DNA of 64,000 nucleotides, taken from positions 1-64,000 of the forward strand of contig NZ_BOPO01000023.1 in assembly GCF_017312725.1 (NCBI RefSeq). The letters run 5' to 3'. Position numbers and translations under genes: made by a program. Below, one piece after another: positions 1-64,000 of the stretch. Origin of the DNA: Actinocatenispora comari. Lineage in GTDB: Bacteria > Actinomycetota > Actinomycetes > Mycobacteriales > Micromonosporaceae. How positions within the stretch are numbered: position 1 is the stretch's first letter; each line of letters starts with the position of its first letter. The notes beneath the pieces were generated by a model. The model was not told where the DNA came from. It searched no databases and saw nothing but the letters and a program-made list of their open reading frames with translations.

Positions 1-972
1 ACCGCGACCGCGACGGCGGCCGGCGCCGCCGTGGTACCGGTGCACGGCGACGACCCGCGCGCGGACCGTACCGCGATCGCCGCACTCGCCCACCGCGACC
101 CGGCCGCCGTGCTCGCCGCCGGTACCGGCTTCGGGCCGGCCGACCGGCTCGGCGCTCGCCTGAGCGTCGCGGTCGCCGGCCGGCAACTGCCCGGCGGCGG
201 CCAGGTGATGTTCCCCGGTCGCCGGCTGGTCGCGCTGTACGGCCATCCCGGTACCGCGGTGCTCGGCGCGCTCGGCGCGCAGGACCTGTCCGCGAGCATC
301 GCCCGGGCGAAGCACGTCGCCGAGCCGTACCGGACCGGCGGGGTGCCGGTGGTGCCGACGTTCGAGATCATCGCGACCACCGCGCAGGCCTCGCCCGGCC
401 CGGACGGCCGGTACTCGGCGGTGTCCAGCGTGGCGTCGCTGCGGCCGTGGGTCCGCGCGGCCGGCGCCGCCGGCATGTACGTGGTGCTCGACCTGCAGCC
501 GGGCCGCGCCGACCTGCTCGACCAGGCCAAGCGGTACCGGTCGCTGCTGGCACTGCCGTACGTCGGGCTGGCGCTGGACCCGGAGTGGAAGCTCGCGGCG
601 GGGCAGAAACCGCTGGAACAGATCGGCACGGTGGACGCCAGCGAGATCAACCGGGTGAGCGACTGGCTGTCCGGGCTGACCGCCACGCACCGGCTGCCGC
701 AGAAACTGCTGGTCCTGCACCAGTTCCAGCTGTCCATGATCGGGCACGAGGACCGGCTGGACACCGGGCACGACAACCTGTCGCTGCTGATCCACATGGA
801 CGGCCAGGGCAGCCCGAGCCTGAAGGACGAGACCTGGTCCGGGGTGGTCGGCGCCCGGCCGGACGGCGTGGCCCTGGGCTGGAAGAACTTCTACACCAAG
901 GACCACCCGATGCTGACGCCGGCGCAGACGCTCGCCCAGCGCCCCTGCCCGGACATGATCTCCTACCAGTAG
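1..972 (+). CDS. Hypothetical protein, 5' end outside the window
   Basis: The reading frame is open from the first base of the window to a TAG at 970-972, so the N-terminus lies upstream. The first in-frame start inside the window is a GTG at 31 with no convincing ribosome site, so I treat the gene as 5' partial. The visible 323 residues begin in an Ala/Val-rich stretch and continue into a mixed alpha/beta protein with conserved-looking blocks (VVLDLQPGRADLL, LALDPEWKL, LLVLHQFQLSMI, DGVALGWKNFYTKDHP). I do not recognise the family. The alternation of strands with DLQPG, DPEW and HQFQ resembles a TIM-barrel-like wall protein, but that is only an impression. It is convergent with the ROK regulator, with 5 bp between stop codons. 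Confidence 0.7.
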   Translation, partial: TATATAAGAAVVPVHGDDPRADRTAIAALAHRDPAAVLAAGTGFGPADRLGARLSVAVAGRQLPGGGQVMFPGRRLVALYGHPGTAVLGALGAQDLSASIARAKHVAEPYRTGGVPVVPTFEIIATTAQASPGPDGRYSAVSSVASLRPWVRAAGAAGMYVVLDLQPGRADLLDQAKRYRSLLALPYVGLALDPEWKLAAGQKPLEQIGTVDASEINRVSDWLSGLTATHRLPQKLLVLHQFQLSMIGHEDRLDTGHDNLSLLIHMDGQGSPSLKDETWSGVVGARPDGVALGWKNFYTKDHPMLTPAQTLAQRPCPDMISYQ

Positions 973-977
973 CGGCG

Positions 978-2165
978 CTACCGGGTGTCGGTGCGGCGGG
1001 CGAAGGCGTCGTCGCGGGCGGTGTCTAGGGCGCGGGCGAGCGCGCCGCGCAGCACCGGGTCGTCGAGCGTCCCGACGGTGACGTGCGGGCGCAGCGGGGT
1101 GAGCCGCGGCAGCGTGTGCCGCACCGGGGCGAGCAGCAGGTCGGCGTTGCCGCCGACGGTACCGCCGAGCGCGATCAGGTCCGGGTCGAGCACCGCGGAC
1201 ACCGCCGCGGCGACGTAGGCGAGCCGCTCCCCCTCCCGCCGTACCGTGGCGGCGGCCCGCTCGTCGCCGGCGCGGGCGGCGTCGAACACCTGCCGGGCGC
1301 TGAGCCGGCCGGACATGCCGAGTTCGCGCGCGGTGTCGACCACCGAGTCGGCCGACACCGCGGCCTCCAGCACCCCGCGCGGCGCCGCGGGGGCGGCGGG
1401 GGCGTCCGGCGCCATCGGCAGGAAGCCGATCTCGCCGGCGGCGCCGTGCGCGCCGACGAACGGCTCGCCGCCGGCCACCACGCCGAGGCCCAGGCCGGTG
1501 CCGATCCACAGGTACACGAACAGCCGGCTGCCGGCGCCGACGCCGGACCGGTACTCGGCGAGCGCGGCGAGGTTCGCGTCGTTGTGCAGTTCGATCTCGG
1601 TACGCAGGGCGGTGTGCAGCCTTGCCCGCACCCCGGGGCGGCCCCAGCCGGGCAGGTTCACCGCGTACCGGATCCGGTCGGTGTCCGGCTCGTACACGCC
1701 GGGGGTGCCGATCACGACGCGGTCGAGCCGGGAGGCGGCAACCCGAGCGGTACTCGCGGCGTCCCGCACGGTGGCGACGACCAGGTCGGCGAGGGCGGCG
1801 CCGGAGCGGGCCCGGTTGGGCGTCTCGGCCCGCGCGATGATCTCGCCGGACAGGTCGGCGAGCGCGGCCCGGACCGAACCGCGGCCGATGTCGACGCCGG
1901 CGACGTAGCCGGCGGTCGGGTCCGCCTCGTACAGCAGCGCGATCCGTCCCCGGCCGGCCGGTGGGCGGCTGCCGGCGGCGCGGACCAGGCCGGCGGACTC
2001 CAGGCTGGCCAGCGCGGCCGACACGGTGGGCTTGGACAGGCCGGTGCGGCGGGCGAGTTCGGCGCGGGAGGTCGGGCCGAGCGCCCGCAACCGGTCCAGC
2101 AGCAACCGTTCGTTGATGCCGCGCAGCCGCGCCCGGGTGAAGGTGGACTCGTCCTGCTCGCCCAT
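978..2165 (-). CDS. ROK-family transcriptional repressor
   Basis: The protein has 395 residues, a typical length for NagC/XylR-type ROK regulators. Residues about 15-70 form a winged helix-turn-helix (INERLLLDRLRALGPTSRAELARRTGLSKPTVSAALASLE). A sugar-kinase-like ROK domain follows, with VDIGRGSVRAAL where kinases have DIGGTK, then HNDANLAALAE and the WIGTGLGLGVVAGG glycine-rich turn. The Cys-rich zinc motif of canonical ROK proteins is absent and replaced by an Ala/Pro run (PDAPAAPAAPRGVLEA). It is divergent from the APC permease and ROK kinase, and an imperfect palindrome lies between them, so control of that pair and of itself is the likely role. The effector is probably the sugar or sugar phosphate handled by the neighbouring kinase. 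Confidence 0.9.
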   Translation of the reverse strand: MGEQDESTFTRARLRGINERLLLDRLRALGPTSRAELARRTGLSKPTVSAALASLESAGLVRAAGSRPPAGRGRIALLYEADPTAGYVAGVDIGRGSVRAALADLSGEIIARAETPNRARSGAALADLVVATVRDAASTARVAASRLDRVVIGTPGVYEPDTDRIRYAVNLPGWGRPGVRARLHTALRTEIELHNDANLAALAEYRSGVGAGSRLFVYLWIGTGLGLGVVAGGEPFVGAHGAAGEIGFLPMAPDAPAAPAAPRGVLEAAVSADSVVDTARELGMSGRLSARQVFDAARAGDERAAATVRREGERLAYVAAAVSAVLDPDLIALGGTVGGNADLLLAPVRHTLPRLTPLRPHVTVGTLDDPVLRGALARALDTARDDAFARRTDTR

Positions 2166-2232
2166 CGTCCTCCGCTCCCCCGCCCGGCAGCGACTGTACC
2201 GCCCGCGAATCGGCCCGCGGGGATTGACCCGA

Positions 2233-2255
2233 TCAAGTAAAGGTATTTAACTTGA
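2233..2255. promoter_or_regulatory. Candidate ROK repressor operator
   Basis: An AT-rich 23-bp imperfect palindrome with 6-bp arms TCAAGT and ACTTGA (8 of 11 positions pair) sits in the GC-rich gap between the divergent ROK regulator and the permease, 25 bp before the permease start codon. Its position and symmetry suit a repressor site. Binding by the ROK protein is inference. Confidence 0.5.
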
Positions 2256-2280
2256 TGCGAGTCCGTCCCCGGGAGGAGCC

Positions 2281-3735
2281 ATGGCAGACAGCCGCACAGC
2301 GCCCACCACCGCACCACCCGACGGCGCGCTGCGCCGGCGGATCGGCGGCTTCCAGGCCACCACGCTGAACATGAGCCAGATGTGCGGGGTCGGGCCGTTC
2401 ATCACCATCCCCGCGATGGTCGTCGCCTTCGGCGGGCCGCAGGCCATCATCGGCTGGATCGCCGGCGCGGTGCTGGCACTCGCCGACGGGCTGGTCTGGG
2501 CCGAGCTCGGGGCCGCGATGCCCGGCTCCGGCGGCACGTACATCTACCTGCGCGAGGCCTTCCAGTACCGGACCGGACGGCTGATGCCGTTCCTGTTCGT
2601 GTGGACCGCGATGCTGTTCATCCCGCTGATCATGTCCACCGGCGTGATCGGCTTCGTGCAGTACCTGACCTACCTGTGGCCGTCGATGACCGGCTGGCAG
2701 GGCGACCTGGTCGGGCTCGTGCTGATCGTGCTGATAGTCGCCGCGCTGTGGCGCCGGATCGAGTCGATCGGCAAGCTGACCGTGGTGCTGTGGGTCGTCA
2801 TGATCGTCAGCGTGCTCGCGGTCATCCTCGCCGCCTACACGCACTTCCACCCGTCGCTGGCGTTCACCTACCCGGCGCACGCGTTCGACCTCACCCGGGG
2901 CGGGTTCTGGGTCGGCTTCGCCGGCGGCCTGACCATCGGCATCTACGACTACCTCGGCTACAACACCACGTCCTACCTGGCCGCCGAGATCCGCCGGCCG
3001 GGCAAGGTGCTGCCGCGCTCGATCGTCGTCGCGATCGTCGGCATCATGACCATCTACCTGCTGATGCAGATCGGTGTGCTCGGCGTCATCGACTGGCACG
3101 AGCTGCTGAACCCGAACTCGGCCGCGGCCAAGTCGGTCGCCTCCGCGCTGCTGGAACGTACCTGGGGGCACACCGCGGCGGTGGTGGTCACGGTGCTGAT
3201 CCTGATCACCGCGTGCACGTCGGTGTTCGCCGGGCTGCTCGGCGGTTCCCGGGTGCCCTACGACGCGGCCCGGGACCGGGTGTTCTTCCGCGCCTTCGCC
3301 CGGGTGCACCCGAAACATCGGTTCCCCACCGTCGGGCTCGCCGCGATGGGCGTCATCACCGCGGCCGGTTTCCTGCTCGGCCGGTTCACCGACCTCGCCA
3401 CCCTGATCCAGCTGCTGACCACGGTGATGGTGCTGGTGCAGGCGCTCGCGCAGATCCTCGCCGTGTTCGTGCTGCGCCGCCGCCAGCCGGACCTGCCCCG
3501 GCCGTACCGGATGTGGCTCTACCCGCTGCCCCCGGTGCTGGCGGCGGTCGGCTGGATCGTCATCTACGTGTACGCGGACGCCGCCTCGCCCGGGCGGCAC
3601 CCGATCGAGCTGTCGCTCGCCTGGGTCGCCGCCGGCTGCGTCGCCTTCCTGATCTGGGCCCGGGTGGAGAGGATCTGGCCGTTCGGCCCCAAGCAGATCC
3701 GCGAGGCCTACCGAGCCGAGGCGGTACGCACGTGA
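2281..3735 (+). CDS. APC-superfamily permease
   Basis: This 484-residue protein has about 12 hydrophobic segments. It carries the APC signature near the N-terminus (MSQMCGVGPFITIPAMVVAFGGPQAIIGWIAGAVLAL) and the AELGAAMPGSGGTYIYLREAF block between helices 2 and 3. A good ribosome site (GGAGG) precedes the ATG. APC carriers usually move amino acids or polyamines by proton or cation symport or by exchange. The gene is followed with a GTGA overlap by a ROK sugar kinase, and it is divergent from a ROK repressor. That context hints at an amino-sugar or sugar-like substrate rather than a plain amino acid, but the sequence alone does not prove it. Confidence 0.88.
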   Translation: MADSRTAPTTAPPDGALRRRIGGFQATTLNMSQMCGVGPFITIPAMVVAFGGPQAIIGWIAGAVLALADGLVWAELGAAMPGSGGTYIYLREAFQYRTGRLMPFLFVWTAMLFIPLIMSTGVIGFVQYLTYLWPSMTGWQGDLVGLVLIVLIVAALWRRIESIGKLTVVLWVVMIVSVLAVILAAYTHFHPSLAFTYPAHAFDLTRGGFWVGFAGGLTIGIYDYLGYNTTSYLAAEIRRPGKVLPRSIVVAIVGIMTIYLLMQIGVLGVIDWHELLNPNSAAAKSVASALLERTWGHTAAVVVTVLILITACTSVFAGLLGGSRVPYDAARDRVFFRAFARVHPKHRFPTVGLAAMGVITAAGFLLGRFTDLATLIQLLTTVMVLVQALAQILAVFVLRRRQPDLPRPYRMWLYPLPPVLAAVGWIVIYVYADAASPGRHPIELSLAWVAAGCVAFLIWARVERIWPFGPKQIREAYRAEAVRT

Positions 3736-4706
3736 CCGAACCACGACCGCTCGACCGCCGCGACGGCGGCACGGCTCGCATCGACCCGCCGTCGCTCGAA
3801 CGGGGCGACGCCCGGCTGCTGGGCATCGACATCGGCGGGACCAAGATCGCGCTGGCGGTGTCCACCGTGGACGGTGCGGTGCTGGCCGGCGACGTGGTGC
3901 CGACCGGCGCGGCCGACGGCGCCGAGGCGATCCTCGCCCGGCTCGCCGACGCCGGCCACGCGCTGCTGGGCCGCACCGGCAGGCCGGCCGCCGCGGTCGG
4001 CGCGGTCGGCCCCGGGATCATCCGCCCGGACGGCGTCGCCCTGTCCCCCAACATCTCCGGTTGGCACCGGGTACGCCTCGCCGACGAGCTCGCGGCCCGC
4101 TTCGGCACGTCGCGGGTCGCGGTCGACAACGACGTCAAGGCGGCCGGCCTCGCCGAGGTACGGCACGGCGCGCTGCGCGGCGCCGACCCGGGCCTGTTCG
4201 TCAGCCTCGGTACCGGGGTCGCGGCGGCGATCGCGATCGGCGGCCAGGTGCTCGCCGGGGCGCACGGCGCGGCCGGCGAGTTCGGCTACGACCTGCGCAC
4301 CCCGCACGAGCGGCGGGCCGCCGCCGACGGGTACAGCCCGCTCGAACGGGCCGTCGGTGGCCGCGGCATCGCCGAACGCGCGCTCGCGGTACTGGGTGCG
4401 CCGGTCACCGCCGCCCAACTGTTCGCGCGCACCGACCCGCCGGCCCGCCGGCTCGCCGGCGAGGTGCTGGCCGAACTCGCGATGCACGTGGCGAACCTGT
4501 GCATCGCCGTCGACCCGCGCCGGGTCGCCGTCGGCGGCGGCCTGACCGGCATCGGTACCGCGCTGTTCGACGCGCTGCGCGCCCGCCTCGACGCGGCCGT
4601 GCCGTTCCCACCCGAGCTGGTCCCGGCCCGCTTCCGCACCGACGGCGCCCTGCACGGCGCCCTCGCCCTCGCCACCGACGCCTACCGGTCCGGTCGCCCC
4701 GGCTGA
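3732..4706 (+). CDS. ROK-family sugar kinase
   Basis: The GTG start at 3732 overlaps the permease stop (GTGA), so the two genes are translationally coupled. The 324-residue product has the phosphate-1 loop LLGIDIGGTKIALAVS (about residues 31-46), AVDNDVKAAGLAEVRHG with the likely catalytic Asp, and VSLGTGVAAAIAIGGQVLAGAHGAAGEFG. It should phosphorylate a hexose or amino sugar with ATP in the cytoplasm. The zinc-binding CxCGxxGCxE motif that follows in glucokinase- and NagK-type ROK proteins is missing; the stretch reads RTPHERRAAADGYSPLERAVGG. Residues 1-30 are a hydrophilic extension. The substrate is unknown, but the coupled permease presumably supplies it. Confidence 0.88.
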   Translation: MTEPRPLDRRDGGTARIDPPSLERGDARLLGIDIGGTKIALAVSTVDGAVLAGDVVPTGAADGAEAILARLADAGHALLGRTGRPAAAVGAVGPGIIRPDGVALSPNISGWHRVRLADELAARFGTSRVAVDNDVKAAGLAEVRHGALRGADPGLFVSLGTGVAAAIAIGGQVLAGAHGAAGEFGYDLRTPHERRAAADGYSPLERAVGGRGIAERALAVLGAPVTAAQLFARTDPPARRLAGEVLAELAMHVANLCIAVDPRRVAVGGGLTGIGTALFDALRARLDAAVPFPPELVPARFRTDGALHGALALATDAYRSGRPG

Positions 4707-4852
4707 GCTCGCGAACCGACGTGCGACCCGGCAGCTACGGCGATCCCCCGACCCCGAGTCGGGCCCCGCCGGGCCGCACGACGCCGACCCGCCCGGGGCC
4801 CTGCCCAGCCGCCGGGCGTCGACCCGGTCGGTCGGATCGACGTCGAATGCCC

Positions 4853-4908
4853 GGCGCTCAGGCGCTCAGGCGCTCAGGCGCTCAGGCGGTCAGGCGGTCA
4901 GGCGGTCA
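4853..4908. repeat. 8-bp tandem repeat at the 3' end of the HAD gene
   Basis: Seven contiguous 8-bp units are present: GGCGCTCA four times (4853-4884), then GGCGGTCA three times (4885-4908). The last unit contains the stop codon of the minus-strand HAD gene (TCA at 4906-4908). Because 8 is not a multiple of 3, the array places TGA in all three minus-strand frames behind the gene. The remaining 150 bp back to the ROK kinase gene show no gene. Confidence 0.9.
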
Positions 4909-5607
4909 GGCGGCCGGGCGGGCGAGGATCGCGGCCAGGGCCGCGTCCAGGTCGGCGAGGTCGGTCAGGACCACGTCGGCGCCGGCGGCGGCGAGCTCGG
5001 CCGCCGGGGTGAACCCGGTGGCGACCGCGACGATCCGGACCCCGTTGTCCAGGGCGGTCTGCACGTCCAGCCGGGAGTCGCCGACCAGTACCGTCGGCGT
5101 CGCCGCGCCGGGGCCGTACGCCGCTTCGGCCCGGGCGCGCGCGACCGGTACCAGCTCGGGGCGGTGTTCCCGGTCGGATCCGAACGCGCCGGCGGCCAGA
5201 TCCAGCGGCGGCACCAGGCCGAACGCGGCCAGCTTGACTTCGGTGCTGGCGCGCTGGTTGCCGGTCAGTACCGACTGCACCACGCCCGGGGTGGCGGCGA
5301 GCGCCGTGAGCACCGCCGGTACGCCCGGCAGCAGCCGGCCCCGGTCGGGCAGCCGGTCGGCGACCGCGGCGAGCCGGGTCTCCTCCTGCCGCAGCGCCGC
5401 CGGCAGCAGCCGGCGCGCGGTCGCCTCGTCCGCGCCGTACTCGACGAGGATGGCGCGCAGGATCTGCCGGATCGTGCGCCCCGGTACCACCGTGGCGGGC
5501 CGGGGCGGTACGCCGAGCAGCTCGCCGCACAGCGCGAACCACAGTTCCCGGTCGAGAACGCCGACGTCGAGCAGGGTCTGGTCGACGTCCCAGAGCACCA
5601 GCGCCAT
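4906..5607 (-). CDS. HAD-superfamily hydrolase (phosphoglycolate-phosphatase-like)
   Basis: The 233-residue protein begins with HAD motif I, LWDVDQTLLD, which holds the nucleophile Asp7 and acid/base Asp9. Motif II is in VVQSVLTGNQ. Motif IV is VLVGDSRLDVQTALDNG, with the metal-binding aspartates. Residues about 17-85 form the helical cap. Family members dephosphorylate small phosphorylated metabolites in the cytoplasm. It is the third gene of a tight run after the MFS transporter and the metallo-beta-lactamase-fold protein (3 bp gap), so its substrate may be a phosphate ester derived from the imported compound. Its stop codon lies inside an 8-bp tandem repeat. Confidence 0.88.
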   Translation of the reverse strand: MALVLWDVDQTLLDVGVLDRELWFALCGELLGVPPRPATVVPGRTIRQILRAILVEYGADEATARRLLPAALRQEETRLAAVADRLPDRGRLLPGVPAVLTALAATPGVVQSVLTGNQRASTEVKLAAFGLVPPLDLAAGAFGSDREHRPELVPVARARAEAAYGPGAATPTVLVGDSRLDVQTALDNGVRIVAVATGFTPAAELAAAGADVVLTDLADLDAALAAILARPAA

Positions 5608-5610
5608 CGA

Positions 5611-6414
5611 CTACCGCACCGCCGGCTCGACCGGTACCACCAGGCCGGCACTCGCCGCGGTCACCGGGACCGGCCCGGCCGCGGCCCGCGCGGCGGCGAA
5701 CGACGCCTCGTCGTCGTCGCCGAGCAGGTGGCTGACCACCAGCCGGCCGACCCCGGCCGCCTGGGCGAGCCGGCCGGTCAGTTCCGCGGTGAGGTGGCCG
5801 TGCTCGGTGAGCATCGCCGGATCGGCGTCCAGGTACGTGCACTCGCACACGAACACGTCCGCTCCGGTGGCGGCGGCCAGCACCCCGTCGCACCAGCCGG
5901 TGTCGGACGAGAACGCGAGCGTACGGTCGCCCAGCGCGAACCGCAGCGACGCGCTCGGCACCGCGTGCCGGGCCGCGAACGCGGTCACGGTCACGTCGTC
6001 GGCGAGCCGCACCGGACTCGCCCCGTCCCGGACCAGCGGCGCGATGTCGAACGCGGTGGCGAGCGGCCGGCCGACCGCCGGGTCGGTGGGTACCGCCACC
6101 CAGTCGTCCAGCGCGGCGAGCGTGTCGACGCTGTCGTCGGGGACCAGCAGCGGGATCCGCGCCGGTGGCGCCTTCGTCAGCAGCCGGCTGAACGCCAGCG
6201 GTACGACGTCGAACATGTGGTCCTGGTGCAGGTGCGTGAGCAGCACCGCGTCCAGCCGGTGTTCCAGCCCGCGGGCGAGCAGCTGGGTGGCGATGCCGGG
6301 GCCGCAGTCCACCAGGATCCGCGTGTCGCCGTGCTCGACCAGGTAGCCGGAGCAGGCCGAGGTGGCGTCGGGCCGGCCGGCGCGGAAGCCGAGCACGGTC
6401 AGTCGGGTGGTCAC
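5611..6414 (-). CDS. Metallo-beta-lactamase-fold hydrolase
   Basis: The GTG start at 6414 overlaps the stop of the MFS gene (GTGA). The 267-residue product shows the zinc signature THLHQDHMFD (HxHxDH), a downstream His in ARHAVPSASLRF, Asp in FSSDTGWCDG, and a C-terminal His in VVSHLL. The overall pattern (LTVLGF at the N-terminus, then DCGPG) matches the RNase Z-like / cyclic-phosphodiesterase branch rather than true beta-lactamases. Possible substrates are phosphodiesters or cyclic phosphates. Its place between a sugar-porter-like MFS carrier and a HAD phosphatase suggests a catabolic role. Confidence 0.85.
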   Translation of the reverse strand: MTTRLTVLGFRAGRPDATSACSGYLVEHGDTRILVDCGPGIATQLLARGLEHRLDAVLLTHLHQDHMFDVVPLAFSRLLTKAPPARIPLLVPDDSVDTLAALDDWVAVPTDPAVGRPLATAFDIAPLVRDGASPVRLADDVTVTAFAARHAVPSASLRFALGDRTLAFSSDTGWCDGVLAAATGADVFVCECTYLDADPAMLTEHGHLTAELTGRLAQAAGVGRLVVSHLLGDDDEASFAAARAAAGPVPVTAASAGLVVPVEPAVR

Positions 6415-7850
6415 TGGCGCTCCTTCGTACCGGTGGGGGCGACCTCGGCGGTGCGACCGCCGAAGAGGCGCCGGGTGCCGGTGGTCTGTTCCAGGCTGCG
6501 GTTCTTGGTCTCCGGCGCCATCACCACGGTGACCACCAGGCCGAGCACCCCGGCGGCGACGAACAGCCAGAGCGCGCCGCTGACTCCCCAGGCGTCGACC
6601 AGGTCCGGGAACACCAGGACGCCGAGGATCGCGCCGACCCGGCTCACCGCGGTACCGAGGCCGGTACCGGCGGCGCGCAGCTCGGTCGGGAACAGTTCGG
6701 TGCAGTAGACCATGTCCAGGGTGCCGGGCCCCATGTTGGAGAACAGGATCGCGATCGCGAACAACACCACGATCAGCGCCAGCGCCGGCGCGTGCGCCAG
6801 CGCGAGGATCACCAGTACCGCGGTCTCCCCGGCGAACGCGGTGATCAGCACCGGCCGCCGGCCCCACGAGTCGACGAACGCCACCGCGATCGCGGCGCCG
6901 ACCACCCCGAGCAGCGCGATGATCGCGGATCCGAGGTACGCGGCGAGCTGGGTGGAGCCGGCCAGCGTGGTCAGGATCGTCGGGCTGTACATCTGGATGC
7001 CGTAGTAGGCGACGTCGTGGGCGAACCAGAAGATGCAGACGAAGAACGTCGCGCCGATCAGCCCGCGGGAGAACAGCCGCCGCCACTGCCCACCGGTGGC
7101 CCGTGCCGGCGCGCCGGCCGGCGCGTCGCTCAGCGTCGGCAGCACGACCTGGCTCGGTTCCAGCGTCGGGGTGCGCGACTCGCGGTTGACCAGGTCGGCG
7201 ACCACCCGCCGGGCCTCGTCGGTACGGCCGTGCGCCATCAGCCACCGCGGCGACTCCGGGATGGAAGTCCGGAACACCAGGGTGACCAGCGCGAGCGCGG
7301 CGCCGACCAGCAGCATCCAGCGCCAGGCGCTGGCCCCGATCGGCAGGAAGGCGACCCCGACCAGGTACGCGGTGAGCGCGCCGACGTTCCACATCAGGCT
7401 CAGCGCGACGACCAGCCGGCCGCGGTCGCGGACCGAGCCGAACTCGGCCGTCAGCGACGACGAGATCGGGTAGTCGGCGCCCATGCACAGGCCGAGCAGG
7501 AACCGGAACGCGATCAGTTCCCAGACGTTCTGCGAGATCGCGGCGACGGCCGCGAACACGACGAACCCGATCAGGTCGATCAGGTACATCTTCTTGCGGC
7601 CGAGCCGGTCCGCGACGCGGCCGAACACCAGCGCGCCGACGAACATCCCGACGATCGCCGAGCAGCTGGTGATCCCGGCGGTCAGCGGGGTGAACGTCCA
7701 GGATTTCTTGAGCACCGGCAGGGCGACGGCGATGACGGTGAGGTCGAAGCCGTCCAGGAACATGCCGATCGAGGACAGCAGCGTCAGCTTGCGGCGGAAC
7801 CGGGACAGGTTCGCGGTGTCCAGCGTGGTGGGGAGGGCGGCGGCGGTCAT
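6411..7850 (-). CDS. MFS transporter, sugar-porter-like
   Basis: I start the gene at the ATG at 7850 (MTAAALPTT); the frame runs further upstream but only in Arg/Pro-rich, non-membrane sequence. The 479-residue protein has about 12 hydrophobic segments. It carries the MFS loop signature RVADRLGRKKMY between helices 2 and 3, IPESPRWL before the central loop, and PETKNRSLEQ at the end. These are hallmarks of the sugar/inositol/organic-acid porter branch. It lies in the cytoplasmic membrane and heads an overlapping operon with a hydrolase and a phosphatase. A DeoR regulator is transcribed divergently and probably controls it. Confidence 0.88.
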   Translation of the reverse strand: MTAAALPTTLDTANLSRFRRKLTLLSSIGMFLDGFDLTVIAVALPVLKKSWTFTPLTAGITSCSAIVGMFVGALVFGRVADRLGRKKMYLIDLIGFVVFAAVAAISQNVWELIAFRFLLGLCMGADYPISSSLTAEFGSVRDRGRLVVALSLMWNVGALTAYLVGVAFLPIGASAWRWMLLVGAALALVTLVFRTSIPESPRWLMAHGRTDEARRVVADLVNRESRTPTLEPSQVVLPTLSDAPAGAPARATGGQWRRLFSRGLIGATFFVCIFWFAHDVAYYGIQMYSPTILTTLAGSTQLAAYLGSAIIALLGVVGAAIAVAFVDSWGRRPVLITAFAGETAVLVILALAHAPALALIVVLFAIAILFSNMGPGTLDMVYCTELFPTELRAAGTGLGTAVSRVGAILGVLVFPDLVDAWGVSGALWLFVAAGVLGLVVTVVMAPETKNRSLEQTTGTRRLFGGRTAEVAPTGTKERQ

Positions 7851-8111
7851 CGGTCCGGACTCCGTCCGGCGCGCGGCGCTTGCGGGCAGGTGGTCATGGC
7901 GGCACCTCGGTCTGGTGAGCGGTCCGGGCGCCACCCGTGGCGGAGCCCGGCCGAGCCGACTCGCTGGCGAATTTATCGCTGTGCGACGACAAGTTACCAC
8001 CTAACTGCTTAAATTTGGAGTCATGATTTCGTGATCAGGTGATGCCTCGCCGGCAGGTCCCGCGGTACGAGGCGGTAACGTACGGCTCGCACAAGCGGCG
8101 GGAGGAGCCGG
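7851..8111. promoter_or_regulatory. Divergent control region of the MFS and DeoR genes
   Basis: These 261 bp separate the MFS operon and the DeoR gene. The section around 7965-8040 is strikingly AT-rich for this genome, with GAATTTATC, TAACTGCTTAAATTT and TCATGATTTCGTGATCA. It is the natural place for both promoters and for the DeoR-family operator, which in this family is often a set of short direct repeats. I cannot define the exact site by eye. Confidence 0.45.
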
Positions 8112-8891
8112 ATGACGCAGCGGCGCAAGGATCCGGGGTCGCGCCAGCAGGACGTCGCCGCGTACCTGATGCAGGTCGGTACGGCGAGCGCGCAGGACCT
8201 GGCCGACCGGTTCGACGTCAGCCTGGTCACCGCGCACCGCGACCTGGACGAGCTGGCCCGCCGCGGCCTGGTCCGCAAGTTCCACGGCGGGGTGACCGCG
8301 CAGCCCTCCAGCGTGTTCGAGAGCAACGTCGCCTACCGGCGCCAGCTCGCCGTGGCGGCCAAGCGCGAGATCGCCCGCGCCGCGGTGCCGCTGATCGAGC
8401 CGGGCATGTCGGTGCTGTTCGACGACTCGACCACCACGCTGGAGCTCGCCGAGCTCGCGGTCGACGTCGACCCGCTGACGGTGATCACCAACTTCGCGCC
8501 GATCGTGTCGTTGCTGATGGGCCGGCGCAACATCCGGCTGATCGCGCTCGGCGGCGAGTACAACGAGTCGCACGACTCGTTCCTCGGCGCGCCATGCCAC
8601 GCCGCCGCCCGCTCGCTGCACGCCGATCTCGGCTTCTTCTCCTTCGCCGGGGTCGCCGACGGCGGTGTGTACCACCAGGAACAGGAGATCGTGGTGACCA
8701 AGCGGGCCCTGCTCGGGGTGCCCGGCCGGCGCATCCTGCTCGCCGACCACGGCAAGCTGGGCCGTACCGCGCTGCACCGGGTCGCCGAACTGCCCGAGTT
8801 CGAACGGCTCGTCACCGATTCCGGCGCCGATCCGGCGACCGTACGGGAGCTCACCGACGGCCGGCTCACCGCCACCGTCGCCGCCGGCTAG
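8112..8891 (+). CDS. DeoR/GlpR-family transcriptional regulator
   Basis: The ATG at 8112 follows GGAGGAG. The 259-residue protein has an N-terminal winged helix (RQQDVAAYLMQVGTASAQDLADRFDVSLVTAHRDLDELARRGLVRKFHGGV), the classic DeoR HTH with the R-D-L-x-x-L core and the trailing HGG. A DeoRC sensor domain then covers about residues 75-235, with DDSTTTLELA, VITNFAP, LGGEYNE and ADHGKLGR. DeoR proteins usually repress a divergent sugar operon and respond to a phosphorylated intermediate. Here the natural target is the MFS-hydrolase-phosphatase operon across the AT-rich gap. Confidence 0.92.
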   Translation: MTQRRKDPGSRQQDVAAYLMQVGTASAQDLADRFDVSLVTAHRDLDELARRGLVRKFHGGVTAQPSSVFESNVAYRRQLAVAAKREIARAAVPLIEPGMSVLFDDSTTTLELAELAVDVDPLTVITNFAPIVSLLMGRRNIRLIALGGEYNESHDSFLGAPCHAAARSLHADLGFFSFAGVADGGVYHQEQEIVVTKRALLGVPGRRILLADHGKLGRTALHRVAELPEFERLVTDSGADPATVRELTDGRLTATVAAG

Positions 8892-8963
8892 ATTTGGTGC
8901 CGTGATCGGGTACCGGTGCGCCAGCGGCGCGAACCTGCGGCGGGCCGTACCGCCGGTTGCGGC

Positions 8964-9923
8964 ATGAGGGTGTTGGTGACCGGCGGCGCCGGGTTCATCG
9001 GCTCCGCGTACGTGCGGGCGGCGCTCGCCGGCGAGTACGGACCGGCCGGCCCCACCGCGATCACCGTGCTGGACCTGCTCACCTACGCCGGGCGCCGGGA
9101 CAACCTGCCGGCGCACCACGACCGGCTGCGGTTCGTGCGGGGCGACGTCCGGGACGCCGCCACCCTGGCCGAGGTGGTGCCCGGCCACGACGCGGTGCTG
9201 CACTTCGCCGCCGAGTCGCATGTGGACAGATCGGTGGCGGACGCGGACGACTTCGTGTCCACCAACGTGCTCGGCACCCAGCGGCTGCTCGACGCCTGCC
9301 GGCGCGCCGGCGTGCGCACCGTGCTGTGCGTGTCCACCGACGAGGTGTACGGGTCGATCGACGTCGGCGCCTGGTCCGAGGAGGCGCCGCTCGCCCCGAA
9401 CTCGCCGTACGCGGCGGCCAAGGCGGGCGCCGAGCTGCTCGCCCGCGCGTACCACCACACGCACGGCCTCGACGTGCGGATCACCCGCGGCTGCAACACC
9501 TACGGGCCGCACCAGAACGTCGAGAAGTTCATCCCGCGGTTCGTCACCAACCTGCTGTCCGGTGAGCCGGCCCCGCTGTACGGGGACGGCCGCAACCGGC
9601 GCGAGTGGCTGCACGTCGCCGACCACTGCGCGGCGATCCAGCTGATGCTGACCGCGGGCGCGCCGGGCGGGGTCTACAACGTCGGCAGCGGGGTGGAGTC
9701 GACCAACGCCGAGCTGGCCGCGCGGCTGGTCCGGCTCTGCGCGGCCGATCCGGCGCTGGTCCGGCACGTCACCGATCGCAAGGGCCACGACCTGCGCTAC
9801 TCGCTCGACTCGGCGCGGATCGCGACGCTGGGCTTCCGGCCCCGGACGGACTTCGCGGCCGGCCTCGCCGCCACCGTCGACTGGTACCGCACCCACCGCG
9901 ACTGGTGGCGCCCCGACCGCTGA
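8964..9923 (+). CDS. NAD-dependent epimerase/dehydratase, dTDP-glucose 4,6-dehydratase-like
   Basis: The start is the ATG at 8964 (MRVLVTGGAGFIGS), which puts the Rossmann motif GGAGFIGS at residues 8-15. The 319-residue protein has the extended SDR features: VSTDEVYGS, the YAAAK catalytic pair and RGCNTYGPHQNVEKFIPRFVTNLLSG, closely resembling RmlB. RmlB converts dTDP-glucose to dTDP-4-keto-6-deoxyglucose for rhamnose and other deoxysugars. No other rml gene is nearby, so this may be a stand-alone copy or a relative acting on another nucleotide sugar. I see no clear ribosome site. The gene ends 109 bp before a 16-bp tandem-repeat array. Confidence 0.88.
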   Translation: MRVLVTGGAGFIGSAYVRAALAGEYGPAGPTAITVLDLLTYAGRRDNLPAHHDRLRFVRGDVRDAATLAEVVPGHDAVLHFAAESHVDRSVADADDFVSTNVLGTQRLLDACRRAGVRTVLCVSTDEVYGSIDVGAWSEEAPLAPNSPYAAAKAGAELLARAYHHTHGLDVRITRGCNTYGPHQNVEKFIPRFVTNLLSGEPAPLYGDGRNRREWLHVADHCAAIQLMLTAGAPGGVYNVGSGVESTNAELAARLVRLCAADPALVRHVTDRKGHDLRYSLDSARIATLGFRPRTDFAAGLAATVDWYRTHRDWWRPDR

Positions 9924-10031
9924 CCCACCGCGCCATCCGAGCGGTGATCGTTACAGGCTCCACCCCGGACCCGCGAATCGGCGGATCGGCGGCGCGCCGG
10001 CGCACTCCGCGGCGCGTTCGGCGCGATCTGC

Positions 10032-10135
10032 GGCACGCCTGCGTGCTGGCACGCCGATGTGCTGGCACGCCGGTGTGCTGGCACGCCTGCGTGCTGGCAC
10101 GCCGGTGTGCTGGCACGCCTGCGTGCTGGCACGCC
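10032..10135. repeat. 16-bp tandem repeat with internal dyad symmetry between convergent genes
   Basis: Six full units and one half unit follow the consensus GGCACGCCTGCGTGCT. Three units read TGCG and three read GATG or GGTG at positions 9-12. A TGCG unit contains the inverted repeat GCACGC-CT-GCGTGC, so the array can form a series of small hairpins on either strand. It lies between the convergent RmlB-like and GNAT genes and stops 7 bp short of the GNAT stop codon. It may act as a two-way terminator or a protein-binding array; neither is shown. Confidence 0.9.
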
Positions 10136-10142
10136 GGCGGCG

Positions 10143-11045
10143 TCAGGCGGCCCGGCGGTAGGTGACGGTGCGGGCCACCGGGCGAAAGCCCAGCGCGGCG
10201 TAGAGCCGGCGAGGCACCGGGTACGCCGGGTCGCCGCGCGGGTAGACGACCGCCCGGGTGGCGCCGGCGGTACGCAACGCGTGCAGGCAGGCGAGGCTCG
10301 CCGCGGCGGCGAGGCCACGCCGCGCATACCGCGGATCGGTACCGACCGGCTCCAGCTCGCCGGCCGCGTTCGCCTCGTCCAGCCAGCCGAGCGCGAACGC
10401 CGCGAACGCACCGCCCGGCGCGACCACCACCTGGTCCAGCTCCGCCCGGTACGGCCAGGCCGCGGTCACCGCGCGGTAGCGCGGCGCCGACATTCCCGAC
10501 TCGCCGTCCAGCGCCACCGGCGGCACCAGCAGGGCGCCGATCCGGGCCGGCCGCCACGCCGCCCGGTGCACCGCCGCCCGCGCCGCGGTCTCGTCGGCTC
10601 GGACGGCCCGGACGGTGTACCCGGCGGGCAGTCGCGGCGCCGGGAGCGAGTCGAGCGAGCGCTCGCAGTGCAGGAAGTACAAAGCGCCGTCGTCGGGCCG
10701 GTAGCCGTTGCGGCGCAACGCGTCCACCAGGTGCGTCTCGGTGTCCAGCACGGTCACCGCGGGCGCCGGGCCGGGTGCCACGGTGCCCAGCCACGCCAGT
10801 ACCGCGTCGGCGGCGTCGGGGCGGGCGGGGTCGACGTGCACGCCCGCCTCGGCCGGTGATTCCAGCCGGGCCCAGGCGATCGGCGTGCCGTGCTCGGTCC
10901 AGAGCGCCGTCGGGCCACCGAAACCGGCGTGGCACTGCCAGGCGAGATCGCCCACGTGCCACCGCTGGCTCGGGCTCCAGGCGCGCTGCACCGCGGCCTG
11001 CATCGACCGCAGGTCGGCGCCGCCGTCCGCGTCGTGCCGCCGCAT
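10143..11045 (-). CDS. GNAT-family N-acetyltransferase
   Basis: I choose the ATG at 11045 (MRRHDADGG), preceded by a purine-rich GAAGGGGG; the frame could extend to 11126. The roughly 300-residue protein looks like two tandem GNAT-fold halves. The C-terminal half has the acetyl-CoA loop region PVGTDPRYARRGLAAAASLACLHALRTAGAT, matching the R-x-x-G-x-A pyrophosphate loop, then AVVYPRGDPAYPVPRRLYAALGFRPV. It would transfer an acetyl group to an unknown amine. It is transcribed toward the RmlB-like gene and separated from it by the repeat array. The region to 11183 between it and the next gene holds a weak CCCTCG/CGAGGG hairpin. Confidence 0.82.
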   Translation of the reverse strand: MRRHDADGGADLRSMQAAVQRAWSPSQRWHVGDLAWQCHAGFGGPTALWTEHGTPIAWARLESPAEAGVHVDPARPDAADAVLAWLGTVAPGPAPAVTVLDTETHLVDALRRNGYRPDDGALYFLHCERSLDSLPAPRLPAGYTVRAVRADETAARAAVHRAAWRPARIGALLVPPVALDGESGMSAPRYRAVTAAWPYRAELDQVVVAPGGAFAAFALGWLDEANAAGELEPVGTDPRYARRGLAAAASLACLHALRTAGATRAVVYPRGDPAYPVPRRLYAALGFRPVARTVTYRRAA

Positions 11046-11183
11046 CCGCACCCCCTTCACCCAGCCGAGCACGCTAGCCGGGCCGGGCGGCGGCCGCACC
11101 GCGTTTCCCCGCGCGCGCACCGGCACGACGCTGGAACGGAGCCGGGGCGAGCCCTCGCCGGGGACGCGACGAGGGCGGGCGGC

Positions 11184-12131
11184 TCAGGCGGTGGCGAAGG
11201 TCCAGACGGCGCTGGGACCCGGGCCGACGACGAGGGTGGAGTGGCCGATCGTCTCGGTGTGCCGGTGCCCGGTGGGACGGTTGAGCGACATCGCGATGCG
11301 GCGCACGCCGACCTGGTCGACCGGTACCGCGTCGAACCGGATCGTGGTACCGCCGCGCCGCACCACCGCGCCGGTGGCGTCGGCGTGCACCACGAACCCG
11401 CCGGCCCGCAGCAGCGGCAGCGTGGCGTCCAGATCGCGCCGGGTGATGCCGAGCTCGATGCCGGTCACGTCGCGCATCAGGTGGTCGCGGTAGTCGTTCG
11501 GCAGGTACCGGTCGCGGCCGACGTCGCCCGGGTAGCGGGCCGGTTCGGTGTTGCTGCGCGGATCGGCGAAGTACTCCGGCCGGTACTCCATCGCCCAGGC
11601 GCCGAACGTGTCGTAGTCCTCGGTGGTGTACACCGAGTCGAACCACGGCACCGGCACCCCGTCACCGAAGTCGCGGGTCTGCGGGAAGGTGACCGGATCC
11701 GGCACGCCCTCGGCCGGCAGCCGGTCGGTGACGGTGGTCAGGTCGCCGGCGTGCTCGGTCGACACGCCCATCCCGGCCGCGCCGAGCTCGCCGTCCTTGC
11801 CCGGCACGTCACCGATCCCGAACAGCTCCAGGTAGGTCTGGTGGCCCAGCAGGTACCGCCCGGTCCAGGTCTCGCCGCCGGCGCCGGTGGTGGTGCGCAC
11901 CTGGAAGTTCGCGAACTCCCGCAGGTAGTCGGAGTGCTCGATCGCATCCGCGGTGGTCCGGTCGAACACGCCGTAGGCATGGTTGAAGAACAGCAGTTGC
12001 CGGCCCGGCCAGGGGTGCCGTGCCGCGGCGCCGGCCGGGCCGGCACCGCCGACGACCGCGGTGGTCAGCGCCACGGCCAGCACCGCGGCGAGAACGACGA
12101 TCCGGCGCAGCAGCGCCCGCGACATCACCAT
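11184..12131 (-). CDS. Secreted protein resembling the DUF5829 family
   Basis: The 315-residue protein has a signal peptide (about residues 1-36: MSRALLRR, a long Ala/Val/Leu core, then AGAA). The mature part starts RQLLFFNHAYGVFDRTTADAIEHSDYLREFANFQVRTTTG, a pattern I associate with actinobacterial DUF5829 proteins, which look distantly like glyoxalase/VOC folds. No catalytic residues can be named with confidence. ATG codons at 12131 and 12125 are both possible starts. It is followed upstream, on the same strand, by the secreted GH76 gene 43 bp away, so the two exported proteins may share a transcript. Confidence 0.75.
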   Translation of the reverse strand: MVMSRALLRRIVVLAAVLAVALTTAVVGGAGPAGAAARHPWPGRQLLFFNHAYGVFDRTTADAIEHSDYLREFANFQVRTTTGAGGETWTGRYLLGHQTYLELFGIGDVPGKDGELGAAGMGVSTEHAGDLTTVTDRLPAEGVPDPVTFPQTRDFGDGVPVPWFDSVYTTEDYDTFGAWAMEYRPEYFADPRSNTEPARYPGDVGRDRYLPNDYRDHLMRDVTGIELGITRRDLDATLPLLRAGGFVVHADATGAVVRRGGTTIRFDAVPVDQVGVRRIAMSLNRPTGHRHTETIGHSTLVVGPGPSAVWTFATA

Positions 12132-12174
12132 GCGGCGATCGTAGGCGGGCCGGGCCAGCCGGCGCCACGATCGG

Positions 12175-13380
12175 TCAGTACAGCAGCCGGTACCGGTGCG
12201 GGTTCCAGGCCAGGACCGCGTAGATCTGCACCATCGCCGCCTGCTGGATCGCCTGCGTCTCCCCGTTTCCGTCGAAGTCGAACAACCCGGTGGCCGGGTC
12301 CCGGTGGGTGGCCCAGACGTCGTTCGCGTAGTCGCGCATCGCGTCGCGGTAGGTGTGGCCGCCGGTCACCGACTCCAGCAGCAGCAGGTTCTTGAAGAAG
12401 ATCGCGTTGAAGTACGGCGGCTGCCCGGAAAGCCGCCCGCCGGCGACGTAGTACCGGTACGCGGCGGTCGCGGTGCGGCGCGCCCGGGCCAGGTAGCCGC
12501 GCTCGTGCGTCACCTGGTAGAACAGCACGTCCACGCCGACCGGCACCCCCTGGTTGTACGACCAGTAGGTCTCGTCCACGGTGCCGGTCAGGCTCAGGTG
12601 GTCGTAGTACAGCCCGTCCGGGCCGAGCAGGTGCGCGTTGGTCCAGTCGTACATCCGCCGGGCCCAGTCGAGGTAGGAGCGCTGGCCGGTGAGCTGGTAG
12701 AGCCGCAGGCCGAGCTCGGCGCCGGGCATGTTGGACACGGTGTTGCGGTCGGTGCTCCAGCTCGCCTGGGTCCAGAACACGCCGCCGGGGTCGGCGTGGC
12801 TGTCGTCGGTGTCCCAGCCGGACACGACCAGGGCGAAGATCTGCCGGGCGCGCCGCAGTGCCGCCCGGTCTCCGCTGGCCAGGTAGCGCTGGACGTCGAA
12901 CAGCCCGACCCACTCGTTGTCGTCGTAGAAGAAGTCGCCGCCCCCGCCGAACGGCGCCACCGGGTAGGAGGCGTAGCCCGGCACCCCGGTGGTGCCGCCG
13001 GCGGCGAGCCAGTACCGCTGCTGTCCGGTGTCGCGGTCGGCCAGGTCGTCGCGGTAGCGCTCGCCGCCGGGCATGCCGGTCAGGTCCAGCGTCGCCCCAC
13101 GCACCTGGGAGTACGGCCACTCGTAGGAGTAAACGTTGTCACCCGCCTGCACCGGGTACTGCTCGTGGTACAGCCCGGAGCCGTCCGCGGCGGCGAAGTA
13201 GGTCTGCAGCGCCCGGTAGCTCGCCGCGGCGCGGGCCGCGTCGGACGCCGGCGACGCGGTCGCCGGGGCGCCCGCCAGGGCGATCAAGGCGGCGATGCCG
13301 CCCGCCACGGCGGCACGGACGATCCGCGCGCGGCGGCCGGTCCGGGTGCCCGGTGCGGGCGGGGTGGTTGTCGGTCGCAC
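12175..13380 (-). CDS. Secreted GH76 alpha-1,6-mannanase-like protein
   Basis: I start at the GTG at 13380, which follows GGGAGAG; an open frame runs far upstream through katG on the opposite strand but is a shadow. The 401-residue product has a Sec signal peptide (RRARIVRAAVAGGIAALIALAGAPATA). The mature part is an (alpha/alpha) barrel with SYRALQTYF, VYSYEWPYSQV, FFYDDNEWVGL and YWSYNQGVPVG. The adjacent aspartates in DDNEW are the usual GH76 catalytic pair. GH76 enzymes cut alpha-1,6-mannan, such as fungal mannan or actinobacterial lipomannan cores. It acts outside the cell. It is divergent from furA. Confidence 0.85.
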   Translation of the reverse strand: MRPTTTPPAPGTRTGRRARIVRAAVAGGIAALIALAGAPATASPASDAARAAASYRALQTYFAAADGSGLYHEQYPVQAGDNVYSYEWPYSQVRGATLDLTGMPGGERYRDDLADRDTGQQRYWLAAGGTTGVPGYASYPVAPFGGGGDFFYDDNEWVGLFDVQRYLASGDRAALRRARQIFALVVSGWDTDDSHADPGGVFWTQASWSTDRNTVSNMPGAELGLRLYQLTGQRSYLDWARRMYDWTNAHLLGPDGLYYDHLSLTGTVDETYWSYNQGVPVGVDVLFYQVTHERGYLARARRTATAAYRYYVAGGRLSGQPPYFNAIFFKNLLLLESVTGGHTYRDAMRDYANDVWATHRDPATGLFDFDGNGETQAIQQAAMVQIYAVLAWNPHRYRLLY

Positions 13381-13554
13381 GGCACTCTCCCGCGGTCGGC
13401 TCGGCCGGCCCGGGAGTCGCCCGGACCCGGAGAAACGCAGCGCCGGCGACGATGACGGCGTCCGCGAACGAACGTAGGCAGACCGGCGCATTCCGTCAAG
13501 ATCCGCCGACCGGCCCGGCGCCGATCCACGGATCGGGCGACCCGCCGCGCGCTG

Positions 13555-13593
13555 TTCTTGATTGATTCCAGAATTTGCGGCAGACTTCGGGGC
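13555..13593 (+). promoter_or_regulatory. furA promoter with candidate FurA box
   Basis: The AT-rich segment TTGATTGATTCCAGAATTTG (13558-13577) closely resembles the FurA-binding sequence described upstream of mycobacterial furA-katG. TTGATT at 13558-13563 can serve as a -35 and CAGACT at 13581-13586 as a -10, with a 17-bp spacer. That would place transcription start about at the GTG at 13594, making the mRNA leaderless or nearly so. Confidence 0.6.
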
Positions 13594-14025
13594 GTGCCCA
13601 CGACATCGGAGTTCGAGCGCATGCTGCGTGGCGTCGCGCTGCGCGTGACGCGGCCGCGGATGGCGGTGCTGTCCGCAGTGTACGAGCACCCGCACGCCGA
13701 CACGGACTCGCTCATCGGTGTCGTCCGGGCAAGCCTCGGCGGCGTGTCCCACCAGGCCGTGTACGACGTGCTGCGCGCGCTCACGACGGCCGGTCTGATC
13801 CGCCGGATCGAACCGCCGGGCTCGGTGGCGCGCTACGAGGCCCGGGTCGGGGACAACCACCACCACGTCGTCTGCCGTTCCTGCGGCGTGATCGCCGACG
13901 TCGACTGCGCCGTCGGTCCCGCGCCGTGCCTGACCCCGTCGGACGACCACGGCTTCGTCATCGACGAGGCCGAGGTCGTCTACCGGGGGCTGTGCCCCGA
14001 CTGCTCCACCGCAACGAGTTCCTGA
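13594..14025 (+). CDS. furA: Fur-family regulator FurA/CatR type
   Basis: I choose the GTG at 13594 ([26 protein letters not shown]) because it gives the normal length (143 residues) and matches the predicted transcription start. An earlier in-frame codon at 13558 lies inside the promoter. The winged helix covers about residues 8-75 ([25 protein letters not shown]). Metal and redox sites follow: [12 protein letters not shown], with His and a CxxC pair, and a C-terminal CPDC. FurA proteins of this branch repress themselves and katG and release DNA on peroxide stress. The katG gene follows after 24 bp, so the two form a single operon. Confidence 0.93.
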
Positions 14026-16290
<2,265 letters not shown>

Positions 16291-16316
16291 GTCACGGTCC
16301 CGACCGGGACGACCTG

Positions 16317-16350
16317 CCGGCCGCCGCACCGACCCCGGTGCGGCGGCCGG
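16317..16350 (+). terminator. Hairpin terminator after katG
   Basis: A perfect 15-bp stem (CCGGCCGCCGCACCG and its complement) closes a 4-base loop ACCC, 27 bp after the katG stop. There is no long T tract after it (only TTCACG), as is common in high-GC actinobacteria. Confidence 0.75.
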
Positions 16351-16423
16351 TTCACGCCCGGGGTGGAGCGCGCTCCCCCGGCGGCGGGAGCCCCGCGCGG
16401 ACGACCACCGCGAGGCTGGTGGC

Positions 16424-17344
16424 ATGCGAGACGTGACGATGGCGCGACGGGCGCTGACCGCGGTGACGATCGCCGCGACCCTCCCGTACCTGACGTTGAA
16501 GGTGCTGTGGCTGACCGGGCACGGCACCGGGGCGACGAGCGCCGCCGGTGCGGCGGAGCTGCTCGACACCCGGCACCTGGTCGGTGACGGTGTGACGGCC
16601 CTGCTGGAGGTCGCGGCGGTCGCCCTGGCGCTCGCGCTGACCTGCGCCTGGGGTCGCCGGGTACCGGCCGTGCTGGTGCTGGTGCCGATGTGGGTCGGTA
16701 CCGGGCTGCTCACGCCGATCGCCGTCGGCATGCCGCTGGGCCTCGTGGTACAGGCCGTCGCGGGCGGATCGCCGGTCCCCACCGACAACGGCCTGAACAA
16801 CTGGGTGTACGGGTGCGTCTACGGCGGTTTCCTGGCGCAGGCGGCGGGGCTGTTCGCGCTGTTCCCCGAGTACGTGCGGCGCCGGTGGCCGCGGCTGCTG
16901 CGGCGCGACGCCGGGGGGCCGCCGGACCGCCGGGTGGTGTCGGCCGCCGGCATGGTCGCGGCCGGGTACGCCGGGGCGCTGGTGCTGTGGGCGGTGACCG
17001 GCAGCCGGTTCGCCGGACCGGCCGGGTTCGACACGATCGCCCAGCGCACCTACCTGGTGGGCGTCGCGCTGGTGGTGCTCGCCGGTGTGCTGGCGGTGGC
17101 AGCGCTGCACCGCCCGACCCGTACCCGCTACGTGGTCGCCTGGACCGGCACCGCGGTCACCGTGCTGGCCGGCCCGACCGGCATCGCGCTGAGCAACGGC
17201 GGCTCGCCCGGTACCGGCTACGTGACGGTCAGCCTGGTCGGCATGCTCGCCGGGGTGGTGCTGACGACGGTGGCGGCCCGGGTGGTGCGCCGATCCGGCC
17301 GCCGGAGCGCGGCGGCGCCGATCACCGCGCCCGCCGGTCGGTGA
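16424..17344 (+). CDS. Multi-pass membrane protein of unknown function
   Basis: The 306-residue protein has about seven or eight hydrophobic segments (for example ALTAVTIAATLPYLTLKVLWL, ALLEVAAVALALALTCAW, VLVLVPMWVGTGLLTPIAV and VSLVGMLAGVVLTTVAARVV). A conserved-looking loop PVPTDNGLNNWVYGCVYGGF lies between segments. I do not recognise a characterised family; similar integral membrane proteins of unknown role are widespread in actinomycetes. The ATG at 16424 is used, and 16439 is an alternative. It is a single gene between the katG terminator and the tandem repeat behind the NDH-2 gene. Confidence 0.75.
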   Translation: MRDVTMARRALTAVTIAATLPYLTLKVLWLTGHGTGATSAAGAAELLDTRHLVGDGVTALLEVAAVALALALTCAWGRRVPAVLVLVPMWVGTGLLTPIAVGMPLGLVVQAVAGGSPVPTDNGLNNWVYGCVYGGFLAQAAGLFALFPEYVRRRWPRLLRRDAGGPPDRRVVSAAGMVAAGYAGALVLWAVTGSRFAGPAGFDTIAQRTYLVGVALVVLAGVLAVAALHRPTRTRYVVAWTGTAVTVLAGPTGIALSNGGSPGTGYVTVSLVGMLAGVVLTTVAARVVRRSGRRSAAAPITAPAGR

Positions 17345-17416
17345 GACGGGCCCGGGGCGCCGGTGCGCCCCGGCTCCTTCCCCGGTCGACGACCGTGCGG
17401 CGGGCCACACCGTGAT

Positions 17417-17527
17417 CGGGCGGCTCACTCCGGCCTGCCGCCCGAGACCACACCGGGCGGCTCATCCCGGCCCGTCGTCCGAGACGTGACCGGGCGGGTC
17501 ACTCCGGCTTGCCGCCCGAGACGAAGG
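17417..17527. repeat. Three 37-bp tandem copies of the NDH-2 gene's 3' end
   Basis: Three exactly adjacent 37-bp units lie at 17417-17453, 17454-17490 and 17491-17527, with roughly 75-90% identity to each other. The third unit contains the last codons and the stop of the minus-strand NDH-2 gene (ending VSGGKPE). The two further units lie beyond the stop. In another frame the outermost unit again encodes VSGGRPE followed by a stop, so this looks like tandem duplication of the gene terminus. Confidence 0.9.
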
Positions 17528-18815
17528 CTTCCCGCGGATGCTCGACCGACTCCAGCGACACGATGTCTCGGCCGAACATCGCCTGCGTCACCCAGCCCGC
17601 GAACACCCGGACCTTGCGTTCCCAGGTGGGCACCGCGAGCACGTGGTAGCCGCGGTGCATCAGCCACGCCGGCCAGCCCTTCACCACGATCCGGTGCCAC
17701 TGGAAGATCCCGTTGCCGATGCCGAGCGTGGCGACCGCGCCGAGGCTGTGGTGCACGTACGGCTTCGGTGGACGGCCGCGCAGGCTCGCGGCGATGTTGC
17801 GGGCCAGCAGCTTGCCCTGCCGGAAGGCGTTCTGCGCGTTCTGCACCACGTACCCGCCGGGGACCTCGGCGGCGAGATCGGGCACCGCGGCGTCGTCCCC
17901 GGCCGCCCACGCGTCCGCGACCGGCTCCGCGTCGGTACCCACCCGCAGGTCCGGGCGGACCACGATCTGGCCGCGCTCGCCGATCGGCAGGTCGGTGTGG
18001 TTGCGCACCACCGGGTTCGCGTCGTTGCCGGTGGTCCACACGATCAGGCCCGAGTCGTACTCCTCGCCGGTGGACAGCACCACGTGGCCGTCGACGGCGG
18101 AGACCACCTTGGTGTCCAGGTGGATCTGGCCGCCGCGGTCGGTCAGCGACCGCACCACCCACCGGCTGGGCTCCTCGCCCACCTCCGGCAGGATCCGGCC
18201 GGACGCCTCGATCAGGTGGAACCGCAGCTCGCTGCGGTGCAGCCGGCGGTACCGGCGGACCAGCGAGTTGGCCAGCGACAGGGTCTCGCCGAAGCCCTCC
18301 ACGCCGGAGAAGCCACCGCCGACGAACGTGACGGTCAGCAGCCGCTGCCGTACCGGCCCGACCGGCAGCGCCGCCGCCCGGTCGAACGAGGTCATCAGCC
18401 GGTCCCGGATCGCGACGGCCTCCTCGACGTACTTCATCCCGATCGCCTCGGACGCCACGCCGGGCACCGGGAACTTGCGGGTGACCGCGCCGGCCGTCAC
18501 GACGATGACGTCGTACTCCAGGTCGAACTCCGGGCCGAGGTCGGGCCGCACGGTCACCCTGCGGTGCTCGTGGTCGATGTTCGTCACCCAGCCCGGCACC
18601 ACCCGGGTACGGCGCAGGTGCCGGCGCAGCGACACCGCCGCGTGCCGCGGTTCGATCGAACCGGCCGCGACCTCCGGCAGGAACGGCTGGTAGGTCAGGT
18701 ACGGGCGCGGGTCGACGACGGTGAGCGCGGCCTCGCCGGACCGCAGCCTCTTCTCCAGCTTCCACGCCGCGTAGAAGCCCGCGTACCCGCCGCCGACGAT
18801 GAGGATCCGCTTCAC
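17499..18815 (-). CDS. Type II NADH dehydrogenase (FAD-dependent)
   Basis: The roughly 438-residue flavoprotein resembles actinobacterial NDH-2. The FAD-binding motif ILIVGGGYAGFYAAWKLEKRL lies at the N-terminus, the quinone/FAD motif YLTYQPFLPEVAAGSIEPRH follows, and the NADH-binding Rossmann motif is TVTFVGGGFSGVEGFGE. Later come VWTTGNDANP, AAGDDAAVPDL and WLMHRGYHVLAVPTWERKVRVF, which is typical of the membrane-facing C-terminal part. It moves electrons from NADH to menaquinone without pumping protons. I prefer GTG 18815 (GGGGG ribosome site); ATG 18833 would lie within about 10 bases of the predicted mRNA start. An ECF41-type promoter precedes it. Confidence 0.87.
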   Translation of the reverse strand: MKRILIVGGGYAGFYAAWKLEKRLRSGEAALTVVDPRPYLTYQPFLPEVAAGSIEPRHAAVSLRRHLRRTRVVPGWVTNIDHEHRRVTVRPDLGPEFDLEYDVIVVTAGAVTRKFPVPGVASEAIGMKYVEEAVAIRDRLMTSFDRAAALPVGPVRQRLLTVTFVGGGFSGVEGFGETLSLANSLVRRYRRLHRSELRFHLIEASGRILPEVGEEPSRWVVRSLTDRGGQIHLDTKVVSAVDGHVVLSTGEEYDSGLIVWTTGNDANPVVRNHTDLPIGERGQIVVRPDLRVGTDAEPVADAWAAGDDAAVPDLAAEVPGGYVVQNAQNAFRQGKLLARNIAASLRGRPPKPYVHHSLGAVATLGIGNGIFQWHRIVVKGWPAWLMHRGYHVLAVPTWERKVRVFAGWVTQAMFGRDIVSLESVEHPREAFVSGGKPE

Positions 18816-18846
18816 GGTGCTGCCCCCGATCATGTGGGTTCACCCT

Positions 18847-18877
18847 CTAGGACAACGTGGCACGCCCGTTCGTGACC
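18847..18877 (-). promoter_or_regulatory. ECF41-type promoter of the NDH-2 gene
   Basis: On the minus strand GGTCACG (18877-18871), then 16 bp, then TGTCCTAG (18854-18847). This matches the reported ECF41/SigJ consensus (GTCACA-N16-CGTCCT) except for two transitions. It is nearly identical to the promoter in front of the haem peroxidase gene at 20172-20202. Confidence 0.7.
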
Positions 18878-18889
18878 AGTGTGGGGCGT

Positions 18890-19786
18890 CTAGCCGGTCA
18901 CAGCCCGGAACGTGGCCAGTTTCTCCGGATTGATCTGCCACATCAGCCGCTCGATGCCGGCCGCGGAGACGTCGAGCGCGACCAGGCCGACCGGTTCACC
19001 GCCCTGGCGTACCAGCAACACCGGCTGCCCGTTCGCCTCGACCACGGCCACCTCGGTACCGGGCCAGAACCGCGGGCCGATCGCCCGCACGTACTTCGCG
19101 ACCCGTTCGACGCCGACCACCGGCATCTTGGTGGCCCGGGCCAGCCCACCGCCGTCGGAGGTGCTGACCACGTCCGCGCTGAGCATCTTCTCCAGCGCCG
19201 CCAGGTCACCCGACCGGGCCGCCCCGACGAACGCGGTCAGCATCCGTTCGTGCTGCGCCCGGTCGACCGGCCTGCGCCGGTCCGCGGCGAGCCGGCGGCG
19301 GGCCCGGCTGACCAGCTGTCGGGCCGCCACCTCGGTGGTCTGCACGATGTCGGCGATCTGCCGGTACGGGTAGTCGAACGCCTCCCGCAGCACGTACGCG
19401 GCGCGCTCGGTCGGCGACAGCTTCTCCAGCAGCATCAGCACCGCAAGCCCCAGCGCGGCGCCGCGCTCGGCACCCAGCTGCGGGTCGGCGGAGGTGTCCA
19501 CCGGCTCCGGCAGCCACTGCCCCGGGTACGTCTCGTGCCGCGCCCGGGCGCTGCGGCTCGCGTTGATCGCGAGTCGGGTCACCGCGGTCGCCAGGTAGGC
19601 CGCCGGGTTCTCCACCGTGGCCCGGTCGGTGCGCTGCCAGCGCAGCCACACCTCCTGGACCAGGTCCTCCGCGTCGGCGGCGCTGCCGAGCATCCGGTAG
19701 GCGATCCCGAACAGCCGTGGCCGCACGGCGAGGAACACCGCCGTGGCGTCCGACAGCTCCTCGTCGGGCGTCTCGATCTCGGGCAT
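18890..19786 (-). CDS. ECF41-group RNA polymerase sigma factor (SigJ-like)
   Basis: The 298-residue protein has sigma region 2 (residues about 18-85, with YRMLGSAADAEDLVQEVWLRW), sigma region 4 (about 108-170, with LSPTERAAYVLREAFDYPYRQIADIV), and a C-terminal SnoaL-like domain (about 178-298). The three ECF41 hallmarks are all visible: WLPEP at 91-95 in the linker, DGGG at 211-214 and NPEKL at 286-290. In ECF41 factors the fused domain replaces an anti-sigma factor and modulates activity. The target promoter is TGTCACA-N16-CGTC. Near matches precede the neighbouring NDH-2, peroxidase and small-ORF genes, so these are the likely regulon. It lies 74 bp upstream of the NDH-2 start. Confidence 0.93.
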   Translation of the reverse strand: MPEIETPDEELSDATAVFLAVRPRLFGIAYRMLGSAADAEDLVQEVWLRWQRTDRATVENPAAYLATAVTRLAINASRSARARHETYPGQWLPEPVDTSADPQLGAERGAALGLAVLMLLEKLSPTERAAYVLREAFDYPYRQIADIVQTTEVAARQLVSRARRRLAADRRRPVDRAQHERMLTAFVGAARSGDLAALEKMLSADVVSTSDGGGLARATKMPVVGVERVAKYVRAIGPRFWPGTEVAVVEANGQPVLLVRQGGEPVGLVALDVSAAGIERLMWQINPEKLATFRAVTG

Positions 19787-19869
19787 GCGGCGACGTCCCT
19801 CCCCCTGCGTGCGCGATCTCCATCATCTGCCGTCGCCGGCAGTCACGCACGAGGTGTTCGCCACTTCTC

Positions 19870-20130
19870 CTACCGGGATCGGACCATGCGGGTCAGGCGG
19901 TCGCCGGCGCGGTCCGCACGCGCGGCCAGCTCGGCCTCGTCGACCGGGCCGGCATCGGCGAACCGGGGCGCCGCGTCGTGACCGGGTGGCGTACCGGCAG
20001 GTCGTCCCGGTTGTCCGTTCTGGTCGCGGATGACGCCGCCGCCCGACTCCTCGCCGTACGGGGCCCGCGGACCCCGCCGCCGTCCGCTCCGGCGGCTGCC
20101 CCCTCCGCCGCGAGGGCGGCCGCCCTCCAT
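19870..20130 (-). CDS. Possible small leaderless ORF upstream of the ECF41 gene
   Basis: The ORF has 86 codons from ATG 20130 to TAG at 19870-19872. The product is hydrophilic: a Gly/Arg-rich first third (GGRPRGGGGSRRSGRRRG) and an acidic helical tail (DEAELAARADRAGDRLTRMV). There is no ribosome site, but an ECF41-like promoter ends 8 bp before the ATG, so a leaderless mRNA is plausible. I recognise no family. It might instead be non-coding; other frames here are also open. If it is transcribed, read-through would reach the ECF41 gene 83 bp downstream and give autoregulation. The rest of the 19787-20232 gap holds only promoters. Confidence 0.35.
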   Translation of the reverse strand: MEGGRPRGGGGSRRSGRRRGPRAPYGEESGGGVIRDQNGQPGRPAGTPPGHDAAPRFADAGPVDEAELAARADRAGDRLTRMVRSR

Positions 20131-20137
20131 CGTGGGT

Positions 20138-20164
20138 GACAGAGCACGCACCGAGGTGGTGACA
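20138..20164 (-). promoter_or_regulatory. ECF41-like promoter facing the small ORF
   Basis: On the minus strand TGTCACC (20164-20158), 16 bp, then TGTC (20141-20138). The -35 matches the ECF41 consensus at six of seven bases and the -10 at three of four. The ATG at 20130 lies where transcription should start. Confidence 0.5.
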
Positions 20165-20171
20165 GCGAGAC

Positions 20172-20202
20172 CGTCACGTTCGGCCGGTCCGCGCTGTCCT
20201 AG
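20172..20202 (+). promoter_or_regulatory. ECF41-type promoter of the haem peroxidase gene
   Basis: CGTCACG (20172-20178), 16 bp, then TGTCCTAG (20195-20202). Both elements and the spacing equal those of the NDH-2 promoter (GTCACG-N16-TGTCCTAG). The start codon is 30 bp further, after an AAGGGG ribosome site. Confidence 0.7.
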
Positions 20203-20232
20203 CTGACGAGGCGACCGACCAAAGGGGACACG

Positions 20233-21939
20233 ATGAGCAGCCCTACCGGCGACGACGGCAGGCGGGACATCCGGCGAGACCGCCTGCCGCACGACGGCTT
20301 CCTGCACGCGCTGGAACACGACGTCGAGGCGGAGCTCGAACTGGCGGGGGACGGACCCGACGGGCGGCCGGACCCGAGGCCGGTCGACGAGTGGCTCGAC
20401 CCCGACGCCCAGCGGTACGAGATCGGCCTGCAGAACCTGCTCGGCGCGGTCGAGTCCGCCGAGGACTCGGTACACGAGGCGATGCCGGGCGCCGGCCACG
20501 CGTCCCGCCCGACCACGTCGACGGCCGACACGCTCGGCCCGGGGCAGCCGATGGCGGCGATGCCGCACCGGCACGGCAGCCGGGTACCCGCCCGCGACCA
20601 CTGCCTGAGCCTGGTGCGCGCCGTCGACCGCCCGACCGCCGCGGCCCGGTACGGGCGGATGTTCCCGCAGCTCGAACCGCTCGCCGGCGACCCGAAGTCG
20701 TTGCTGCGGGCCGGCGATCCCGGCGGCGTCTGCGACGCCGGCGCCGCGCTCGACCGGCTGACCGGTACCGCCGGTGACGACGCCACCGAGGCCGCCGGCT
20801 GGCCGTTCTTCGGGCAGCTGATCGCGCACGACATCACCGCCGACCGCTCCCCCGTCGGCGGCGCGACCGGGCCCGACCACCTGCGCAACGCGCGGGGCCC
20901 GAAGCTCGACCTCGAACTGCTCTACGCCGACGGGCCGATCGGCTCACCGTTCCTGTTCGACCTCGAGGATCCGGCGAAGTTCCTGCTCGGACCGGGTGGC
21001 CACGACGTACCGCGCAACCAGCAGGGCGTCGCGCTGATCGGCGACCCGCGCAACGACGTACACCTGTTCTCGCTGAGCCTGCACGTCGCGCTGCTGCGGG
21101 CGCACAACCGGATCGTCGACCGGCTGCGTACTGCGGGGGTCGCCGAGGCCGACCTGGTCGACGCCGCGCGGGTCACGCTGACCTGGCACCACCAGTGGAT
21201 CGTGGTGCACGACTTCCTGCCCCGGCTGGTCGGCGCCGACCTGGTCGAGCAGGTACTGGCCGAGGGCGGCCGGTGGTTCGCGCCGGAGCCGGGACACGGG
21301 TACATCCCGCTGGAGTTCGCCGACGCCGCCTACCGGTACGGGCACGGCCAGATCCGGCACAGCTACCGGCTCGTCGCCGGCGGCCCGGCGGTACCGCTGT
21401 TTCCCGACCTGACCGGCTTCGGGCCGCTGCCCGCCGAGCGCCGGCTGGATCTCGCGCAGATCTTCGACCTGCCCGGCCGACCGCCGGCGCAGCGGGCGAA
21501 GCGGCTCGACGGCCGGCTCGCGACCAGCCTGATCGGCCTGCCACGGCAGGTCACCGGCGAGGTCGAGACCGACGACTACCGGTCGCTCGCGGTCCGCGAC
21601 CTGATCCGCGGTGAGACGACCGGGCTGCCCAGCGGCGAGGCGGTCGCCCGGCTGCTCGGCGCCGCGCCGCTGACCGCCGACGAGCTCGGCCAGGACTGGC
21701 CGCACGGCACCCCGCTCTGGTACTACGTGCTCAAGGAGGCGCAGCACCGCGGCGACGGCGACCGGCTCGGCCCGGTGGGCGGCCGGATCGTGACCGAGGT
21801 GCTGATCGGGCTGCTGCGCGCCGATCCGGCGAGCTACCTGAGCCTGGAACCCGACTGGCGGCCCCACCTGCCGGCCGCGGGTGCGACGTACGCGCTGACC
21901 GACCTGCTCACCCTCGGCGACGACCGGGAGGAGTCATGA
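20233..21939 (+). CDS. Animal-type haem peroxidase
   Basis: The 568-residue protein belongs to the peroxidase-cyclooxygenase superfamily rather than to KatG. GWPFFGQLIAHDITADRS contains the likely distal His199 with the adjacent Asp200 that can bind haem covalently. GDPRNDVHLFSLSLHVALLRAHNRIVDRL contains the conserved HNR block. FADAAYRYGHGQIRHSYRL contains the likely proximal His371. VGGRIVTEVLIGLLRADPASYL is the usual C-terminal helix. No signal peptide is seen, so it is probably cytoplasmic. Such bacterial peroxidases oxidise halides or organic substrates with H2O2. An ECF41-type promoter precedes it, and a VOC gene follows with an ATGA overlap. Confidence 0.9.
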   Translation: MSSPTGDDGRRDIRRDRLPHDGFLHALEHDVEAELELAGDGPDGRPDPRPVDEWLDPDAQRYEIGLQNLLGAVESAEDSVHEAMPGAGHASRPTTSTADTLGPGQPMAAMPHRHGSRVPARDHCLSLVRAVDRPTAAARYGRMFPQLEPLAGDPKSLLRAGDPGGVCDAGAALDRLTGTAGDDATEAAGWPFFGQLIAHDITADRSPVGGATGPDHLRNARGPKLDLELLYADGPIGSPFLFDLEDPAKFLLGPGGHDVPRNQQGVALIGDPRNDVHLFSLSLHVALLRAHNRIVDRLRTAGVAEADLVDAARVTLTWHHQWIVVHDFLPRLVGADLVEQVLAEGGRWFAPEPGHGYIPLEFADAAYRYGHGQIRHSYRLVAGGPAVPLFPDLTGFGPLPAERRLDLAQIFDLPGRPPAQRAKRLDGRLATSLIGLPRQVTGEVETDDYRSLAVRDLIRGETTGLPSGEAVARLLGAAPLTADELGQDWPHGTPLWYYVLKEAQHRGDGDRLGPVGGRIVTEVLIGLLRADPASYLSLEPDWRPHLPAAGATYALTDLLTLGDDREES

Positions 21940-22388
21940 CCGGCGACACCGGGATACCGGCGCCGACCGAGGGGCTGCTCGTCTCGCTGTTCCTCACCGT
22001 GCGCGACGTCGAGCGCTCCCGCGACTTCTACTCGCGGGTCCTCGGCGGCACCGTGGTGATGGCCGAGAACCCGTGCATCGTCCAGCTGTCCAACTCGTGG
22101 ATCATCATGAACCCCGGCGGGCCGCCCACCCCGGACAAGCCGGGGATCTCGCTGGTCGACCACGAGCCGGGCGACCCCACGTCGAGCTTCCTGAACCTGC
22201 GGGTCGCCGACATCCACGCGTGCCACGCGCAGTGGAGCGCGCAGGGCGCCCGCTTCGTCACGCCGCCGCTGGACCGCGGCGCCGAGATCCGCTGCTACCT
22301 GCGGGATCCGGACGGTTACCTGATCGAGGTCGGGCAGTCCACCGGGCTGCTGCACGGCCGGCACGGCGACCCGTCGTCCGGGCGGTGA
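21936..22388 (+). CDS. VOC-family protein (glyoxalase/dioxygenase fold)
   Basis: The 150-residue protein overlaps the peroxidase stop (ATGA) and is surely co-expressed. It has the paired beta-alpha-beta-beta-beta pattern of the vicinal oxygen chelate fold: SLFLTVRDVERSRDFYSRVLGGTVV in the first half and FLNLRVADIHACHAQWSAQGARFVTPP ... CYLRDPDGYLIEVGQ in the second. The terminal DPDGYLIEV carries the usual metal-ligand Glu. Possible roles are glyoxalase-like detoxification or a lyase acting on a product of the peroxidase. The substrate cannot be read from sequence. Confidence 0.85.
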   Translation: MTGDTGIPAPTEGLLVSLFLTVRDVERSRDFYSRVLGGTVVMAENPCIVQLSNSWIIMNPGGPPTPDKPGISLVDHEPGDPTSSFLNLRVADIHACHAQWSAQGARFVTPPLDRGAEIRCYLRDPDGYLIEVGQSTGLLHGRHGDPSSGR

Positions 22389-22416
22389 GGTTGGCGGCGA
22401 TCGGTACGCTCGCCGC

Positions 22417-23028
22417 ATGCAGCCCCAGCCGCCGGACGGCGTACCGGCCTTCACCGCACCGGAGCCGGGCACCCGGCGCCGGGTCCCGGCCTGGTTGATC
22501 CTGGTGCTCGTGCTGGGCGTCGTCGTGGTGGTCGGCGGCGCGATCCTCGCCGTGGTGCTGGTCCAGCGTTCGTCCGACGACGGCACGATCGGCGTCGGCG
22601 ACCACAGCGGCGCGCGCACGCTCGACCACTTCGTCGGGCTGCGGCCGGTCAGCTCGTCGCATCCGGCGCCGTGCCAGGGCGACGAGCTGTCCGGCACGGA
22701 CACGTCCGGCAAGAAGCTCTGCTACCGGGTCGGCGCCGGGATGAGCCTCAGCGCGGTGCGCGACCTGTCGCTCCAGCCGGACACGTACGGCGGGGGCGGC
22801 GTCCTGATCCAGATCTCGCTGCGCTCCGACGACGGGAAGCGGTTCGCCGACCTGACGAAGAAGATCGCGACCGCCGCACCGCCCGGGAACCAGCTCGCCA
22901 TCGTGGTGCGCGACAAGGTGGTGTCCGCGCCGGTCGTCAACGAGCAGATCACCGGCGGCGAGTTGCAGATCGCGGGCAGGTTCGACACCGACCAGGCCAC
23001 CCGGCTGGCCAACCAGATCCTCACCTGA
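22417..23028 (+). CDS. Membrane-anchored protein with a SecDF P1-head-like domain
   Basis: The 203-residue protein has a Pro-rich cytoplasmic start, one transmembrane helix at about residues 24-49 (VPAWLILVLVLGVVVVVGGAILAVVLV), and an extracytoplasmic domain. The domain ends LAIVVRDKVVSAPVVNEQITGGELQIAGRFDTDQATRLANQI, which strongly resembles the P1-head subdomain of SecD (VVDGxVVSAPxxxxxIxGGxxxIxG). The other SecD parts are absent, so it is not a translocase. Stand-alone versions are common in actinomycetes and have no established role. It is a single gene, convergent with the small hypothetical gene at 23082. Confidence 0.8.
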   Translation: MQPQPPDGVPAFTAPEPGTRRRVPAWLILVLVLGVVVVVGGAILAVVLVQRSSDDGTIGVGDHSGARTLDHFVGLRPVSSSHPAPCQGDELSGTDTSGKKLCYRVGAGMSLSAVRDLSLQPDTYGGGGVLIQISLRSDDGKRFADLTKKIATAAPPGNQLAIVVRDKVVSAPVVNEQITGGELQIAGRFDTDQATRLANQILT

Positions 23029-23031
23029 GCC

Positions 23032-23097
23032 CGGCCACCGCGGCGGAGCCGCGTCAATCGGCCACCCGCGGCGGAGCCGCGTCAGCCGGCCACCGAG
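23032..23097. repeat. 27/28-bp tandem repeat spanning a stop codon
   Basis: Unit A (23032-23058) and unit B (23059-23086) share CGGCCACC(C)GCGGCGGAGC followed by CGCGTCA, and a partial third unit (CGGCCACCGAG) follows. Unit B holds the minus-strand stop codon at 23082-23084. Each unit contains a CGCGGC-GGA-GCCGCG hairpin, so the pair can also work as a terminator between the convergent genes. Confidence 0.85.
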
Positions 23098-23375
23098 CCC
23101 AGGCCGGACATCAGGTCGTCGAGGCTCATCGCCGGGGTCACCTCGATGCGAGCGTGCAGCATCGTCCACATCGGTTCGGTCAGCCTCACCAGCTGCGACG
23201 GGTCCGCCAGGTCGAAGACGAGGAACCCGCCGCGGCAGCCGTTGGCCGGGAAGAAGTAGGCCGCCTCCGGCTTCAGCATCTCCAGCATCCGTTCGAGACC
23301 CTTCTGCATCTCGCCCGACCGGAGGAGCTCGTTGCCGGCCCCGGTGTCGATCTCGAACCGCATGATCATACGCAT
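23082..23375 (-). CDS. Small conserved hypothetical protein, probable ferredoxin-like fold
   Basis: I use the ATG at 23375 (MRMIMRFEIDTGAGN), preceded by AAGGCGG; the frame extends upstream only in low-complexity Arg/Gly sequence. The 97-residue protein has an alternating beta-alpha pattern: RMIMRFEID, then SGEMQKGLERMLEMLKPEAAYFFP, GGFLVFDLADPSQLVRLTEPMW and ARIEVTPAMSLDDLMSGL. I know similar small actinobacterial proteins only as hypothetical; they look like dimeric alpha-beta barrel proteins. No function can be assigned. Confidence 0.7.
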   Translation of the reverse strand: MRMIMRFEIDTGAGNELLRSGEMQKGLERMLEMLKPEAAYFFPANGCRGGFLVFDLADPSQLVRLTEPMWTMLHARIEVTPAMSLDDLMSGLGSVAG

Positions 23376-23486
23376 CGCTACCACCGCCTTACCGATGGTG
23401 CACATGATCCCGCGAGTGGGCCGTCCCCGTACACCGGCCGAGCGGCCGGCGAGAGGGGCCGATCGGTCCCGCCCGATCGGGTACCG

Positions 23487-23520
23487 GCGGCGCCCCGACC
23501 CGCGTGGGCCGGGGCGCCGC
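23487..23520 (-). terminator. Hairpin terminator after the GH18 gene
   Basis: An 11-bp perfect stem GCGGCGCCCCG / CGGGGCGCCGC with a 12-base loop ends 7 bp beyond the stop codon of the minus-strand GH18 gene. Confidence 0.65.
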
Positions 23521-23526
23521 GGCAAC

Positions 23527-24597
23527 TCACGCCGCCGGCTGGCGGTACCGCGCGATCAGCCAGGTGTACTCGTACGGTGACTGCCGCACGCCGCTGCAGG
23601 TGTCCGGCAGATCGGACCCGTCGGCCCGGCACTGCCGGTCGCGGTTGACGTTCCAGAACGTGAGGCGCCCGATCTGGTGCCGGTGCGCGTAGCCGAGCAC
23701 CTGGCGGAAGTCCTGCAGCGTGATGACCTCGCCCGGGTCCTCGTTGACGCCGGCGAGGCTGGACAGCCCGATGTGCCGGTACGCCTCGCGGTCGCTCATC
23801 CCGTACGTGTCACGGACGACGGCCTGCATGCCGTTCATCGCCCGGATCGACGCGTCGCCCATGTCGATGGCGCCCTTGCCGAACCAGAAGGCCATGCCCG
23901 CCCACGCGGTCACGTCCAGGTTCACCGCCTTGGCGTCGTCGACCAGGGCGATGCCGTTGCCGCTGAATCCGGTGTCGAACACCGGCACGGTCAGGTACAC
24001 CTTCAGCCCGGGGTTGTGGTCCTGCAGCAGCTTGAGCGCGGCGACGTTGCGCTGCCGCGCCGCCGGGTCGGCGAACTCGGCGCCCTCGATGTCCAGGTCC
24101 ACCGCCTTGAGCCGGTACGCGTCCACCACCTGCTGGTACGCGGCCGCCAGCGCCTCGGTGGAGCCGCAGGCCTGGCCCAGCTTGTACACGCCACCGCCGC
24201 CCAGCGACGGGATCACGTCCCCGCCCGCGGCGCGGATCGCGGCGATGGTCTTGCTCTGCGCCGAACCGGCGTCGAACGAGCCGCCGCCGTCCCACTGCGG
24301 CGCGCAGGTCGTCGCGTCCGGCGCGACCACGAACGCCAGCGTGAACCAGCGCACCCCGGTACGCCGCATGATGTCCACCGGATCGGGCCGGTTGTACGAG
24401 TCGAAGTAGTAGTAGGGCGCCGCCGCGATCGAGCCGGGCGGGGTGCCGGCAGGCGCATCGGACGCATGGGCCACGCCGGCGACGGCCAGCGGGAGGGTGG
24501 CCGCGGCGGCCACCGCGACGGCGAAGCACCGCAGCCATCGCGGAACCCGGGTGCGCGGCGAGGGGGTCGACCCCGAGTCGGGGTAACTAGTTTTCAA
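23527..24597 (-). CDS. Secreted GH18-type chitinase-like protein
   Basis: The 356-residue protein starts at TTG 24597, which is the only start with a good ribosome site (GGAAGG, 6-base spacing). A signal peptide covers about residues 20-45 (RWLRCFAVAVAAAATLPLAVAGVAHA). The catalytic DxDxE motif is in LKAVDLDIEGAEF. The barrel continues with GGDVIPSLGGGG and FWNVNRDRQC, as in the short bacterial GH18 chitinases of the ChiC/ChiD type, though no carbohydrate-binding module is present. It would cut chitin-like polymers outside the cell. Its promoter region carries a perfect 16-bp palindrome overlapping the ribosome site. Confidence 0.85.
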   Translation of the reverse strand: MKTSYPDSGSTPSPRTRVPRWLRCFAVAVAAAATLPLAVAGVAHASDAPAGTPPGSIAAAPYYYFDSYNRPDPVDIMRRTGVRWFTLAFVVAPDATTCAPQWDGGGSFDAGSAQSKTIAAIRAAGGDVIPSLGGGGVYKLGQACGSTEALAAAYQQVVDAYRLKAVDLDIEGAEFADPAARQRNVAALKLLQDHNPGLKVYLTVPVFDTGFSGNGIALVDDAKAVNLDVTAWAGMAFWFGKGAIDMGDASIRAMNGMQAVVRDTYGMSDREAYRHIGLSSLAGVNEDPGEVITLQDFRQVLGYAHRHQIGRLTFWNVNRDRQCRADGSDLPDTCSGVRQSPYEYTWLIARYRQPAA

Positions 24598-24605
24598 CGC
24601 TCACC

Positions 24606-24626
24606 TTCCAACATGTTGGAAATATA
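24606..24626 (-). promoter_or_regulatory. GH18 promoter with a perfect 16-bp palindrome
   Basis: TTCCAACATGTTGGAA (24606-24621) is a perfect palindrome. Its end supplies part of the GGAAGG ribosome site. The minus-strand TATATT at 24626-24621 is a good -10 element that abuts it. A repressor bound here would block both transcription start and translation. It does not resemble the DasR operator that controls many chitinase genes. Confidence 0.6.
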
Positions 24627-24697
24627 CGAGTGAGCGCAGTCTATGGTCCCGCGCAACCTCCGTCCCACCCCGAACGCGAACCGCCCGAACACGAAGA

Positions 24698-24732
24698 AAC
24701 GGCCCGCGACCAGATCCTGGTCGCGGGCCGTT
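24698..24732 (-). terminator. Terminator of the tRNA Gly-Cys-Val cluster
   Basis: A perfect 16-bp stem, AACGGCCCGCGACCAG and its complement with a 3-base loop, is followed on the minus strand by TTTCTTCG. It ends the tRNA transcript 7 bp after tRNA-Val. Confidence 0.85.
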
Positions 24733-24738
24733 GCCTGC

Positions 24739-24813
24739 TGGTGCGCGGTACAGGGATTGAACCTGTGACCTCTTCCGTGTCAGGGAAGCGCTCTCCCGCT
24801 GAGCTAACCGCGC
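24739..24813 (-). tRNA. tRNA-Val (GAC), CCA encoded
   Basis: The cloverleaf is complete: acceptor GCGCGGT / ACCGCGC, D-arm GCTCAGCGGGAGAGC, anticodon loop CTGACAC between CTTCC and GGAAG, and T-arm CACAGGTTCAATCCCTGT. The anticodon is GAC. The 3' CCA is present in the DNA. Confidence 0.95.
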
Positions 24814-24814
24814 G

Positions 24815-24886
24815 AGGTGGGAGCGGGAATCGAACCCGCGTACAGGGCTTTGCAGGCCCTTGCCTAAGCCACTCGGCCACCCCACC
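24815..24886 (-). tRNA. tRNA-Cys (GCA)
   Basis: Acceptor GGTGGGG pairs with TCCCACC, the anticodon loop CTGCAAA gives GCA, and the T-arm is CGCGGGTTCGATTCCCGC. The discriminator is U, as usual for tRNA-Cys. CCA is not encoded. It lies 1 bp upstream of tRNA-Val in the same transcript. Confidence 0.95.
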
Positions 24887-24940
24887 GGGTGTCCCGGCAC
24901 TGCCGGGCGAGGGACGAACGCCACGCGGGCGCCGCATCCG

Positions 24941-25013
24941 AGCGGACGACGGGATTCGAACCCGCGACCCTCACCTTGGCAAGGTGATGCGCTACCAGCT
25001 GCGCTACGTCCGC
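24941..25013 (-). tRNA. tRNA-Gly (GCC)
   Basis: Acceptor GCGGACG pairs with CGTCCGC, the anticodon loop TTGCCAA gives GCC, and the T-arm is GCGGGTTCGAATCCCGT. CCA is not encoded. It is the first gene of the Gly-Cys-Val tRNA cluster, an arrangement seen in many actinomycetes. Confidence 0.95.
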
Positions 25014-25129
25014 ACGTCGCCGGTGCTCGTTGCCCCGGCGGCGAGTGAAACTGTAGCCGATCGCTCGGTACCGGCCAAACGCGGGGTCGTACCGCCTCCC
25101 CCGGTATCGAACAGCACCGATGCGGTGGT

Positions 25130-26197
25130 TCAGCCCGCCGTGCCGGACAATCCGGTACAGCCGCGAAGATCGTCCACCTTGCCGGTGATGCGCCGCGCGG
25201 TCGAGCCGGTGACCGGGATCGGCTGGCCGGTGGTGCGGGAGATCTCCGCCGGCAGGAACCGGGTGCCGGTCAGCTTGCTGCCGGTCAGCGTCAGGCGCAG
25301 CACCCCGGTGTCGTTGCTGAACGCGTCGTCGCGCCACCACAGGAAGTTGCCGAGCCCGTAGTCGACGTACGTGTCGCCCTCCCAGCCGGCGCCGAGCAGC
25401 AGGTGCGCGTGCGTACCCACCACCGCGGTGGCACCGGCCTTCGCCATCGCCGCGGCGAACGTGCGCTGGTCGGCGATCGGGCAGTGGTTGCCCTCCTGCC
25501 CCCAGTGCGGGTAGACGATCACCACGTCGGCCTGCCTCTTCGCCGCCCGTACCGCCGCGGCGGCCCTCGCGGTGTCGAACGTCTCGGCGATGCCGGACCG
25601 GTCGGGGGTCGCGAGCCACTGTTGCGCCAGCTCGGTGACCTGGCTGAACGCCAGGAACGCGATCCGCACCCCGTGCACCGTGGTGATCCACGGCCGGTAC
25701 GCGGCCGCCTCGTTGGCGCCGGCCCCGATCACCGGCACGCCCGCCGCCTTCGCGTACCGCAGCGTGTCGGCGAGGCCGGTACGGCCGTAGTCCATCGCGT
25801 GGTTGTTCGCCACCGTCACCACGTCCACGCCGGCCGCCTTCACCGCGTCGAACGCGGCCGGCGGCGCACGGAAGTGGAACTCCTTCGGCTCCGGCGTACC
25901 GCGGGTGGTGACCGCGGTCTCCAGGTTCACGATCGTCAGGTCCGCCGCCGACAGCTGCTTGGCGACCGGGCCGAACGCGGTCTTCGGGTCCTTCAACAGC
26001 CCGGCGGTACGGCCGGTGAAGTGCACGTCGCCGGCGAACTCGATGCTGATCGTCGGCGGCCCGGTGGGGCTCGGGCTGGCGGCGGTACGGGTACGCGACG
26101 ATCGAGGGTCGGCGCTCGACCGGTCGCCGCTCGCCGAGCACGCCGCCAGGGTGACCACCGCGACCGCGACGGCCAGGTACCGCAGGGCTGATCGCAT
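25130..26197 (-). CDS. CapA-family lipoprotein
   Basis: The 355-residue protein has a lipoprotein signal (lipobox LAAC, Cys20), a Ser/Thr/Pro linker, and a calcineurin-like CapA domain. Metal-site motifs are FAGDVHF, NLETAV, ANNHAMDYG, YPHWGQEG and GTHAHLL, ending VDYGLGNFLWW. CapA proteins belong to the poly-gamma-glutamate capsule system, but many actinobacterial homologues stand alone, as this one does with no capB or capC nearby, and their substrate is unknown. It is anchored to the outer face of the membrane. It is transcribed toward the tRNA cluster. Confidence 0.88.
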   Translation of the reverse strand: MRSALRYLAVAVAVVTLAACSASGDRSSADPRSSRTRTAASPSPTGPPTISIEFAGDVHFTGRTAGLLKDPKTAFGPVAKQLSAADLTIVNLETAVTTRGTPEPKEFHFRAPPAAFDAVKAAGVDVVTVANNHAMDYGRTGLADTLRYAKAAGVPVIGAGANEAAAYRPWITTVHGVRIAFLAFSQVTELAQQWLATPDRSGIAETFDTARAAAAVRAAKRQADVVIVYPHWGQEGNHCPIADQRTFAAAMAKAGATAVVGTHAHLLLGAGWEGDTYVDYGLGNFLWWRDDAFSNDTGVLRLTLTGSKLTGTRFLPAEISRTTGQPIPVTGSTARRITGKVDDLRGCTGLSGTAG

Positions 26198-26287
26198 CGG
26201 CTCAGGCTACGCAGCCCGGACGGGCAACACCGGCACGCCGTGCCGGACCGAGCCGGCTCGACGCGGCGACCGGCCGACCGGCCGACG

Positions 26288-26319
26288 GGGCGCCAGGGCG
26301 CCAGGGCGCCAGGGCGCCG
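26288..26319. repeat. 8-bp tandem repeat behind the DinB gene
   Basis: Four units of GGGCGCCA (the last ends in G) lie 10 bp beyond the stop codon of the minus-strand DinB gene. The unit is itself nearly palindromic around GGCGCC. The period and position match the repeat at 4853. Confidence 0.85.
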
Positions 26320-26329
26320 GGGCGATCGT

Positions 26330-26827
26330 TCAGGCGAGCGGGCCGAGAAGCTCGGCGTACGCGGTGATGCCGGCGACGTGGTGGACGATCTGGCGGATCG
26401 TCCAGGCACCGGCGGCAGGCGCGTCGAGCTCGCTGTCCGACAGCCCGGACAGCCGGGCCCGGTAGCAGTGCGCCAGCCGCCGCAGCCGGCTGGTCGCCTC
26501 GTCCAGGTCCGCCTCGGTGAACCGGGCGAAGTCCGCGTCCAGGGTGAGCCGGCGGCCGTGCCAGCGGTCCGGCTCGGAGGGTACGCCGGCGAGCCGGCAC
26601 TCGAGCTCGGCGAGATGGTCGATCAGGTGGTCGGTCACCCGGCGCAGCGCCTTGTGCGGCGTCCAGGCGTTCCCGTCGCGAACGACCGGGTTGCCGGCGA
26701 AGGCCAGCCACGTCTCGGCGACCGCCAACACCTCGGCCACGGCGGCCGGGATCAGGGTGGTCACGTCGCGTTCGTCGGTCTCCGGTAGGGAGTCGTCGTC
26801 GTCTTCGATGCTCAGGTAGCGGGTCAC
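26330..26827 (-). CDS. DinB-superfamily protein (mycothiol-dependent type)
   Basis: I start at GTG 26827 (VTRYLSIEDDDDS), which gives 165 residues; further upstream the frame overlaps the divergent ArsR gene. The protein is a four-helix bundle of the DinB type, with RRVTDHLIDHLAELECRL and a C-terminal WTIRQIVHHVAGITAYAELLG. The His residues in DHLIDH and IVHHV are the expected metal ligands. Related proteins include mycothiol S-transferases and maleylpyruvate isomerase. It is divergent from an ArsR regulator with a 67-bp gap that is a likely shared control region. Confidence 0.8.
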   Translation of the reverse strand: MTRYLSIEDDDDSLPETDERDVTTLIPAAVAEVLAVAETWLAFAGNPVVRDGNAWTPHKALRRVTDHLIDHLAELECRLAGVPSEPDRWHGRRLTLDADFARFTEADLDEATSRLRRLAHCYRARLSGLSDSELDAPAAGAWTIRQIVHHVAGITAYAELLGPLA

Positions 26828-26894
26828 GCCGCCAGACGCTAGGGCCCGGACGCTTCGCCGCCGGCCGAAAGGTGCCCGCGCTAGCGTGCAGGGC

Positions 26895-27689
26895 ATGAGT
26901 ACCGAGTCGATCGAAGCGGCGAGAGCCGCCGCGCCGGTGGCCGTCGGCGAGGTGGACGTCGCCGCCGTGGCGCGGCTGATCGGTGAGCCGGCGCGGGCGG
27001 CGATGCTCGACGCGCTGCTCGCCGGCCGGGCGCTGGCCGCCGGCGAACTGGCCCGCATCGCCGGCGTCTCTCCCGGTACCGCGAGCGAGCACCTGGCCCG
27101 GCTGCGCGACGGCGGACTGGTCGAGGTGGTCGCCGCGGGCCGGCACCGCTACCACCGGCTCGCGTCACCCGAGGTCGGCCAGGTGCTGGAGGCGTTGGCG
27201 CTGGTGAGCCGGCCCAAGCCGGTACGGACGTTGCGGCAGTCCCGGACCAACGCCGCGCTGCTCGTCGCCCGTACCTGCTACGACCACCTGGCCGGCCAGG
27301 TCGGGGTCGCCGTGCACGACGCGCTCGTCACCCGCGAGGCGTTGCGCACCGTTCCGGCCGGGTACGAGCTGACCACGGTCGGGGTGGAGCTGCTGACCGG
27401 CATCGGCGTCGACGTGCCGACCGCCCGGTCCGCGCGCCGCGCGTTCGCCCGCCCCTGCCTGGACTTCACCGAACGCCGCAGCCACCTCGCCGGTGCGCTC
27501 GGCGCGGCGATCTGCGCGCGCTTCCTCGCCCAGGGCTGGCTGGTCCGCCGGGCCACCGGTGACCGCGCCCTGCGGGTCACCGACGGCGGCCGCCGAACGC
27601 TCACCGATGCGTTCGGCATCACCGACGCCCAGGTCGCCGCCGGCGCCGGTGCTACTCCGGGCGCGGCGACTGGCGCAGCAGGCGGCTGA
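26895..27689 (+). CDS. ArsR-family helix-turn-helix regulator
   Basis: The 264-residue protein has an ArsR winged helix at about residues 20-100 (EVDVAAVARLIGEPARAAMLDALLAGRALAAGELARIAGVSPGTASEHLARLRDGGLVEVVAAGRHRYHRLA). A longer C-terminal part (KPVRTLRQSRTNAALLVARTCYDHLAGQVGVAVHDAL ... CLDFTERRSHLAGALGAAICARFLAQGWLVR) fits the larger subgroup with CxD-F-TERRxHLAGALGA. No ArsR metal-binding cysteine pair is visible. It is divergent from the DinB gene, its likely target. Its 3' end overlaps the convergent SsgA-like gene by 38 bp. Confidence 0.88.
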   Translation: MSTESIEAARAAAPVAVGEVDVAAVARLIGEPARAAMLDALLAGRALAAGELARIAGVSPGTASEHLARLRDGGLVEVVAAGRHRYHRLASPEVGQVLEALALVSRPKPVRTLRQSRTNAALLVARTCYDHLAGQVGVAVHDALVTREALRTVPAGYELTTVGVELLTGIGVDVPTARSARRAFARPCLDFTERRSHLAGALGAAICARFLAQGWLVRRATGDRALRVTDGGRRTLTDAFGITDAQVAAGAGATPGAATGAAGG

Positions 27690-28086
27690 CCGCGGACTCG
27701 ACGTCGAGGTAGCGGCTCTCCTCGCCGGTGGGCACCGCGGCGAAGGTACGCCGCAGGAACCGGACCAGGATCTCCCGCGGCACCTCGAACAGCGCGTTAC
27801 CGTCGGGCGAGGACAGCGCCAGGGCGACCACGTCGCCCCGCGACGAGGACCACGGCCAGACCCGCACGTCGCCGATGCCGGTCGCCTCGGTCAGCCCGGA
27901 CACCAACAGATCCCGGGCGAACGACCAGCTCACCGGGCCGCCGGTGACGCCGTCCGGATGGAACAGCACGTGCACCGCGTACGGGTCGGTCGGGTCGTAG
28001 CGCAGGCTCGACCGGACCGGGAGCATCACCGAGTCAGGGGCGACAAGCTGGAGTGAGGCTTCGACTTCGACGGTCGTCGGGTGCAT
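27652..28086 (-). CDS. SsgA-like sporulation/cell-division protein (SALP)
   Basis: The 144-residue protein matches the SsgA/SsgB family in length and layout: VEVEASLQLVAPDSVMLPVRSSLRYDPTDPYAVHVLFHPDG, then WSFARDLLVSGL, GDVRVWPW and ALSSPDGNALFEVPREILVRFLRRTFAAVPTGEE. SALPs help localise FtsZ and remodel peptidoglycan during sporulation of morphologically complex actinomycetes. Which paralogue this is cannot be told from one window. A good AGGAGA ribosome site precedes ATG 28086. The 285 bp upstream, to the next gene, hold no other gene that I can support. Confidence 0.92.
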   Translation of the reverse strand: MHPTTVEVEASLQLVAPDSVMLPVRSSLRYDPTDPYAVHVLFHPDGVTGGPVSWSFARDLLVSGLTEATGIGDVRVWPWSSSRGDVVALALSSPDGNALFEVPREILVRFLRRTFAAVPTGEESRYLDVESAVSRLLRQSPRPE

Positions 28087-28371
28087 CGGCGTCTCCTGGC
28101 CTGCTCGGCGGGAACGGCTCGGTCCCGCACTGACGGTAAGACCGGGGCCGACCGTGGGTCATGACAACCCGCCGACCGGTCCCGATCGTCGCTCTGTTCA
28201 GGTGATACCCCGTCTCCGGCCGGCGCATACGCCGTTGGCCACAACCTGGCAGAAGTTCGCCGGACGACCCATCCGCGGTCGGGACAAAAGCGGCAGTGGG
28301 CCGCCGCCATCCCGGTACCGTCGAGGCAGTACCGGCGACCCGCGCCGGCGATCGGCGAGGCGAGGTGGGCG

Positions 28372-28842
28372 GTGCCGGGCCAGATGCAGCAACACGATCG
28401 GCAACCGCCGACGACCACGCCCGGACAGACGACCACGACGCCCGGACACGCGCACCGGGAGTTGCACCGGCCGCACCCGCTGGACCGGATCCGGGCCACC
28501 CCCGGCGGCCGGCTCGCGCTGAAGATCGGGGCGGGGACGCTCGGCGGGGCGCTGGTCGTCCTCGGACTGATCCTGGTGCCGCTGCCCGGGCCGGGCTGGC
28601 TGATCGTGATCGCCGGCCTCGCGGTGCTCGCCGTCGAGTACGCCTGGGCCCGGCACCTGCTGCGCTTCACCCGGCGGCAGCTGCACCGCTGGACCGACTG
28701 GCTGCTGCGCCGCTCCTGGCCGATCCGCGCCCTGGTCGGCGCGGGCGGTTTCGTCCTGGTTGCGGTCGTGGTGTGGGCATCCGTGCGGGTCAGCTTCGGC
28801 ATCGACCTCGCCGCCGTCACCTGGGGGTATCTGAACACCTGA
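28372..28842 (+). CDS. PGPGW-motif membrane protein (TIGR02611-like)
   Basis: The 156-residue protein has a His/Thr-rich N-terminus. Two hydrophobic stretches surround the signature LVPLPGPGWLIVIAGLAVLAVEYAWARHLL (about residues 66-95), with another helix near the C-terminus (ALVGAGGFVLVAVVVWASV). The LPGPGW motif defines this small actinobacterial membrane-protein family, whose function is unknown. It starts at GTG 28372 after GAGGTGGG. It lies just upstream of tRNA-Val. Confidence 0.82.
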   Translation: MPGQMQQHDRQPPTTTPGQTTTTPGHAHRELHRPHPLDRIRATPGGRLALKIGAGTLGGALVVLGLILVPLPGPGWLIVIAGLAVLAVEYAWARHLLRFTRRQLHRWTDWLLRRSWPIRALVGAGGFVLVAVVVWASVRVSFGIDLAAVTWGYLNT

Positions 28843-28894
28843 CCCTGCCCTGCACCCCGGCCGGCACCGTCGGGTACAGTTCTCCACGTCCCGG

Positions 28895-28969
28895 GCGCGA
28901 TTAGCTCAGCGGGAGAGCGCTTCGTTCACACCGAAGAGGTCACTGGTTCGATCCCAGTATCGCGCACCA
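28895..28969 (+). tRNA. tRNA-Val (CAC), CCA encoded
   Basis: Acceptor GCGCGAT pairs with ATCGCGC, the D-arm is GCTCAGCGGGAGAGC, the anticodon loop TTCACAC gives CAC, and the T-arm is CACTGGTTCGATCCCAGT. The 3' CCA is encoded. It closely resembles the tRNA-Val (GAC) at 24739 apart from the anticodon arm and the outer stems. Confidence 0.95.
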
Positions 28970-28972
28970 CCC

Positions 28973-29000
28973 AAGGCCCGAAGCCACCGCTTCGGGCCTT
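28973..29000 (+). terminator. Terminator after tRNA-Val (CAC)
   Basis: A perfect 12-bp stem AAGGCCCGAAGC / GCTTCGGGCCTT with loop CACC starts 3 bp after the tRNA. It is followed by GTTCG. The rest of the gap to 29190 shows no gene. Confidence 0.85.
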
Positions 29001-29190
29001 GTTCGCGTTCGGCGGTCGCCGCCGTGCGGCGGCTCCTCCGATCCCGGCCAAGCACTCCGCATCGCGACCGACATCCGTCGTTGCCGCACTGTTGTGGCGT
29101 TGCCGCCGTCGTGCGGGCAGCCCGCACGACCACGCAGCCAGCCGAAGGGCCCGAGCAGGCCGGCCCCGTCGACCCGACCGGGGCCGGTGG

Positions 29191-29991
29191 TCAGGGGCGG
29201 GCGTCGCGGAGGGTGTTGCGGGCGGTGCGGAGGATGGCTTCGTCGACGAAGCGGCCGTCCGGCAGGGCCGTCGCGCCGGTGGTCTCGACCGCGAGTACGG
29301 CGCGGGCGGCGGCCAGTTCCGCCTCCGTCGGGGCGTACTCGGCGGCGATGACCGGCAGTTGCGCCGGGTGGATCGCGGCGCGGCCGTGGAAGCCGAGCCG
29401 CCGCCCGGCCCGGCACGACGCGGCCAGCCCGGCCAGGTCCCGGACGTTGGCGTACACCGACTGCGCCGGCGCCGGCAGCCCGGCCGCGCGGGCCGCGACC
29501 AGGACCCGGGAGCGCGGGTAGCCGAGACCGTCGTCGGCGTCGGCGGGCAGGCCGAGGTCGGCACGCAGATCGGCCTCACCGAGCCCGATCGAGGCGACGG
29601 CCGGGTCCGCGGTCGCGATCCGGTACGCCTGCTCCACGCCCAGCGCCGACTCCAGCAGCGGGTGCAGCGGGCGGCCGGGCAGCCGGGCGGCGACCGCCCG
29701 TACGGTGGCCGGGTCCTCGATCTTCGGCAGCCGTACGCCGATCGCGGCCGGCAGCGCGGCGACCATCGCGAGATCCGCCTCGCCGGCACCGGTGCGTACG
29801 TCGTTGACGCGTACCTGCACGGCGCGGTCGGTGACCTCGGCCAGCAGCGCGGCCGCCTGCGCGCGGGCGTGGTCCTTGCGGTCGGGGGCGACCGCGTCCT
29901 CCAGGTCGACCAGGACCACGTCGGCCGGGCCGGCGAGCGCCTTGGCCACCCGGTCCGGCCGGTCGGCCGGCACGTACAGCGCGGTCAGCAT
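29191..29991 (-). CDS. CitE-like CoA-ester lyase (HpcH/HpaI aldolase superfamily)
   Basis: I start at ATG 29991 (MLTALYVPADRPDRVAKAL), giving the usual length of about 266 residues; a GTG at 30111 would add a 40-residue Arg/Pro tail. The TIM-barrel motifs are VVLVDLEDAVAPDRK (metal site), VRVND, IGVRLPKIED, LESALGVEQAYRIA with the second metal-binding Glu, and IGLGEADLRADLG. Family members cleave malyl-, citramalyl- or related acyl-CoA by retro-Claisen chemistry. It is the last gene of the 12-kb operon, after the CoA-transferase that could make its thioester substrate. Confidence 0.85.
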   Translation of the reverse strand: MLTALYVPADRPDRVAKALAGPADVVLVDLEDAVAPDRKDHARAQAAALLAEVTDRAVQVRVNDVRTGAGEADLAMVAALPAAIGVRLPKIEDPATVRAVAARLPGRPLHPLLESALGVEQAYRIATADPAVASIGLGEADLRADLGLPADADDGLGYPRSRVLVAARAAGLPAPAQSVYANVRDLAGLAASCRAGRRLGFHGRAAIHPAQLPVIAAEYAPTEAELAAARAVLAVETTGATALPDGRFVDEAILRTARNTLRDARP

Positions 29992-30113
29992 CTCGGGCCC
30001 CGGCTCGAACGGCGACTCGGCGGCGTCGACGTCCCGGCGCGGCGCATCGGCTCGGCCCGGCCGAGGACGACGCGCCGCACCAGCCCGGGGCGGACGAGGA
30101 CGATGCGGCACAT
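29985..30113 (-). other. Bridging mini-ORF between the CoA-transferase and CitE-like genes
   Basis: A 42-codon frame starts at ATG 30113, overlapping the CoA-transferase stop as TGATG. It ends at TGA 29987-29985, just inside the CitE-like start (ATGCTGA). Its sequence is Arg/Pro/Val-rich without a recognisable fold. It may merely carry ribosomes across the 121-bp gap for translational coupling. Confidence 0.35.
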
Positions 30114-31399
30114 CAGATCACCCCGCTGGCGCGGAACGCGGCGATCTCGTCGTCCGGGTAGCCGAGCTCGGCGAGGATCGCGTCGGTGTCGGCGCCCACC
30201 GACCGGCCGGTGAACCGGATCGAGCCGGGCGTCGCGGATAGCCGGAACGGCACGTTCTGCATCGCTATCGGGCCGAGGTCGGCGTCGTCGACCCGGACGA
30301 TCGTGTGCAGCGCGGCGTACTGCGGGTCGGCGGCGATGTCGGACGCGTCGTAGATGGGTGCGACGGCGGCCTGGGCCTGCTCGAACGCGGCGACCACCTC
30401 GTCCCGGGTGCGTTCGGCGATCCAGCCGGCGACCGCGCCGTCGAGCTCGTCGGCGTGCGCGACCCGGCCGGCGCCGGTGGCGAACCACGGTTCGCTGACC
30501 ACCTCGGGCCGCCCCACCAGCCGCATCACCCGCTCGGCGATGCTCTGCGCGCTGGCGGACACGGCGACCCAGCGGCCGTCGGCGCACCGGTACGTGTTGC
30601 GCGGGGCATTGTTCGCCGACCGGTTGCCGGTGCGCGGCTGCACGGCGTGCAGCTGGTCCCACTGGGTGATCTGCGGCCCGAGCATCGCGAGCATCGGCTC
30701 CACGATGGACAGATCGACGACCTGCCCGGATCCGGTGGTGTGGCGGGCATGCAGCGCGGCGAGCACCGCGTACGCGGCGGCGAACGAGGTGATGCCGTCG
30801 GCCAGCCCGAACGGCGGCAGCGTCGGCGGACCGTCCGGCGCACCGGTCATCGCGGCGAACCCGCTCATCGCCTCGGCGAGGGTGCCGAACCCGGGCCGCC
30901 GCCGGTACGGGCCGACCTGGCCGAAGCCGGTGATCCGGGCCAGCACCAGGCCGGGGTTGCCTGCCGACAGCTCGTCGTAGCCGAGACCCCAGCGCTCCAG
31001 CGTGTCCGGCCGGAAGTTCTCCACCACCACGTCGGCGGTACCGGCCAGCCGGCGGAACACGTCCCGGCCACCGTCGGTGGACAGGTCGAGCGTCATGGTC
31101 CGCTTGTTGCGGCCGAGCGTCTTGTACCAGAGGTTGTGGCCGTCCCGGGCGGGGCCGTGGCCGCGGGCCGGGTCCGGCCGGCGCGGGTGTTCGACCTTGA
31201 TCACGTCGGCGCCCAGGTCGCCGAGGTGCATCGCGGTCAGCGGCCCGGCGAACAGCGTCGAGGCGTCCACCACCCGCAACCCCGCCAGGGCTCCGCCCGA
31301 CGCCGGCGCTCCCCCGCCCGGTACCGCGCCGGTGGCGCCGGCAGGCACGGATCGCGCGCCGTCGGCGACCGCGCGGGCCGCGTCGTTCGGCGCGGTCAT
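30113..31399 (-). CDS. CaiB/BaiF-type (family III) CoA-transferase
   Basis: The 428-residue product overlaps the kinase stop by ATGA. After an Ala/Gly-rich start, the family motifs begin: LAGLRVVDASTLFAGPLTAMHLGDLGADVIKVEHP, GRNKRTMTLDL, VVVENFRPDTLERWGLGYDEL and ARITGFGQVGPY. Such enzymes move CoA from a thioester to a carboxylate. In the segment RPGFGTLAEAMSGF, the place where many family members have the nucleophilic Asp (GFD) holds Gly, as in one large subfamily. Within this operon it would activate an acidic breakdown product for the CitE-like lyase. Confidence 0.9.
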   Translation of the reverse strand: MTAPNDAARAVADGARSVPAGATGAVPGGGAPASGGALAGLRVVDASTLFAGPLTAMHLGDLGADVIKVEHPRRPDPARGHGPARDGHNLWYKTLGRNKRTMTLDLSTDGGRDVFRRLAGTADVVVENFRPDTLERWGLGYDELSAGNPGLVLARITGFGQVGPYRRRPGFGTLAEAMSGFAAMTGAPDGPPTLPPFGLADGITSFAAAYAVLAALHARHTTGSGQVVDLSIVEPMLAMLGPQITQWDQLHAVQPRTGNRSANNAPRNTYRCADGRWVAVSASAQSIAERVMRLVGRPEVVSEPWFATGAGRVAHADELDGAVAGWIAERTRDEVVAAFEQAQAAVAPIYDASDIAADPQYAALHTIVRVDDADLGPIAMQNVPFRLSATPGSIRFTGRSVGADTDAILAELGYPDDEIAAFRASGVI

Positions 31400-32292
31400 G
31401 CGACGCCGCCGAGGAAGGCGTCGATCCGGGCCGCGGTCGGTGCCGAGTCGGACGCGCCGGGCTGCTGGACCGACAGCGCGGCGGCGGCCGACGCCCGGCG
31501 CATCGCTTCCGGCATCGCGGCGCCAGCCGCGAGCGCGGCCGCCAGCACGCCGACGAACGTGTCCCCGGCCGCCGTGGTGTCCACCGCGGTGACCGGGAAC
31601 GCCGGTACCGCAACGGGTTCGGTGTCGGCGGTCGCGTACAGCGCACCGCGCTCGCCAAGGGTCAGCAGCACGTCGCACCGCTTCGCCAGTACCTGCGCCG
31701 CCTGGTACGGGTCGTCGACGCCGGCGATGAGCGCCGCCTCGTGCTCGTTGGGTACCAGCAGGTCCACCGCGGCGAGCAGGTCGTCGGGCAGCGGTCGGGC
31801 CGGCGCCGGGGTGAGGACGGTGCGCACGCCGCGCGCGTGGGCGTGGTGCGCCGCGGCCCGCACCACCGGCAGCGGCAGCTCCAGTTGCAGCAGCAGCGTG
31901 TCCGCGGCGTCGATCGCGGCGGCGTGCGCGGGCAGCAGCTCGGTCAGCGTCCCGTTCGCCCCCGGTACCACCACGATCGTGTTGTCGCCGCCGGCGGCCA
32001 CGGTGATGTGGGCGGTGCCGGTGGGTACGTCGGTGCGTACCACCGCGGTGGTGTCGACGCCGGCGGCGGCGAGCGCGGCGAGGATACGCCGGCCGAGGTC
32101 GTCGTCGCCGACCGCGCCGGCGAACCGGACCGTACCGCCGGCGCGGGCCGCGGCGATCGCCTGGTTGGCGCCCTTGCCACCGGGTACCTGGCGGAACTGC
32201 TCGCCGGCGATCGTCTCGCCGCGGCCGGGCAGCCGGGCGGTGGTCGCGACCAGGTCCATGTTGGCACTGCCGAGCACCACGACGTCGGCCAT
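31396..32292 (-). CDS. PfkB-family carbohydrate kinase, ribokinase-like
   Basis: The 298-residue protein has the two PfkB signatures: FRQVPGGKGANQAIAAARAGG (residues about 33-53) and AVDTTAAGDTFVGVLAAAL with the catalytic base Asp and the anion hole. LGSANMDLVATTARLPGRGETI at the N-terminus is typical of ribokinase. It probably phosphorylates ribose or a similar pentose at O5, trapping sugar freed by the four upstream glycohydrolases. It overlaps its neighbours on both sides by ATGA (32292 and 31399), so it is tightly coupled. Confidence 0.92.
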   Translation of the reverse strand: MADVVVLGSANMDLVATTARLPGRGETIAGEQFRQVPGGKGANQAIAAARAGGTVRFAGAVGDDDLGRRILAALAAAGVDTTAVVRTDVPTGTAHITVAAGGDNTIVVVPGANGTLTELLPAHAAAIDAADTLLLQLELPLPVVRAAAHHAHARGVRTVLTPAPARPLPDDLLAAVDLLVPNEHEAALIAGVDDPYQAAQVLAKRCDVLLTLGERGALYATADTEPVAVPAFPVTAVDTTAAGDTFVGVLAAALAAGAAMPEAMRRASAAAALSVQQPGASDSAPTAARIDAFLGGVA

Positions 32293-33689
32293 CAGCTGTC
32301 CTTCCGTTGGGCGGCAACAGTTCCCGCGACGGCCACCGTACGGTCGGCCAGCTCGTCGAAGCCGATGCCGTCGAAGCCGGGCAGGGTGGAGGCGAGCCGG
32401 TTGCGCAGCGGCGCGACCCAGCGCTGCGGCAACGCGCCGGCACCGGTCAGCGCGCCGGCGATCGAGCCGGCGGTGGCACCGTTGGAGTCGGTGTCCCAGC
32501 CGCCGCGTACCGCGTAGGTGATCGTCGCGGTGAAGTCGCCGGCACCGTAGGCCAGCGCCGCGGTCAGCAGCGCCGCGTTGTTGAGCACGTGCACCCAGTG
32601 CAGCTGCCCGTACTCCGCGGCGATCGCGTCCACCGCGGCCTCGAAGTCGGCGTGCTCGGCGGGCAGCGCCCGGGCGAACCGCACCGCCCGCGCGTAGCGG
32701 GAATCCGGTGGTACCGCGGCGAGTCCGGCATCGAGCACCTCGTCGACGGTGTCGGCGACCACGGCGGCGGCACAAGCGGCGGCGACGAACATCGCCCCGT
32801 ACACGCCGTTGCGGGTGTGGCTGAGCACCGCGTCCCGCCAGGCCAGGTCGGCGGCGGCGAGCGGCGCGCCGGGGTGCGTCCAGCCGTGGACGTCGGCGCG
32901 GATCTGCGCGCCGATCCAGTCGGTGAACGGGTTGCGCACCGCCGCGGTGGCCGGCGGCAGGTGGCCGAGCAGCAGGTTGCGGTAGGCGATCCGCTCGGCG
33001 GTGAACAGCCGGCCGGCCGGCAGCTCGGTCAGCCAGGCCTGCGCGACGTCCTGTGTGGACAGGGCACGGCCGTGTCGTTCCAGCAGTTCCAGCGCCAGCA
33101 GCGCGAAGTTGAGGTCGTCGTCCTCGGGCATCCCGGCGATGTTCTCGGCCAGGCTGGTGGGTGCGCTGCGCCGGTTCCACGGCCAGCGCCGCGCCACCTC
33201 CGGCGGCAGCCCGACCGCGGTGAACCAGTCGGTCAGCGGCCAGCGCCCGGTCGCCTCCAGGATCTCCCGGATGCCGGCGCGCGGGATCTTCTCCACCGGC
33301 TTGCCGAGCAGGCAACCCGCCGCCCGGCCGAGCCACGCCCCGTGCACCCGGTCGCGGTACCCCGACCGGCCGGCCGGCGAGCGCGGCACGCCGACGTCCT
33401 TGCGGTCCGGTACCGCACCGGTGCGCAGCCGGCGGATCGCGGCCAGGTCGGTGGGTTCGGTGCCGTCGAGGTCGGCGGGGCGGCGGTCCAGCTCGTCGAG
33501 CACGTCGCCGGCGAGCAGCCGCAACTCGGGTGTCACCGGCCGGTCGGACGCACCGGCGTGCAACGGCTCCGGGTCGCCGCCGGCGGCCACCCAGGCGGTG
33601 CGCAGATCGGTGACGTCGACCCCGTCGAGTACCGCCTGGGCCAGGCCGTGCCCGACCAGGTCCTCGGGCTGGACCCAGGTCAGCCGCAT
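32292..33689 (-). CDS. ADP-ribosylglycohydrolase-fold protein A (long, divergent)
   Basis: The 465-residue protein is the longest of four tandem paralogues. Residues 1-110 are an extension not seen in the others. The glycohydrolase domain then begins HGAWLGRAAGCLLGKPVEK, where the usual GDxxG is replaced by GRAAG. The first metal motif, normally TDDT, reads EDDDLN (189-194). The C-terminal metal motif is well kept as GGWDTDSNGATAGSIAGALTG. It probably binds two Mg2+ and cleaves an N- or O-riboside-type bond, but on a different substrate from classical DraG/ARH enzymes. ATGA overlaps on both sides place it firmly in the operon. Confidence 0.88.
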   Translation of the reverse strand: MRLTWVQPEDLVGHGLAQAVLDGVDVTDLRTAWVAAGGDPEPLHAGASDRPVTPELRLLAGDVLDELDRRPADLDGTEPTDLAAIRRLRTGAVPDRKDVGVPRSPAGRSGYRDRVHGAWLGRAAGCLLGKPVEKIPRAGIREILEATGRWPLTDWFTAVGLPPEVARRWPWNRRSAPTSLAENIAGMPEDDDLNFALLALELLERHGRALSTQDVAQAWLTELPAGRLFTAERIAYRNLLLGHLPPATAAVRNPFTDWIGAQIRADVHGWTHPGAPLAAADLAWRDAVLSHTRNGVYGAMFVAAACAAAVVADTVDEVLDAGLAAVPPDSRYARAVRFARALPAEHADFEAAVDAIAAEYGQLHWVHVLNNAALLTAALAYGAGDFTATITYAVRGGWDTDSNGATAGSIAGALTGAGALPQRWVAPLRNRLASTLPGFDGIGFDELADRTVAVAGTVAAQRKDS

Positions 33690-34837
33690 CACGACAGCAG
33701 CCCGTCGTACCCCGCGTCGACGGCGGCGCGGGCGGTGCGGTCGGCGGTACGGATCCGCCGGGTCACCGCGGCCAACCGCTCCCCCGGACCGACCAGGTCG
33801 GTGCGACTCGCGGTCGCGACCGCGGCGGCGAGGTCCGCGTCGACCGCGTCCCGGCCGTGCAGCGCACCGGCGATCGCGCCGGCCATCGACGCGATCGAGT
33901 CGGCGTCCCGGCCGTAGTTGACGCTGCCCAGCACCGCCTCCCGCCAGTCGCCCTTGGCCACGACCAGCATGCCCAGCGCCAGCGGCAGCTCCTCGATACT
34001 GTGCACCCGGCTCGGCCGGCGGGCGCCGAGCCCCTGGTCCCGGTAGTCGTCGCCGACGGTGTCGTACGGCCGGATCGCGGCCCGCAGCGCACCGGACTCG
34101 ATCGCCTCGGTCCAGTGCGGCACCGTGCCGGCGGCGGTGGTCACCGCCTCCACGGCGGCCCGGGTGCCGTCCTTCGCCAGGCGCAACGCGGCGGCGACCA
34201 CGTCGTCGACGGTGGCGCCCGGGGTGGCCGCGGCGGCGACGCAGGCGGCGAGCACCCCGGCCGCCTCCCGGCCGTACGAGGACTGGTGCGCGCCGGCGAC
34301 GTCGATCGCCTCGGCGTACGCGGCGTCCGGGTCGGCGGCGTTCACGATGCCCACCGGGGCCACGTACATCGCGGCACCGCAGTTGACCGCGTTGCCGACG
34401 CCCGCCTCGCGCGGGTCGGCGTGCGCCCAGTGTAGCCGCAGCGCCAGGTACTTCTCGGCCAGGAACACCCGCTGCAGCGGCAGCGCCTCCGCCTCCAGCT
34501 CGGGCACCCAGCGGCGCTCGCCGAGCATCAGCGGTACCAGCCGTTGCGCCACGTCGTAGGCGGTCAGGTGGGTGCCGGCCTGCTCGTACACCTCGACGAG
34601 CAGGTGTGTCATCAACGTGTCGTCGGTGATGTGCCCGTCGCCCTTGTGGTACGGGGCGATCGGCCGCGCGTTGCGCCAGTCGGCGTAGTACGGGCCGACG
34701 ATGCCGTCCACCCAGCCGCCCCAACGCTGCGCGATCTGCGCCGGACTCCAGCCCTCCGTCGCGCCGCCCAGGGCGTCACCGACGGCGGCGCCGACGAGGC
34801 AGCCGACCGCGCGCGATTCGAGGCTCTCACTGGCCAC
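33689..34837 (-). CDS. ADP-ribosylglycohydrolase-fold protein B (canonical motifs)
   Basis: The 382-residue protein starts at GTG 34837 and overlaps the upstream gene by 11 bp. All ARH/DraG metal motifs are present: GAAVGDALGGATEG (18-29), HITDDTLMTHLL (69-80) and VNYGRDADSIASMAGAIAGALHG near residue 320. It should hold the binuclear Mg2+ centre and hydrolyse an alpha-glycosidic bond to ribose or a related sugar. There is no signal peptide, so it is cytoplasmic. The context of sugar uptake and a ribokinase argues for a catabolic role rather than removal of regulatory ADP-ribosylation. Confidence 0.92.
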   Translation of the reverse strand: MASESLESRAVGCLVGAAVGDALGGATEGWSPAQIAQRWGGWVDGIVGPYYADWRNARPIAPYHKGDGHITDDTLMTHLLVEVYEQAGTHLTAYDVAQRLVPLMLGERRWVPELEAEALPLQRVFLAEKYLALRLHWAHADPREAGVGNAVNCGAAMYVAPVGIVNAADPDAAYAEAIDVAGAHQSSYGREAAGVLAACVAAAATPGATVDDVVAAALRLAKDGTRAAVEAVTTAAGTVPHWTEAIESGALRAAIRPYDTVGDDYRDQGLGARRPSRVHSIEELPLALGMLVVAKGDWREAVLGSVNYGRDADSIASMAGAIAGALHGRDAVDADLAAAVATASRTDLVGPGERLAAVTRRIRTADRTARAAVDAGYDGLLS

Positions 34838-35891
34838 GGGTGGTCCTTTCCACGATGTCGAGCAGGTCGACCCCGGCGAGCGTGGGGTCGCAACAGCCGG
34901 CCAGTCTCCGACAGCGGTCGGCCCAGGACGGCGGCAGTTCGGCGGCGCCGCGTACCGCGCCGAGCAGGGCGCCGGTCAGCGCCGGCGCGCTGTCGGCGAG
35001 CGACGGCAACGCGGCCGCGGCGAGGATCGCGTCGATCGTCGGGGTACCGGCGCGCAGCGCCACCGCGGTCAGCGCGGCGGCGACCGGGACGGTCTGGGCC
35101 GCCGCGCAGCCGTAGCTGTACACCCGGTCCACCAACTCGTCCAGCAGCGGCACCGCCTCGGCCGGGGTACCGGCGCCGGCGACGAGCGCGAGCGCCCGGC
35201 GCAGGGTGCGCCCGGCCAGCTGGTCGATCGGCAGCTGCGCCTCCAGCGCGGCGAGCAGCGTCGGCTCGGGCCGGGAGGCAGCGGTCGCGGGTAGGGAAAC
35301 CGCGGTGGCGACCGCGGCGGCGACCGCGCGGGCGGCGGTGACCCCGTCGCCGGCGTGGGTGACCTCGGCGTCCCACCCGGCCAGCGTCGCCGCGTGCGCC
35401 GGGCTCGTGGCCAGGACGCCGTACGCGACCGCCCGGATCGCGGCGGCGTCGTCGAAGTGGTGCGGGTTGCGCCGGCCGGAGTCCGGCGGCGGCACCCCGC
35501 GGCGCAGGTTGTCGACCGCGACCGCCACGGCGATCCGGCCCACCGGTACGGCGCCGTCCGCCACCGCGACCGCCCAGCGGGCGTGCACCGCCGCCCGGTC
35601 GGCCGGCAGCGGCGCGGAGCCGGCCAGCGTCCAAGCGACCCACTCGGCGTCGTCGCCCGGACCGAGCCGCAGCGGTGCCGGGTCCTGGTTGAGCGCGAAC
35701 GGCACCGGCAGCGTGGTGACCGACTCGACCTCGGCGAACGCGTCCAGTTCCCGGCGCAGCCGCCGGGTCCACCCCGGCAGGACCCGGGAGCGGTGGGTAC
35801 GAGCCGGCCAGCCGGCGGCGTCGCCCACCGCGAGTCCCAGTACGGCGCCGCGGCGGCGATCCGTGCCGGTACGGTCGGTGGGTTCGTTCAT
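34827..35891 (-). CDS. ADP-ribosylglycohydrolase-fold protein C (degenerate metal site)
   Basis: The 354-residue paralogue keeps the N-terminal LGLAVGDAAGWPAR and has GDDAEWVAW (79-87) in the TDDT position. The C-terminal GxDxDT motif is lost: the equivalent region reads ALPSLADSAPALTGALLGAVRG. Two of the usual metal-binding aspartates are therefore missing. It may be a non-catalytic partner of B or D, or use a single metal. Gene order and the ATGA overlap at 35888-35891 show it is translated together with its paralogues. Confidence 0.85.
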   Translation of the reverse strand: MNEPTDRTGTDRRRGAVLGLAVGDAAGWPARTHRSRVLPGWTRRLRRELDAFAEVESVTTLPVPFALNQDPAPLRLGPGDDAEWVAWTLAGSAPLPADRAAVHARWAVAVADGAVPVGRIAVAVAVDNLRRGVPPPDSGRRNPHHFDDAAAIRAVAYGVLATSPAHAATLAGWDAEVTHAGDGVTAARAVAAAVATAVSLPATAASRPEPTLLAALEAQLPIDQLAGRTLRRALALVAGAGTPAEAVPLLDELVDRVYSYGCAAAQTVPVAAALTAVALRAGTPTIDAILAAAALPSLADSAPALTGALLGAVRGAAELPPSWADRCRRLAGCCDPTLAGVDLLDIVERTTRGQ

Positions 35892-36982
35892 CGTCCGGTC
35901 CTCGCCTCGGGGCGCGTTCCGGGCCGCGCCGCGACGAGTCGGTCGGCCAGGTCGCGCATGGTCAGCCCGGCGACGACCTCACCCAGGCAGCGTCCGGTCA
36001 CCGGGCCGATGGCGGCCACCCATTCGGCCGGGATGCCCGCCATGCCGTGACCGGCGCCGCACAGCGCGCCGGCGATCGCGGCGGTGGTGTCCGCGTCGCG
36101 GCCCATCGCCACCGCACCCGGTACGGCCCGGCGCAGCTCGCCGTCCGCGGCGAGGGCGGCGCCGAACGCCAGCCCGACCGCCTCCGGGGCGAGGTCGGTC
36201 CACGGGTAGGCGCGCACCACCAGCGCGTCGAGCAACGCGTCGGGCCCGGCGGCGGTAGCGGCGGTGGCCAGCGCGGCGGCCGTCCACGAGTCGGCCGGTA
36301 CCCGAGCACGGGCCGCCGCGAGCATCTCGCCGGGACGGGCACCGGCGAGCGCCGCGGCGACGGCCACGGCGACCGCCTGACCGGCGTACACGCCCTCGCC
36401 GTCGTGGCTGACCGCGCCGTCCACGGCGGCCAGCCGGGCCGCGAGGTCGAGATCACCCGCCGCGTACACGCCGTGTACCGCGGCGCGCATGGCGAGGCCG
36501 TCGCTCCACGAGTGCAGGTGCTGGCCGGATGCGGGCGGGCGCAGGCCGGCGCGCAGGTTCTCGATGGTGCCCAGCTCGCTGAACCCGGCGCCGGGGAAGC
36601 CACCGGAGCGGCCGGCGAGGTGGCGTACCCAGGCGTCGGCGACCTGTTCGCTGGTCAGGGCCGCGCCGTGCTCGATCAGCAGCAGCGCGCTGAACGCCGC
36701 GTACTCGGTGTCGTCGGTTCCGGCCGGCTCGTCGCGCAGGAACCCGGTCACCGGCCCCCACCGCTCGGCGATGGCCGCGGCGGTCATGTTCTCCGCCGGT
36801 GCGCCCATCGCGTCCCCGATCGCGAGGCCCAGCAGGCAACCCCGGGCCCGGTCCCGGGCGGCATCGTCCCGGTCCGCTCCGTCGCGGGCGGGTTGGTCCC
36901 GGGCGGTGCCGTCCTGGTCGGCCCGCCGGGTGGCCTCGTCCCGGGCGGGTTGGGCGGCGCCGGCCGGGCGGCGTGCGGGCAA
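35888..36982 (-). CDS. ADP-ribosylglycohydrolase-fold protein D (canonical motifs)
   Basis: Catalytic motifs are complete: ARGCLLGLAIGDAMGAPAEN, GTDDTEYAAFSALLL and MGRDADTTAAIAGALCGAGHG. The start is uncertain. I chose TTG 36982, and a further TTG lies inside the 3' end of the binding-protein gene; no ATG or GTG is available before the domain. The first 47 residues are low-complexity and repeat ARD-like triplets (QPARDEATRR, GTARDQPARDGADRDDAARD). The gene follows the ABC substrate-binding protein directly and is the first of the four hydrolases, so it probably meets the imported substrate first. Confidence 0.88.
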   Translation of the reverse strand: MPARRPAGAAQPARDEATRRADQDGTARDQPARDGADRDDAARDRARGCLLGLAIGDAMGAPAENMTAAAIAERWGPVTGFLRDEPAGTDDTEYAAFSALLLIEHGAALTSEQVADAWVRHLAGRSGGFPGAGFSELGTIENLRAGLRPPASGQHLHSWSDGLAMRAAVHGVYAAGDLDLAARLAAVDGAVSHDGEGVYAGQAVAVAVAAALAGARPGEMLAAARARVPADSWTAAALATAATAAGPDALLDALVVRAYPWTDLAPEAVGLAFGAALAADGELRRAVPGAVAMGRDADTTAAIAGALCGAGHGMAGIPAEWVAAIGPVTGRCLGEVVAGLTMRDLADRLVAARPGTRPEARTGR

Positions 36983-37032
36983 GGCTGCCCGGCCGGGCGC
37001 GGGGCGCCCGGCCGGCGCGGCGGCGTCGCGGT

Positions 37033-38331
37033 TCAGTGTCCGCCCCCGGCGACCTGCTTCCAACCCTTGGTGAGCTGGTCGGTGAGCGTGCTGGCGCTGA
37101 TGTCGTTCGCCAGGTACCGCTGCAGGGTCGGGGTGGCGATCTGGTCCTTCCACTGTGGATAGTCCTGGGCGTGCAGGAACGGCGCGTCCACGCTGTTCTC
37201 GCCGGAGACCAGGATCTGGCCCCAGCCGTCCTTGCCACCGGTCTGCTCGCGTACCGCGGTCCGGGCACTCGCGGTGGCCGGGATCAGCCAGTCGCTGCGC
37301 GCCAGCTTCGCCAGGTTCGCGTCGGCGACGAAGTAGTCGATGAACTGCGCCGCCTCCTTGACGTGCTTGGTCGCCTTGGACACCGACAGCGTCTGCGCGC
37401 TCGCCGGCTGGGCGCTGCTGGTACCGGCCAGCGGCGGCAGCACCGCCCACTGGAACCCCTTCGGCGCCTGCTCCTGGATCTGCTGCGCGACATAGGATCC
37501 GGCCACCATCATCGCGTACTTGCCGGCGTAGAAGCCGGGCAGCACGTCGCCGCCGGACTGGGTCAGGCTGGTCGGGTCGATCGACCTGTCGTCGTAGGCC
37601 ATCGCGTGGATGCGCCGCGGCACCTGCATCTCGGCGGTACCGACGGTGATGCTCGCCTTGTCCCCGCTGGTGCTGAACCACTTCCCGCCGAAGTTCGCGG
37701 ACAGGCTGAGCACGGTGGCGGCCGGCTGCTTCAGCCCCCAGCCGACGCCGTGGCTGCCCTTGCCGGTCAGCTTCTTCGCCATCGCCCGGAAGTCGTCCCA
37801 GGACAGCGACTTCCCGGTCGGTACCGGCACGCCGGCCTTGGCCAGCGCCGTGGTGTTGGCGAACACCACGTACGTCTGCTGCAGGGTGGGCACCGCGATC
37901 AGCTTGCCGTCGACGGTCAGCGAGTTCCACACCCCGTCGGCGACGTTGCCGCGCAGCGTACTCGACACGTACGGCTTCAGGTCGGCGAAGTAGCCCTGCT
38001 GGCCGAAGCCGACGATGTCGGCGTTCTCGTCGTGGATGATGTCCGGCGCGGTGCCGCCGGCCAGCTGGGTGACGAGCTGGTCGTGCACGTTGTCCCAGCT
38101 GCCCTGGATCAGCTCGACCTGCACCTTGGGGTGCTCGGCGTTCCAGGCCTTGACCGCCTTCTTGGTCTGCGCCACGGTCGTGTCGGCGAAGGCCAGCGAC
38201 TGGAACTTCAGGTGCACCGTGCCGTTCGAGTCGGTGTCGTCGGAGCTGCTGCCGCCGCCGCTGGTCGCGCAGCCGGTCAGGGTCGCCGCCGTGGCCGCGA
38301 GCATCGCGGTCAGGGCCGTCCTTCTCTGCAT
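37033..38331 (-). CDS. ABC sugar-type substrate-binding lipoprotein
   Basis: The 432-residue protein has a lipoprotein signal (lipobox LTGC, Cys21) and a Gly/Ser linker. A family 1 extracellular solute-binding fold follows: HLKFQSLAFADTTVAQTKKAVKAWNAEHPKVQVELIQGSWDNVHDQLVTQLAGGTAPDIIHDENADIVGF. It captures the substrate outside the membrane for the two permeases encoded upstream. The gene order permease-permease-binding protein is unusual but not rare. No ATPase gene is in the cluster, so a shared MsiK-type ATPase probably drives uptake. Confidence 0.92.
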   Translation of the reverse strand: MQRRTALTAMLAATAATLTGCATSGGGSSSDDTDSNGTVHLKFQSLAFADTTVAQTKKAVKAWNAEHPKVQVELIQGSWDNVHDQLVTQLAGGTAPDIIHDENADIVGFGQQGYFADLKPYVSSTLRGNVADGVWNSLTVDGKLIAVPTLQQTYVVFANTTALAKAGVPVPTGKSLSWDDFRAMAKKLTGKGSHGVGWGLKQPAATVLSLSANFGGKWFSTSGDKASITVGTAEMQVPRRIHAMAYDDRSIDPTSLTQSGGDVLPGFYAGKYAMMVAGSYVAQQIQEQAPKGFQWAVLPPLAGTSSAQPASAQTLSVSKATKHVKEAAQFIDYFVADANLAKLARSDWLIPATASARTAVREQTGGKDGWGQILVSGENSVDAPFLHAQDYPQWKDQIATPTLQRYLANDISASTLTDQLTKGWKQVAGGGH

Positions 38332-38361
38332 GAGGGGTTCCTTCCTTCACCTGTGGCGGGG

Positions 38362-39201
38362 TCAGCCCTTGACCGCGCCGGCCAGCAGGCCGGAGGTCAG
38401 TCGACGCTGCATCAGTGCGAAGAAGACCAGGCTGGGGATCATCGACAGCAGCGATCCCGCGGCGAGCGGGCCGAGCTGTACCTGTCCCTCCTGGCCGACG
38501 AAGCGGGCGAGCGCCAACGGCAGGGTGTTGAGCTGGGGGTCCTGGATGAGCACGAGCGCGAAGAAGAACTCGTTCCAGGACAGGACGAACGCGAACATCG
38601 AGGTGGCCGCGATGCCCGGGAGCAGCAGCGGAAACACGATGGAGGTCAGGGTGCGCAGCCGGCTCGCGCCGTCGGTGGCCGCCGCCTCCTCCAGTTCGGC
38701 GGGGATCTTCGCGACGTAGCCCTGGAGCATCCAGAGGGCGAACGGCAGCGACCACACCAGGTCGACGAGGATCAGGCCGACCAGCGAGTCGATCAGCCCG
38801 AACTGCTTGAGGATCAGGAACAGCGGTACCACGATCAGGATGATCGGGAACACCTGGGACACCAGGATCCAGCCCATCGCCACGCCGCGCAGCCGACTGC
38901 GGAACCGGGCCAGCGCGTACGACGCGGGCACCGAGACGAGCACCACCAGCACCGTGGTGCAGCCGGCCACGATCAGGCTGTTCGCACCGGCCCGCAGCAG
39001 GTCCTGCTGCTCGATCGCGGCCCGGAAGTTGGCCAGCGAGAACGAGTCCGGGAGCAGGCTCGGCGTCAGCGACGCCAGCTCGCGCGGCGTCTTGAACGAC
39101 GTGGACAGCAGCCAGACCAGCGGGAAGCCGAGCAGGACGACGTAGCCGGCGAGCGCGAGGTAGGACAGCGCCCGGCCGAGGGTGAACCGGCGTGAGGTCA
39201 C
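38362..39201 (-). CDS. ABC transporter permease, MalG type
   Basis: The 279-residue protein starts at GTG 39201, overlapping the stop of the partner permease (GTGA). It has six hydrophobic segments and the EAA loop ELEEAAATDGASRLRTLTSIVFPLLLPGIAA, which contacts the ATPase. SWNEFFFALVLI and the C-terminal RRLTSGLLAGAVKG are typical of MalG-like sugar permeases. With the MalF-type partner it forms the membrane channel for the compound bound by the 37033 lipoprotein. Confidence 0.93.
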   Translation of the reverse strand: MTSRRFTLGRALSYLALAGYVVLLGFPLVWLLSTSFKTPRELASLTPSLLPDSFSLANFRAAIEQQDLLRAGANSLIVAGCTTVLVVLVSVPASYALARFRSRLRGVAMGWILVSQVFPIILIVVPLFLILKQFGLIDSLVGLILVDLVWSLPFALWMLQGYVAKIPAELEEAAATDGASRLRTLTSIVFPLLLPGIAATSMFAFVLSWNEFFFALVLIQDPQLNTLPLALARFVGQEGQVQLGPLAAGSLLSMIPSLVFFALMQRRLTSGLLAGAVKG

Positions 39202-40124
39202 TGGGCGGCCCGCCTTTGCGCGCGCAGGTACACGAACATCAGCAGCACGATCACCACGACGGTCACCACGCCCATCGCGGCCGCCAGCCCGAAGTTGCCG
39301 TACTTGAAGGCCTCGTTGTAGGCGAACAGCATCGGCAGCATCGTCTTGCCGCCGGGCCCGCCCGCGGTGAGCACGTACACCAGGCCGAACTCGTTGAACG
39401 ACCAGATGAAGTCGAGCGTGGTGATGGCGACGATGACCGGCCGCAGCGACGGCAGCACGAGGTGCCAGAACCGCTGCCAGGTGTTGGCACCGTCGACCGA
39501 ACCGGCCTCCAGTACGGCCGGGTCGACCGACTGCAGCCCGGCGAGCAGCACCACGGTGGTGGCGGGCATTCCGACCCAGACGCCGACGAACACGACCGCC
39601 GGTAGCGCGGTGGAGAAGTCGCCCAGCCAGTTGACGTTGTGGTCGATGATGCCCAGCGTGGACAGGATCCCGTTCACCGGGCCGGACCGCGGGTCGTACA
39701 TCAGCTTCCACATGATCGCGATGATCACCGGCGGCATCGCCCACGGGATCAGCGCCAGCACCCGGGCGAACGCGGCACCGCGCAGCCGCATGTTCAGCAG
39801 CACCGCGAGCCCGAGCGCGAGCAGGAACTGCAGCACCGTCACCGAGACCGCCCAGATCAGCCCGATCTTGAACGAGTCCCAGAACAGCCCGTACGAGCCG
39901 AGGTCGGCGAAGTTGCCCAGCCCGACGAACGCGCCCGGCCGGCCGGCCGTGGTGTCGGTGAACGCGAGGTAGATGCCCTGCAGCAGCGGCCACACCGACA
40001 GCAGCGCCACCGGAATCAACGCCGGCAGTACCAGGATGGTGCCGCCGCGGTCACGCCGGCGCCGGGGCGCGGTGGGCCGGGTCGGCGCCGGTACCGGCGG
40101 GTCGAGTGTCGCGTGCTGGCTCAT
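39198..40124 (-). CDS. ABC transporter permease, MalF type
   Basis: I start at ATG 40124 (MSQHATLDPP), which follows GGGGAGGG, rather than at the earlier in-frame codon at 40205. The 308-residue protein has a Pro/Arg-rich cytoplasmic tail, six transmembrane segments and the EAA loop VLEAGSVDGANTWQRFWHLVLPSLRP. It pairs with the MalG-type permease. It lies 70 bp downstream of the LacI gene and is the first transport gene of the operon. Confidence 0.93.
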   Translation of the reverse strand: MSQHATLDPPVPAPTRPTAPRRRRDRGGTILVLPALIPVALLSVWPLLQGIYLAFTDTTAGRPGAFVGLGNFADLGSYGLFWDSFKIGLIWAVSVTVLQFLLALGLAVLLNMRLRGAAFARVLALIPWAMPPVIIAIMWKLMYDPRSGPVNGILSTLGIIDHNVNWLGDFSTALPAVVFVGVWVGMPATTVVLLAGLQSVDPAVLEAGSVDGANTWQRFWHLVLPSLRPVIVAITTLDFIWSFNEFGLVYVLTAGGPGGKTMLPMLFAYNEAFKYGNFGLAAAMGVVTVVVIVLLMFVYLRAQRRAAQ

Positions 40125-40194
40125 CGGCCCTCCCCGTTCGTCGGCAGCCCGACGAGGCACGAGACACCGCACCCGTGATTCGTTCGCCGCTCGC

Positions 40195-41211
40195 TCATCG
40201 GTCACCTTCCCGGGCCGGCGTGGACGATTCGCGAACGGTCAGCCAGGGGTCGACGACGACCCGCTCGGCCGGCCGGTCCGGGTCGGCGATCCGGGCCAGC
40301 AGCAGCCGGGCGGCCGCCGCACCGCGCTCGCCGGAGCCGAGGTTGACGCTGGTCAGGCCGGGCGAGACCACCGCCGCCAGGTCGGTGTCGTCGATGCCGA
40401 CCACGGCAAGGTCGTCCGGCACCCGGATGCCGCGCGAGTGCGCCACCCGCATCACACCGAAGGCGAGCAGGTCGTTGGCGCACAGCACCGCGTCCGGCCG
40501 GTCGTCGAGCACCCGTTCGGCGATGTCGCGGCCGGCGTCGACGGTGAACGCGGCCGCCGCGTAGCGACGCCCGGCGCCGGCCAGCAGCCGCTCGTCGGCC
40601 CGGTCGAACCCGCGTTGCCGGGCGGTGCCCGGCACGGTGTCGACGGGACCGTTGACGAACGCGATCCGGTGCCGGTCGGTGTCGACCAGGTGCTGCATCG
40701 CCAGCTGCACCCCGGCGGCCGAGTCGGCCTGCACCGCGTCCAGCGGTACCGCCGCGGGCGGGGTGCCGATGACCACGGCCGGGTGCCGCAGCCGTTGCAG
40801 CGCCTGCAGGATCGGCTCGGTCATCCGCAACGGGCTGATGATCACGCCGTCGGCGTAGCCGCTGGACAGCCCGTCCAGGATGGCGATCTCCTCGGCCACC
40901 TCGGAGTTGCCGGTGGACAGCAGCAGCCGGTAGCCGGCGTCCTTGACCACGGCGGCGACGGCGCGCATCAGGCCGGTGTAGACCGGGTTGCCGACGTCGG
41001 GCACCACCAGGACGAGTTGCTCGGTGCGGCCGACCTTGAGCGACCGGGCCCGCGCGTCCGGGGTGTACCCGAGCGAGTCGACGGCGGCGCGCACCCGGGT
41101 GGTCATCTCGCGGCTCGCCGGCAGCCCGTTCAGGACCCGGGAGACCGAGGCGACGGACACTCCGGCCAGGTCGGCGACCTGACTGAGCGTAGGGCGTGCG
41201 GACAGCGTCAA
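40195..41211 (-). CDS. LacI-family regulator of the ARH operon
   Basis: The 338-residue protein starts at TTG 41211 after an AGGAG site. The LacI headpiece is PTLSQVADLAGVSVASVSRVLNGLPASREMTTRVRAAVDSLGYTPDARARSLK. A periplasmic-binding-like sensor domain follows (LVLVVPDVGNPVYTGLMRAV ... DAVLCANDLLAFGVMRVAHSRGIRVPDDLAVVGIDDTDLA). It is the first gene of the minus-strand operon, with two LacI-type operator candidates in its own promoter. It most likely represses the whole cluster, itself included, until the substrate or a breakdown product binds. Confidence 0.93.
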   Translation of the reverse strand: MTLSARPTLSQVADLAGVSVASVSRVLNGLPASREMTTRVRAAVDSLGYTPDARARSLKVGRTEQLVLVVPDVGNPVYTGLMRAVAAVVKDAGYRLLLSTGNSEVAEEIAILDGLSSGYADGVIISPLRMTEPILQALQRLRHPAVVIGTPPAAVPLDAVQADSAAGVQLAMQHLVDTDRHRIAFVNGPVDTVPGTARQRGFDRADERLLAGAGRRYAAAAFTVDAGRDIAERVLDDRPDAVLCANDLLAFGVMRVAHSRGIRVPDDLAVVGIDDTDLAAVVSPGLTSVNLGSGERGAAAARLLLARIADPDRPAERVVVDPWLTVRESSTPAREGDR

Positions 41212-41604
41212 CCCACCGCTCCTCTCCGGACGGTCAGCTGCAAACGTTCTTGTAAACGACTACAGCGGCAAGCTACAGCACGCTTCCGGGCGCGTCAACG
41301 GTCGATTTCGCGGCAGAACACGCAGGTTGTGGCCGTATGAACCGACCAGGCCGGGGCCCGCGATCGGGCCCACGGCGCGCCGCTGTACGTCGTCGGACCT
41401 GCACCGATGCTTGGCTACGGTGCGTCATCGTCGACCGGCGGTACCCCCGGACGGCGAACCGCGGCGGCGACCAGTGTGGTCGCCGCCGCGGCGGGTTGCG
41501 CTCCGTTCGGCCCGGCCGACCCGTCCGGTCGAGCCGGGGCCCGGTGCAGGGCCGGGCTCGGCGGACGGCCGGGTTGGGGGCCGGGCGGCCCGGTCTGGAC
41601 GGAC
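41212..41604. promoter_or_regulatory. Promoter/operator region of the ARH operon
   Basis: This 393-bp gap holds no gene that I can support. Near the LacI start are two LacI-type half-palindromes: TGTAAACGACTACA (41251-41264, arms TGTA/TACA around AACGAC) and TGCAAACGTT (41239-41248). They overlap where the operon promoter should be. The remaining section up to 41604 is GC-rich and probably contains the terminator of the secreted-protein gene, although no clean hairpin stands out. Confidence 0.5.
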
Positions 41605-42075
41605 TCAGTGGAAGGTGAGGGTGACCGAGTCGACGGTCTCGCTTCCCGGGCACAGGAAGCTGCCGGAGGTCTTGGTCGCCGTGTACGGCCCACCGGTGTA
41701 GGTGCGGGTGCCGCTGGTCGCGGTGACGGTCAGATCGGTGACCTGGTACCCGCAGGAGATGCCGGCAACGGTGGCGGAGACGTCGATCTCCGGCGAGGTC
41801 GCGGTACCGGCGGCGTCGTCGAACGTGACGCTGGGGTCGTTGGCGAGGCTGGCGCTGATGCTCCCGCCGCAGCTGGCCGACACGGTGGTGTGGTCGATGG
41901 TCAGCGCGTGGGGTGGTACGTCGCTGGTGGTGGCGTTGGTCCAGCTGCAGGTCGAGCCGGCGACGGTGATCGAGCCGTCGACCTGGCCGCCGGCGGCGTG
42001 GGCGGCGCCGCTGCCGAACAGCAGCGCCGCGCTGGCCGCGGCGGTCACGCCGACGAGGGTACGGACGGGCTTCAT
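41605..42075 (-). CDS. Small secreted protein with two likely disulfides
   Basis: I start at ATG 42075 (MKPVRTLVGV), preceded by GAGG. The first 28 residues are a Sec signal peptide ending AAHAAGG. The mature part is about 127 residues, very rich in Thr/Ser/Gly, and predicted to be all beta. Its four cysteines (in STCSWTN, SASCGG, ISCGYQ and FLCPGS) can form two disulfides. Similar small beta proteins are secreted by many actinomycetes, and no function is established. The 91-bp gap to metE contains an AT-rich promoter-like stretch around 42130-42160. Confidence 0.8.
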   Translation of the reverse strand: MKPVRTLVGVTAAASAALLFGSGAAHAAGGQVDGSITVAGSTCSWTNATTSDVPPHALTIDHTTVSASCGGSISASLANDPSVTFDDAAGTATSPEIDVSATVAGISCGYQVTDLTVTATSGTRTYTGGPYTATKTSGSFLCPGSETVDSVTLTFH

Positions 42076-42166
42076 GGTGGGCCTCCTCGCTGCGGGAAAA
42101 CACGAAGAAGTTTCGTAACCATCGAAGCACATTACGATGAATCCGTCTATATCCAGTTAAATATGC

Positions 42167-44458
42167 TCAATGCTGCCGAGCCGGCACGGGATCGGCGCTG
42201 CGCACCTCCCGTGCCGCCGCGACCAGGTTGCGCAGCGCGGCGGTCACCTCCGGGTAGCCGCGGGTCTTCAACCCGCAGTCCGGGTTCGCCCACACCCGGC
42301 CGGCCGGCAACGCGGCCAGCGCGGCGCGCAGCCCGGCGGCGATCTCGTCGGCCGGCGGCACCCGGCGCGAGTGAATGTCGTACACGCCGGGCCCGAGGCC
42401 GCGGGCGAACGAGTGCACCGCCCGCTCGGCCAGGATCCGGCCGTGCGAGCGGGCCGACTCCACGCTCGTCACGTCGGCGTCCAGCGCGTCGATCGCGGCG
42501 AGTACCGCCTCGGCGTCGGAGTAGCACAGGTGGGTGTGGATCTGGGTGGCGTCGCCGGCGCCGGAGGTCGCCCGGCGGTACGCGGCGACCGCCCAGTCCA
42601 GGTAGTCGTCGCGCTGCGCGGCACGCAGCGGCAGCAGCTCGCGCAGCGCCGGCTCGTCCACCTGCACGATGCCGATCCCGGCCGCCTCCAGGTCGGCCAC
42701 CTCGCCCCGGATCGCGTCCGCCACCTGGTGCACCACGGTGCGCAGCGGCAGGTCACGGCGCACGAACGACCACGCGACGATCGTCACCGGTCCGGTCAGC
42801 ATCCCCTTCACCGGCCGGTCGGTCCGCGACTGCGCGTAGCTCGCCCAGCGCACCGTGATCGGCCCGGCCCGGCGCACGTCGCCGTGCAGGATCGGCGGCC
42901 GGGTGCAGCGCGACCCGTACGACTGGACCCAGCCGTGGCGGGTGACCGCGAAGCCGTCCAGGTGCTCGGCGAAGTACTGCACCATGTCGTTGCGTTCCGG
43001 CTCGCCGTGCACCAGCACGTCCAGGCCGAGCTCCTCCTGCAGCGCCAGCACCCGGTCGATCTCGGTCGCGATGATCCGGTCGTACTCCGCGGGATCGAGC
43101 CGGCCGGCCGTCAACGCGGCGCGGGCGGCGCGCAGCTCGCCGGTCTGCGGGAACGAGCCGATCGTGGTGGTCGGCAGATCCGGCAGGGCGAGCCGGGCGG
43201 CCTGCGCGACGGCGCGCACCGGGTACGGCGAGCGCTGCGCGACCGGCGGCAGCTCGACCGGCGCGGCAGCCGGTACCGGGGTCGGGATCGCCCCGGTGTC
43301 GCCCGCGGCGAGCGCCACCACCTCGTCGACCTTCTGCGCCGCGAACGCGAGCCGCCCGGTCAGCTCGGCCGGCAGCTCGGTCTCCGCGGCCAGGTCGTAC
43401 GGCACGTGCAGCAGCGAGCACGACGTGCTCACCGCGACGGTCGCACCGGTGCCGCGCAGCCGCTCCAGCTGCCCGGTGGCGCGCGCCGGGTCGGTACGCC
43501 AGACATCCCGCCCGGATACCACGCCGGCGACGATCACCTTGCCCCGCAAGGCATCCAGCTCGTCCGGCAGCTCGCCACGAACCAGGTCCAGGCCGATCGC
43601 CTCGACCGGAGCGGCGGCCAGCACCGGCAGCGCCTCGCCCAGCGCACCGAAGTACGAGGCGACGAACAGCGCGGGCCGGTGCGCCAGCCCGCCGAGCCGC
43701 CGGTACGCGGTGGCCGTCGCGGCCAGCTCGTCCGCGCTCCGGTCCGCGACCAGCGCGGGCTCGTCCAGCTGCACCCAGCCGACCCCGGCGTCGGCCAGCG
43801 CGCCCAGGATCTGCTCGTACGCCTCCAGCACGGCATCGAGCCGGGACAGCGGGGCGAACCCGGCGGGCGCGTCCGCGGTCGGCTCGGACAGCAGCAGGAA
43901 CGTCACCGGCCCGAGCAGTACCGGGCGGGTCTCGACGCCGAGCGCCCGTGCCTCGGCGTACTCGGTCAGCGGCTTGCTCGGGTCGGCCCGGAACCCGGTG
44001 TCCGGCCCGATCTCCGGCACCAGGTAGTGGTAGTTCGTGTCGAACCACTTCGTCATCCGCAACGGCGCGAGCCCGGCGGCGCCGCGGCCGGCGGCGAACG
44101 CGGTGTCCTCCGGCGTGTCCCGCCGGTACCGCTCGGGTACCGCGCCGAGCAGCAGCGCGGCGTCGAACACGTGGTCGTAGTCGGAAAACGTGTTGGACAC
44201 CTGGCCCGCCAGGCCGCGCCGGGCGAGGTCGGTCCAGGTCTCAGCGCGCAGCCGGCGGCCGGTCTCGCGCAACTCGGCGAGGCCGGCCCGACCGTCCCAG
44301 TACGCCTCCATCGCCCGCTTCAGCTCCCGCCGCGGCCCGATCCGCGGGTACCCGAGGATCGTCGCCGCCGGGAACTCCGGCGTGCGGGCGCCGGGCTCGG
44401 GTACCGGCGGGGTGACTGGCTGCGGCACGGCTGGCTGCGGCACGGGTGGCTGCGGCAT
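42167..44458 (-). CDS. metE: Cobalamin-independent methionine synthase MetE
   Basis: The 763-residue enzyme transfers a methyl group from 5-methyltetrahydropteroyl-triglutamate to homocysteine. The N-terminal domain begins ILGYPRIGPRRELKRAMEAYWDG. The C-terminal catalytic barrel starts LPTTTIGSFPQT and has the zinc and homocysteine motifs VHGEPERNDMVQYFAEHLDGF, HTHLCYSDA (His and Cys ligands) and NPDCGLKTR (second Cys). The first 22 residues are an unusual Pro/Gln-rich repeat tail. The normal length otherwise suggests a fully functional enzyme. It is divergent from a LysR regulator with a palindrome between them; no cobalamin riboswitch is seen. Confidence 0.96.
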   Translation of the reverse strand: MPQPPVPQPAVPQPVTPPVPEPGARTPEFPAATILGYPRIGPRRELKRAMEAYWDGRAGLAELRETGRRLRAETWTDLARRGLAGQVSNTFSDYDHVFDAALLLGAVPERYRRDTPEDTAFAAGRGAAGLAPLRMTKWFDTNYHYLVPEIGPDTGFRADPSKPLTEYAEARALGVETRPVLLGPVTFLLLSEPTADAPAGFAPLSRLDAVLEAYEQILGALADAGVGWVQLDEPALVADRSADELAATATAYRRLGGLAHRPALFVASYFGALGEALPVLAAAPVEAIGLDLVRGELPDELDALRGKVIVAGVVSGRDVWRTDPARATGQLERLRGTGATVAVSTSCSLLHVPYDLAAETELPAELTGRLAFAAQKVDEVVALAAGDTGAIPTPVPAAAPVELPPVAQRSPYPVRAVAQAARLALPDLPTTTIGSFPQTGELRAARAALTAGRLDPAEYDRIIATEIDRVLALQEELGLDVLVHGEPERNDMVQYFAEHLDGFAVTRHGWVQSYGSRCTRPPILHGDVRRAGPITVRWASYAQSRTDRPVKGMLTGPVTIVAWSFVRRDLPLRTVVHQVADAIRGEVADLEAAGIGIVQVDEPALRELLPLRAAQRDDYLDWAVAAYRRATSGAGDATQIHTHLCYSDAEAVLAAIDALDADVTSVESARSHGRILAERAVHSFARGLGPGVYDIHSRRVPPADEIAAGLRAALAALPAGRVWANPDCGLKTRGYPEVTAALRNLVAAAREVRSADPVPARQH
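44411..44458. repeat. 15-bp coding repeat at the start of metE
   Basis: Three units based on GGCTGCGGCACGGCT occur at the metE start. They encode the N-terminal pentapeptide series MPQPPV-PQPAV-PQPVT on the minus strand, and the ATG lies in the last unit. The unit length is a multiple of three, so the frame is kept. Confidence 0.8.
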
Positions 44459-44536
44459 GGGAGATCTCCTCGGGCCTCGCGAAGTACGGGTCCGGGCAGG
44501 CTAGCCAGCCGCGCCACCCGGCCGGTGGATCAATTT

Positions 44537-44550
44537 GCGATACTTATCGC
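44537..44550. promoter_or_regulatory. Candidate LysR operator between metE and the regulator
   Basis: GCGATA-CT-TATCGC is a palindrome with perfect 6-bp arms. It contains the T-N11-A pattern usual for LysR regulators and lies in the 115-bp divergent gap, 24 bp before the regulator's start codon. Confidence 0.5.
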
Positions 44551-44573
44551 TGGTGACGGAGGTGGGAGGAGTG

Positions 44574-45470
44574 ATGGCGCGGCTGCCGGCACTGCGGGAC
44601 GTGCGTTGCTTCGTCACCGTGTCCGAGCTGCGTTCCTTCTCCGCCGCGGCCCGCTCGCTCGGCCTGTCCCAACCGGCGATCAGCCAGGCGGTCGGCCGGT
44701 TGGAGCGGGTGCTCGGCTGCCGGCTGCTGGAGCGCAGCAGCCGGTCGGTGCGGTTGTCGGCCGCCGGCGAGGCGCTGCTGGCACCAGCCCGTTCGGTACT
44801 GACCGAGGCCGGCGCGCTCCTCTCCGCAGCCGACCGGTGGACGGCCGCGCCGGGCCCGACGATCACGCTTGCTTATCCACCGATTCTCGGCACGTTCGCG
44901 GCCCGGGTCGCCCGGCGGCTGACCCGCCGGCAGCCCGGCGCCGAGGTGCTGCTGCGCTCCGCCGGCCAGCGGGAGGCCACCGAACTGGCCGCGGCCGGTA
45001 CCGTCACCGCGGCGATCCTCACCGCGCCGGTGCCGATCCAGCTGACCGCGATCCCGCTGTTCACGGTGGCGGTCGACCGGCTCGCGGTACCGGCCGGCGA
45101 CCCGCTCGCCGGCCGCCGCGCACTGGGCCTGTCGGCGCTGGCCGGCCGCCGCGTGCTGGTGCCGGCACGGCGCCCACCGGGCGGCCCGTGGCCCGCGCTG
45201 GTCGCGGCGCTGCCACCGCGCAGTCCGTACCCGGCCGCCGACGACCTGGAGGACCCGTCGGCGGCGCTGGATCTGGTCGCCGCCCGGATCGCGCTGCTGC
45301 CGCTGCCGAGCCTGGTCGCCGACACCGTGCGGCGTCCGGACGTCCGGTTCGTACCGCTGGCGGATCCGCCGCCGCCGCTGCGGTTCCGCCTCGCCTGGTC
45401 GAACGACACTCCCGACCCGGCGGTCCTGCTGCTCGCCCAGTCCGTGCAGCAGCTCCTGCAGACCCGCTGA
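44574..45470 (+). CDS. LysR-family regulator divergent from metE
   Basis: I choose ATG 44574 (MARLPALRDVRCFVTVSEL), which follows GGGAGGAG, over the earlier frame start at 44535. The 298-residue protein has the LysR winged helix SFSAAARSLGLSQPAISQAVGRLERVLGCRLLERSSRSVRLSAAG and a type 2 periplasmic-binding-like effector domain. By position it is the probable regulator of metE, like MetR of enterobacteria, perhaps sensing homocysteine. That role rests on context alone. The 189 bp after it show no gene. Confidence 0.9.
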   Translation: MARLPALRDVRCFVTVSELRSFSAAARSLGLSQPAISQAVGRLERVLGCRLLERSSRSVRLSAAGEALLAPARSVLTEAGALLSAADRWTAAPGPTITLAYPPILGTFAARVARRLTRRQPGAEVLLRSAGQREATELAAAGTVTAAILTAPVPIQLTAIPLFTVAVDRLAVPAGDPLAGRRALGLSALAGRRVLVPARRPPGGPWPALVAALPPRSPYPAADDLEDPSAALDLVAARIALLPLPSLVADTVRRPDVRFVPLADPPPPLRFRLAWSNDTPDPAVLLLAQSVQQLLQTR

Positions 45471-45659
45471 GCCGCCGGTACGGGCGGGGCGCGGGCACCG
45501 ATCGGGTCGGCGGCGGCGGCCGAGTCGTACCGCGACCGGCACGAACGGTTGGTGCCGATGGGTCGGCAGGACGATGGTGGCCAAACACGACACGCCATAA
45601 CGTTCCGGAGTCGGTCGCCTACACGTCCTGGGCGACCATCGACCGCCCCGGAGATGGCC

Positions 45660-46145
45660 ATGACGCCGCAGAACACCGTCCCGATCCCCCGACACCGACG
45701 ACTCCGCCGGCTGGTACTGGCCCTTGCCGCCTCGACCGCCCTCGGCCTCGCCGGCTGCGGCCCCGCGACACCGAACGAACCGGCACCGTCCGACAGCGCC
45801 GCCTCGGCGGGCGCGCCGACCACCGCGCCGGCCACCGAGTCGACCGGAACAGCGGCGTCGCCGACGTCGACCGCCGCCGCACCGACCCCGTCACAGCAAC
45901 TCCGTACACACGCGCCGGCGGCCCGGCCCACCACCGCGGCGGCCCGGCCCACCGCACCGCAGACCCCCGCCGCCTGCGGCAGGGACTACTACCGCAACTC
46001 GGACGGTCGCTGCGTGCACCGGCCGGTCACCGCGCCGGCCGCACCGCCGGGTGCGACCGCGAAGTGCAACGACGGCACGTACAGCTACAGCCAGCACCGG
46101 CAGGGAACCTGCTCCGGCCACGGCGGCGTCGCGGTCTGGCTGTAG
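45660..46145 (+). CDS. Lipoprotein with a C-terminal DUF3761 domain
   Basis: I choose ATG 45660 (MTPQNTVPIPRHRR), 7 bases after GGAG. The 161-residue protein has a lipoprotein signal (lipobox LAGC). A long Thr/Ala/Pro/Ser linker, typical of wall-spanning spacers, follows. The C-terminal domain CGRDYYRNSDGRCVHRP ... AKCNDGTYSYSQHRQGTCSGHGGVAVWL carries four cysteines and matches DUF3761. The domain is common in secreted actinobacterial proteins and has no known function. It would sit on the outer face of the membrane. Confidence 0.85.
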   Translation: MTPQNTVPIPRHRRLRRLVLALAASTALGLAGCGPATPNEPAPSDSAASAGAPTTAPATESTGTAASPTSTAAAPTPSQQLRTHAPAARPTTAAARPTAPQTPAACGRDYYRNSDGRCVHRPVTAPAAPPGATAKCNDGTYSYSQHRQGTCSGHGGVAVWL

Positions 46146-46225
46146 CCGATCTATCTGTCCACTGTGGACTGGCCGGTCGTGATGGCTGGCCCGTGCCGGC
46201 TCGCTGAGCCCGGCGCCAGCGTCCG

Positions 46226-46933
46226 TCAGGTGGCGGCGCGTCGGGCGATGAGCAGCTCGACGCCGTCGAGGATGCGGGCCAGGCCGAAGTCGAGCGCCTG
46301 GTCGCTGCCGCCCTGCTGGACGGTCGCGTCGAGGGCGGCGGTGAGTGCCGGGTAACGATCCCGGTGCTCGCGCAGCACCGCGGCGACGCCCTGCTGCAGG
46401 TTCTGCTCCGGGCTCGCCGCGCCGGCAGCCGCGTCCTGCTGCGCGATCGAGCGGACGTGGCCGATCAGCGTCGCGGCGACGTCGAGCTTCTCGCTACCGG
46501 TCAGGCCGGTGCCGGCCAGCCGGGCGCAGGCGACCTCCATCCAGGACAGCTCGTTCGGGCCGACCGGCCGCGGGCCGACGGTGGTGGCCAGCGCCCACGG
46601 GTGCCGCAGGTACCCGGCGAAGACGTGCCGGGCCCACTCCCCCAGCGCCGGCCGCCACGGCCCGGCCGGCAGCTCCGGTGCGGAGCCGAGCGCGACCTCG
46701 GTCATCAGCGCGATCAGCTCGGCCTTGCCCGGAACGTACCGGTACAGCGCCATCTTGGTGACGTCCAACGCCTCGGCGACGCGCTGCATGGTGACCGCGG
46801 TCAGGCCCTCGGCGTCGGCCAGCTCGATGCCGGCGGCCGCGATCCGGTCGTGCGTGAGCGTCGGCTTCGGGCCACGCCGGCCGGCGGGCGGCTGGTCCCA
46901 GAGCAACGCGAGCGAGTCCTTGCGTACCGCCAT
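46226..46933 (-). CDS. TetR-family repressor
   Basis: I choose ATG 46933 (MAVRKDSLALLW), which follows GGGAGG. The 235-residue protein has a TetR helix-turn-helix (LTHDRIAAAGIELADAEGLTAVTMQRVAEALDVTKMALYRYVPGKAELIALM) and a C-terminal ligand-binding part of the TetR_C_11-like type (WRPALGEWARHVFAGYLRHPWALATT). It is divergent from a FAD monooxygenase, a classic regulator-enzyme pair in antibiotic or aromatic-compound modification. Two 16-bp direct copies of CCCTGCCGTCGAACTG lie just upstream of its ribosome site (46944-46975). Confidence 0.9.
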   Translation of the reverse strand: MAVRKDSLALLWDQPPAGRRGPKPTLTHDRIAAAGIELADAEGLTAVTMQRVAEALDVTKMALYRYVPGKAELIALMTEVALGSAPELPAGPWRPALGEWARHVFAGYLRHPWALATTVGPRPVGPNELSWMEVACARLAGTGLTGSEKLDVAATLIGHVRSIAQQDAAAGAASPEQNLQQGVAAVLREHRDRYPALTAALDATVQQGGSDQALDFGLARILDGVELLIARRAAT

Positions 46934-47015
46934 CGGCTTCCTCCCTGCCGTCGAACTGCCCTGCCGTCGAACTGCCACTCAACCAGTTCCGGGATCCCTC
47001 TTGCCCGCGGGCCAG

Positions 47016-47039
47016 ATCTGTGTCTATTGTAATCTGTAT
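47016..47039. promoter_or_regulatory. Control region of the TetR/monooxygenase pair
   Basis: The AT-rich part of the divergent gap holds the direct repeats ATCTGTGT (47016-47023) and ATCTGTAT (47032-47039), 16 bp apart, with TATTGTAAT between. This is the likely overlapping promoter and TetR-binding zone. The exact operator is not clear. Confidence 0.35.
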
Positions 47040-47066
47040 CCAGAGGAAACAGTTGAGGGAGTGGTT

Positions 47067-48263
47067 ATGGCAGCGGCACTGAACGGCTATCGCGTCCTCG
47101 TCTCCGGTGCCGGCGTCGCCGGTCCCGCGCTCGCCTGGTGGCTCGCCCACCACGGCGCCGAGGTCACCGTGGTGGAGAAGGCGCGCGCGCTGCGGGAGAG
47201 CGGCTTCGCGGTCGACTTCCGCGGCCCGACCCACCTCGGCGTGCTGGCCCGGATGGGCGTGCTGGACGAGCTGCGCGCGGTGCAGACCCACGGCAACGCG
47301 ATGTGCAGCGTGGACGAGCAGGGTCGGGAGATCTTCACCCTGCCGGCCGAGTTCACCGGCGGCGAGCTCGAGGTGTACCGGCGTGACCTGTCCCGGGTGT
47401 TCTACGAGCACAGCCGCGGCAGCTGCCGGTACCTGTTCGGCGACGAGATCGTCGAGCTGACCGACGCCCCCGACGGCGTGCGGGTCAGCTTCGCCGGCGG
47501 CGACACCCAGCGCTACGACCTGGTCGTCGGCGCGGACGGGCTGCACTCGGCGGTGCGCCGGTTCGCGTTCGGCCCGGAGTCACGGTTCGTGCGCCACCTC
47601 GGCTACCACATCGCCGGGTGGGAGCTGCCCAACGACCTCGGCGCCGACCGCACCTCCCGGCAGTACAACCAGCCGGGGCGGATGGCGAGCGTCGCGGCCG
47701 ACCTGCGGGTCGCCGACACCGCCGGGGTGATGGCCGTCTTCCGGTCCGGCCCGGCGAGCGTGGGCTGGCACGACCGGGACGCGCAGAAGGCGTTCGTCAC
47801 CGCGGCGCTGGACGGGATGGGCTGGCACGTACCCCGGCTGCTGGCCGGTCTCGCCGACGCCGACGAGCTGTACTTCGACGCCATCGCCCGGGTGCACGCG
47901 CCGCACTGGACCGCCGGGCGGGTCGCGCTGCTCGGCGACGCCGCGTGGGGAGTCACCCTCGGCGGGATGGGCGTGGGCACCGGCGTGGTCGGCGCGTACG
48001 TGCTGGCCGGCGAGCTGGCCGCGGCGCGCGGCGCGCACGTCCCGGCGCTGGCCGCCTACGAGCAGCGGATGCGGCGGTTCGCCGGGCGCTGGCAGCGCGG
48101 CGCGCAGCCCGGCCGGTTCCTCGCCCCGGCGACCCGGTACGGGCTGGCACTGCGCAACGGCATGTTCGCCAACCGGGTGGTGCGCAAGATGATGCTGTCC
48201 GGCACCCGGTCGCTCGCCACCGACGCCGGCCTGCCCGACTACGCGCCCGCGTCGATCGGCTGA
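47067..48263 (+). CDS. FAD-dependent monooxygenase (PHBH/TetX-like)
   Basis: The 398-residue flavoprotein starts at ATG 47067 after GAGGGA. It has the FAD-binding Rossmann motif VLVSGAGVAGPALAWWLAHHGAEVTVVEKA (GxGxxG). The middle motif DLVVGADGLHSAVR binds FAD and NADPH. The C-terminal motif GRVALLGDAAWGVTLGGMGVGTGVVGAYVLAGEL binds the ribityl phosphate. Such group A enzymes hydroxylate aromatic or polyketide substrates, including tetracyclines. The substrate is unknown. The divergent TetR protein probably senses it. Confidence 0.92.
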   Translation: MAAALNGYRVLVSGAGVAGPALAWWLAHHGAEVTVVEKARALRESGFAVDFRGPTHLGVLARMGVLDELRAVQTHGNAMCSVDEQGREIFTLPAEFTGGELEVYRRDLSRVFYEHSRGSCRYLFGDEIVELTDAPDGVRVSFAGGDTQRYDLVVGADGLHSAVRRFAFGPESRFVRHLGYHIAGWELPNDLGADRTSRQYNQPGRMASVAADLRVADTAGVMAVFRSGPASVGWHDRDAQKAFVTAALDGMGWHVPRLLAGLADADELYFDAIARVHAPHWTAGRVALLGDAAWGVTLGGMGVGTGVVGAYVLAGELAAARGAHVPALAAYEQRMRRFAGRWQRGAQPGRFLAPATRYGLALRNGMFANRVVRKMMLSGTRSLATDAGLPDYAPASIG

Positions 48264-48420
48264 CCGCCGATGCCGAGGCGCCCGCGACGGTCAGCCGTGC
48301 CGCGGCCGGTCGCCCGCACCCGGCCCGGTGCGCCGGGCCCCGGACGGCGCCGCCGGTCGTAGCCCGGGCCGCACCCGGCGAACCACACCATCTGGACATT
48401 CGGTCCGGCACTGCCTACCG

Positions 48421-48442
48421 TGTGAGAAACCGATTTCTCACA
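48421..48442. promoter_or_regulatory. LacI-type operator upstream of the secreted hydrolase
   Basis: Perfect 9-bp arms TGTGAGAAA and TTTCTCACA flank a CCGA centre. The core AGAAACCGATTTCTC also occurs at 54589-54603 in front of the LacI and GH172 genes. It lies 27 bp before the start codon of the hydrolase, so a bound repressor would block transcription. Confidence 0.75.
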
Positions 48443-48469
48443 GTCAGCGCGGCCGAGGAGATGATGGCG

Positions 48470-50197
48470 ATGGACGGTGGGCTGTCCCGCAGACGGTTCG
48501 TGGTGGGGGCGCTGGCGCTGCCGCTGGCGGCGGTCGCGGCACCGCGCGCGGCGACCGCCGGGTCCGGTGCCACCAGGGCGATGTCCGGGTTGGTCGAGCC
48601 GGACTCGACGTTCTTCGGCACGGTCGACCTGCCGTACGCGGCGCAGCTGCAGACCGGCAGCGACGGCGACCTGTGGCCGGGCGCGTGGGCCGACGACGAC
48701 GCGCTGTACGCGGCGAACGGGGACGGCCGTGGTTTCTCCGACCAGCCGTCCGCCGATCTGGTCGCCAACCGCATCACCGGTACGCCCGGCGACCAGCTGA
48801 CCGGCACCCGGCTCGCGGCGGGCGACGCGATCTGCCCGGTGTGGTCGGATCCGGCAAGCTACAACCGCAAGCCGACCGGGATGCTCGCGATCGACGGCAA
48901 CGGCGACGGCGCCGACGAGCTCTACCTCGCGGTCCAGGACCTGCGGTACGGCGACGGCGCCTTCGACGACGCGGCGGCGGCGAGCGTCGCGGTCTCCACC
49001 GACCACGGCGTCACCTGGACGCACACCGACACGCCGATGTTCACCGACCACGTGTTCACCACGGTGTTCTTCCTCGACTTCGGCAAGAGCAGCGAGCACC
49101 GCAGCGTGCTCGGCGCCGCCGACGCCGGCTACGCCTACGCGTACGGGTTGGACGGCAACTGGCGCACCTCGTACGTGCACAGCGTGCCGGACCCGGTCGA
49201 CCTGTACCTGGCCCGGGTGCCGATCGGCTCGATCACCGACCGGTCGAGCTGGCAGTTCTGCACCGGCGTCGACGCGAACGGGCGGCCCGGGTGGTCGAGC
49301 GACATCGGCGCGCGCTCGGCGGTACTGCACGACGAGCGGCGGCTGTACCCGACGATCAGCCAGAACCCGAAGAACGGGCCGACCGACCTGTCGGTGCTTG
49401 CCCAGGGCAGCGTGCTCTACCACCCGGCGCTGGATCGCTACCTGTACACCTCGTGGACCGAGTACACGTTCGAGTTCTACGAGGCGCCGGCGCCGTGGGG
49501 GCCGTGGACACTGTTCCTGCACAAGGACTTCGGGCCGTACCCGTGGTGGGGGTCGTCGCCCGGCCCGAAGAACGGCGGCTACGCGACGACGATCCCGTCG
49601 AGGTACGCCGCGGCCGACGGGACGTCGATGTGGGTGCAGTCGAACTGGTTCGTGGGCGCCGACAACGGCCCGACCAACTACGACTTCTCGCTGCGCGAGC
49701 TGCGCCTGACGCCCTGGCGGGACACCACCCCGGGCAACCCGCGGGACGCGAGCGTGAACCTGGCCCGTACCGCGCCGGGCACCGTACCGATCGACCGGAC
49801 CGCGCACTACGGCCGGCTCGGCGTGCTCAACGACGGCGACCCCACCGGCAGCGAGGACTCCTGGAACGGCACCGCCGCCGACACCGACCAGTGGGGGTAC
49901 ACCTGGCCACGGGCCTACTCGCTGAACCGGGTCGTCTACACCACCGGCGCCGTGTTCGCCGACGGCGGCTGGTTCGGCGCCGACCTGCGGGTGCAGGTAC
50001 GCCAGCAGCACGCCTGGGTGGACGTCACCGGGGTGAGCGTCGACCCGGCCTACCCGTACTCCGCCGACGCGGGGGCCAACGTCGCCTACACGTTCCGGTT
50101 CGACGACACCTGGGGCGACGGGGTACGCATCGTCGGCACGCCCGGCGGAGCCGAGCACTTCACCTCGATCGCCGAGCTGGCCGCGTACTTCGACTGA
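48470..50197 (+). CDS. Tat-exported putative glycoside hydrolase with C-terminal sugar-binding-like domain
   Basis: ATG 48470 has the best spacing (9 bases) to GAGGAG; ATGs at 48461 and 48464 are alternatives. The 575-residue product has a twin-arginine signal (SRRRFVVGALALPLAAVAAP). The main domain (about 40-420) looks like a five-bladed propeller: GDLWPGAWADDDALYAANGDGRGF, VSTDHGVTWTHT and VLYHPALDRYLYTSWTEYTFEFYEAPAPWGPW. It recalls the DUF4185/GH183-type group, a tentative match. The last roughly 150 residues resemble an F5/8-type C domain. A LacI operator links it to the ABC/GH172 operon, so it probably releases the oligosaccharide that the operon imports. Confidence 0.75.
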   Translation: MDGGLSRRRFVVGALALPLAAVAAPRAATAGSGATRAMSGLVEPDSTFFGTVDLPYAAQLQTGSDGDLWPGAWADDDALYAANGDGRGFSDQPSADLVANRITGTPGDQLTGTRLAAGDAICPVWSDPASYNRKPTGMLAIDGNGDGADELYLAVQDLRYGDGAFDDAAAASVAVSTDHGVTWTHTDTPMFTDHVFTTVFFLDFGKSSEHRSVLGAADAGYAYAYGLDGNWRTSYVHSVPDPVDLYLARVPIGSITDRSSWQFCTGVDANGRPGWSSDIGARSAVLHDERRLYPTISQNPKNGPTDLSVLAQGSVLYHPALDRYLYTSWTEYTFEFYEAPAPWGPWTLFLHKDFGPYPWWGSSPGPKNGGYATTIPSRYAAADGTSMWVQSNWFVGADNGPTNYDFSLRELRLTPWRDTTPGNPRDASVNLARTAPGTVPIDRTAHYGRLGVLNDGDPTGSEDSWNGTAADTDQWGYTWPRAYSLNRVVYTTGAVFADGGWFGADLRVQVRQQHAWVDVTGVSVDPAYPYSADAGANVAYTFRFDDTWGDGVRIVGTPGGAEHFTSIAELAAYFD

Positions 50198-50210
50198 GCC
50201 GCAACGCAGG

Positions 50211-50239
50211 CCGGCGCGGGTGCCAGGCACCCGCGCCGG
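50211..50239 (+). terminator. Hairpin terminator behind the secreted hydrolase
   Basis: A 12-bp perfect stem CCGGCGCGGGTG / CACCCGCGCCGG with loop CCAGG, 14 bp after the stop codon. Confidence 0.7.
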
Positions 50240-50243
50240 TGTG

Positions 50244-50273
50244 GGCCCGCCGCCGGGAGGGTGGCGGCGGGCC
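50244..50273 (-). terminator. Hairpin terminator behind the ABC operon
   Basis: An 11-bp perfect stem GGCCCGCCGCC / GGCGGCGGGCC with an 8-base loop lies 3 bp beyond the stop of the minus-strand permease gene. Together with the hairpin at 50211 it separates the convergent units. Confidence 0.65.
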
Positions 50274-50275
50274 GG

Positions 50276-51136
50276 TCACTTGAAGCCGGAGGTCTTGATC
50301 GACTCGACGATACGGCGCTGGAAGATCACGAACAGCCCCAGCGTCGGCAGCGCGGCGATCGTCGACGCGGCGAGGCTGAAGTTCCAGTCCGCGGCGTGCT
50401 GCTGCTGGAACGCCGCGATACCCACCTGGACCAGGGACAGGTCGGTGCTGGTGGTGACCACCATCGGCCACAGGAACGCGTTCCAGTTGGCCAGGAAGAA
50501 CAGCACCGCGAGCGCCGCGAACACCGGGCGCGACAGCGGCAGGATGACCTTCCAGTACACCCGCCAGTAGCCGCAGCCGTCGACGATCGCCGCCTCCTCC
50601 AGCTCCTTCGGCAGCGACAGGTAGAACTGGCGCAGCAGGAAGATGCCGAACGCGTTGAAGATCGACGGGATGATGATCCCCGCGTAGCTGTCCAGGATCC
50701 CCAGCGTGTGCACGATCAGGAACAGCGGCACCAGGATCACCGGGAACGTGATCAGCAGGGTGGAGAAGATCAGCACGAACAGCGTGTCCCGGCCCGGGAA
50801 CCGCAGCCGGGCCAGCGCGTACGCGGCCATCGAGTGGAAGAACAGCGCCACCACGGTGACCACCACGGCCACGATCAGGCTGTTGAGCAGGTAGCGCGGG
50901 AACGCCACCTGGGTCAACACGTACGAGAAGTTGTGCAGCGTCGGGTGCGCCGGCAGCAGCGACGGCGAGAACACGTCGTCCGGGGTGCGGAACGAGCCGG
51001 ACAGCATCCACAGCAACGGGAACACCGCCGCCACCGCGAGCACCAGCGCGACGGCGAACCGTACCCAGCCGCTCCTGGTGGTCCTGGCCCGGGCGGGACG
51101 TGTCGGCGCCGCGGGCGTCGTGTCAGTCGCGGGCAT
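50276..51136 (-). CDS. ABC transporter permease, MalG type (GH172 locus)
   Basis: The 286-residue permease has six membrane segments, the EAA loop ELEEAAIVDGCGYWRVYWKVILPLSRPVFAAL and NWNAFLWPMVV. It is the last gene of the GH172-SBP-permease-permease operon. Its start overlaps the partner permease by 14 bp. With the partner it imports the sugar captured by the Tat-type lipoprotein; the ATPase must come from elsewhere in the genome. Confidence 0.93.
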   Translation of the reverse strand: MPATDTTPAAPTRPARARTTRSGWVRFAVALVLAVAAVFPLLWMLSGSFRTPDDVFSPSLLPAHPTLHNFSYVLTQVAFPRYLLNSLIVAVVVTVVALFFHSMAAYALARLRFPGRDTLFVLIFSTLLITFPVILVPLFLIVHTLGILDSYAGIIIPSIFNAFGIFLLRQFYLSLPKELEEAAIVDGCGYWRVYWKVILPLSRPVFAALAVLFFLANWNAFLWPMVVTTSTDLSLVQVGIAAFQQQHAADWNFSLAASTIAALPTLGLFVIFQRRIVESIKTSGFK

Positions 51137-52079
51137 CGTTGAACCGACCTCCCCGGGTGAGCGCGAACAGGCCGACCGACCACACCAGCAGGATCGCCAC
51201 GATGAACGCGCCGATCGCCGACGCGTAGCCGTACTCGCCGTAGACGAACGCCTGCTCGTAGATGTAGTAGATGATCAGCGAGGTGGAGTTGGCCGGGCCG
51301 CCCGAGGTCATCACGTAGATCAGGTCGATGCCGCCGGTGAGCATCGAGACCGTCGAGGTGAGCAGGATGAAGAAGCTGGTCGGCTTCAGCAGCGGCCAGG
51401 TGATGTGCCGGAACTGCTGCCACACGCCGGCCCCGTCGATCGTGGCGACCTCGTAGTACTCCCGCGGGATGTCCTGCAGCCCGGCGAGGAAGATGAGCAT
51501 GTAGTAGCCCATGGCGAACCAGATGGTCACCGCGACGACCATCCACAACGCGAGGTGCGGGCTGCCCAGCCAGCTCGGCGAGCTGATCCCGAAGAACCCC
51601 AGCACCCGCACCACGAAGCCGGTCTGGTCGGTGAGCATGAACTTCCAGATCAGGCCGATCACCACCAGGCTGATCACGTTCGGTGCGAAGAACGCCCCGC
51701 GGAACAATCCGACCAGCGGGAACTTCTGCCGGATCAGCAGCGCCAGCGCCAGGCTGACGACGAACAGCCCCGGGATGAGCACCACCAGGTAGAGCAGGGT
51801 GGTCTTCAGGCTGCCGAGGAACAGCGGGTCGGCGAACATCCGCCGGTAGTTGTCCAGCCCGATGAACGTGTAGCCGCCGAACCCGTCGACCTGGAAGAAG
51901 CCGAGCACGATGCAGACCACCATCGGCAGGCCGACGAACAGCGCGAGGCCCAGCACGTCCGGCGCGAGGAACAGCCCGGCCGCGAGCCGTTCCCGGCCGC
52001 GGCGGCTCAGTCGCGGGGTGGTACGGGTCCTCGACGCGCCACGCGCCGACCGTCGTTCCCCTACGGCGAGACCGGTCAC
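51123..52079 (-). CDS. ABC transporter permease, MalF type (GH172 locus)
   Basis: The 318-residue permease starts at GTG 52079, overlapping the binding-protein stop (GTGA). It has a basic N-terminal tail, six membrane segments and the EAA loop REYYEVATIDGAGVWQQFRHITWPLLKPTSFF. TSGGPANSTSLIIYYIYEQAF is typical of MalF/UgpA-like sugar permeases. It forms the translocation channel with the downstream MalG-type protein. Confidence 0.93.
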   Translation of the reverse strand: MTGLAVGERRSARGASRTRTTPRLSRRGRERLAAGLFLAPDVLGLALFVGLPMVVCIVLGFFQVDGFGGYTFIGLDNYRRMFADPLFLGSLKTTLLYLVVLIPGLFVVSLALALLIRQKFPLVGLFRGAFFAPNVISLVVIGLIWKFMLTDQTGFVVRVLGFFGISSPSWLGSPHLALWMVVAVTIWFAMGYYMLIFLAGLQDIPREYYEVATIDGAGVWQQFRHITWPLLKPTSFFILLTSTVSMLTGGIDLIYVMTSGGPANSTSLIIYYIYEQAFVYGEYGYASAIGAFIVAILLVWSVGLFALTRGGRFNDARD

Positions 52080-53398
52080 AGGATCTTCACCCCCCGGTAG
52101 CTGGTGAGGTAGGCGTCGATGGTGTCGCTGGCGAGCCTGGCCTGCGCGGCCGGATCGGCGCCGGCGAACTCGCACTGCTGGATCGCGTCCGAGATCGCCT
52201 TGTACACCACGGGCGGGTAGCGCGGTTCGCCCCGGCCGGTCGGGAAGATCTCGTCGGCGAACTTCTTCATCACCGGATGGTCGTACCCGCCGGCCTTGCG
52301 GCCCGCCGCGAGCGCCGAGGCGCGGGGCGCGATGTCGCTCTTGGCCACCGTGCACCAGTCGACGACCCGCTGGATCGACTCCTGCTCCATCGAGCCGAGC
52401 GCCCAGACGCAGAACTTCGCCGCGGTCTCCGGGTCCTTGCCGCGCGCGTTGGCCACGAACGCCCACCCGCCCAGCGCGGTACGGGGCGTGCCGCCGGCCG
52501 GCGTCGGCAGCGGGATCACCCCGTACCGGTACTTCGGCTTGCGGTACTTGAACGCCGCCACGGTCCAGATGCCGCTCAGCGACATCGTCGCGTACCCGCC
52601 GCCGAGGCCGGCGACCGCGTCGCTGTCGGGTACCGGGGAGGTGCGCGGCGCGATGCCGGTCTGGATGCAGTCCTGCCACAGCTTGAGCGCCGCCTTGGCG
52701 CCGGCCGAGTCGAAGCCGGAGTGGCCGTGGCTGACCGCGTCGGCGCCGGTCTGCCACAGGAACGGGTACCAGGTGAAGTTCTGGTAGTAGCCCTGCAGGT
52801 TGGGCAGCATGATCGGTGGCGCCTTGCGGGTCCTGAGCTTGTCGCCGAAGTCCAGCAGCTGGTCCCAGGTGCGGGGCAGGTCAGACTCGGCCAGGTGCGC
52901 CTTCTCCATCGCCTGCTCGGAGTAGAACATCGCGAGCGGCTCGATCTCCATCGGCAGCCCGTACACCTTGCCGTCGGCGGTGCGGGTGGCCATGTTCGGC
53001 GCGAAGAAGTCCTTGACCGCCGCCGGCTCCATGTACGGGGTCAGCTCGGCCAGCACGCCGCCGTTGTAGTAGCGGGCGAAGTCACCGGGCGAGAGCAGGA
53101 AGATGTCCGGCCCCTCCCCCGCGGCGAACGCGGTGGCGAGCTTCGGGTTGCCGAGCACGGTGACGTACTCCAGCCGGATCTTCGTCTCGTGCTGCGCGTT
53201 CCAGTCGTCGACCATCTTGCTGAACCACTGGCTCTGCTTCACCACGTCCGGCGAACCGCCGACCGGGGTCGGCGCGTAGAACTGCCAGAACACCAGTTCC
53301 TTGCGGCCCGAGGCGGACGAGCCGCACCCGGACAGCAGTGCCGGCGCGGCGAGCGCACCGGCGCCGGCGCCGAACAGCGACCGGCGGCTGATTCCCAT
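52076..53398 (-). CDS. ABC sugar-binding lipoprotein with Tat-type signal (GH172 locus)
   Basis: I choose ATG 53398 (MGISRRSLFGAG), preceded by GGAGGTG, over TTG 53407. The 440-residue protein has a twin-arginine lipoprotein signal (SRRSLFGAGAGALAAPALLSGC). A family 1 solute-binding fold follows: ELVFWQFYAPTPVGG, WNAQHETKIRLEYVTVLGNPKLATAFAAGEGPDIFLLSPGDFARYY and VYGLPMEIEPLAMFYSEQAM. It is anchored to the outer membrane face and binds an oligosaccharide for import. It directly follows the cytoplasmic GH172 gene (2-bp gap), so uptake and cleavage are linked. Confidence 0.92.
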   Translation of the reverse strand: MGISRRSLFGAGAGALAAPALLSGCGSSASGRKELVFWQFYAPTPVGGSPDVVKQSQWFSKMVDDWNAQHETKIRLEYVTVLGNPKLATAFAAGEGPDIFLLSPGDFARYYNGGVLAELTPYMEPAAVKDFFAPNMATRTADGKVYGLPMEIEPLAMFYSEQAMEKAHLAESDLPRTWDQLLDFGDKLRTRKAPPIMLPNLQGYYQNFTWYPFLWQTGADAVSHGHSGFDSAGAKAALKLWQDCIQTGIAPRTSPVPDSDAVAGLGGGYATMSLSGIWTVAAFKYRKPKYRYGVIPLPTPAGGTPRTALGGWAFVANARGKDPETAAKFCVWALGSMEQESIQRVVDWCTVAKSDIAPRASALAAGRKAGGYDHPVMKKFADEIFPTGRGEPRYPPVVYKAISDAIQQCEFAGADPAAQARLASDTIDAYLTSYRGVKIL

Positions 53399-53400
53399 CC

Positions 53401-54483
53401 TCAACACACCTCCAGTGCGTCCGCGGTCAGCTCGTCGCCCGGGGTGCCGCCCGGTTCACGCTGGTACCACCAGGCGGTGGAGGCGATGTCGTCGGTCAGC
53501 GGCAGGTACCGGCCGCCGGAGCGCCAGCCGAGCGCCTGCACGGTGACCGCCAGGTCGGTGCCGAACCGGATCGGGTCGGGCAGGTGGAACCGGTACATGC
53601 CGAACCGCTGCTGGCTGTCGTACAGCCCGTCGGGTCGGATCACCTGCGGCAGCCCCAGGTACGGGGTGGTGAACGTGGTGTAGCCCGAGCCGGGCACGTC
53701 GAAGTTCCATGCGCCGCCGAAGTAGTCCTCGGTGCCGGTGCCGCAGATCGTCGGGAACTCGTCGTCGCCGCGGTCCGAGTCCCCGTCCAGATAGAACTTC
53801 AGCTCCCCCTCGCCCCACCAGCCGCTCGAGTTGACCCCCCAGGCGAGGTAGGTACCGACGTAGTGGCCGGAGCCGTGCACGCCGGTCACGATCGGGTGCA
53901 CCTCGCGGTACGGCAACGGGTTGCTGCGGTGGAACTGGGTGTGCAGGTAGCCGGCGTCCGCGTCGACCGCGTCGAGTTCGTAGTCGAGCTGGAAGTAGAC
54001 GACCGCCGGCTCGGCACCGACGTTCGAAAGGGTCAGCCGCGCGGAGCGACGAAACGGCATCTCCCAGTAGCTGTTGAAGCCGCCGTGCGGGTTGACCGCC
54101 ACCGGCACCGACGACACCTGGGCGAACCGACCCCAGCCGGAACAGAAGAAGTCGCCCACCGGCGTCTCGATCGCCGGCACGTCGGCGTCGTCCCAGGTGA
54201 TGCGCAGCAGCAGGGAACGCCAGTTGTCCCGGTGGGTGGTCAGCCACAGGTGCCGGATCGTCGCCGGCCCCTCGATCTCGCCCAGTACGGCCGTGGCGCC
54301 GGCGGCGATCTCGATGCTCGGCGACACCTTCCAGCCGCGGCCGAGATCGCGCGCGGCGTGCGCGCCGGTGCCCTCGGTGGCCCGGCCCCCGGCGCCGGGT
54401 GCGCCGGTCGGGTTCTCCGGACTGATCGACCGGGACCGGCCCGCGGTGAGTCGGGCGATCCCGGCCGTTCCTTGAGTGGTCAT
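53401..54483 (-). CDS. GH172-family (DUF2961) furanosidase, cytoplasmic
   Basis: The 360-residue protein starts at ATG 54483 after GGAGG and lacks a signal peptide. The DUF2961 double jelly-roll signatures are clear: GPATIRHLWLTTHRDNWRSLLLRITWDD, NPHGGFNSYWEMPFRRSARLTL, GWWGEGELKFYLDGD (221-235) and ICGTGTEDYFGGAWNF (246-261). Glu227 and Glu252 lie where the catalytic pair is expected, by motif spacing. Known GH172 enzymes act on alpha-D-fructofuranosides, difructose anhydride or alpha-D-arabinofuranosides. Here it would cleave an imported furanoside in the cytoplasm. It is the first gene of the operon, under a LacI-type operator. Confidence 0.9.
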   Translation of the reverse strand: MTTQGTAGIARLTAGRSRSISPENPTGAPGAGGRATEGTGAHAARDLGRGWKVSPSIEIAAGATAVLGEIEGPATIRHLWLTTHRDNWRSLLLRITWDDADVPAIETPVGDFFCSGWGRFAQVSSVPVAVNPHGGFNSYWEMPFRRSARLTLSNVGAEPAVVYFQLDYELDAVDADAGYLHTQFHRSNPLPYREVHPIVTGVHGSGHYVGTYLAWGVNSSGWWGEGELKFYLDGDSDRGDDEFPTICGTGTEDYFGGAWNFDVPGSGYTTFTTPYLGLPQVIRPDGLYDSQQRFGMYRFHLPDPIRFGTDLAVTVQALGWRSGGRYLPLTDDIASTAWWYQREPGGTPGDELTADALEVC

Positions 54484-54505
54484 GATGTCCTCCGCGCCCG
54501 CCACG

Positions 54506-54580
54506 GCGGTCCGCTGATCTGCTCGGCGTCCCGCTGGCGCGGTCCGCTGATCCGCTCGGCCTCCCGCTGCGCGGTCCGCC
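54506..54580. repeat. 33-bp tandem repeat in the leader of the GH172 operon
   Basis: Two 32-bp units (54506-54537 and 54539-54570), differing at two positions, and a partial third (54571-54580) all begin GCGGTCCGC. They lie between the LacI operator and the ribosome site, so they are transcribed as the 5' leader of the GH172 mRNA. Confidence 0.85.
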
Positions 54581-54588
54581 CTGTCGCA

Positions 54589-54603
54589 AGAAACCGATTT
54601 CTC
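54589..54603. promoter_or_regulatory. LacI-type operator between the GH172 operon and its regulator
   Basis: AGAAACCGATTTCTC repeats the core of the operator at 48421. It sits in the divergent gap between the GH172 operon and the LacI gene, where it can control both. Confidence 0.75.
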
Positions 54604-54711
54604 GTAAGGTAGGGCGAGGCTCCCCGGCAGTCAAGTGCCGGCCCCGGCCCGTCGACGCCGGGGCAGGCGACACCGGGTGTGCGGCACCCCGGCGCGCGAT
54701 GGAGGACGATG

Positions 54712-55713
54712 ATGGCCATGCCGACCATCTACGACGTGGCCCGCCACGCCGGCGTCTCGCCGGCGACCGTGTCCCGGGTGCTGAACGGGAGATCCACAGT
54801 GGACGCCGGGCTGCGGGACCGGGTCAACGCCGCCGCGGCACAGCTCGGCTACCGGCCCAACTCACTCGCCCGCAACCTGCGCCGCAGCACCACCAACCTG
54901 TGGGCGGTGGTCATCTCCGACATCAACAACCCGTTCTTCACCGCGCTGGTGCGCGGCGTCGAGGACGTCGGCCAGGGCCTCGGCTACTCGGTGGTGCTGT
55001 GCAACTCCGACGAGAACCCGGACAAGGAGGCCGACTACCTGCGGGCGCTGCTCGCCGACCAGATCTCCGGGTTCATCGTCTCGCCCACCAGCCGTACCGA
55101 GAACCTCGCCGCGCTGCACGAGGCGGGCCGCGCCGTCGTGGCCATCGACCGCCGGCCCCGCAACCTCGCCGTCGACACCGTCCTGGTAGACAACGAGCAC
55201 GGCGCCCGGGAGGCCACCACCCACCTGATCGAGCAGGGATTCCGCCGCATCGCGTGCATCACCGGCCCGGCCCGGCTCAGTACCGCCAGCCGGCGGCTGC
55301 GCGGCTACCGGTCGGCGCTGCGGGCCGCCGGGATCGAACCGGACCCGGCGCTGGAGCGGCACGCCGACTTCCGGCAGCGCGGTGGGTACACCGCGATGGC
55401 CAACCTGCTCGCGGCCAGGCCGGCGCCGGACGCGGTCTTCGTGACCAACAACCTGATGACCGTCGGCGCGCTGGAATGCCTGGCGGACAACGACATCCGC
55501 ATCCCGGACCAGGTCGGCGTGGTCGGCTTCGACGACGTACCGTGGGCGACGTTCATCCGGCCGCCGCTGAGCACGGTCACCCAGCCGACCTACGAGCTGG
55601 GCCGCACCGCCGCCACCCTGCTCAAGGCCCGCATCGACGACCCGGACCGGCCACCGGAAACCGCCACCCTGCACACCACGCTGCACGCCCGGGCCAGCTC
55701 GCGACGCCCCTGA
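54712..55713 (+). CDS. LacI-family regulator of the GH172 regulon
   Basis: Of four clustered ATGs, 54712 has the best spacing (6 bases) from GGAGG. The 333-residue protein has the LacI headpiece PTIYDVARHAGVSPATVSRVLNGRSTVDAGLRDRVNAAAAQLGYRPNSLARNLR. The sensor domain follows (WAVVISDINNPFFTALVRGVEDVG ... VFVTNNLMTVGALECLADNDIRIPDQVGVVGFDDVPWATFIRPPLSTVTQPTYELGRTAA). It is divergent from the GH172 operon. The shared operator core at 48421 and 54589 implies that it also controls the secreted hydrolase. Confidence 0.93.
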   Translation: MAMPTIYDVARHAGVSPATVSRVLNGRSTVDAGLRDRVNAAAAQLGYRPNSLARNLRRSTTNLWAVVISDINNPFFTALVRGVEDVGQGLGYSVVLCNSDENPDKEADYLRALLADQISGFIVSPTSRTENLAALHEAGRAVVAIDRRPRNLAVDTVLVDNEHGAREATTHLIEQGFRRIACITGPARLSTASRRLRGYRSALRAAGIEPDPALERHADFRQRGGYTAMANLLAARPAPDAVFVTNNLMTVGALECLADNDIRIPDQVGVVGFDDVPWATFIRPPLSTVTQPTYELGRTAATLLKARIDDPDRPPETATLHTTLHARASSRRP

Positions 55714-55777
55714 CGGTGCGCCGCGCACCCCGGCCGGGACACCTGTCGTAGCCTCCCTGCGGGGGGGGGTGAGTGCG

Positions 55778-56494
55778 ATGGTCGACGTGCCGGGACACCA
55801 CGAGCCGCACGACACCAGTTCGCTCGGGCAGCGGTTGAACTGGTTGCGCGCCGGCGTGCTCGGTGCGAACGACGGGATCGTCTCCACCGCTGGGCTGGTC
55901 GTCGGCGTCGCATCGGCGACCGCCGCACGCGGCCCGATCCTGACCGCCGGCCTGGCCGGGCTCGCCGCCGGCGCGGTCTCGATGGCGCTCGGCGAGTACG
56001 TGTCGGTATCCAGCCAACGTGACACCGAACGAGCCCTGCTCCGTCAGGAACGTCGCGAGCTGCGCGAGGACGCCGACGCCGAACTCGCCGAGCTGGCCGC
56101 GATCTACCAGGCGAAGGGGCTCCGCCCGGAGACCGCCGAGCAGGTGGCGAGGGAGCTGACCGAGCACGACGCGTTCGCCGCCCACGCCGAGGCCGAGCTG
56201 GGCATCGACCCGGAGGCGCTCACCAACCCGTGGCACGCGGCGCTCGCCTCGGCGATCTCGTTCACCGTCGGCGCGTTGCTGCCGCTCGCCGCGATCCTGC
56301 TGCCGCCGCAACCTCTGCGCGTTCCCGTCACGTTCGCCGTGGTGCTGGTGGCGCTCGCCGTCACCGGTACGGTCGCGGCGAAGCTCGGCAGCGCGCCCGC
56401 CGGACGGGCCGCGATCCGGGTCGTCGTCGGCGGCGCGATCGCCATGGTGGTCACCTTCGTGATCGGCCACGCGTTCGGCACCACGACCGGCTGA
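55778..56494 (+). CDS. VIT1/CCC1-type transmembrane protein
   Basis: The 238-residue protein starts at ATG 55778; GTG 55769 is an alternative, and a nine-G run precedes it. It has the VIT family N-terminus LNWLRAGVLGANDGIVSTAGLVVGVASA and AAGAVSMALGEYVSVSSQRDTERALL. A charged central loop (LREDADAELAELAAIYQAKGLRPETAEQVARELTEHDAFAAHAEAELGI) with Glu-rich helices follows, which in relatives binds metal. Three more membrane segments complete it. VIT proteins move Fe2+ or Mn2+ across membranes. Direction and metal are not known here. Confidence 0.88.
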   Translation: MVDVPGHHEPHDTSSLGQRLNWLRAGVLGANDGIVSTAGLVVGVASATAARGPILTAGLAGLAAGAVSMALGEYVSVSSQRDTERALLRQERRELREDADAELAELAAIYQAKGLRPETAEQVARELTEHDAFAAHAEAELGIDPEALTNPWHAALASAISFTVGALLPLAAILLPPQPLRVPVTFAVVLVALAVTGTVAAKLGSAPAGRAAIRVVVGGAIAMVVTFVIGHAFGTTTG

Positions 56495-56571
56495 TCGGCC
56501 GACGTCACGCCTGCTGGTGCGGCCCGTACGGCACCGCCACCGCCGTCGCGCCACCAGCACCGGTTGCCAGC

Positions 56572-57564
56572 TCAGCGGCCGCGGAAGGTGGCCCGGTAGG
56601 CGGACGGCGAGGTGTGCAGCGTGGTGGCGAGATGCGCGCGCAGCGACGCGGCGGTACCGAAACCGGCCTGTGCGGCGACCCGGTCCACCGGCAGGTCGCT
56701 GCCCTCCAGCAGCTCGCGGGCCCGCTCCAGCCGGCGCTGCAGCAGCCACTCCCCCGGCGCGACCCCGACCTCGGCCCGGAACCGCCGGGTGAAGGTACGC
56801 ACGCTCATCGAGCCACGCCGGGCCAGCTCGGCGAGCGGCAGCGGTCGGTCCAGGTGCGCGAGCGCCCACTCCCGTACCGCCGCGGTGGAGGTCTCGGCCA
56901 CCGCCGGCACCGGCTGCCGGATGAACTGGGCCTGGCCGCCCTCGCGGTGCGGCGCGACGACGGTGGCCCGGGCGACCTCGTTGGCGACGGCGGCACCGTG
57001 GTCCCGGCGGACCAGGTGCAGGCACAGGTCGACGCCGGCCGCGGCGCCCGCCGAGGTGAGCACGTCGCCCTCGTCGACGTAGAGCACGTCCGGATCCAGC
57101 CGTACCGCCGGGAACAGCCGGCGGAAGCTCTCCGCGTACCGCCAGTGCGTGGTCGCCCGCCGCCCGTCCAGCAGGCCGGCCGCGGCCAGCACGAACGCAC
57201 CGGTACAGATGGAGGCGAGCCGGCTGCCCGGCCGGCGCCTGGCCAGCGCGGTGGCGAGCTCCGGCGACAGCCACCCGGTCTCGTCGGTGGCGTCGGGCGC
57301 GTGCGCGGCCGGCACCACCACCGTGTCGGCGGTGCGCAGGGTGCCCGGGCCGCGCTCGACCACGATCGGGAAGTCGGTGTCGGTACGCACCGGGCCGGGC
57401 ACCAGCGTGCAGGTGACCACCCGGTACAGCGGGGTGCCGGCGGCCGACCGGGCCCGCCCGAACACCTGGTGCACCAGGCCGAGATCGAGCAGCTCCACCC
57501 CGTCGCGGACCAGCACGACCACCCGGTGCGGCCGTTCGGATGCCCGCCCCGCGTTGCTGACCAT
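56572..57564 (-). CDS. GlxA-family regulator (DJ-1/PfpI domain plus AraC HTH)
   Basis: The 330-residue protein starts at ATG 57564. The N-terminal DJ-1/PfpI-like domain (RVVVLVRDGVELLDLGLVHQVFG ... LASICTGAFVLAAAGLLDGRRATTHW) contains the usual Cys in SICTGA. The C-terminal AraC domain (WALAHLDRPLPLAELARRGSMSVRTFTRRFRAEVGVAPGEWLLQRRLERARELLEGSDLPVDRVAAQAGFGTAASLRAHL) has two helix-turn-helix motifs. GlxA regulators in actinomycetes affect development or stress genes. The divergent quinone reductase gene, 99 bp away, is the natural target. Confidence 0.92.
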   Translation of the reverse strand: MVSNAGRASERPHRVVVLVRDGVELLDLGLVHQVFGRARSAAGTPLYRVVTCTLVPGPVRTDTDFPIVVERGPGTLRTADTVVVPAAHAPDATDETGWLSPELATALARRRPGSRLASICTGAFVLAAAGLLDGRRATTHWRYAESFRRLFPAVRLDPDVLYVDEGDVLTSAGAAAGVDLCLHLVRRDHGAAVANEVARATVVAPHREGGQAQFIRQPVPAVAETSTAAVREWALAHLDRPLPLAELARRGSMSVRTFTRRFRAEVGVAPGEWLLQRRLERARELLEGSDLPVDRVAAQAGFGTAASLRAHLATTLHTSPSAYRATFRGR

Positions 57565-57663
57565 GGCCCGATCCTTGCACATGATGGCTGTCAGGCCAAT
57601 CGTCGGTCCGGCCGCCCCGGTCCACGCTGGGGTCATGGACGGGATGCAGCAGGGAGGTTCGTG

Positions 57664-58605
57664 GTGAAGATCCTGTGGGTGTCGGCGCATCCGGAGCCCC
57701 GGTCGCTGACCGGCGCGTTGCGCGCCGAGGGGCTGCGCACCCTCGCCGAGGCGGGGCACGAGCACCGGGAGTCCGACCTGTACGCGATGGGTTTCGACCC
57801 GGTGGTGCGGGGCAGCGACTACCCCGCCGAGCCCGCCGGCGCCCGGCTGGACGTCGCCGGAGCATCCCGCCGCGCGTACGACTCGGGTACGTTGCCGGCC
57901 GAGATCCGTGCCGAGCAGGACAAGCTGCGTTGGGCGGACACGGTGGTGGTGCAGTTCCCCCTCTGGTGGTACGGCATGCCCGCGATCCTCAAGGGCTGGT
58001 TCGACCGGGTCTTCGTCAAGGGGTTCGGTTACGGCGTCACCGATCCCGCCACCGGCCGGACCCGGCGGTACGGCGACGGCACGCTCGCCGGCCGCCGCGC
58101 CCTCGCGGTGGTCACCGTCGGCGCGCGCGGGCCGAGCCTCGGGCCGCGGGGCATCCACGGCGAGCTGACCGACACGCTGTTCGGCCTGCTGCACGGGACG
58201 TTCTTCTACACCGGCATGCGGGTGCTGCCACCGTTGCTGCTCGACGGCGCGAACCGGGTGAGCGCGCGGCGCTACGACGCGATGCGGGCCGAGCTGGCCG
58301 ACCGGCTGCGCAGCCTGGCCGACACGCCGCCGCTGCCGTACCGGCCGGAGGCCGGCGGCGACTACGACGCCGACCTGGTGCTGCGCGCCGACCTGGCCCC
58401 GGGCCGTACCGGCCTCGCCGTCCACCGCGCCACCCCGGACCACCCGGTCCCGCGCCGCGGGACCCCGGACGGTCCGACCCGGGATCGAGGGACGGGCGCG
58501 CCCGCGGGTCCCGGCCGGCCGATCGTCGAGCCCGAGAGCGCCGATCTTCCGGGCGCCGGGCCGGCGACGCGGCGCGACGCCGCCCGGTTCGCCGGCTGCC
58601 GCTGA
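57664..58605 (+). CDS. Flavodoxin-like NAD(P)H:quinone oxidoreductase
   Basis: Two GTG codons are in frame (57661 and 57664); the second has the better spacing to GGAGG. The first roughly 255 residues match the NQO1/MdaB-type flavodoxin fold: KILWVSAHPEPRSLTGALRAEGLRTL, VVVQFPLWWYGMPAILKGWFDRVFVKGFGYG and VTVGARGPSLGPRGIHG. These bind FAD or FMN and reduce quinones by two electrons. The last roughly 60 residues (about 256-313) are a Pro/Arg/Gly/Asp-rich low-complexity tail absent from the family. It is divergent from the GlxA regulator. Confidence 0.87.
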   Translation: MKILWVSAHPEPRSLTGALRAEGLRTLAEAGHEHRESDLYAMGFDPVVRGSDYPAEPAGARLDVAGASRRAYDSGTLPAEIRAEQDKLRWADTVVVQFPLWWYGMPAILKGWFDRVFVKGFGYGVTDPATGRTRRYGDGTLAGRRALAVVTVGARGPSLGPRGIHGELTDTLFGLLHGTFFYTGMRVLPPLLLDGANRVSARRYDAMRAELADRLRSLADTPPLPYRPEAGGDYDADLVLRADLAPGRTGLAVHRATPDHPVPRRGTPDGPTRDRGTGAPAGPGRPIVEPESADLPGAGPATRRDAARFAGCR

Positions 58606-58745
58606 TCGTCGGCGCCCGCGCGTGGCCGGCGGAACGGCACGGGTGTGGCGCCCGACCCGTTCTCCGGCCGGCTCTGCTTTCCGCAGCGTGGTGGGCGGCG
58701 GTCACAATGGCCGCCGGATACCGGATCGTCGGTGGGAGGCCGCGG

Positions 58746-60836
58746 GTGCGGGTGCGGTGGTGGCGGTGGCCGGCGGCGCTGGCCTGCGTGCTGCTCGCCG
58801 CCGGCACGTTGAGCGCCGCGGCCGCCGGTGGCCCACCCCGCGCCTGGCTGGATCGCACCCTGCCGGCGACGGTGCGCGCCACGGCGCTGGTCGCCGCGAT
58901 GACCCGCGGGGAGAAGCTCGGCCAGTTGCACGGGATCTGGCGCGGCGCCCACCACCGGTACGTGCCGGGCATCCGGCGGCTGGCCGTGCCGCCGCTGCGG
59001 ATCACGAACGGCCCGGCCGGGGTCGCCGCCGGTGACGACCCGGTGCAGCCGGCGGCGACCGCGCTGCCGGCCCCGATCGCGCTCGCCGCCACCTTCGACC
59101 CGGCCGCCGCGCACCGGTACGGGCGGGTGCTCGGCACCGAGACCCGCGCGTCCGGGCACGGGCTGGTGGAGGCGCCGGACGTCAACATCGCCCGGGTGCC
59201 CACCGGCGGTCGGGTCTTCGAGTCGTACGGCGAGGACCCCTACCTGGCCGGCCGGCTCGCCGCCGCCGACATCCGCGGCATCCAGTCGACCGGCACGATC
59301 GCCGAGGTCAAGCACTTCGCGGCGAACAACCAGGAGACCGACCGGGACACCGTCGACGAGCGGATCGACGACCGCACCCTGCACGAGATCTACCTGACCC
59401 AGTTCGAGGCGGCGGTGCGCGGCGGCCGGCCAGGTGCGGTGATGTGCGCGTACCCGCGGATCAACGGCACGTACGCCTGCCAGCACCGCTACCTGCTGCA
59501 CGAGGTGCTGCGCGGCCAGTGGGGCTTCGACGGGTTCGTCCAGTCCGACTTCGACGCGGCGCACGACCCGCTCGCCGCGGTGGCCGCCGGGATGGACCTG
59601 GAGTTGCCCAGCGGACGCTGCTACGGCGCCCCGCTGCGCCGCGCGCTGGCCGCCGGCACGGTGCGCTGGAGCGAGGTGGACGCGATGCTGGTGCGCCGGT
59701 TCGCCACCGAGATGCGGATCGGCGTGTTCGACCGTCCCCCGGTCCGCACCGAGCTGCCCACCCGGGCCGACGCCGGCACCGCGCGCCGGCTCGCCGCCGA
59801 GGGCATGGTGCTGCTGCGCAACGAGCGACACGCCCTGCCGCTGTCGCCGCGGCTGCGCTCGGTGGCGGTGGTCGGTCCGGCTGCCGGTGCCGCGGTCACC
59901 GGGGGCGGCGGCAGTTCGCGGGTGCGCGCCGCGCGGCGCAGCGATCCGGTCGCGGCGATCCGGCGGCGGCTCGGTGCGGCCGCCACGGTCCGGTACGCGC
60001 CCGGCGACACCGCCGCCCGCATCCCGGCCGCGGTCGCCGCGGCCCGCCGGGCCGACGTCGCCGTGGTGATGGTCGGCGACGGCCAGACCGAGGGCAGCGA
60101 CCGGCGCAGCCTCGCCCTGCCCGGCGTGCAGGACCGGCTGGTGCGCGCGGTCGCCGCGGCCAACCCGGCCACCGTGGTCGTGGTCAAGAGCGGCGGCGCG
60201 GTGTTGCTGCCCTGGCACGACGAGGTGCCGGCGATCCTCGACGCCTGGTACCCGGGTGGGCAGGACGGCGCCGCGGTGGCGGCGGTGCTGTTCGGCGACG
60301 CCGAGCCAGGCGGTCGGCTGCCACTCACCTTCCCGGCAGCCGACTCCCAGGTGCCCGCACACGAGCCCGGGCAGTACCCGGGGGTGGGCGGCACCGTGCG
60401 CTACTCGGAGCGGCTGCTGGTCGGCTACCGGTGGTACGACGCGCGGCGGGTGGCGCCGCGGTACCCGTTCGGGTTCGGGCTGTCCTACACCACCTTCGCG
60501 CTGTCCCGGCCGACCGTGGCCCGGCACGAGGCCGGCGCCACCGTGCGGGTCGAGGTCGGCAACACCGGCGCCCGGCCCGGTACCGAGGTGGTGCAGGTGT
60601 ACCTGGGGTTCCCGGCCGGTGCCGGGGAACCGCCGCGGCAGCTGGCCGGGGTCGCCCGGGTGCGGCTCACGCCCGGCGAGCACCGCACGGTCGCCGTACG
60701 GTTGCCGCCCCGCGCCTTCCGCGTCTGGGACACCGCGGCTCAGCGCTGGCGGCCGGCGCCCGGCCGGTTCCGGGTGTACCTCGGCGACTCGTCGGCGCAC
60801 CTGTCGCTGGCCGGCTCGGTGACCGTTCCCCGGTGA
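58746..60836 (+). CDS. Secreted or membrane-anchored GH3 beta-glycosidase
   Basis: GTG 58746 follows GGGAGG; ATG 58707 is possible. The 696-residue protein has an N-terminal signal or anchor (VRVRWWRWPAALACVLLAAGTLSAAAAG). GH3 domain 1 has LPAPIALAATFDP, VKHFAANNQETDRDTVDERIDDRTLHEIYL and GFDGFVQSDFDAAHDP, whose SDF Asp is the nucleophile. Domain 2 has VAVVGPAAGAAVTGGGGSSRV and GDGQTEGSDRRSLALPG. A C-terminal fibronectin-III-like domain starts near YPFGFGLSYTTF. It removes terminal beta-linked sugars from oligosaccharides outside the membrane. Confidence 0.9.
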   Translation: MRVRWWRWPAALACVLLAAGTLSAAAAGGPPRAWLDRTLPATVRATALVAAMTRGEKLGQLHGIWRGAHHRYVPGIRRLAVPPLRITNGPAGVAAGDDPVQPAATALPAPIALAATFDPAAAHRYGRVLGTETRASGHGLVEAPDVNIARVPTGGRVFESYGEDPYLAGRLAAADIRGIQSTGTIAEVKHFAANNQETDRDTVDERIDDRTLHEIYLTQFEAAVRGGRPGAVMCAYPRINGTYACQHRYLLHEVLRGQWGFDGFVQSDFDAAHDPLAAVAAGMDLELPSGRCYGAPLRRALAAGTVRWSEVDAMLVRRFATEMRIGVFDRPPVRTELPTRADAGTARRLAAEGMVLLRNERHALPLSPRLRSVAVVGPAAGAAVTGGGGSSRVRAARRSDPVAAIRRRLGAAATVRYAPGDTAARIPAAVAAARRADVAVVMVGDGQTEGSDRRSLALPGVQDRLVRAVAAANPATVVVVKSGGAVLLPWHDEVPAILDAWYPGGQDGAAVAAVLFGDAEPGGRLPLTFPAADSQVPAHEPGQYPGVGGTVRYSERLLVGYRWYDARRVAPRYPFGFGLSYTTFALSRPTVARHEAGATVRVEVGNTGARPGTEVVQVYLGFPAGAGEPPRQLAGVARVRLTPGEHRTVAVRLPPRAFRVWDTAAQRWRPAPGRFRVYLGDSSAHLSLAGSVTVPR

Positions 60837-61296
60837 GTACGTTCCCGGAGAGGACGCTGGGAAAGCCGTGTGTTTGCTGTGACTTCGCGACACGGCACCG
60901 TCTGCTGTGGTCGATCCGGGCCCGATCGGGCATGCTGGGGTCGTCCCAGCCGATCCGGTGGCGGCGAAGCCGGCCCGACTGTCGACAGCGACGCCGTCCG
61001 GCCAGCCCGGGTGGCGGGGGTGCGATGCCACCGGGGGGCGGCAGCGGCAAGTGGTGTCTCCGGGTGGGTGCGGCGGTTCGGGATGCTGCGGCGGTTCGGG
61101 ATGCAATGGGCGATTGCCCTGACGGCGAGTCCCGATGCCACCACCGCTCGTTGAGCATGAATGTGACCTCGGCCCCGGCGGTTGGCCGCCCGCGGGTCCG
61201 GTTTGCGATGATGTCCTACCGTGCCTACGGCCGGGACTGCGGCCGTTGGCACCGCGACGGCTACGGGGGCCGGAGCACGACGGCGTGTGAGGGGCC
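60837..61296. other. 460-bp intergenic region with an 18-bp direct repeat
   Basis: I see no supportable gene between GH3 and PAP2. An 18-bp unit, GCGGCGGTTCGGGATGC plus one variable base, occurs twice in tandem (61070-61087 and 61088-61105). The less GC-rich stretch around 60862-60900 (GTGTTTGCTGTGACTTC) could hold a promoter. Open frames here are weak and overlap one another. Confidence 0.6.
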
Positions 61297-62289
61297 ATGA
61301 TCACGGGAGGCAACCGGCTGGTGAGTCCGGGAACGCAGATTCCGCGACCGCGAGGTGCCGTTGGTGCGCACCGCGCCGTGCCGCCGCGGGTTCGGCCGAC
61401 CGGCTGGTGGTTCGACGTCGTGCTGGTCGCCATCTTCGTGGCGATCACCATCCCGCTGATCTTCAACGACAGCCACATCCTCGCCGTCGACACCGCCGCC
61501 CTGAACTGGTCGGACAACCACCGCAACGCGCTGAGCTGGTGGACCGGGTACGCGCTGAGCTGCCTGGGCCAGGGTGGTCCGCTGACCTACGGCACGCTGG
61601 CTATCGCGGTGTTCCTGGCCTGGCGCCGGCGCACCATCCGGCCGGTGTTCGTGCCGGCCACCGCGTTCCTGCTGACCTACCTGGTGATCGGCCCGATCAA
61701 GGTGTGGAGCAACCGCGCCGTGCCGCACCACGGTCCGGTCGAGATGTTCGCCCACCCCTCCGGGCCGTACAGCATGGCCTACCCGTCCGGGCACACCGGC
61801 AACGCGATCGTCTGGTACGGCGCGCTGATGCTGCTCATCGGGCCGTACCTGCCGCGGGTCATCTACTGGCTGGTCCGGTTCGGCGCTCCCGCCACGGTCG
61901 CAGTCACCATGGTCTACATCGACTACCACTGGCTGACCGACGTGGTCGCGGCGATCCCGCTGGGGCTGTTCCTGAGCCGGGTGCTCTACCGCATCCCGTT
62001 CGACACGATCCCGCTACCACCCTGGCGACGGCGCGCCGAACAGCCCAGCGGGATCGAGTCGGAGGAACCACGGCGCAGCCTGCCCGCGCTCGTGCCGGCG
62101 TCCTGGGGCCAGCTGGCCGCCGGGCGACGGCCGGGTCCGCTGGCCCGGATCTGGTCCACCACCCGGCCCGCCGGCCCTCCGGTCCGGTCCGACACCCCGG
62201 TGCAGCGCCGCCCCGGCGGCGCCGGGCGCGCCGGCCGGCACCCGCACGCGCGCGGCGGCCCGGTCCGGGTCCGCGACGACCACGAGTAG
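61297..62289 (+). CDS. PAP2-superfamily membrane phosphatase
   Basis: The 330-residue protein has about five or six membrane segments and the three PAP2 motifs: KVWSNRAVPHHG (motif 1), YPSGHTG (motif 2, catalytic His) and YIDYHWLTDVV (motif 3, second His and Asp). It dephosphorylates lipid phosphates such as phosphatidic acid or polyprenyl pyrophosphate at the outer membrane face. The last roughly 85 residues are a Pro/Arg-rich cytoplasmic tail. The gene starts at ATG 61297. A clean hairpin follows it. Confidence 0.9.
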   Translation: MITGGNRLVSPGTQIPRPRGAVGAHRAVPPRVRPTGWWFDVVLVAIFVAITIPLIFNDSHILAVDTAALNWSDNHRNALSWWTGYALSCLGQGGPLTYGTLAIAVFLAWRRRTIRPVFVPATAFLLTYLVIGPIKVWSNRAVPHHGPVEMFAHPSGPYSMAYPSGHTGNAIVWYGALMLLIGPYLPRVIYWLVRFGAPATVAVTMVYIDYHWLTDVVAAIPLGLFLSRVLYRIPFDTIPLPPWRRRAEQPSGIESEEPRRSLPALVPASWGQLAAGRRPGPLARIWSTTRPAGPPVRSDTPVQRRPGGAGRAGRHPHARGGPVRVRDDHE

Positions 62290-62290
62290 C

Positions 62291-62322
62291 GGTGACCGCG
62301 GGGTGTTCACCCCGCGGTCACC
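62291..62322 (+). terminator. Hairpin terminator after the PAP2 gene
   Basis: Perfect 15-bp arms GGTGACCGCGGGGTG and CACCCCGCGGTCACC are separated by TT, starting 1 bp after the PAP2 stop codon. The tightest physical loop would open one or two of the inner pairs. Confidence 0.8.
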
Positions 62323-62350
62323 TCGGTGGTTGCGGCTCGTGGGACTCGGT

Positions 62351-62447
62351 GTGACGGGGCCGGGTGGGTTGTGACGGGGCCGGGTGGGTTGTGACGGGGC
62401 CCGGGCGGGTAATGACGGGGCCCGGGCGGGGCCGGGCGGGGCCGGGG
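62351..62447. repeat. 20-bp tandem repeat between PAP2 and the AAA+ gene
   Basis: Two identical 20-bp units (GTGACGGGGCCGGGTGGGTT at 62351 and 62371) are followed by two variants (from 62391 and 62412, with CCCGGGCGGG) and then decaying GCCGGGCGGG copies. The array starts 61 bp after the PAP2 stop and ends about 45 bp before the AAA+ start, so it lies in the leader or promoter of the latter. Confidence 0.85.
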
Positions 62448-62492
62448 GTTGTGCGTGGTCGTTTGGGGTGAGGTCGCCGTAGCGTGGTGCGG

Positions 62493-63905
62493 GTGACGAC
62501 TCCCATCGCACCCGAAGAGCTGCCCCGCACGACCGGCGCGCTGCGCGCCTCGGGCCACCGGTACCGCAGCATCCGCACCGAGATTCGCGACAATCTGCTC
62601 ACCCGGCTGCGCGCCGGGGAGGACCCCTGGCCCGGCATCGTCGGGTTCGACACGACCGTTCTGCCCCAGTTGGAGCGGGCCCTGATCGCCGGGCACGACG
62701 TGGTGCTGCTCGGTGAGCGCGGCCAGGGCAAGACCCGGCTGCTGCGCGCCCTGACCGGGCTGCTGGACGAGTGGTCCCCGGTCATCGACGGCGCCGAGCT
62801 GGGCGAACACCCGTACCGGCCGGTCACGCCGGCGTCGGTGCGCCGGGCCGACCAGCTGGGCGACGAGCTGCCGGTCGCCTGGCGGCACCGCTCGACGCGG
62901 TACGCGGAGAAGCTGGCCACCCCGGACACCAGCGTGGCCGACCTGGTCGGCGACGTCGACCCGGTGAAGGTCGCCGCCGGCCGCAGCCTCGGCGACCCGG
63001 AGACCATCCACTACGGCCTGGTACCGCGGGCGCACCGCGGCATCATCGCCGTCAACGAGCTGCCCGACCTCGCCGAACGCATCCAGGTGGCGCTGCTCAA
63101 CGTGATGGAGGAGCGCGACATCCAGGTCCGCGGGTACAACCTGCGGCTGCCGCTGGACGTGCTGCTGGTCGGGTCGGCCAACCCGGACGACTACACCAAC
63201 CGGGGGCGGATCATCACACCGCTCAAGGACCGGTTCGGCGCCGAGATCCGGACCCACTACCCACCGACGGTGACCGCCGAGGTGGCGCTGGTCCGGCAGG
63301 AGGCGCAGCTGGTCGCCGAGGTACCGGAGACGCTGCTGGAGGTGGTGGCCCGGCTGTCCCGGCTGCTGCGCGAGTCGACCTCGATCGACCAGCGCTCCGG
63401 CGTGTCCGCCCGGTTCGCGATCGCCGCGGCCGAGACGGTGTCCGCCGCCGCGCTGCGCCGGGCCGCGCTGACCGGCGAGGACCCGGCGGTGGCCCGCCCG
63501 GTCGACCTGACCACGGTGCCGGGCGTGCTGCGCGGCAAGCTGGAGTTCGAGCCCGGCGAGGAGGGCCGGGAGGACGAGCTGCTGCACTACCTGCTGCGCC
63601 GGGCGGTCGCCGAGACCGGCCGGGCCCGGCTGGCGGGCCTCGACCTGACCGAGCTCGCGGACGCGGTGTCCGACGGGCACCAGGTGCTCACCGGCGAGCG
63701 GGTACCGGCCGGCGAGGTGCTGGCCGCGCTCCCGAAACTCGCGGTGCTGGACGAGCTGGTCAGCCGGCTGCGGCTGCCGGCGGACGCCGGTGACGGGGCC
63801 CGCGCGGCCGCCGTCGAGCTGGCGTTGGAACACCTGTACCTGACCCGCCGGCTGGCCAAGCAACCGACCGACGCCGACCCCGACACGGTGGTGTACGGCG
63901 GATGA
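62493..63905 (+). CDS. MoxR/magnesium-chelatase-type AAA+ ATPase
   Basis: Three in-frame GTGs (62484, 62487, 62493) are possible; I use the last (VTTPIAPEELPRTTGALRASGHRYRSIRTEIRDNLL), which fits the usual family N-terminus. The 470-residue protein has Walker A VVLLGERGQGKTRLL, Walker B GIIAVNELPDLAERIQVALLNVMEERDIQVRGY with Asn-Glu in place of Asp-Glu, and sensor 1 VLLVGSANPDDYTNRGRIITPLKDRFG. Related ATPases work with a VWA-domain partner to remodel or insert cofactors into other proteins. Such a partner begins just downstream, so the two form a unit. Confidence 0.9.
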   Translation: MTTPIAPEELPRTTGALRASGHRYRSIRTEIRDNLLTRLRAGEDPWPGIVGFDTTVLPQLERALIAGHDVVLLGERGQGKTRLLRALTGLLDEWSPVIDGAELGEHPYRPVTPASVRRADQLGDELPVAWRHRSTRYAEKLATPDTSVADLVGDVDPVKVAAGRSLGDPETIHYGLVPRAHRGIIAVNELPDLAERIQVALLNVMEERDIQVRGYNLRLPLDVLLVGSANPDDYTNRGRIITPLKDRFGAEIRTHYPPTVTAEVALVRQEAQLVAEVPETLLEVVARLSRLLRESTSIDQRSGVSARFAIAAAETVSAAALRRAALTGEDPAVARPVDLTTVPGVLRGKLEFEPGEEGREDELLHYLLRRAVAETGRARLAGLDLTELADAVSDGHQVLTGERVPAGEVLAALPKLAVLDELVSRLRLPADAGDGARAAAVELALEHLYLTRRLAKQPTDADPDTVVYGG

Positions 63906-63952
63906 CCGGCCGCGTGGCACCCACCACTGCGGTACGGAGGGAGTGGCGATGA
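63902..63952 (+). other. 16-codon bridging mini-ORF
   Basis: A frame of 16 codons starts at ATG 63902, overlapping the AAA+ stop as ATGA. It ends at TGA 63950-63952, overlapping the next gene's ATG at 63949, again as ATGA. It contains the ribosome site CGGAGGGAG of the next gene. It is more likely a coupling device or chance than a functional peptide. Confidence 0.35.
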
Positions 63953-64000
63953 GCTCGGATCCGTCGTTTCGGTACTCCCGGTTCCTCGGCGGGCCGGACC
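63949..64000 (+). CDS. Start of a VWA-domain protein, cut by the window end
   Basis: Only 17 codons are visible (MSSDPSFRYSRFLGGPD). ATG 63949 follows GGAGGGAG. The FRYSRFLGGPD opening is what I expect for the VWA-domain partner that follows MoxR/chelatase-like ATPases in actinomycetes. The call rests on this short match and on gene order, so it is tentative. Confidence 0.6.
   Translation, partial: MSSDPSFRYSRFLGGPD

What the first reader, a model, noticed from the sequence alone, without database searches (positions are those of the whole stretch)
29191..41211. Eleven-gene operon joining sugar uptake, four ADP-ribosylglycohydrolase-fold enzymes, a ribokinase-like kinase and acyl-CoA chemistry
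Seen: eleven consecutive minus-strand genes, most overlapping by ATGA or GTGA. The order is LacI, MalF-type, MalG-type, binding protein, four ARH paralogues, PfkB kinase, CaiB/BaiF transferase, CitE-like lyase. Known: ARH/DraG enzymes hydrolyse alpha-N- or O-glycosidic bonds to ribose, and ribokinase traps ribose. Inference: this is a nutrient-catabolic use of the ARH fold. An imported alpha-riboside (or ADP-ribose-like or other pentoside) would be hydrolysed inside, the pentose phosphorylated, and a carboxylic aglycone activated with CoA and split. I know of no characterised pathway of this composition.
Basis: partly seen in the sequence, partly recalled or inferred. Interest (0 to 1): 0.88.

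Follow-up and report, generated by a model that had tools for sequence, protein, structure and literature searches.

The report
Sugar-uptake operon with ADP-ribosylglycohydrolase-like enzymes
This stretch holds an eleven-gene actinobacterial operon that appears to import an unknown sugar compound and take it apart with enzymes so far listed as erasers of ADP-ribosylation, which suggests that some of those "erasers" are really digestive enzymes.

Summary
Eleven minus-strand genes (41211 to 29191) encode LacI, two CUT1 permeases, a binding protein, four PF03747 proteins (A-D), a ribokinase, a CaiB-type CoA-transferase and a CitE-type lyase. It is a conserved modular cassette: of 68 loci chosen by similarity to C, D is in 66, A and B together in 59, ribokinase in place in 47, CaiB with CitE in 50, the binding protein in 47. 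A LacI-type operator precedes lacI in 53 of 55 loci. A, C and D keep the DraG catalytic residues; B lost two. Transporter + ARH + PfkB-kinase modules occur elsewhere, E. coli yegTUV among them. By synteny and recalled locus numbers, S. coelicolor SCO2028-2031 are A-D; they are in print as uncharacterised ADP-ribosyl hydrolases, and SCO2028 and SCO2030 were inactive on uracil-linked ADP-ribose. Best reading: catabolism of an imported pentoside, probably a riboside, with ARH-fold glycosidases. Substrate, CoA arm and the role of B are unproven; many Streptomyces keep the enzymes without a linked importer. New variant of a known kind.

The parts
41293..41298 (-). probable -35 box (TTGACG) of the operon promoter
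   Evidence: read by eye; the consensus scan reported no promoter-like site in 28800-41700
41270..41275 (-). probable -10 box (TAGCTT), 17 nt from the -35 box
   Evidence: read by eye; not reported
41252..41263 (-). LacI-type operator (GTAGTCGTTTAC), 41-52 nt upstream of the lacI start
   Evidence: best match of the whole 64 kb window to an operator matrix (17.3 of 26.7 bits; next best elsewhere 14.4), same 12 bases in same-genus loci L116 and L117 (the matrix weights were typed in, roughly); pattern AA.CG.TT in 53 of 55 loci, the window being one of the two misses
40195..41211 (-). LacI-family repressor, 338 aa (TTG start)
   Evidence: Pfam LacI + Peripla_BP_3; best NCBIfam model RbsR, 191 bits, under its cut-off of 382
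39198..40124 (-). MalF-type CUT1 permease, 308 aa (a GTG start at 40205 is possible)
   Evidence: BPD_transp_1; starts
38362..39201 (-). MalG-type CUT1 permease, 279 aa
   Evidence: BPD_transp_1
37033..38331 (-). extracellular solute-binding protein, 432 aa
   Evidence: SBP_bac_1, 142 bits; tree
35888..36982 (-). ARH A, PF03747, about 364 aa (start uncertain: TTG at 36982 or 37063)
   Evidence: DraG-like Glu, TDD and DxDT residues conserved in 67 aligned rows
34827..35891 (-). ARH B, PF03747, 354 aa, two active-site residues lost: probable non-catalytic partner of A
   Evidence: none of 58 rows has the catalytic Glu or the first Asp of DxD; present exactly where A is in the 68 full loci, 59
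33689..34837 (-). ARH C, PF03747, 382 aa, intact metal site
   Evidence: of A-D the model closest to E. coli YegU
32292..33692 (-). ARH D, PF03747, 466 aa, with an N-terminal extension of about 110 aa; metal motif DDD instead of TDD
31396..32292 (-). ribokinase, 298 aa
   Evidence: passes TIGR02152 ribokinase cut-off, 302.1 against 299.65 bits
30113..31399 (-). CaiB/BaiF family III CoA-transferase, 428 aa
   Evidence: CoA_transf_3, 411 bits; Asp201 in 53 of 53 rows; nearest NCBIfam model succinate--glutarate CoA-transferase, 243 against a cut-off of 750
29191..30111 (-). CitE/RipC-like C-C lyase, 306 aa (or 266 aa from ATG at 29991)
   Evidence: RipC model 164.5 bits, cut-off 375; Arg61 and Glu114 in 52 of 52 rows, Asp141 in 52 of 52; nearest PDB chains 8khl and 9nzb

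Best explanation
This is a LacI-repressed catabolic operon. Its CUT1 importer, powered by an ATPase encoded elsewhere, takes up a pentose-containing glycoside, most likely a ribofuranoside or nucleoside-like compound. Inside the cell, metal-dependent ARH-fold hydrolases cut its glycosidic bonds: C and D form the core pair, A is a third enzyme, and B is a probable non-catalytic partner of A. The ribokinase traps the freed pentose as its 5-phosphate. In many lineages a CaiB-type transferase then puts CoA on a freed hydroxy-dicarboxylic acid (malate- or citramalate-like) and the CitE/RipC-like lyase splits it into an acyl-CoA and a 2-oxo acid. Shown here: the gene set, its conservation, its modular loss pattern, the operator and the active-site residues. 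Inferred from established families: sugar uptake, repression by LacI, hydrolysis by A, C and D, and pentose phosphorylation. Speculative: that the pentose is ribose in a riboside, and that the CoA pair acts on the same compound.
For: Conserved order in named actinobacterial records. Operator before lacI in 53 of 55 loci and its degenerate form in the window; stricter form absent before A in 21 of 21 cassettes without the linked binding protein. Kinase over the ribokinase cut-off. Intact catalytic residues in A, C and D. LacI + CUT1 + ARH units in three rhizobial-type plasmids, two of them with a second ARH gene. LacI + ARH + ribokinase + CUT1 in a Mycolicibacterium and a Deinococcus plasmid. 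A BMP-type ABC transporter directly before an ARH gene in Rhizobium ACO-34A. ARH + PfkB kinase next to nucleoside permease, cytosine permease or ABC transporter genes in the six YegU-type plasmid loci that I opened of 88 matching records, and in E. coli. Signs that importer modules were exchanged between cassettes. SCO2028 and SCO2030 inactive on U-alpha-ADPr (PMC13036486, passages).
Against: No substrate is known. CUT1 importers usually carry oligosaccharides or glycerol-phosphate-type solutes rather than nucleosides (recalled). 21 of 68 loci lack a linked binding protein. In 150 genomes of one Streptomyces-type genus the association between importer and D is modest (77 both, 21 importer only, 30 D only, 22 neither; odds ratio 2.7, p = 0.0085, no correction for descent), and the unlinked importers opened sit beside macrolide-glycosyltransferase-like or other resistance-like genes. 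Ribokinase is missing from its place in 21 and CaiB/CitE in 18 of 68 loci, so neither arm is obligatory. The Kribbella kinase falls under the ribokinase cut-off (241). The RipC and CaiB-type scores are far below the equivalog cut-offs. The two inactive S. coelicolor proteins were tied to A and C by recalled locus numbers only.
Confidence: 0.5

Rival explanations
1. Catabolic operon for a larger glycan fragment, with ARH-fold enzymes as glycosidases, but the sugar is not ribose and the ribokinase-like enzyme acts on another pentose or ketose.
For: CUT1 importer; many of the 18 PDB sequences matched by the binding protein are named sugar- or oligosaccharide-binding proteins. An extra gene in 13 of the held loci encodes a protein with an FGE-like C-terminus (Pfam on two of them) and an amylase-superfamily-like TIM barrel in a weak model. 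Two rhizobial-type and one Deinococcus relative fuse the ARH domain to about 400 extra residues.
Against: The window's kinase passes the ribokinase cut-off. YegU-type modules opened use nucleoside or cytosine permeases in four of six cases. The fold model of the extra gene is weak (pLDDT 62.9; TM-scores 0.26-0.50 in the 50 rows listed).
Confidence: 0.27
2. Salvage of ADP-ribose, NAD fragments or other NAD-derived ribosides.
For: Characterised ARG/ARH members release ADP-ribose from proteins or O-acetyl-ADP-ribose (PMC9503650, passages). In a Lactiplantibacillus plasmid the ARH + cytosine permease + kinase genes follow nicotinate phosphoribosyltransferase, an isochorismatase-family hydrolase and a NUDIX gene.
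Against: None of the eleven genes is a Nudix, macrodomain or pyridine-salvage gene. SCO2028 and SCO2030 showed no detectable activity on U-alpha-ADPr. Import of a charged dinucleotide by a CUT1 system would be unusual (recalled).
Confidence: 0.1
3. The ARH proteins remove ADP-ribose from proteins or nucleic acids (regulation or counter-defence), as they are listed in Streptomyces.
For: PF03747 membership; S. coelicolor papers list SCO2028-2031 as DraG/ARH homologues (passages).
Against: Operon-like arrangement with importer, ribokinase and lyase; no PADLOC match for the seven operon proteins scanned; none of the Nudix or WYL regulators or phosphatases of the ARG systems of PMC9503650 (passages); SCO2028 and SCO2030 inactive on U-alpha-ADPr, though other linkages were not reported in the passages that I saw.
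Confidence: 0.08
4. Two unrelated pathways share one operon: sugar uptake and hydrolysis, and a CaiB/CitE arm for an unrelated organic acid.
For: CaiB and CitE come and go as a pair (50 of 68 loci). The window's CitE is closest to Streptosporangiaceae while A-D, the kinase and CaiB are closest to Jiangellaceae (five groups compared).
Against: Where present, the pair stands behind the ARH and kinase genes, and 49 of 50 such loci keep the whole gene order (the exception, L050, has a second kinase upstream of lacI). In the window kinase and CaiB overlap by 4 nt.
Confidence: 0.15

Closest known systems
E. coli yegTUV (with yegW/ggaR)
   Same: ARH-family hydrolase, PfkB-family kinase and a transporter in one operon under a local repressor; plasmid relatives with cytosine permease or ABC transporter
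   Different: One ARH instead of four, a predicted MFS transporter instead of CUT1, GntR instead of LacI, no CoA genes; YegV is only distantly related to the ribokinase here (58 bits); its function is also unknown
DraG / ARH1 / ARH3 ADP-ribosyl hydrolases (PF03747)
   Same: Same fold family; Glu, Asp-Asp and DxD(S/T) residues conserved in A, C and D
   Different: Far below the DraG and Tri1 equivalog cut-offs; B lacks two of the residues; D has DDD for TDD; the context is sugar uptake
Ribose operon rbsDACBK-R
   Same: Ribokinase over cut-off; the LacI-type regulator scores best against RbsR models
   Different: CUT1 importer instead of RbsABC; four ARH genes; no RbsD among the eleven genes
Itaconate degradation (CoA-transferase, hydratase, citramalyl-CoA lyase RipC/Ccl)
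   Same: A CoA-transferase followed by a RipC-like lyase
   Different: No hydratase; the lyase scores 164.5 against a cut-off of 375; the transferase is nearest to succinate--glutarate and formyl-CoA transferases
ARG-centred anti-ADP-ribosylation systems (PMC9503650, passages)
   Same: An ARH-fold enzyme as the central part
   Different: No Nudix or WYL regulator or phosphatase among the eleven genes; instead importer, kinase and CoA enzymes

Membership tests
PF03747 ADP-ribosylglycohydrolase fold | Domain match over the curated cut-off | tested here: met
   A 177, B 84, C 171, D 179 bits against 26.2
PF03747 ADP-ribosylglycohydrolase fold | Binuclear metal and catalytic residues (Glu, Asp-Asp, DxD(S/T)) in A, C and D | tested here: met
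   No substitution at these positions in 67, 81 and 71 rows (gaps: 6, 1 and 1 rows at DxD), except that the Thr before Asp-Asp is Ser in 3 of 67 A rows and Asp in all D rows
PF03747 ADP-ribosylglycohydrolase fold | The same residues in B | tested here: not met
   Of 58 rows none has the Glu (Ala 33, Gly 10, Arg 5, others 9, gap 1) and none the first Asp of DxD (Leu 25, Val 24, others 8, gap 1); Asp-Asp is kept in 58, the second Asp of DxD in 56
ADP-ribosyl hydrolases in function (DraG, Tri1) | Equivalog score cut-offs | tested here: not met
   Best 53 bits against 337 (DraG) and 41.5 against 490 (Tri1)
ADP-ribosyl hydrolases in function (DraG, ARH1, ARH3, Tri1) | Release of ADP-ribose from a substrate | not testable with these tools
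   In print: SCO2028 and SCO2030 inactive on U-alpha-ADPr (PMC13036486, passages); that these are A and C is by synteny and recalled locus numbers
yegTUV-type transporter-ARH-kinase module | Transporter, ARH and PfkB-family kinase in one operon with a regulator | tested here: met
yegTUV-type transporter-ARH-kinase module | Orthology of hydrolase and kinase | tested here: inconclusive
   YegU scores 72 bits with the C model and 66 with A; YegV 58 bits with the kinase model
Ribokinase (RbsK) | TIGR02152 cut-off | tested here: met
   302.1 against 299.65 bits; the Kribbella relative is under it, 241
Itaconate degradation | RipC/Ccl equivalog cut-off | tested here: not met
   164.5 against 375
Itaconate degradation | Itaconyl-CoA hydratase gene in the operon | tested here: not met
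   None among the eleven genes
LacI-regulated sugar operon | Operator before the regulator, conserved between loci | tested here: met
   53 of 55 loci (180 matches in 1.64 Mb of all loci for comparison); window version best of 64 kb. Binding not tested
ARG-centred anti-ADP-ribosylation or defence system | Nudix/WYL regulator, phosphatase, or a known defence protein | tested here: not met
   Pfam; PADLOC 0 matches for 7 of 7 proteins scanned

The most novel reading that the evidence does not exclude
The ARH fold is a widespread intracellular glycosidase family of nutrient catabolism, with an actinobacterial pathway that uses three active ARHs and a pseudo-enzyme partner to strip a pentoside whose hydroxy-acid part is then cleaved as its CoA ester; half of the eight 'DraG/ARH homologues' listed for S. 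coelicolor (SCO2028-2031) would then not be ADP-ribosylation enzymes at all.
Probability: 0.35. Interest if true: 0.8.

Novelty: new variant of a known kind. Interest (0 to 1): 0.62.

Why it matters
PMC5087735 remarks on the much larger number of putative ADP-ribosyl hydrolases than transferases in S. coelicolor (passages). If four of the eight DraG/ARH homologues listed in PMC9411070 (one passage) belong to a sugar pathway, part of that imbalance goes away and assays with ADP-ribose probes are looking at the wrong substrates. It would also give the ARH fold a metabolic role, bear on the unknown function of yegTUV, and offer an operon, a binding protein and a repressor with a predicted operator with which to find the substrate.

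Tried and rejected
Rejected: chance assembly or annotation artefact; defence system; riboswitch control (at Rfam's gathering thresholds only four tRNAs in the window); membership of the itaconate pathway.

Led nowhere: no shared promoter motif between importer-less cassettes and the unlinked importers was seen by eye in the alignments (each set has conserved stretches of its own). The consensus promoter and terminator scan found nothing, so the promoter boxes are read by eye. The AlphaFold model of the extra TIM-barrel/FGE protein was weak and Foldseek gave amylase-superfamily barrels with low TM-scores, so no sugar can be read from it; that gene is absent from the window's own genome (only two short FGE-domain matches). 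Literature: ('ADP-ribosylglycohydrolase' with PfkB, ABC transporter and operon; with CoA transferase and Streptomyces; with LacI and ABC transporter) found 0 papers; one search found 4 unrelated papers; in the listings no title or abstract start described this cassette; led to three papers that name SCO2028-2031 in part or whole. Papers were seen as search listings and, for PMC10819704, PMC9503650, PMC13036486, PMC5087735 and PMC9411070, as passages; none was read in full. The unannotated Halostella and Subdoligranulum stretches (L134, L135) were fetched but not analysed. One of two structure jobs, two of three Foldseek jobs and the RNA-model tools were not used.

12 of the 80 with short flanks were left out of the counts. 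One search counts a kinase in 48 of 68 loci; in L050 the match is another kinase upstream of lacI, so 47 are in place and 15 loci, not 16, show all eleven genes in order. In one search rows with stops, short matches or many X were left out. One count (CitE 'Asp73') was taken at the wrong copy of a repeated motif and was redone. For one search I used 14 of the 15 genomes of that genus found (G443, with only a weaker, shorter match, was left out). In some searches only the 11 best candidates per genome were scored, with cut-offs that I chose (1e-90 and 1e-140); 13 of the 107 D matches start beyond model position 50. Of the 88 records I opened six.

Full report
What is there. The window lies in an 8.0-Mb assembly in 151 contigs; the window itself is 70-76% G+C in 4-kb steps. 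On the minus strand, from 41211 down to 29191, stand lacI, malF-like, malG-like, a solute-binding protein, four PF03747 genes (here A, B, C, D in order of transcription), a ribokinase, a CaiB-type family III CoA-transferase and a CitE-type lyase. Of ten junctions, four can be exact 4-nt overlaps, B/C and D/Rbk overlap by 11 and 1 nt, LacI/MalF, SBP/A and CaiB/CitE depend on the start chosen, and MalG/SBP has a 30-nt gap. No ABC ATPase is among the eleven genes; the rhizobial-type and Mycolicibacterium relatives carry their own UgpC-type ATPase, so here it is probably supplied in trans, as the shared ATPase MsiK does for Streptomyces sugar importers (recalled).

Conservation. In the 68 with full flanks C is in 68, D 66, A 59, B 59, CaiB 50, CitE 50, LacI 48, binding protein 47; a kinase is in place in 47 (48, of which L050's lies upstream of lacI). 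A and B occur together or not at all in these 68, and so do CaiB and CitE. Layouts: all eleven genes in order, 15; all but CaiB/CitE, 16 (15 Nonomuraea, 1 Streptomyces); A-D with CaiB/CitE but no regulator or importer, 10 with and 9 without the kinase (Streptomyces, one filed as Kitasatospora); no A/B, 6 with and 2 without the kinase (Kribbella, Micromonospora, Microbacteriaceae, a MAG); all but the kinase, 6; four single others. The operon is thus built of modules: importer with regulator; A with B; C with D; kinase; CaiB with CitE. It is patchy: a profile of D matched 20 of 346 genomes of the phylum (E <= 1e-30), and B matched 7 of 150 genomes of the family (E <= 1e-20). An extra gene before CaiB in 13 held loci encodes about 660 aa; Pfam on two of them finds only a C-terminal FGE-like domain, and a weak model shows an N-terminal TIM barrel resembling the amylase superfamily. 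It is absent from the window's genome.

The window's operon looks like a chimera. Among five groups compared, its LacI, MalG and binding protein are closest to those of Kribbella and Microbacteriaceae, whose cassettes held here lack A and B; its A, B, C, D, kinase and CaiB are closest to Jiangellaceae with Actinopolymorpha; its CitE to Streptosporangiaceae; MalF does not discriminate. The trees of the binding protein, of LacI and of C agree with this, though the window's LacI and binding protein sit on long branches. Exchange of importer modules between cassettes would suggest that they carry the same or similar substrates.

Regulation. The pattern AA.CG.TT, mostly as GTAAACGTTTAC or GGAAACGTTTCC, stands in the 400 nt before (to 60 nt into) the LacI match in 53 of 55 loci (misses: the window and L059; for comparison 180 matches in 1.64 Mb of all loci). 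In the window the best match of the whole 64 kb to a matrix of these sites is GTAGTCGTTTAC at 41263-41252, 41-52 nt before the lacI start, the same in two same-genus loci. By eye it follows a TTGACG-17-TAGCTT promoter, which the consensus scan did not report. A stricter form (G.AA.CG.TT.C) is absent before A in 21 of 21 cassettes without a linked binding protein (one of them, L078, still has lacI with the site before it), from 8 of 8 stretches around unlinked importers and from 6 of 6 further importer-less stretches. So operator and regulator go together.

Active sites. Aligned with DraG, the catalytic Glu, the Asp-Asp pair and DxD(S/T) are kept in A, C and D (D has Asp for Thr before the pair). 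In B none of 58 rows has the Glu (mostly Ala) or the first Asp of DxD (mostly Leu or Val). B is nevertheless well conserved (43 positions at 97% or more) and comes with A, so I propose a non-catalytic partner. CaiB keeps Asp201 in 53 of 53 rows; CitE keeps Arg61, Glu114 and Asp141 in 52 of 52. The roles of these residues are recalled from the families.

Relatives elsewhere. Plasmids of Nitratireductor, Phyllobacterium and Pseudochrobactrum carry LacI, a CUT1 importer, an ARH C relative and UgpC; the first two also a 690-700 aa ARH. Mycolicibacterium arabiense and Deinococcus aetherius plasmids have LacI, CUT1 importer, an ARH D relative and ribokinase without CoA genes. Rhizobium ACO-34A has an ARH gene directly behind a BMP-family ABC transporter. 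E. coli has yegT (putative transporter), yegU (ARH) and yegV (kinase); the passages of PMC10819704 that I saw predict YegT to be an MFS nucleoside symporter and say that the functions are unknown. YegU matches 88 plasmid records; in the six that I opened the ARH stands with a nucleoside permease (Pantoea), a cytosine permease (Lactiplantibacillus, Paraburkholderia, Plesiomonas) or an ABC transporter (Mesorhizobium, Rhizobium TH2), each time with a PfkB-family kinase. The recurring core is thus transporter + ARH + PfkB-family kinase, and the transporters point to nucleoside-like or glycoside substrates. Exceptions: the three rhizobial-type loci and an Enterobacter locus show no kinase gene beside the ARH.

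Streptomyces. In 19 of the 68 loci A-D and CaiB/CitE stand without regulator and importer; in L049, whose neighbours were identified by family models, the order is glutamate synthase small and large subunit, a VIT-family gene, A-B-C-D-kinase-CaiB-CitE, lgt and trpB, and the same neighbour families recur in this group. S. coelicolor SCO2028-2031 are four consecutively numbered DraG/ARH homologues (PMC9411070, one passage; three of them in PMC5087735, passages). From recalled numbers of the neighbouring genes I take them to be A-D, with SCO2032 and SCO2033 as CaiB and CitE; this was not checked by name. PMC13036486 (passages) reports no detectable activity of SCO2028 and SCO2030 on U-alpha-ADPr, while SCO6735 was active. 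This fits enzymes that are not ADP-ribosyl hydrolases, but only one linkage is covered. In 14 Streptomyces-type genomes with the cassette, 8 have an importer orthologue elsewhere and 6 none at E <= 1e-40. In 150 genomes of that genus importer and D co-occur modestly (77 both, 21 importer only, 30 D only, 22 neither; odds ratio 2.7, p = 0.0085 without correction for descent). The 8 unlinked binding proteins fetched form one clade, sister to the linked Streptomyces ones; neighbours scanned in 6 of the 8 stretches resemble macrolide glycosyltransferases (5) or an rRNA adenine dimethylase (1), and two further ones phosphotransferases. This counts against a strict dependence of the ARH genes on that importer and is unexplained.

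Verdict. The cassette is real, conserved and, by its operator, probably LacI-regulated; it is very likely catabolic. That ARH-fold enzymes act in it as glycosidases is the most economical reading (about 0.75 by my estimate). That the sugar is ribose is likely but not shown (about 0.5), and that the CoA pair processes a part of the same compound is a guess (about 0.4). I found no description of the cassette in ten literature searches of open-licence papers; most subscription papers are outside that library.

Noticed in passing
L119-L126 (unnamed Streptomyces-type genomes): The unlinked importer orthologue stands beside genes with macrolide-glycosyltransferase-like (EryCIII_C/UDPGT) domains in five stretches scanned, beside phosphotransferase (APH) genes in two scanned, and in L122 beside an rRNA adenine dimethylase. 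Why a sugar importer sits there is unknown.
   Followed up: partly
L103-L107, L118: Second ARH D-like subfamily (about 350 aa, E near 1e-125) in Streptomyces-type genomes; the neighbour is a glycerate kinase gene in L103 and L104, the two scanned. Its role is unknown.
   Followed up: no
L112 (same family as the window); similar in L113 and L114: Variant with LacI, importer genes and ribokinase divergent from A-B-D, without C or CoA genes in the stretch (B and D not labelled in L113 and L114, kinase not labelled in L113).
   Followed up: partly
L133:6726-11185: Enterobacter hormaechei plasmid: LacI, an ARH gene of about 711 aa and a solute-binding protein in a row, no permease annotated beside them.
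   Followed up: no
L111:5021-9845: ARH D relative next to a ribokinase and divergent from an open frame with BPD_transp_2 permease domains, another transporter swap.
   Followed up: partly
L098:10703-11815: Deinococcus plasmid cassette: a 370-aa protein without Pfam match between binding protein and ARH D; by eye it resembles alpha/alpha-barrel glycosidases.
   Followed up: no
window:28895-28969: tRNA-Val (cac) on the plus strand just downstream of the operon end; tRNA genes are common insertion sites (recalled).
   Followed up: no
window:13129-13140: Second-best site in the window to the operator matrix (14.4 bits, GTAAACGTTGTC), away from the operon.
   Followed up: no
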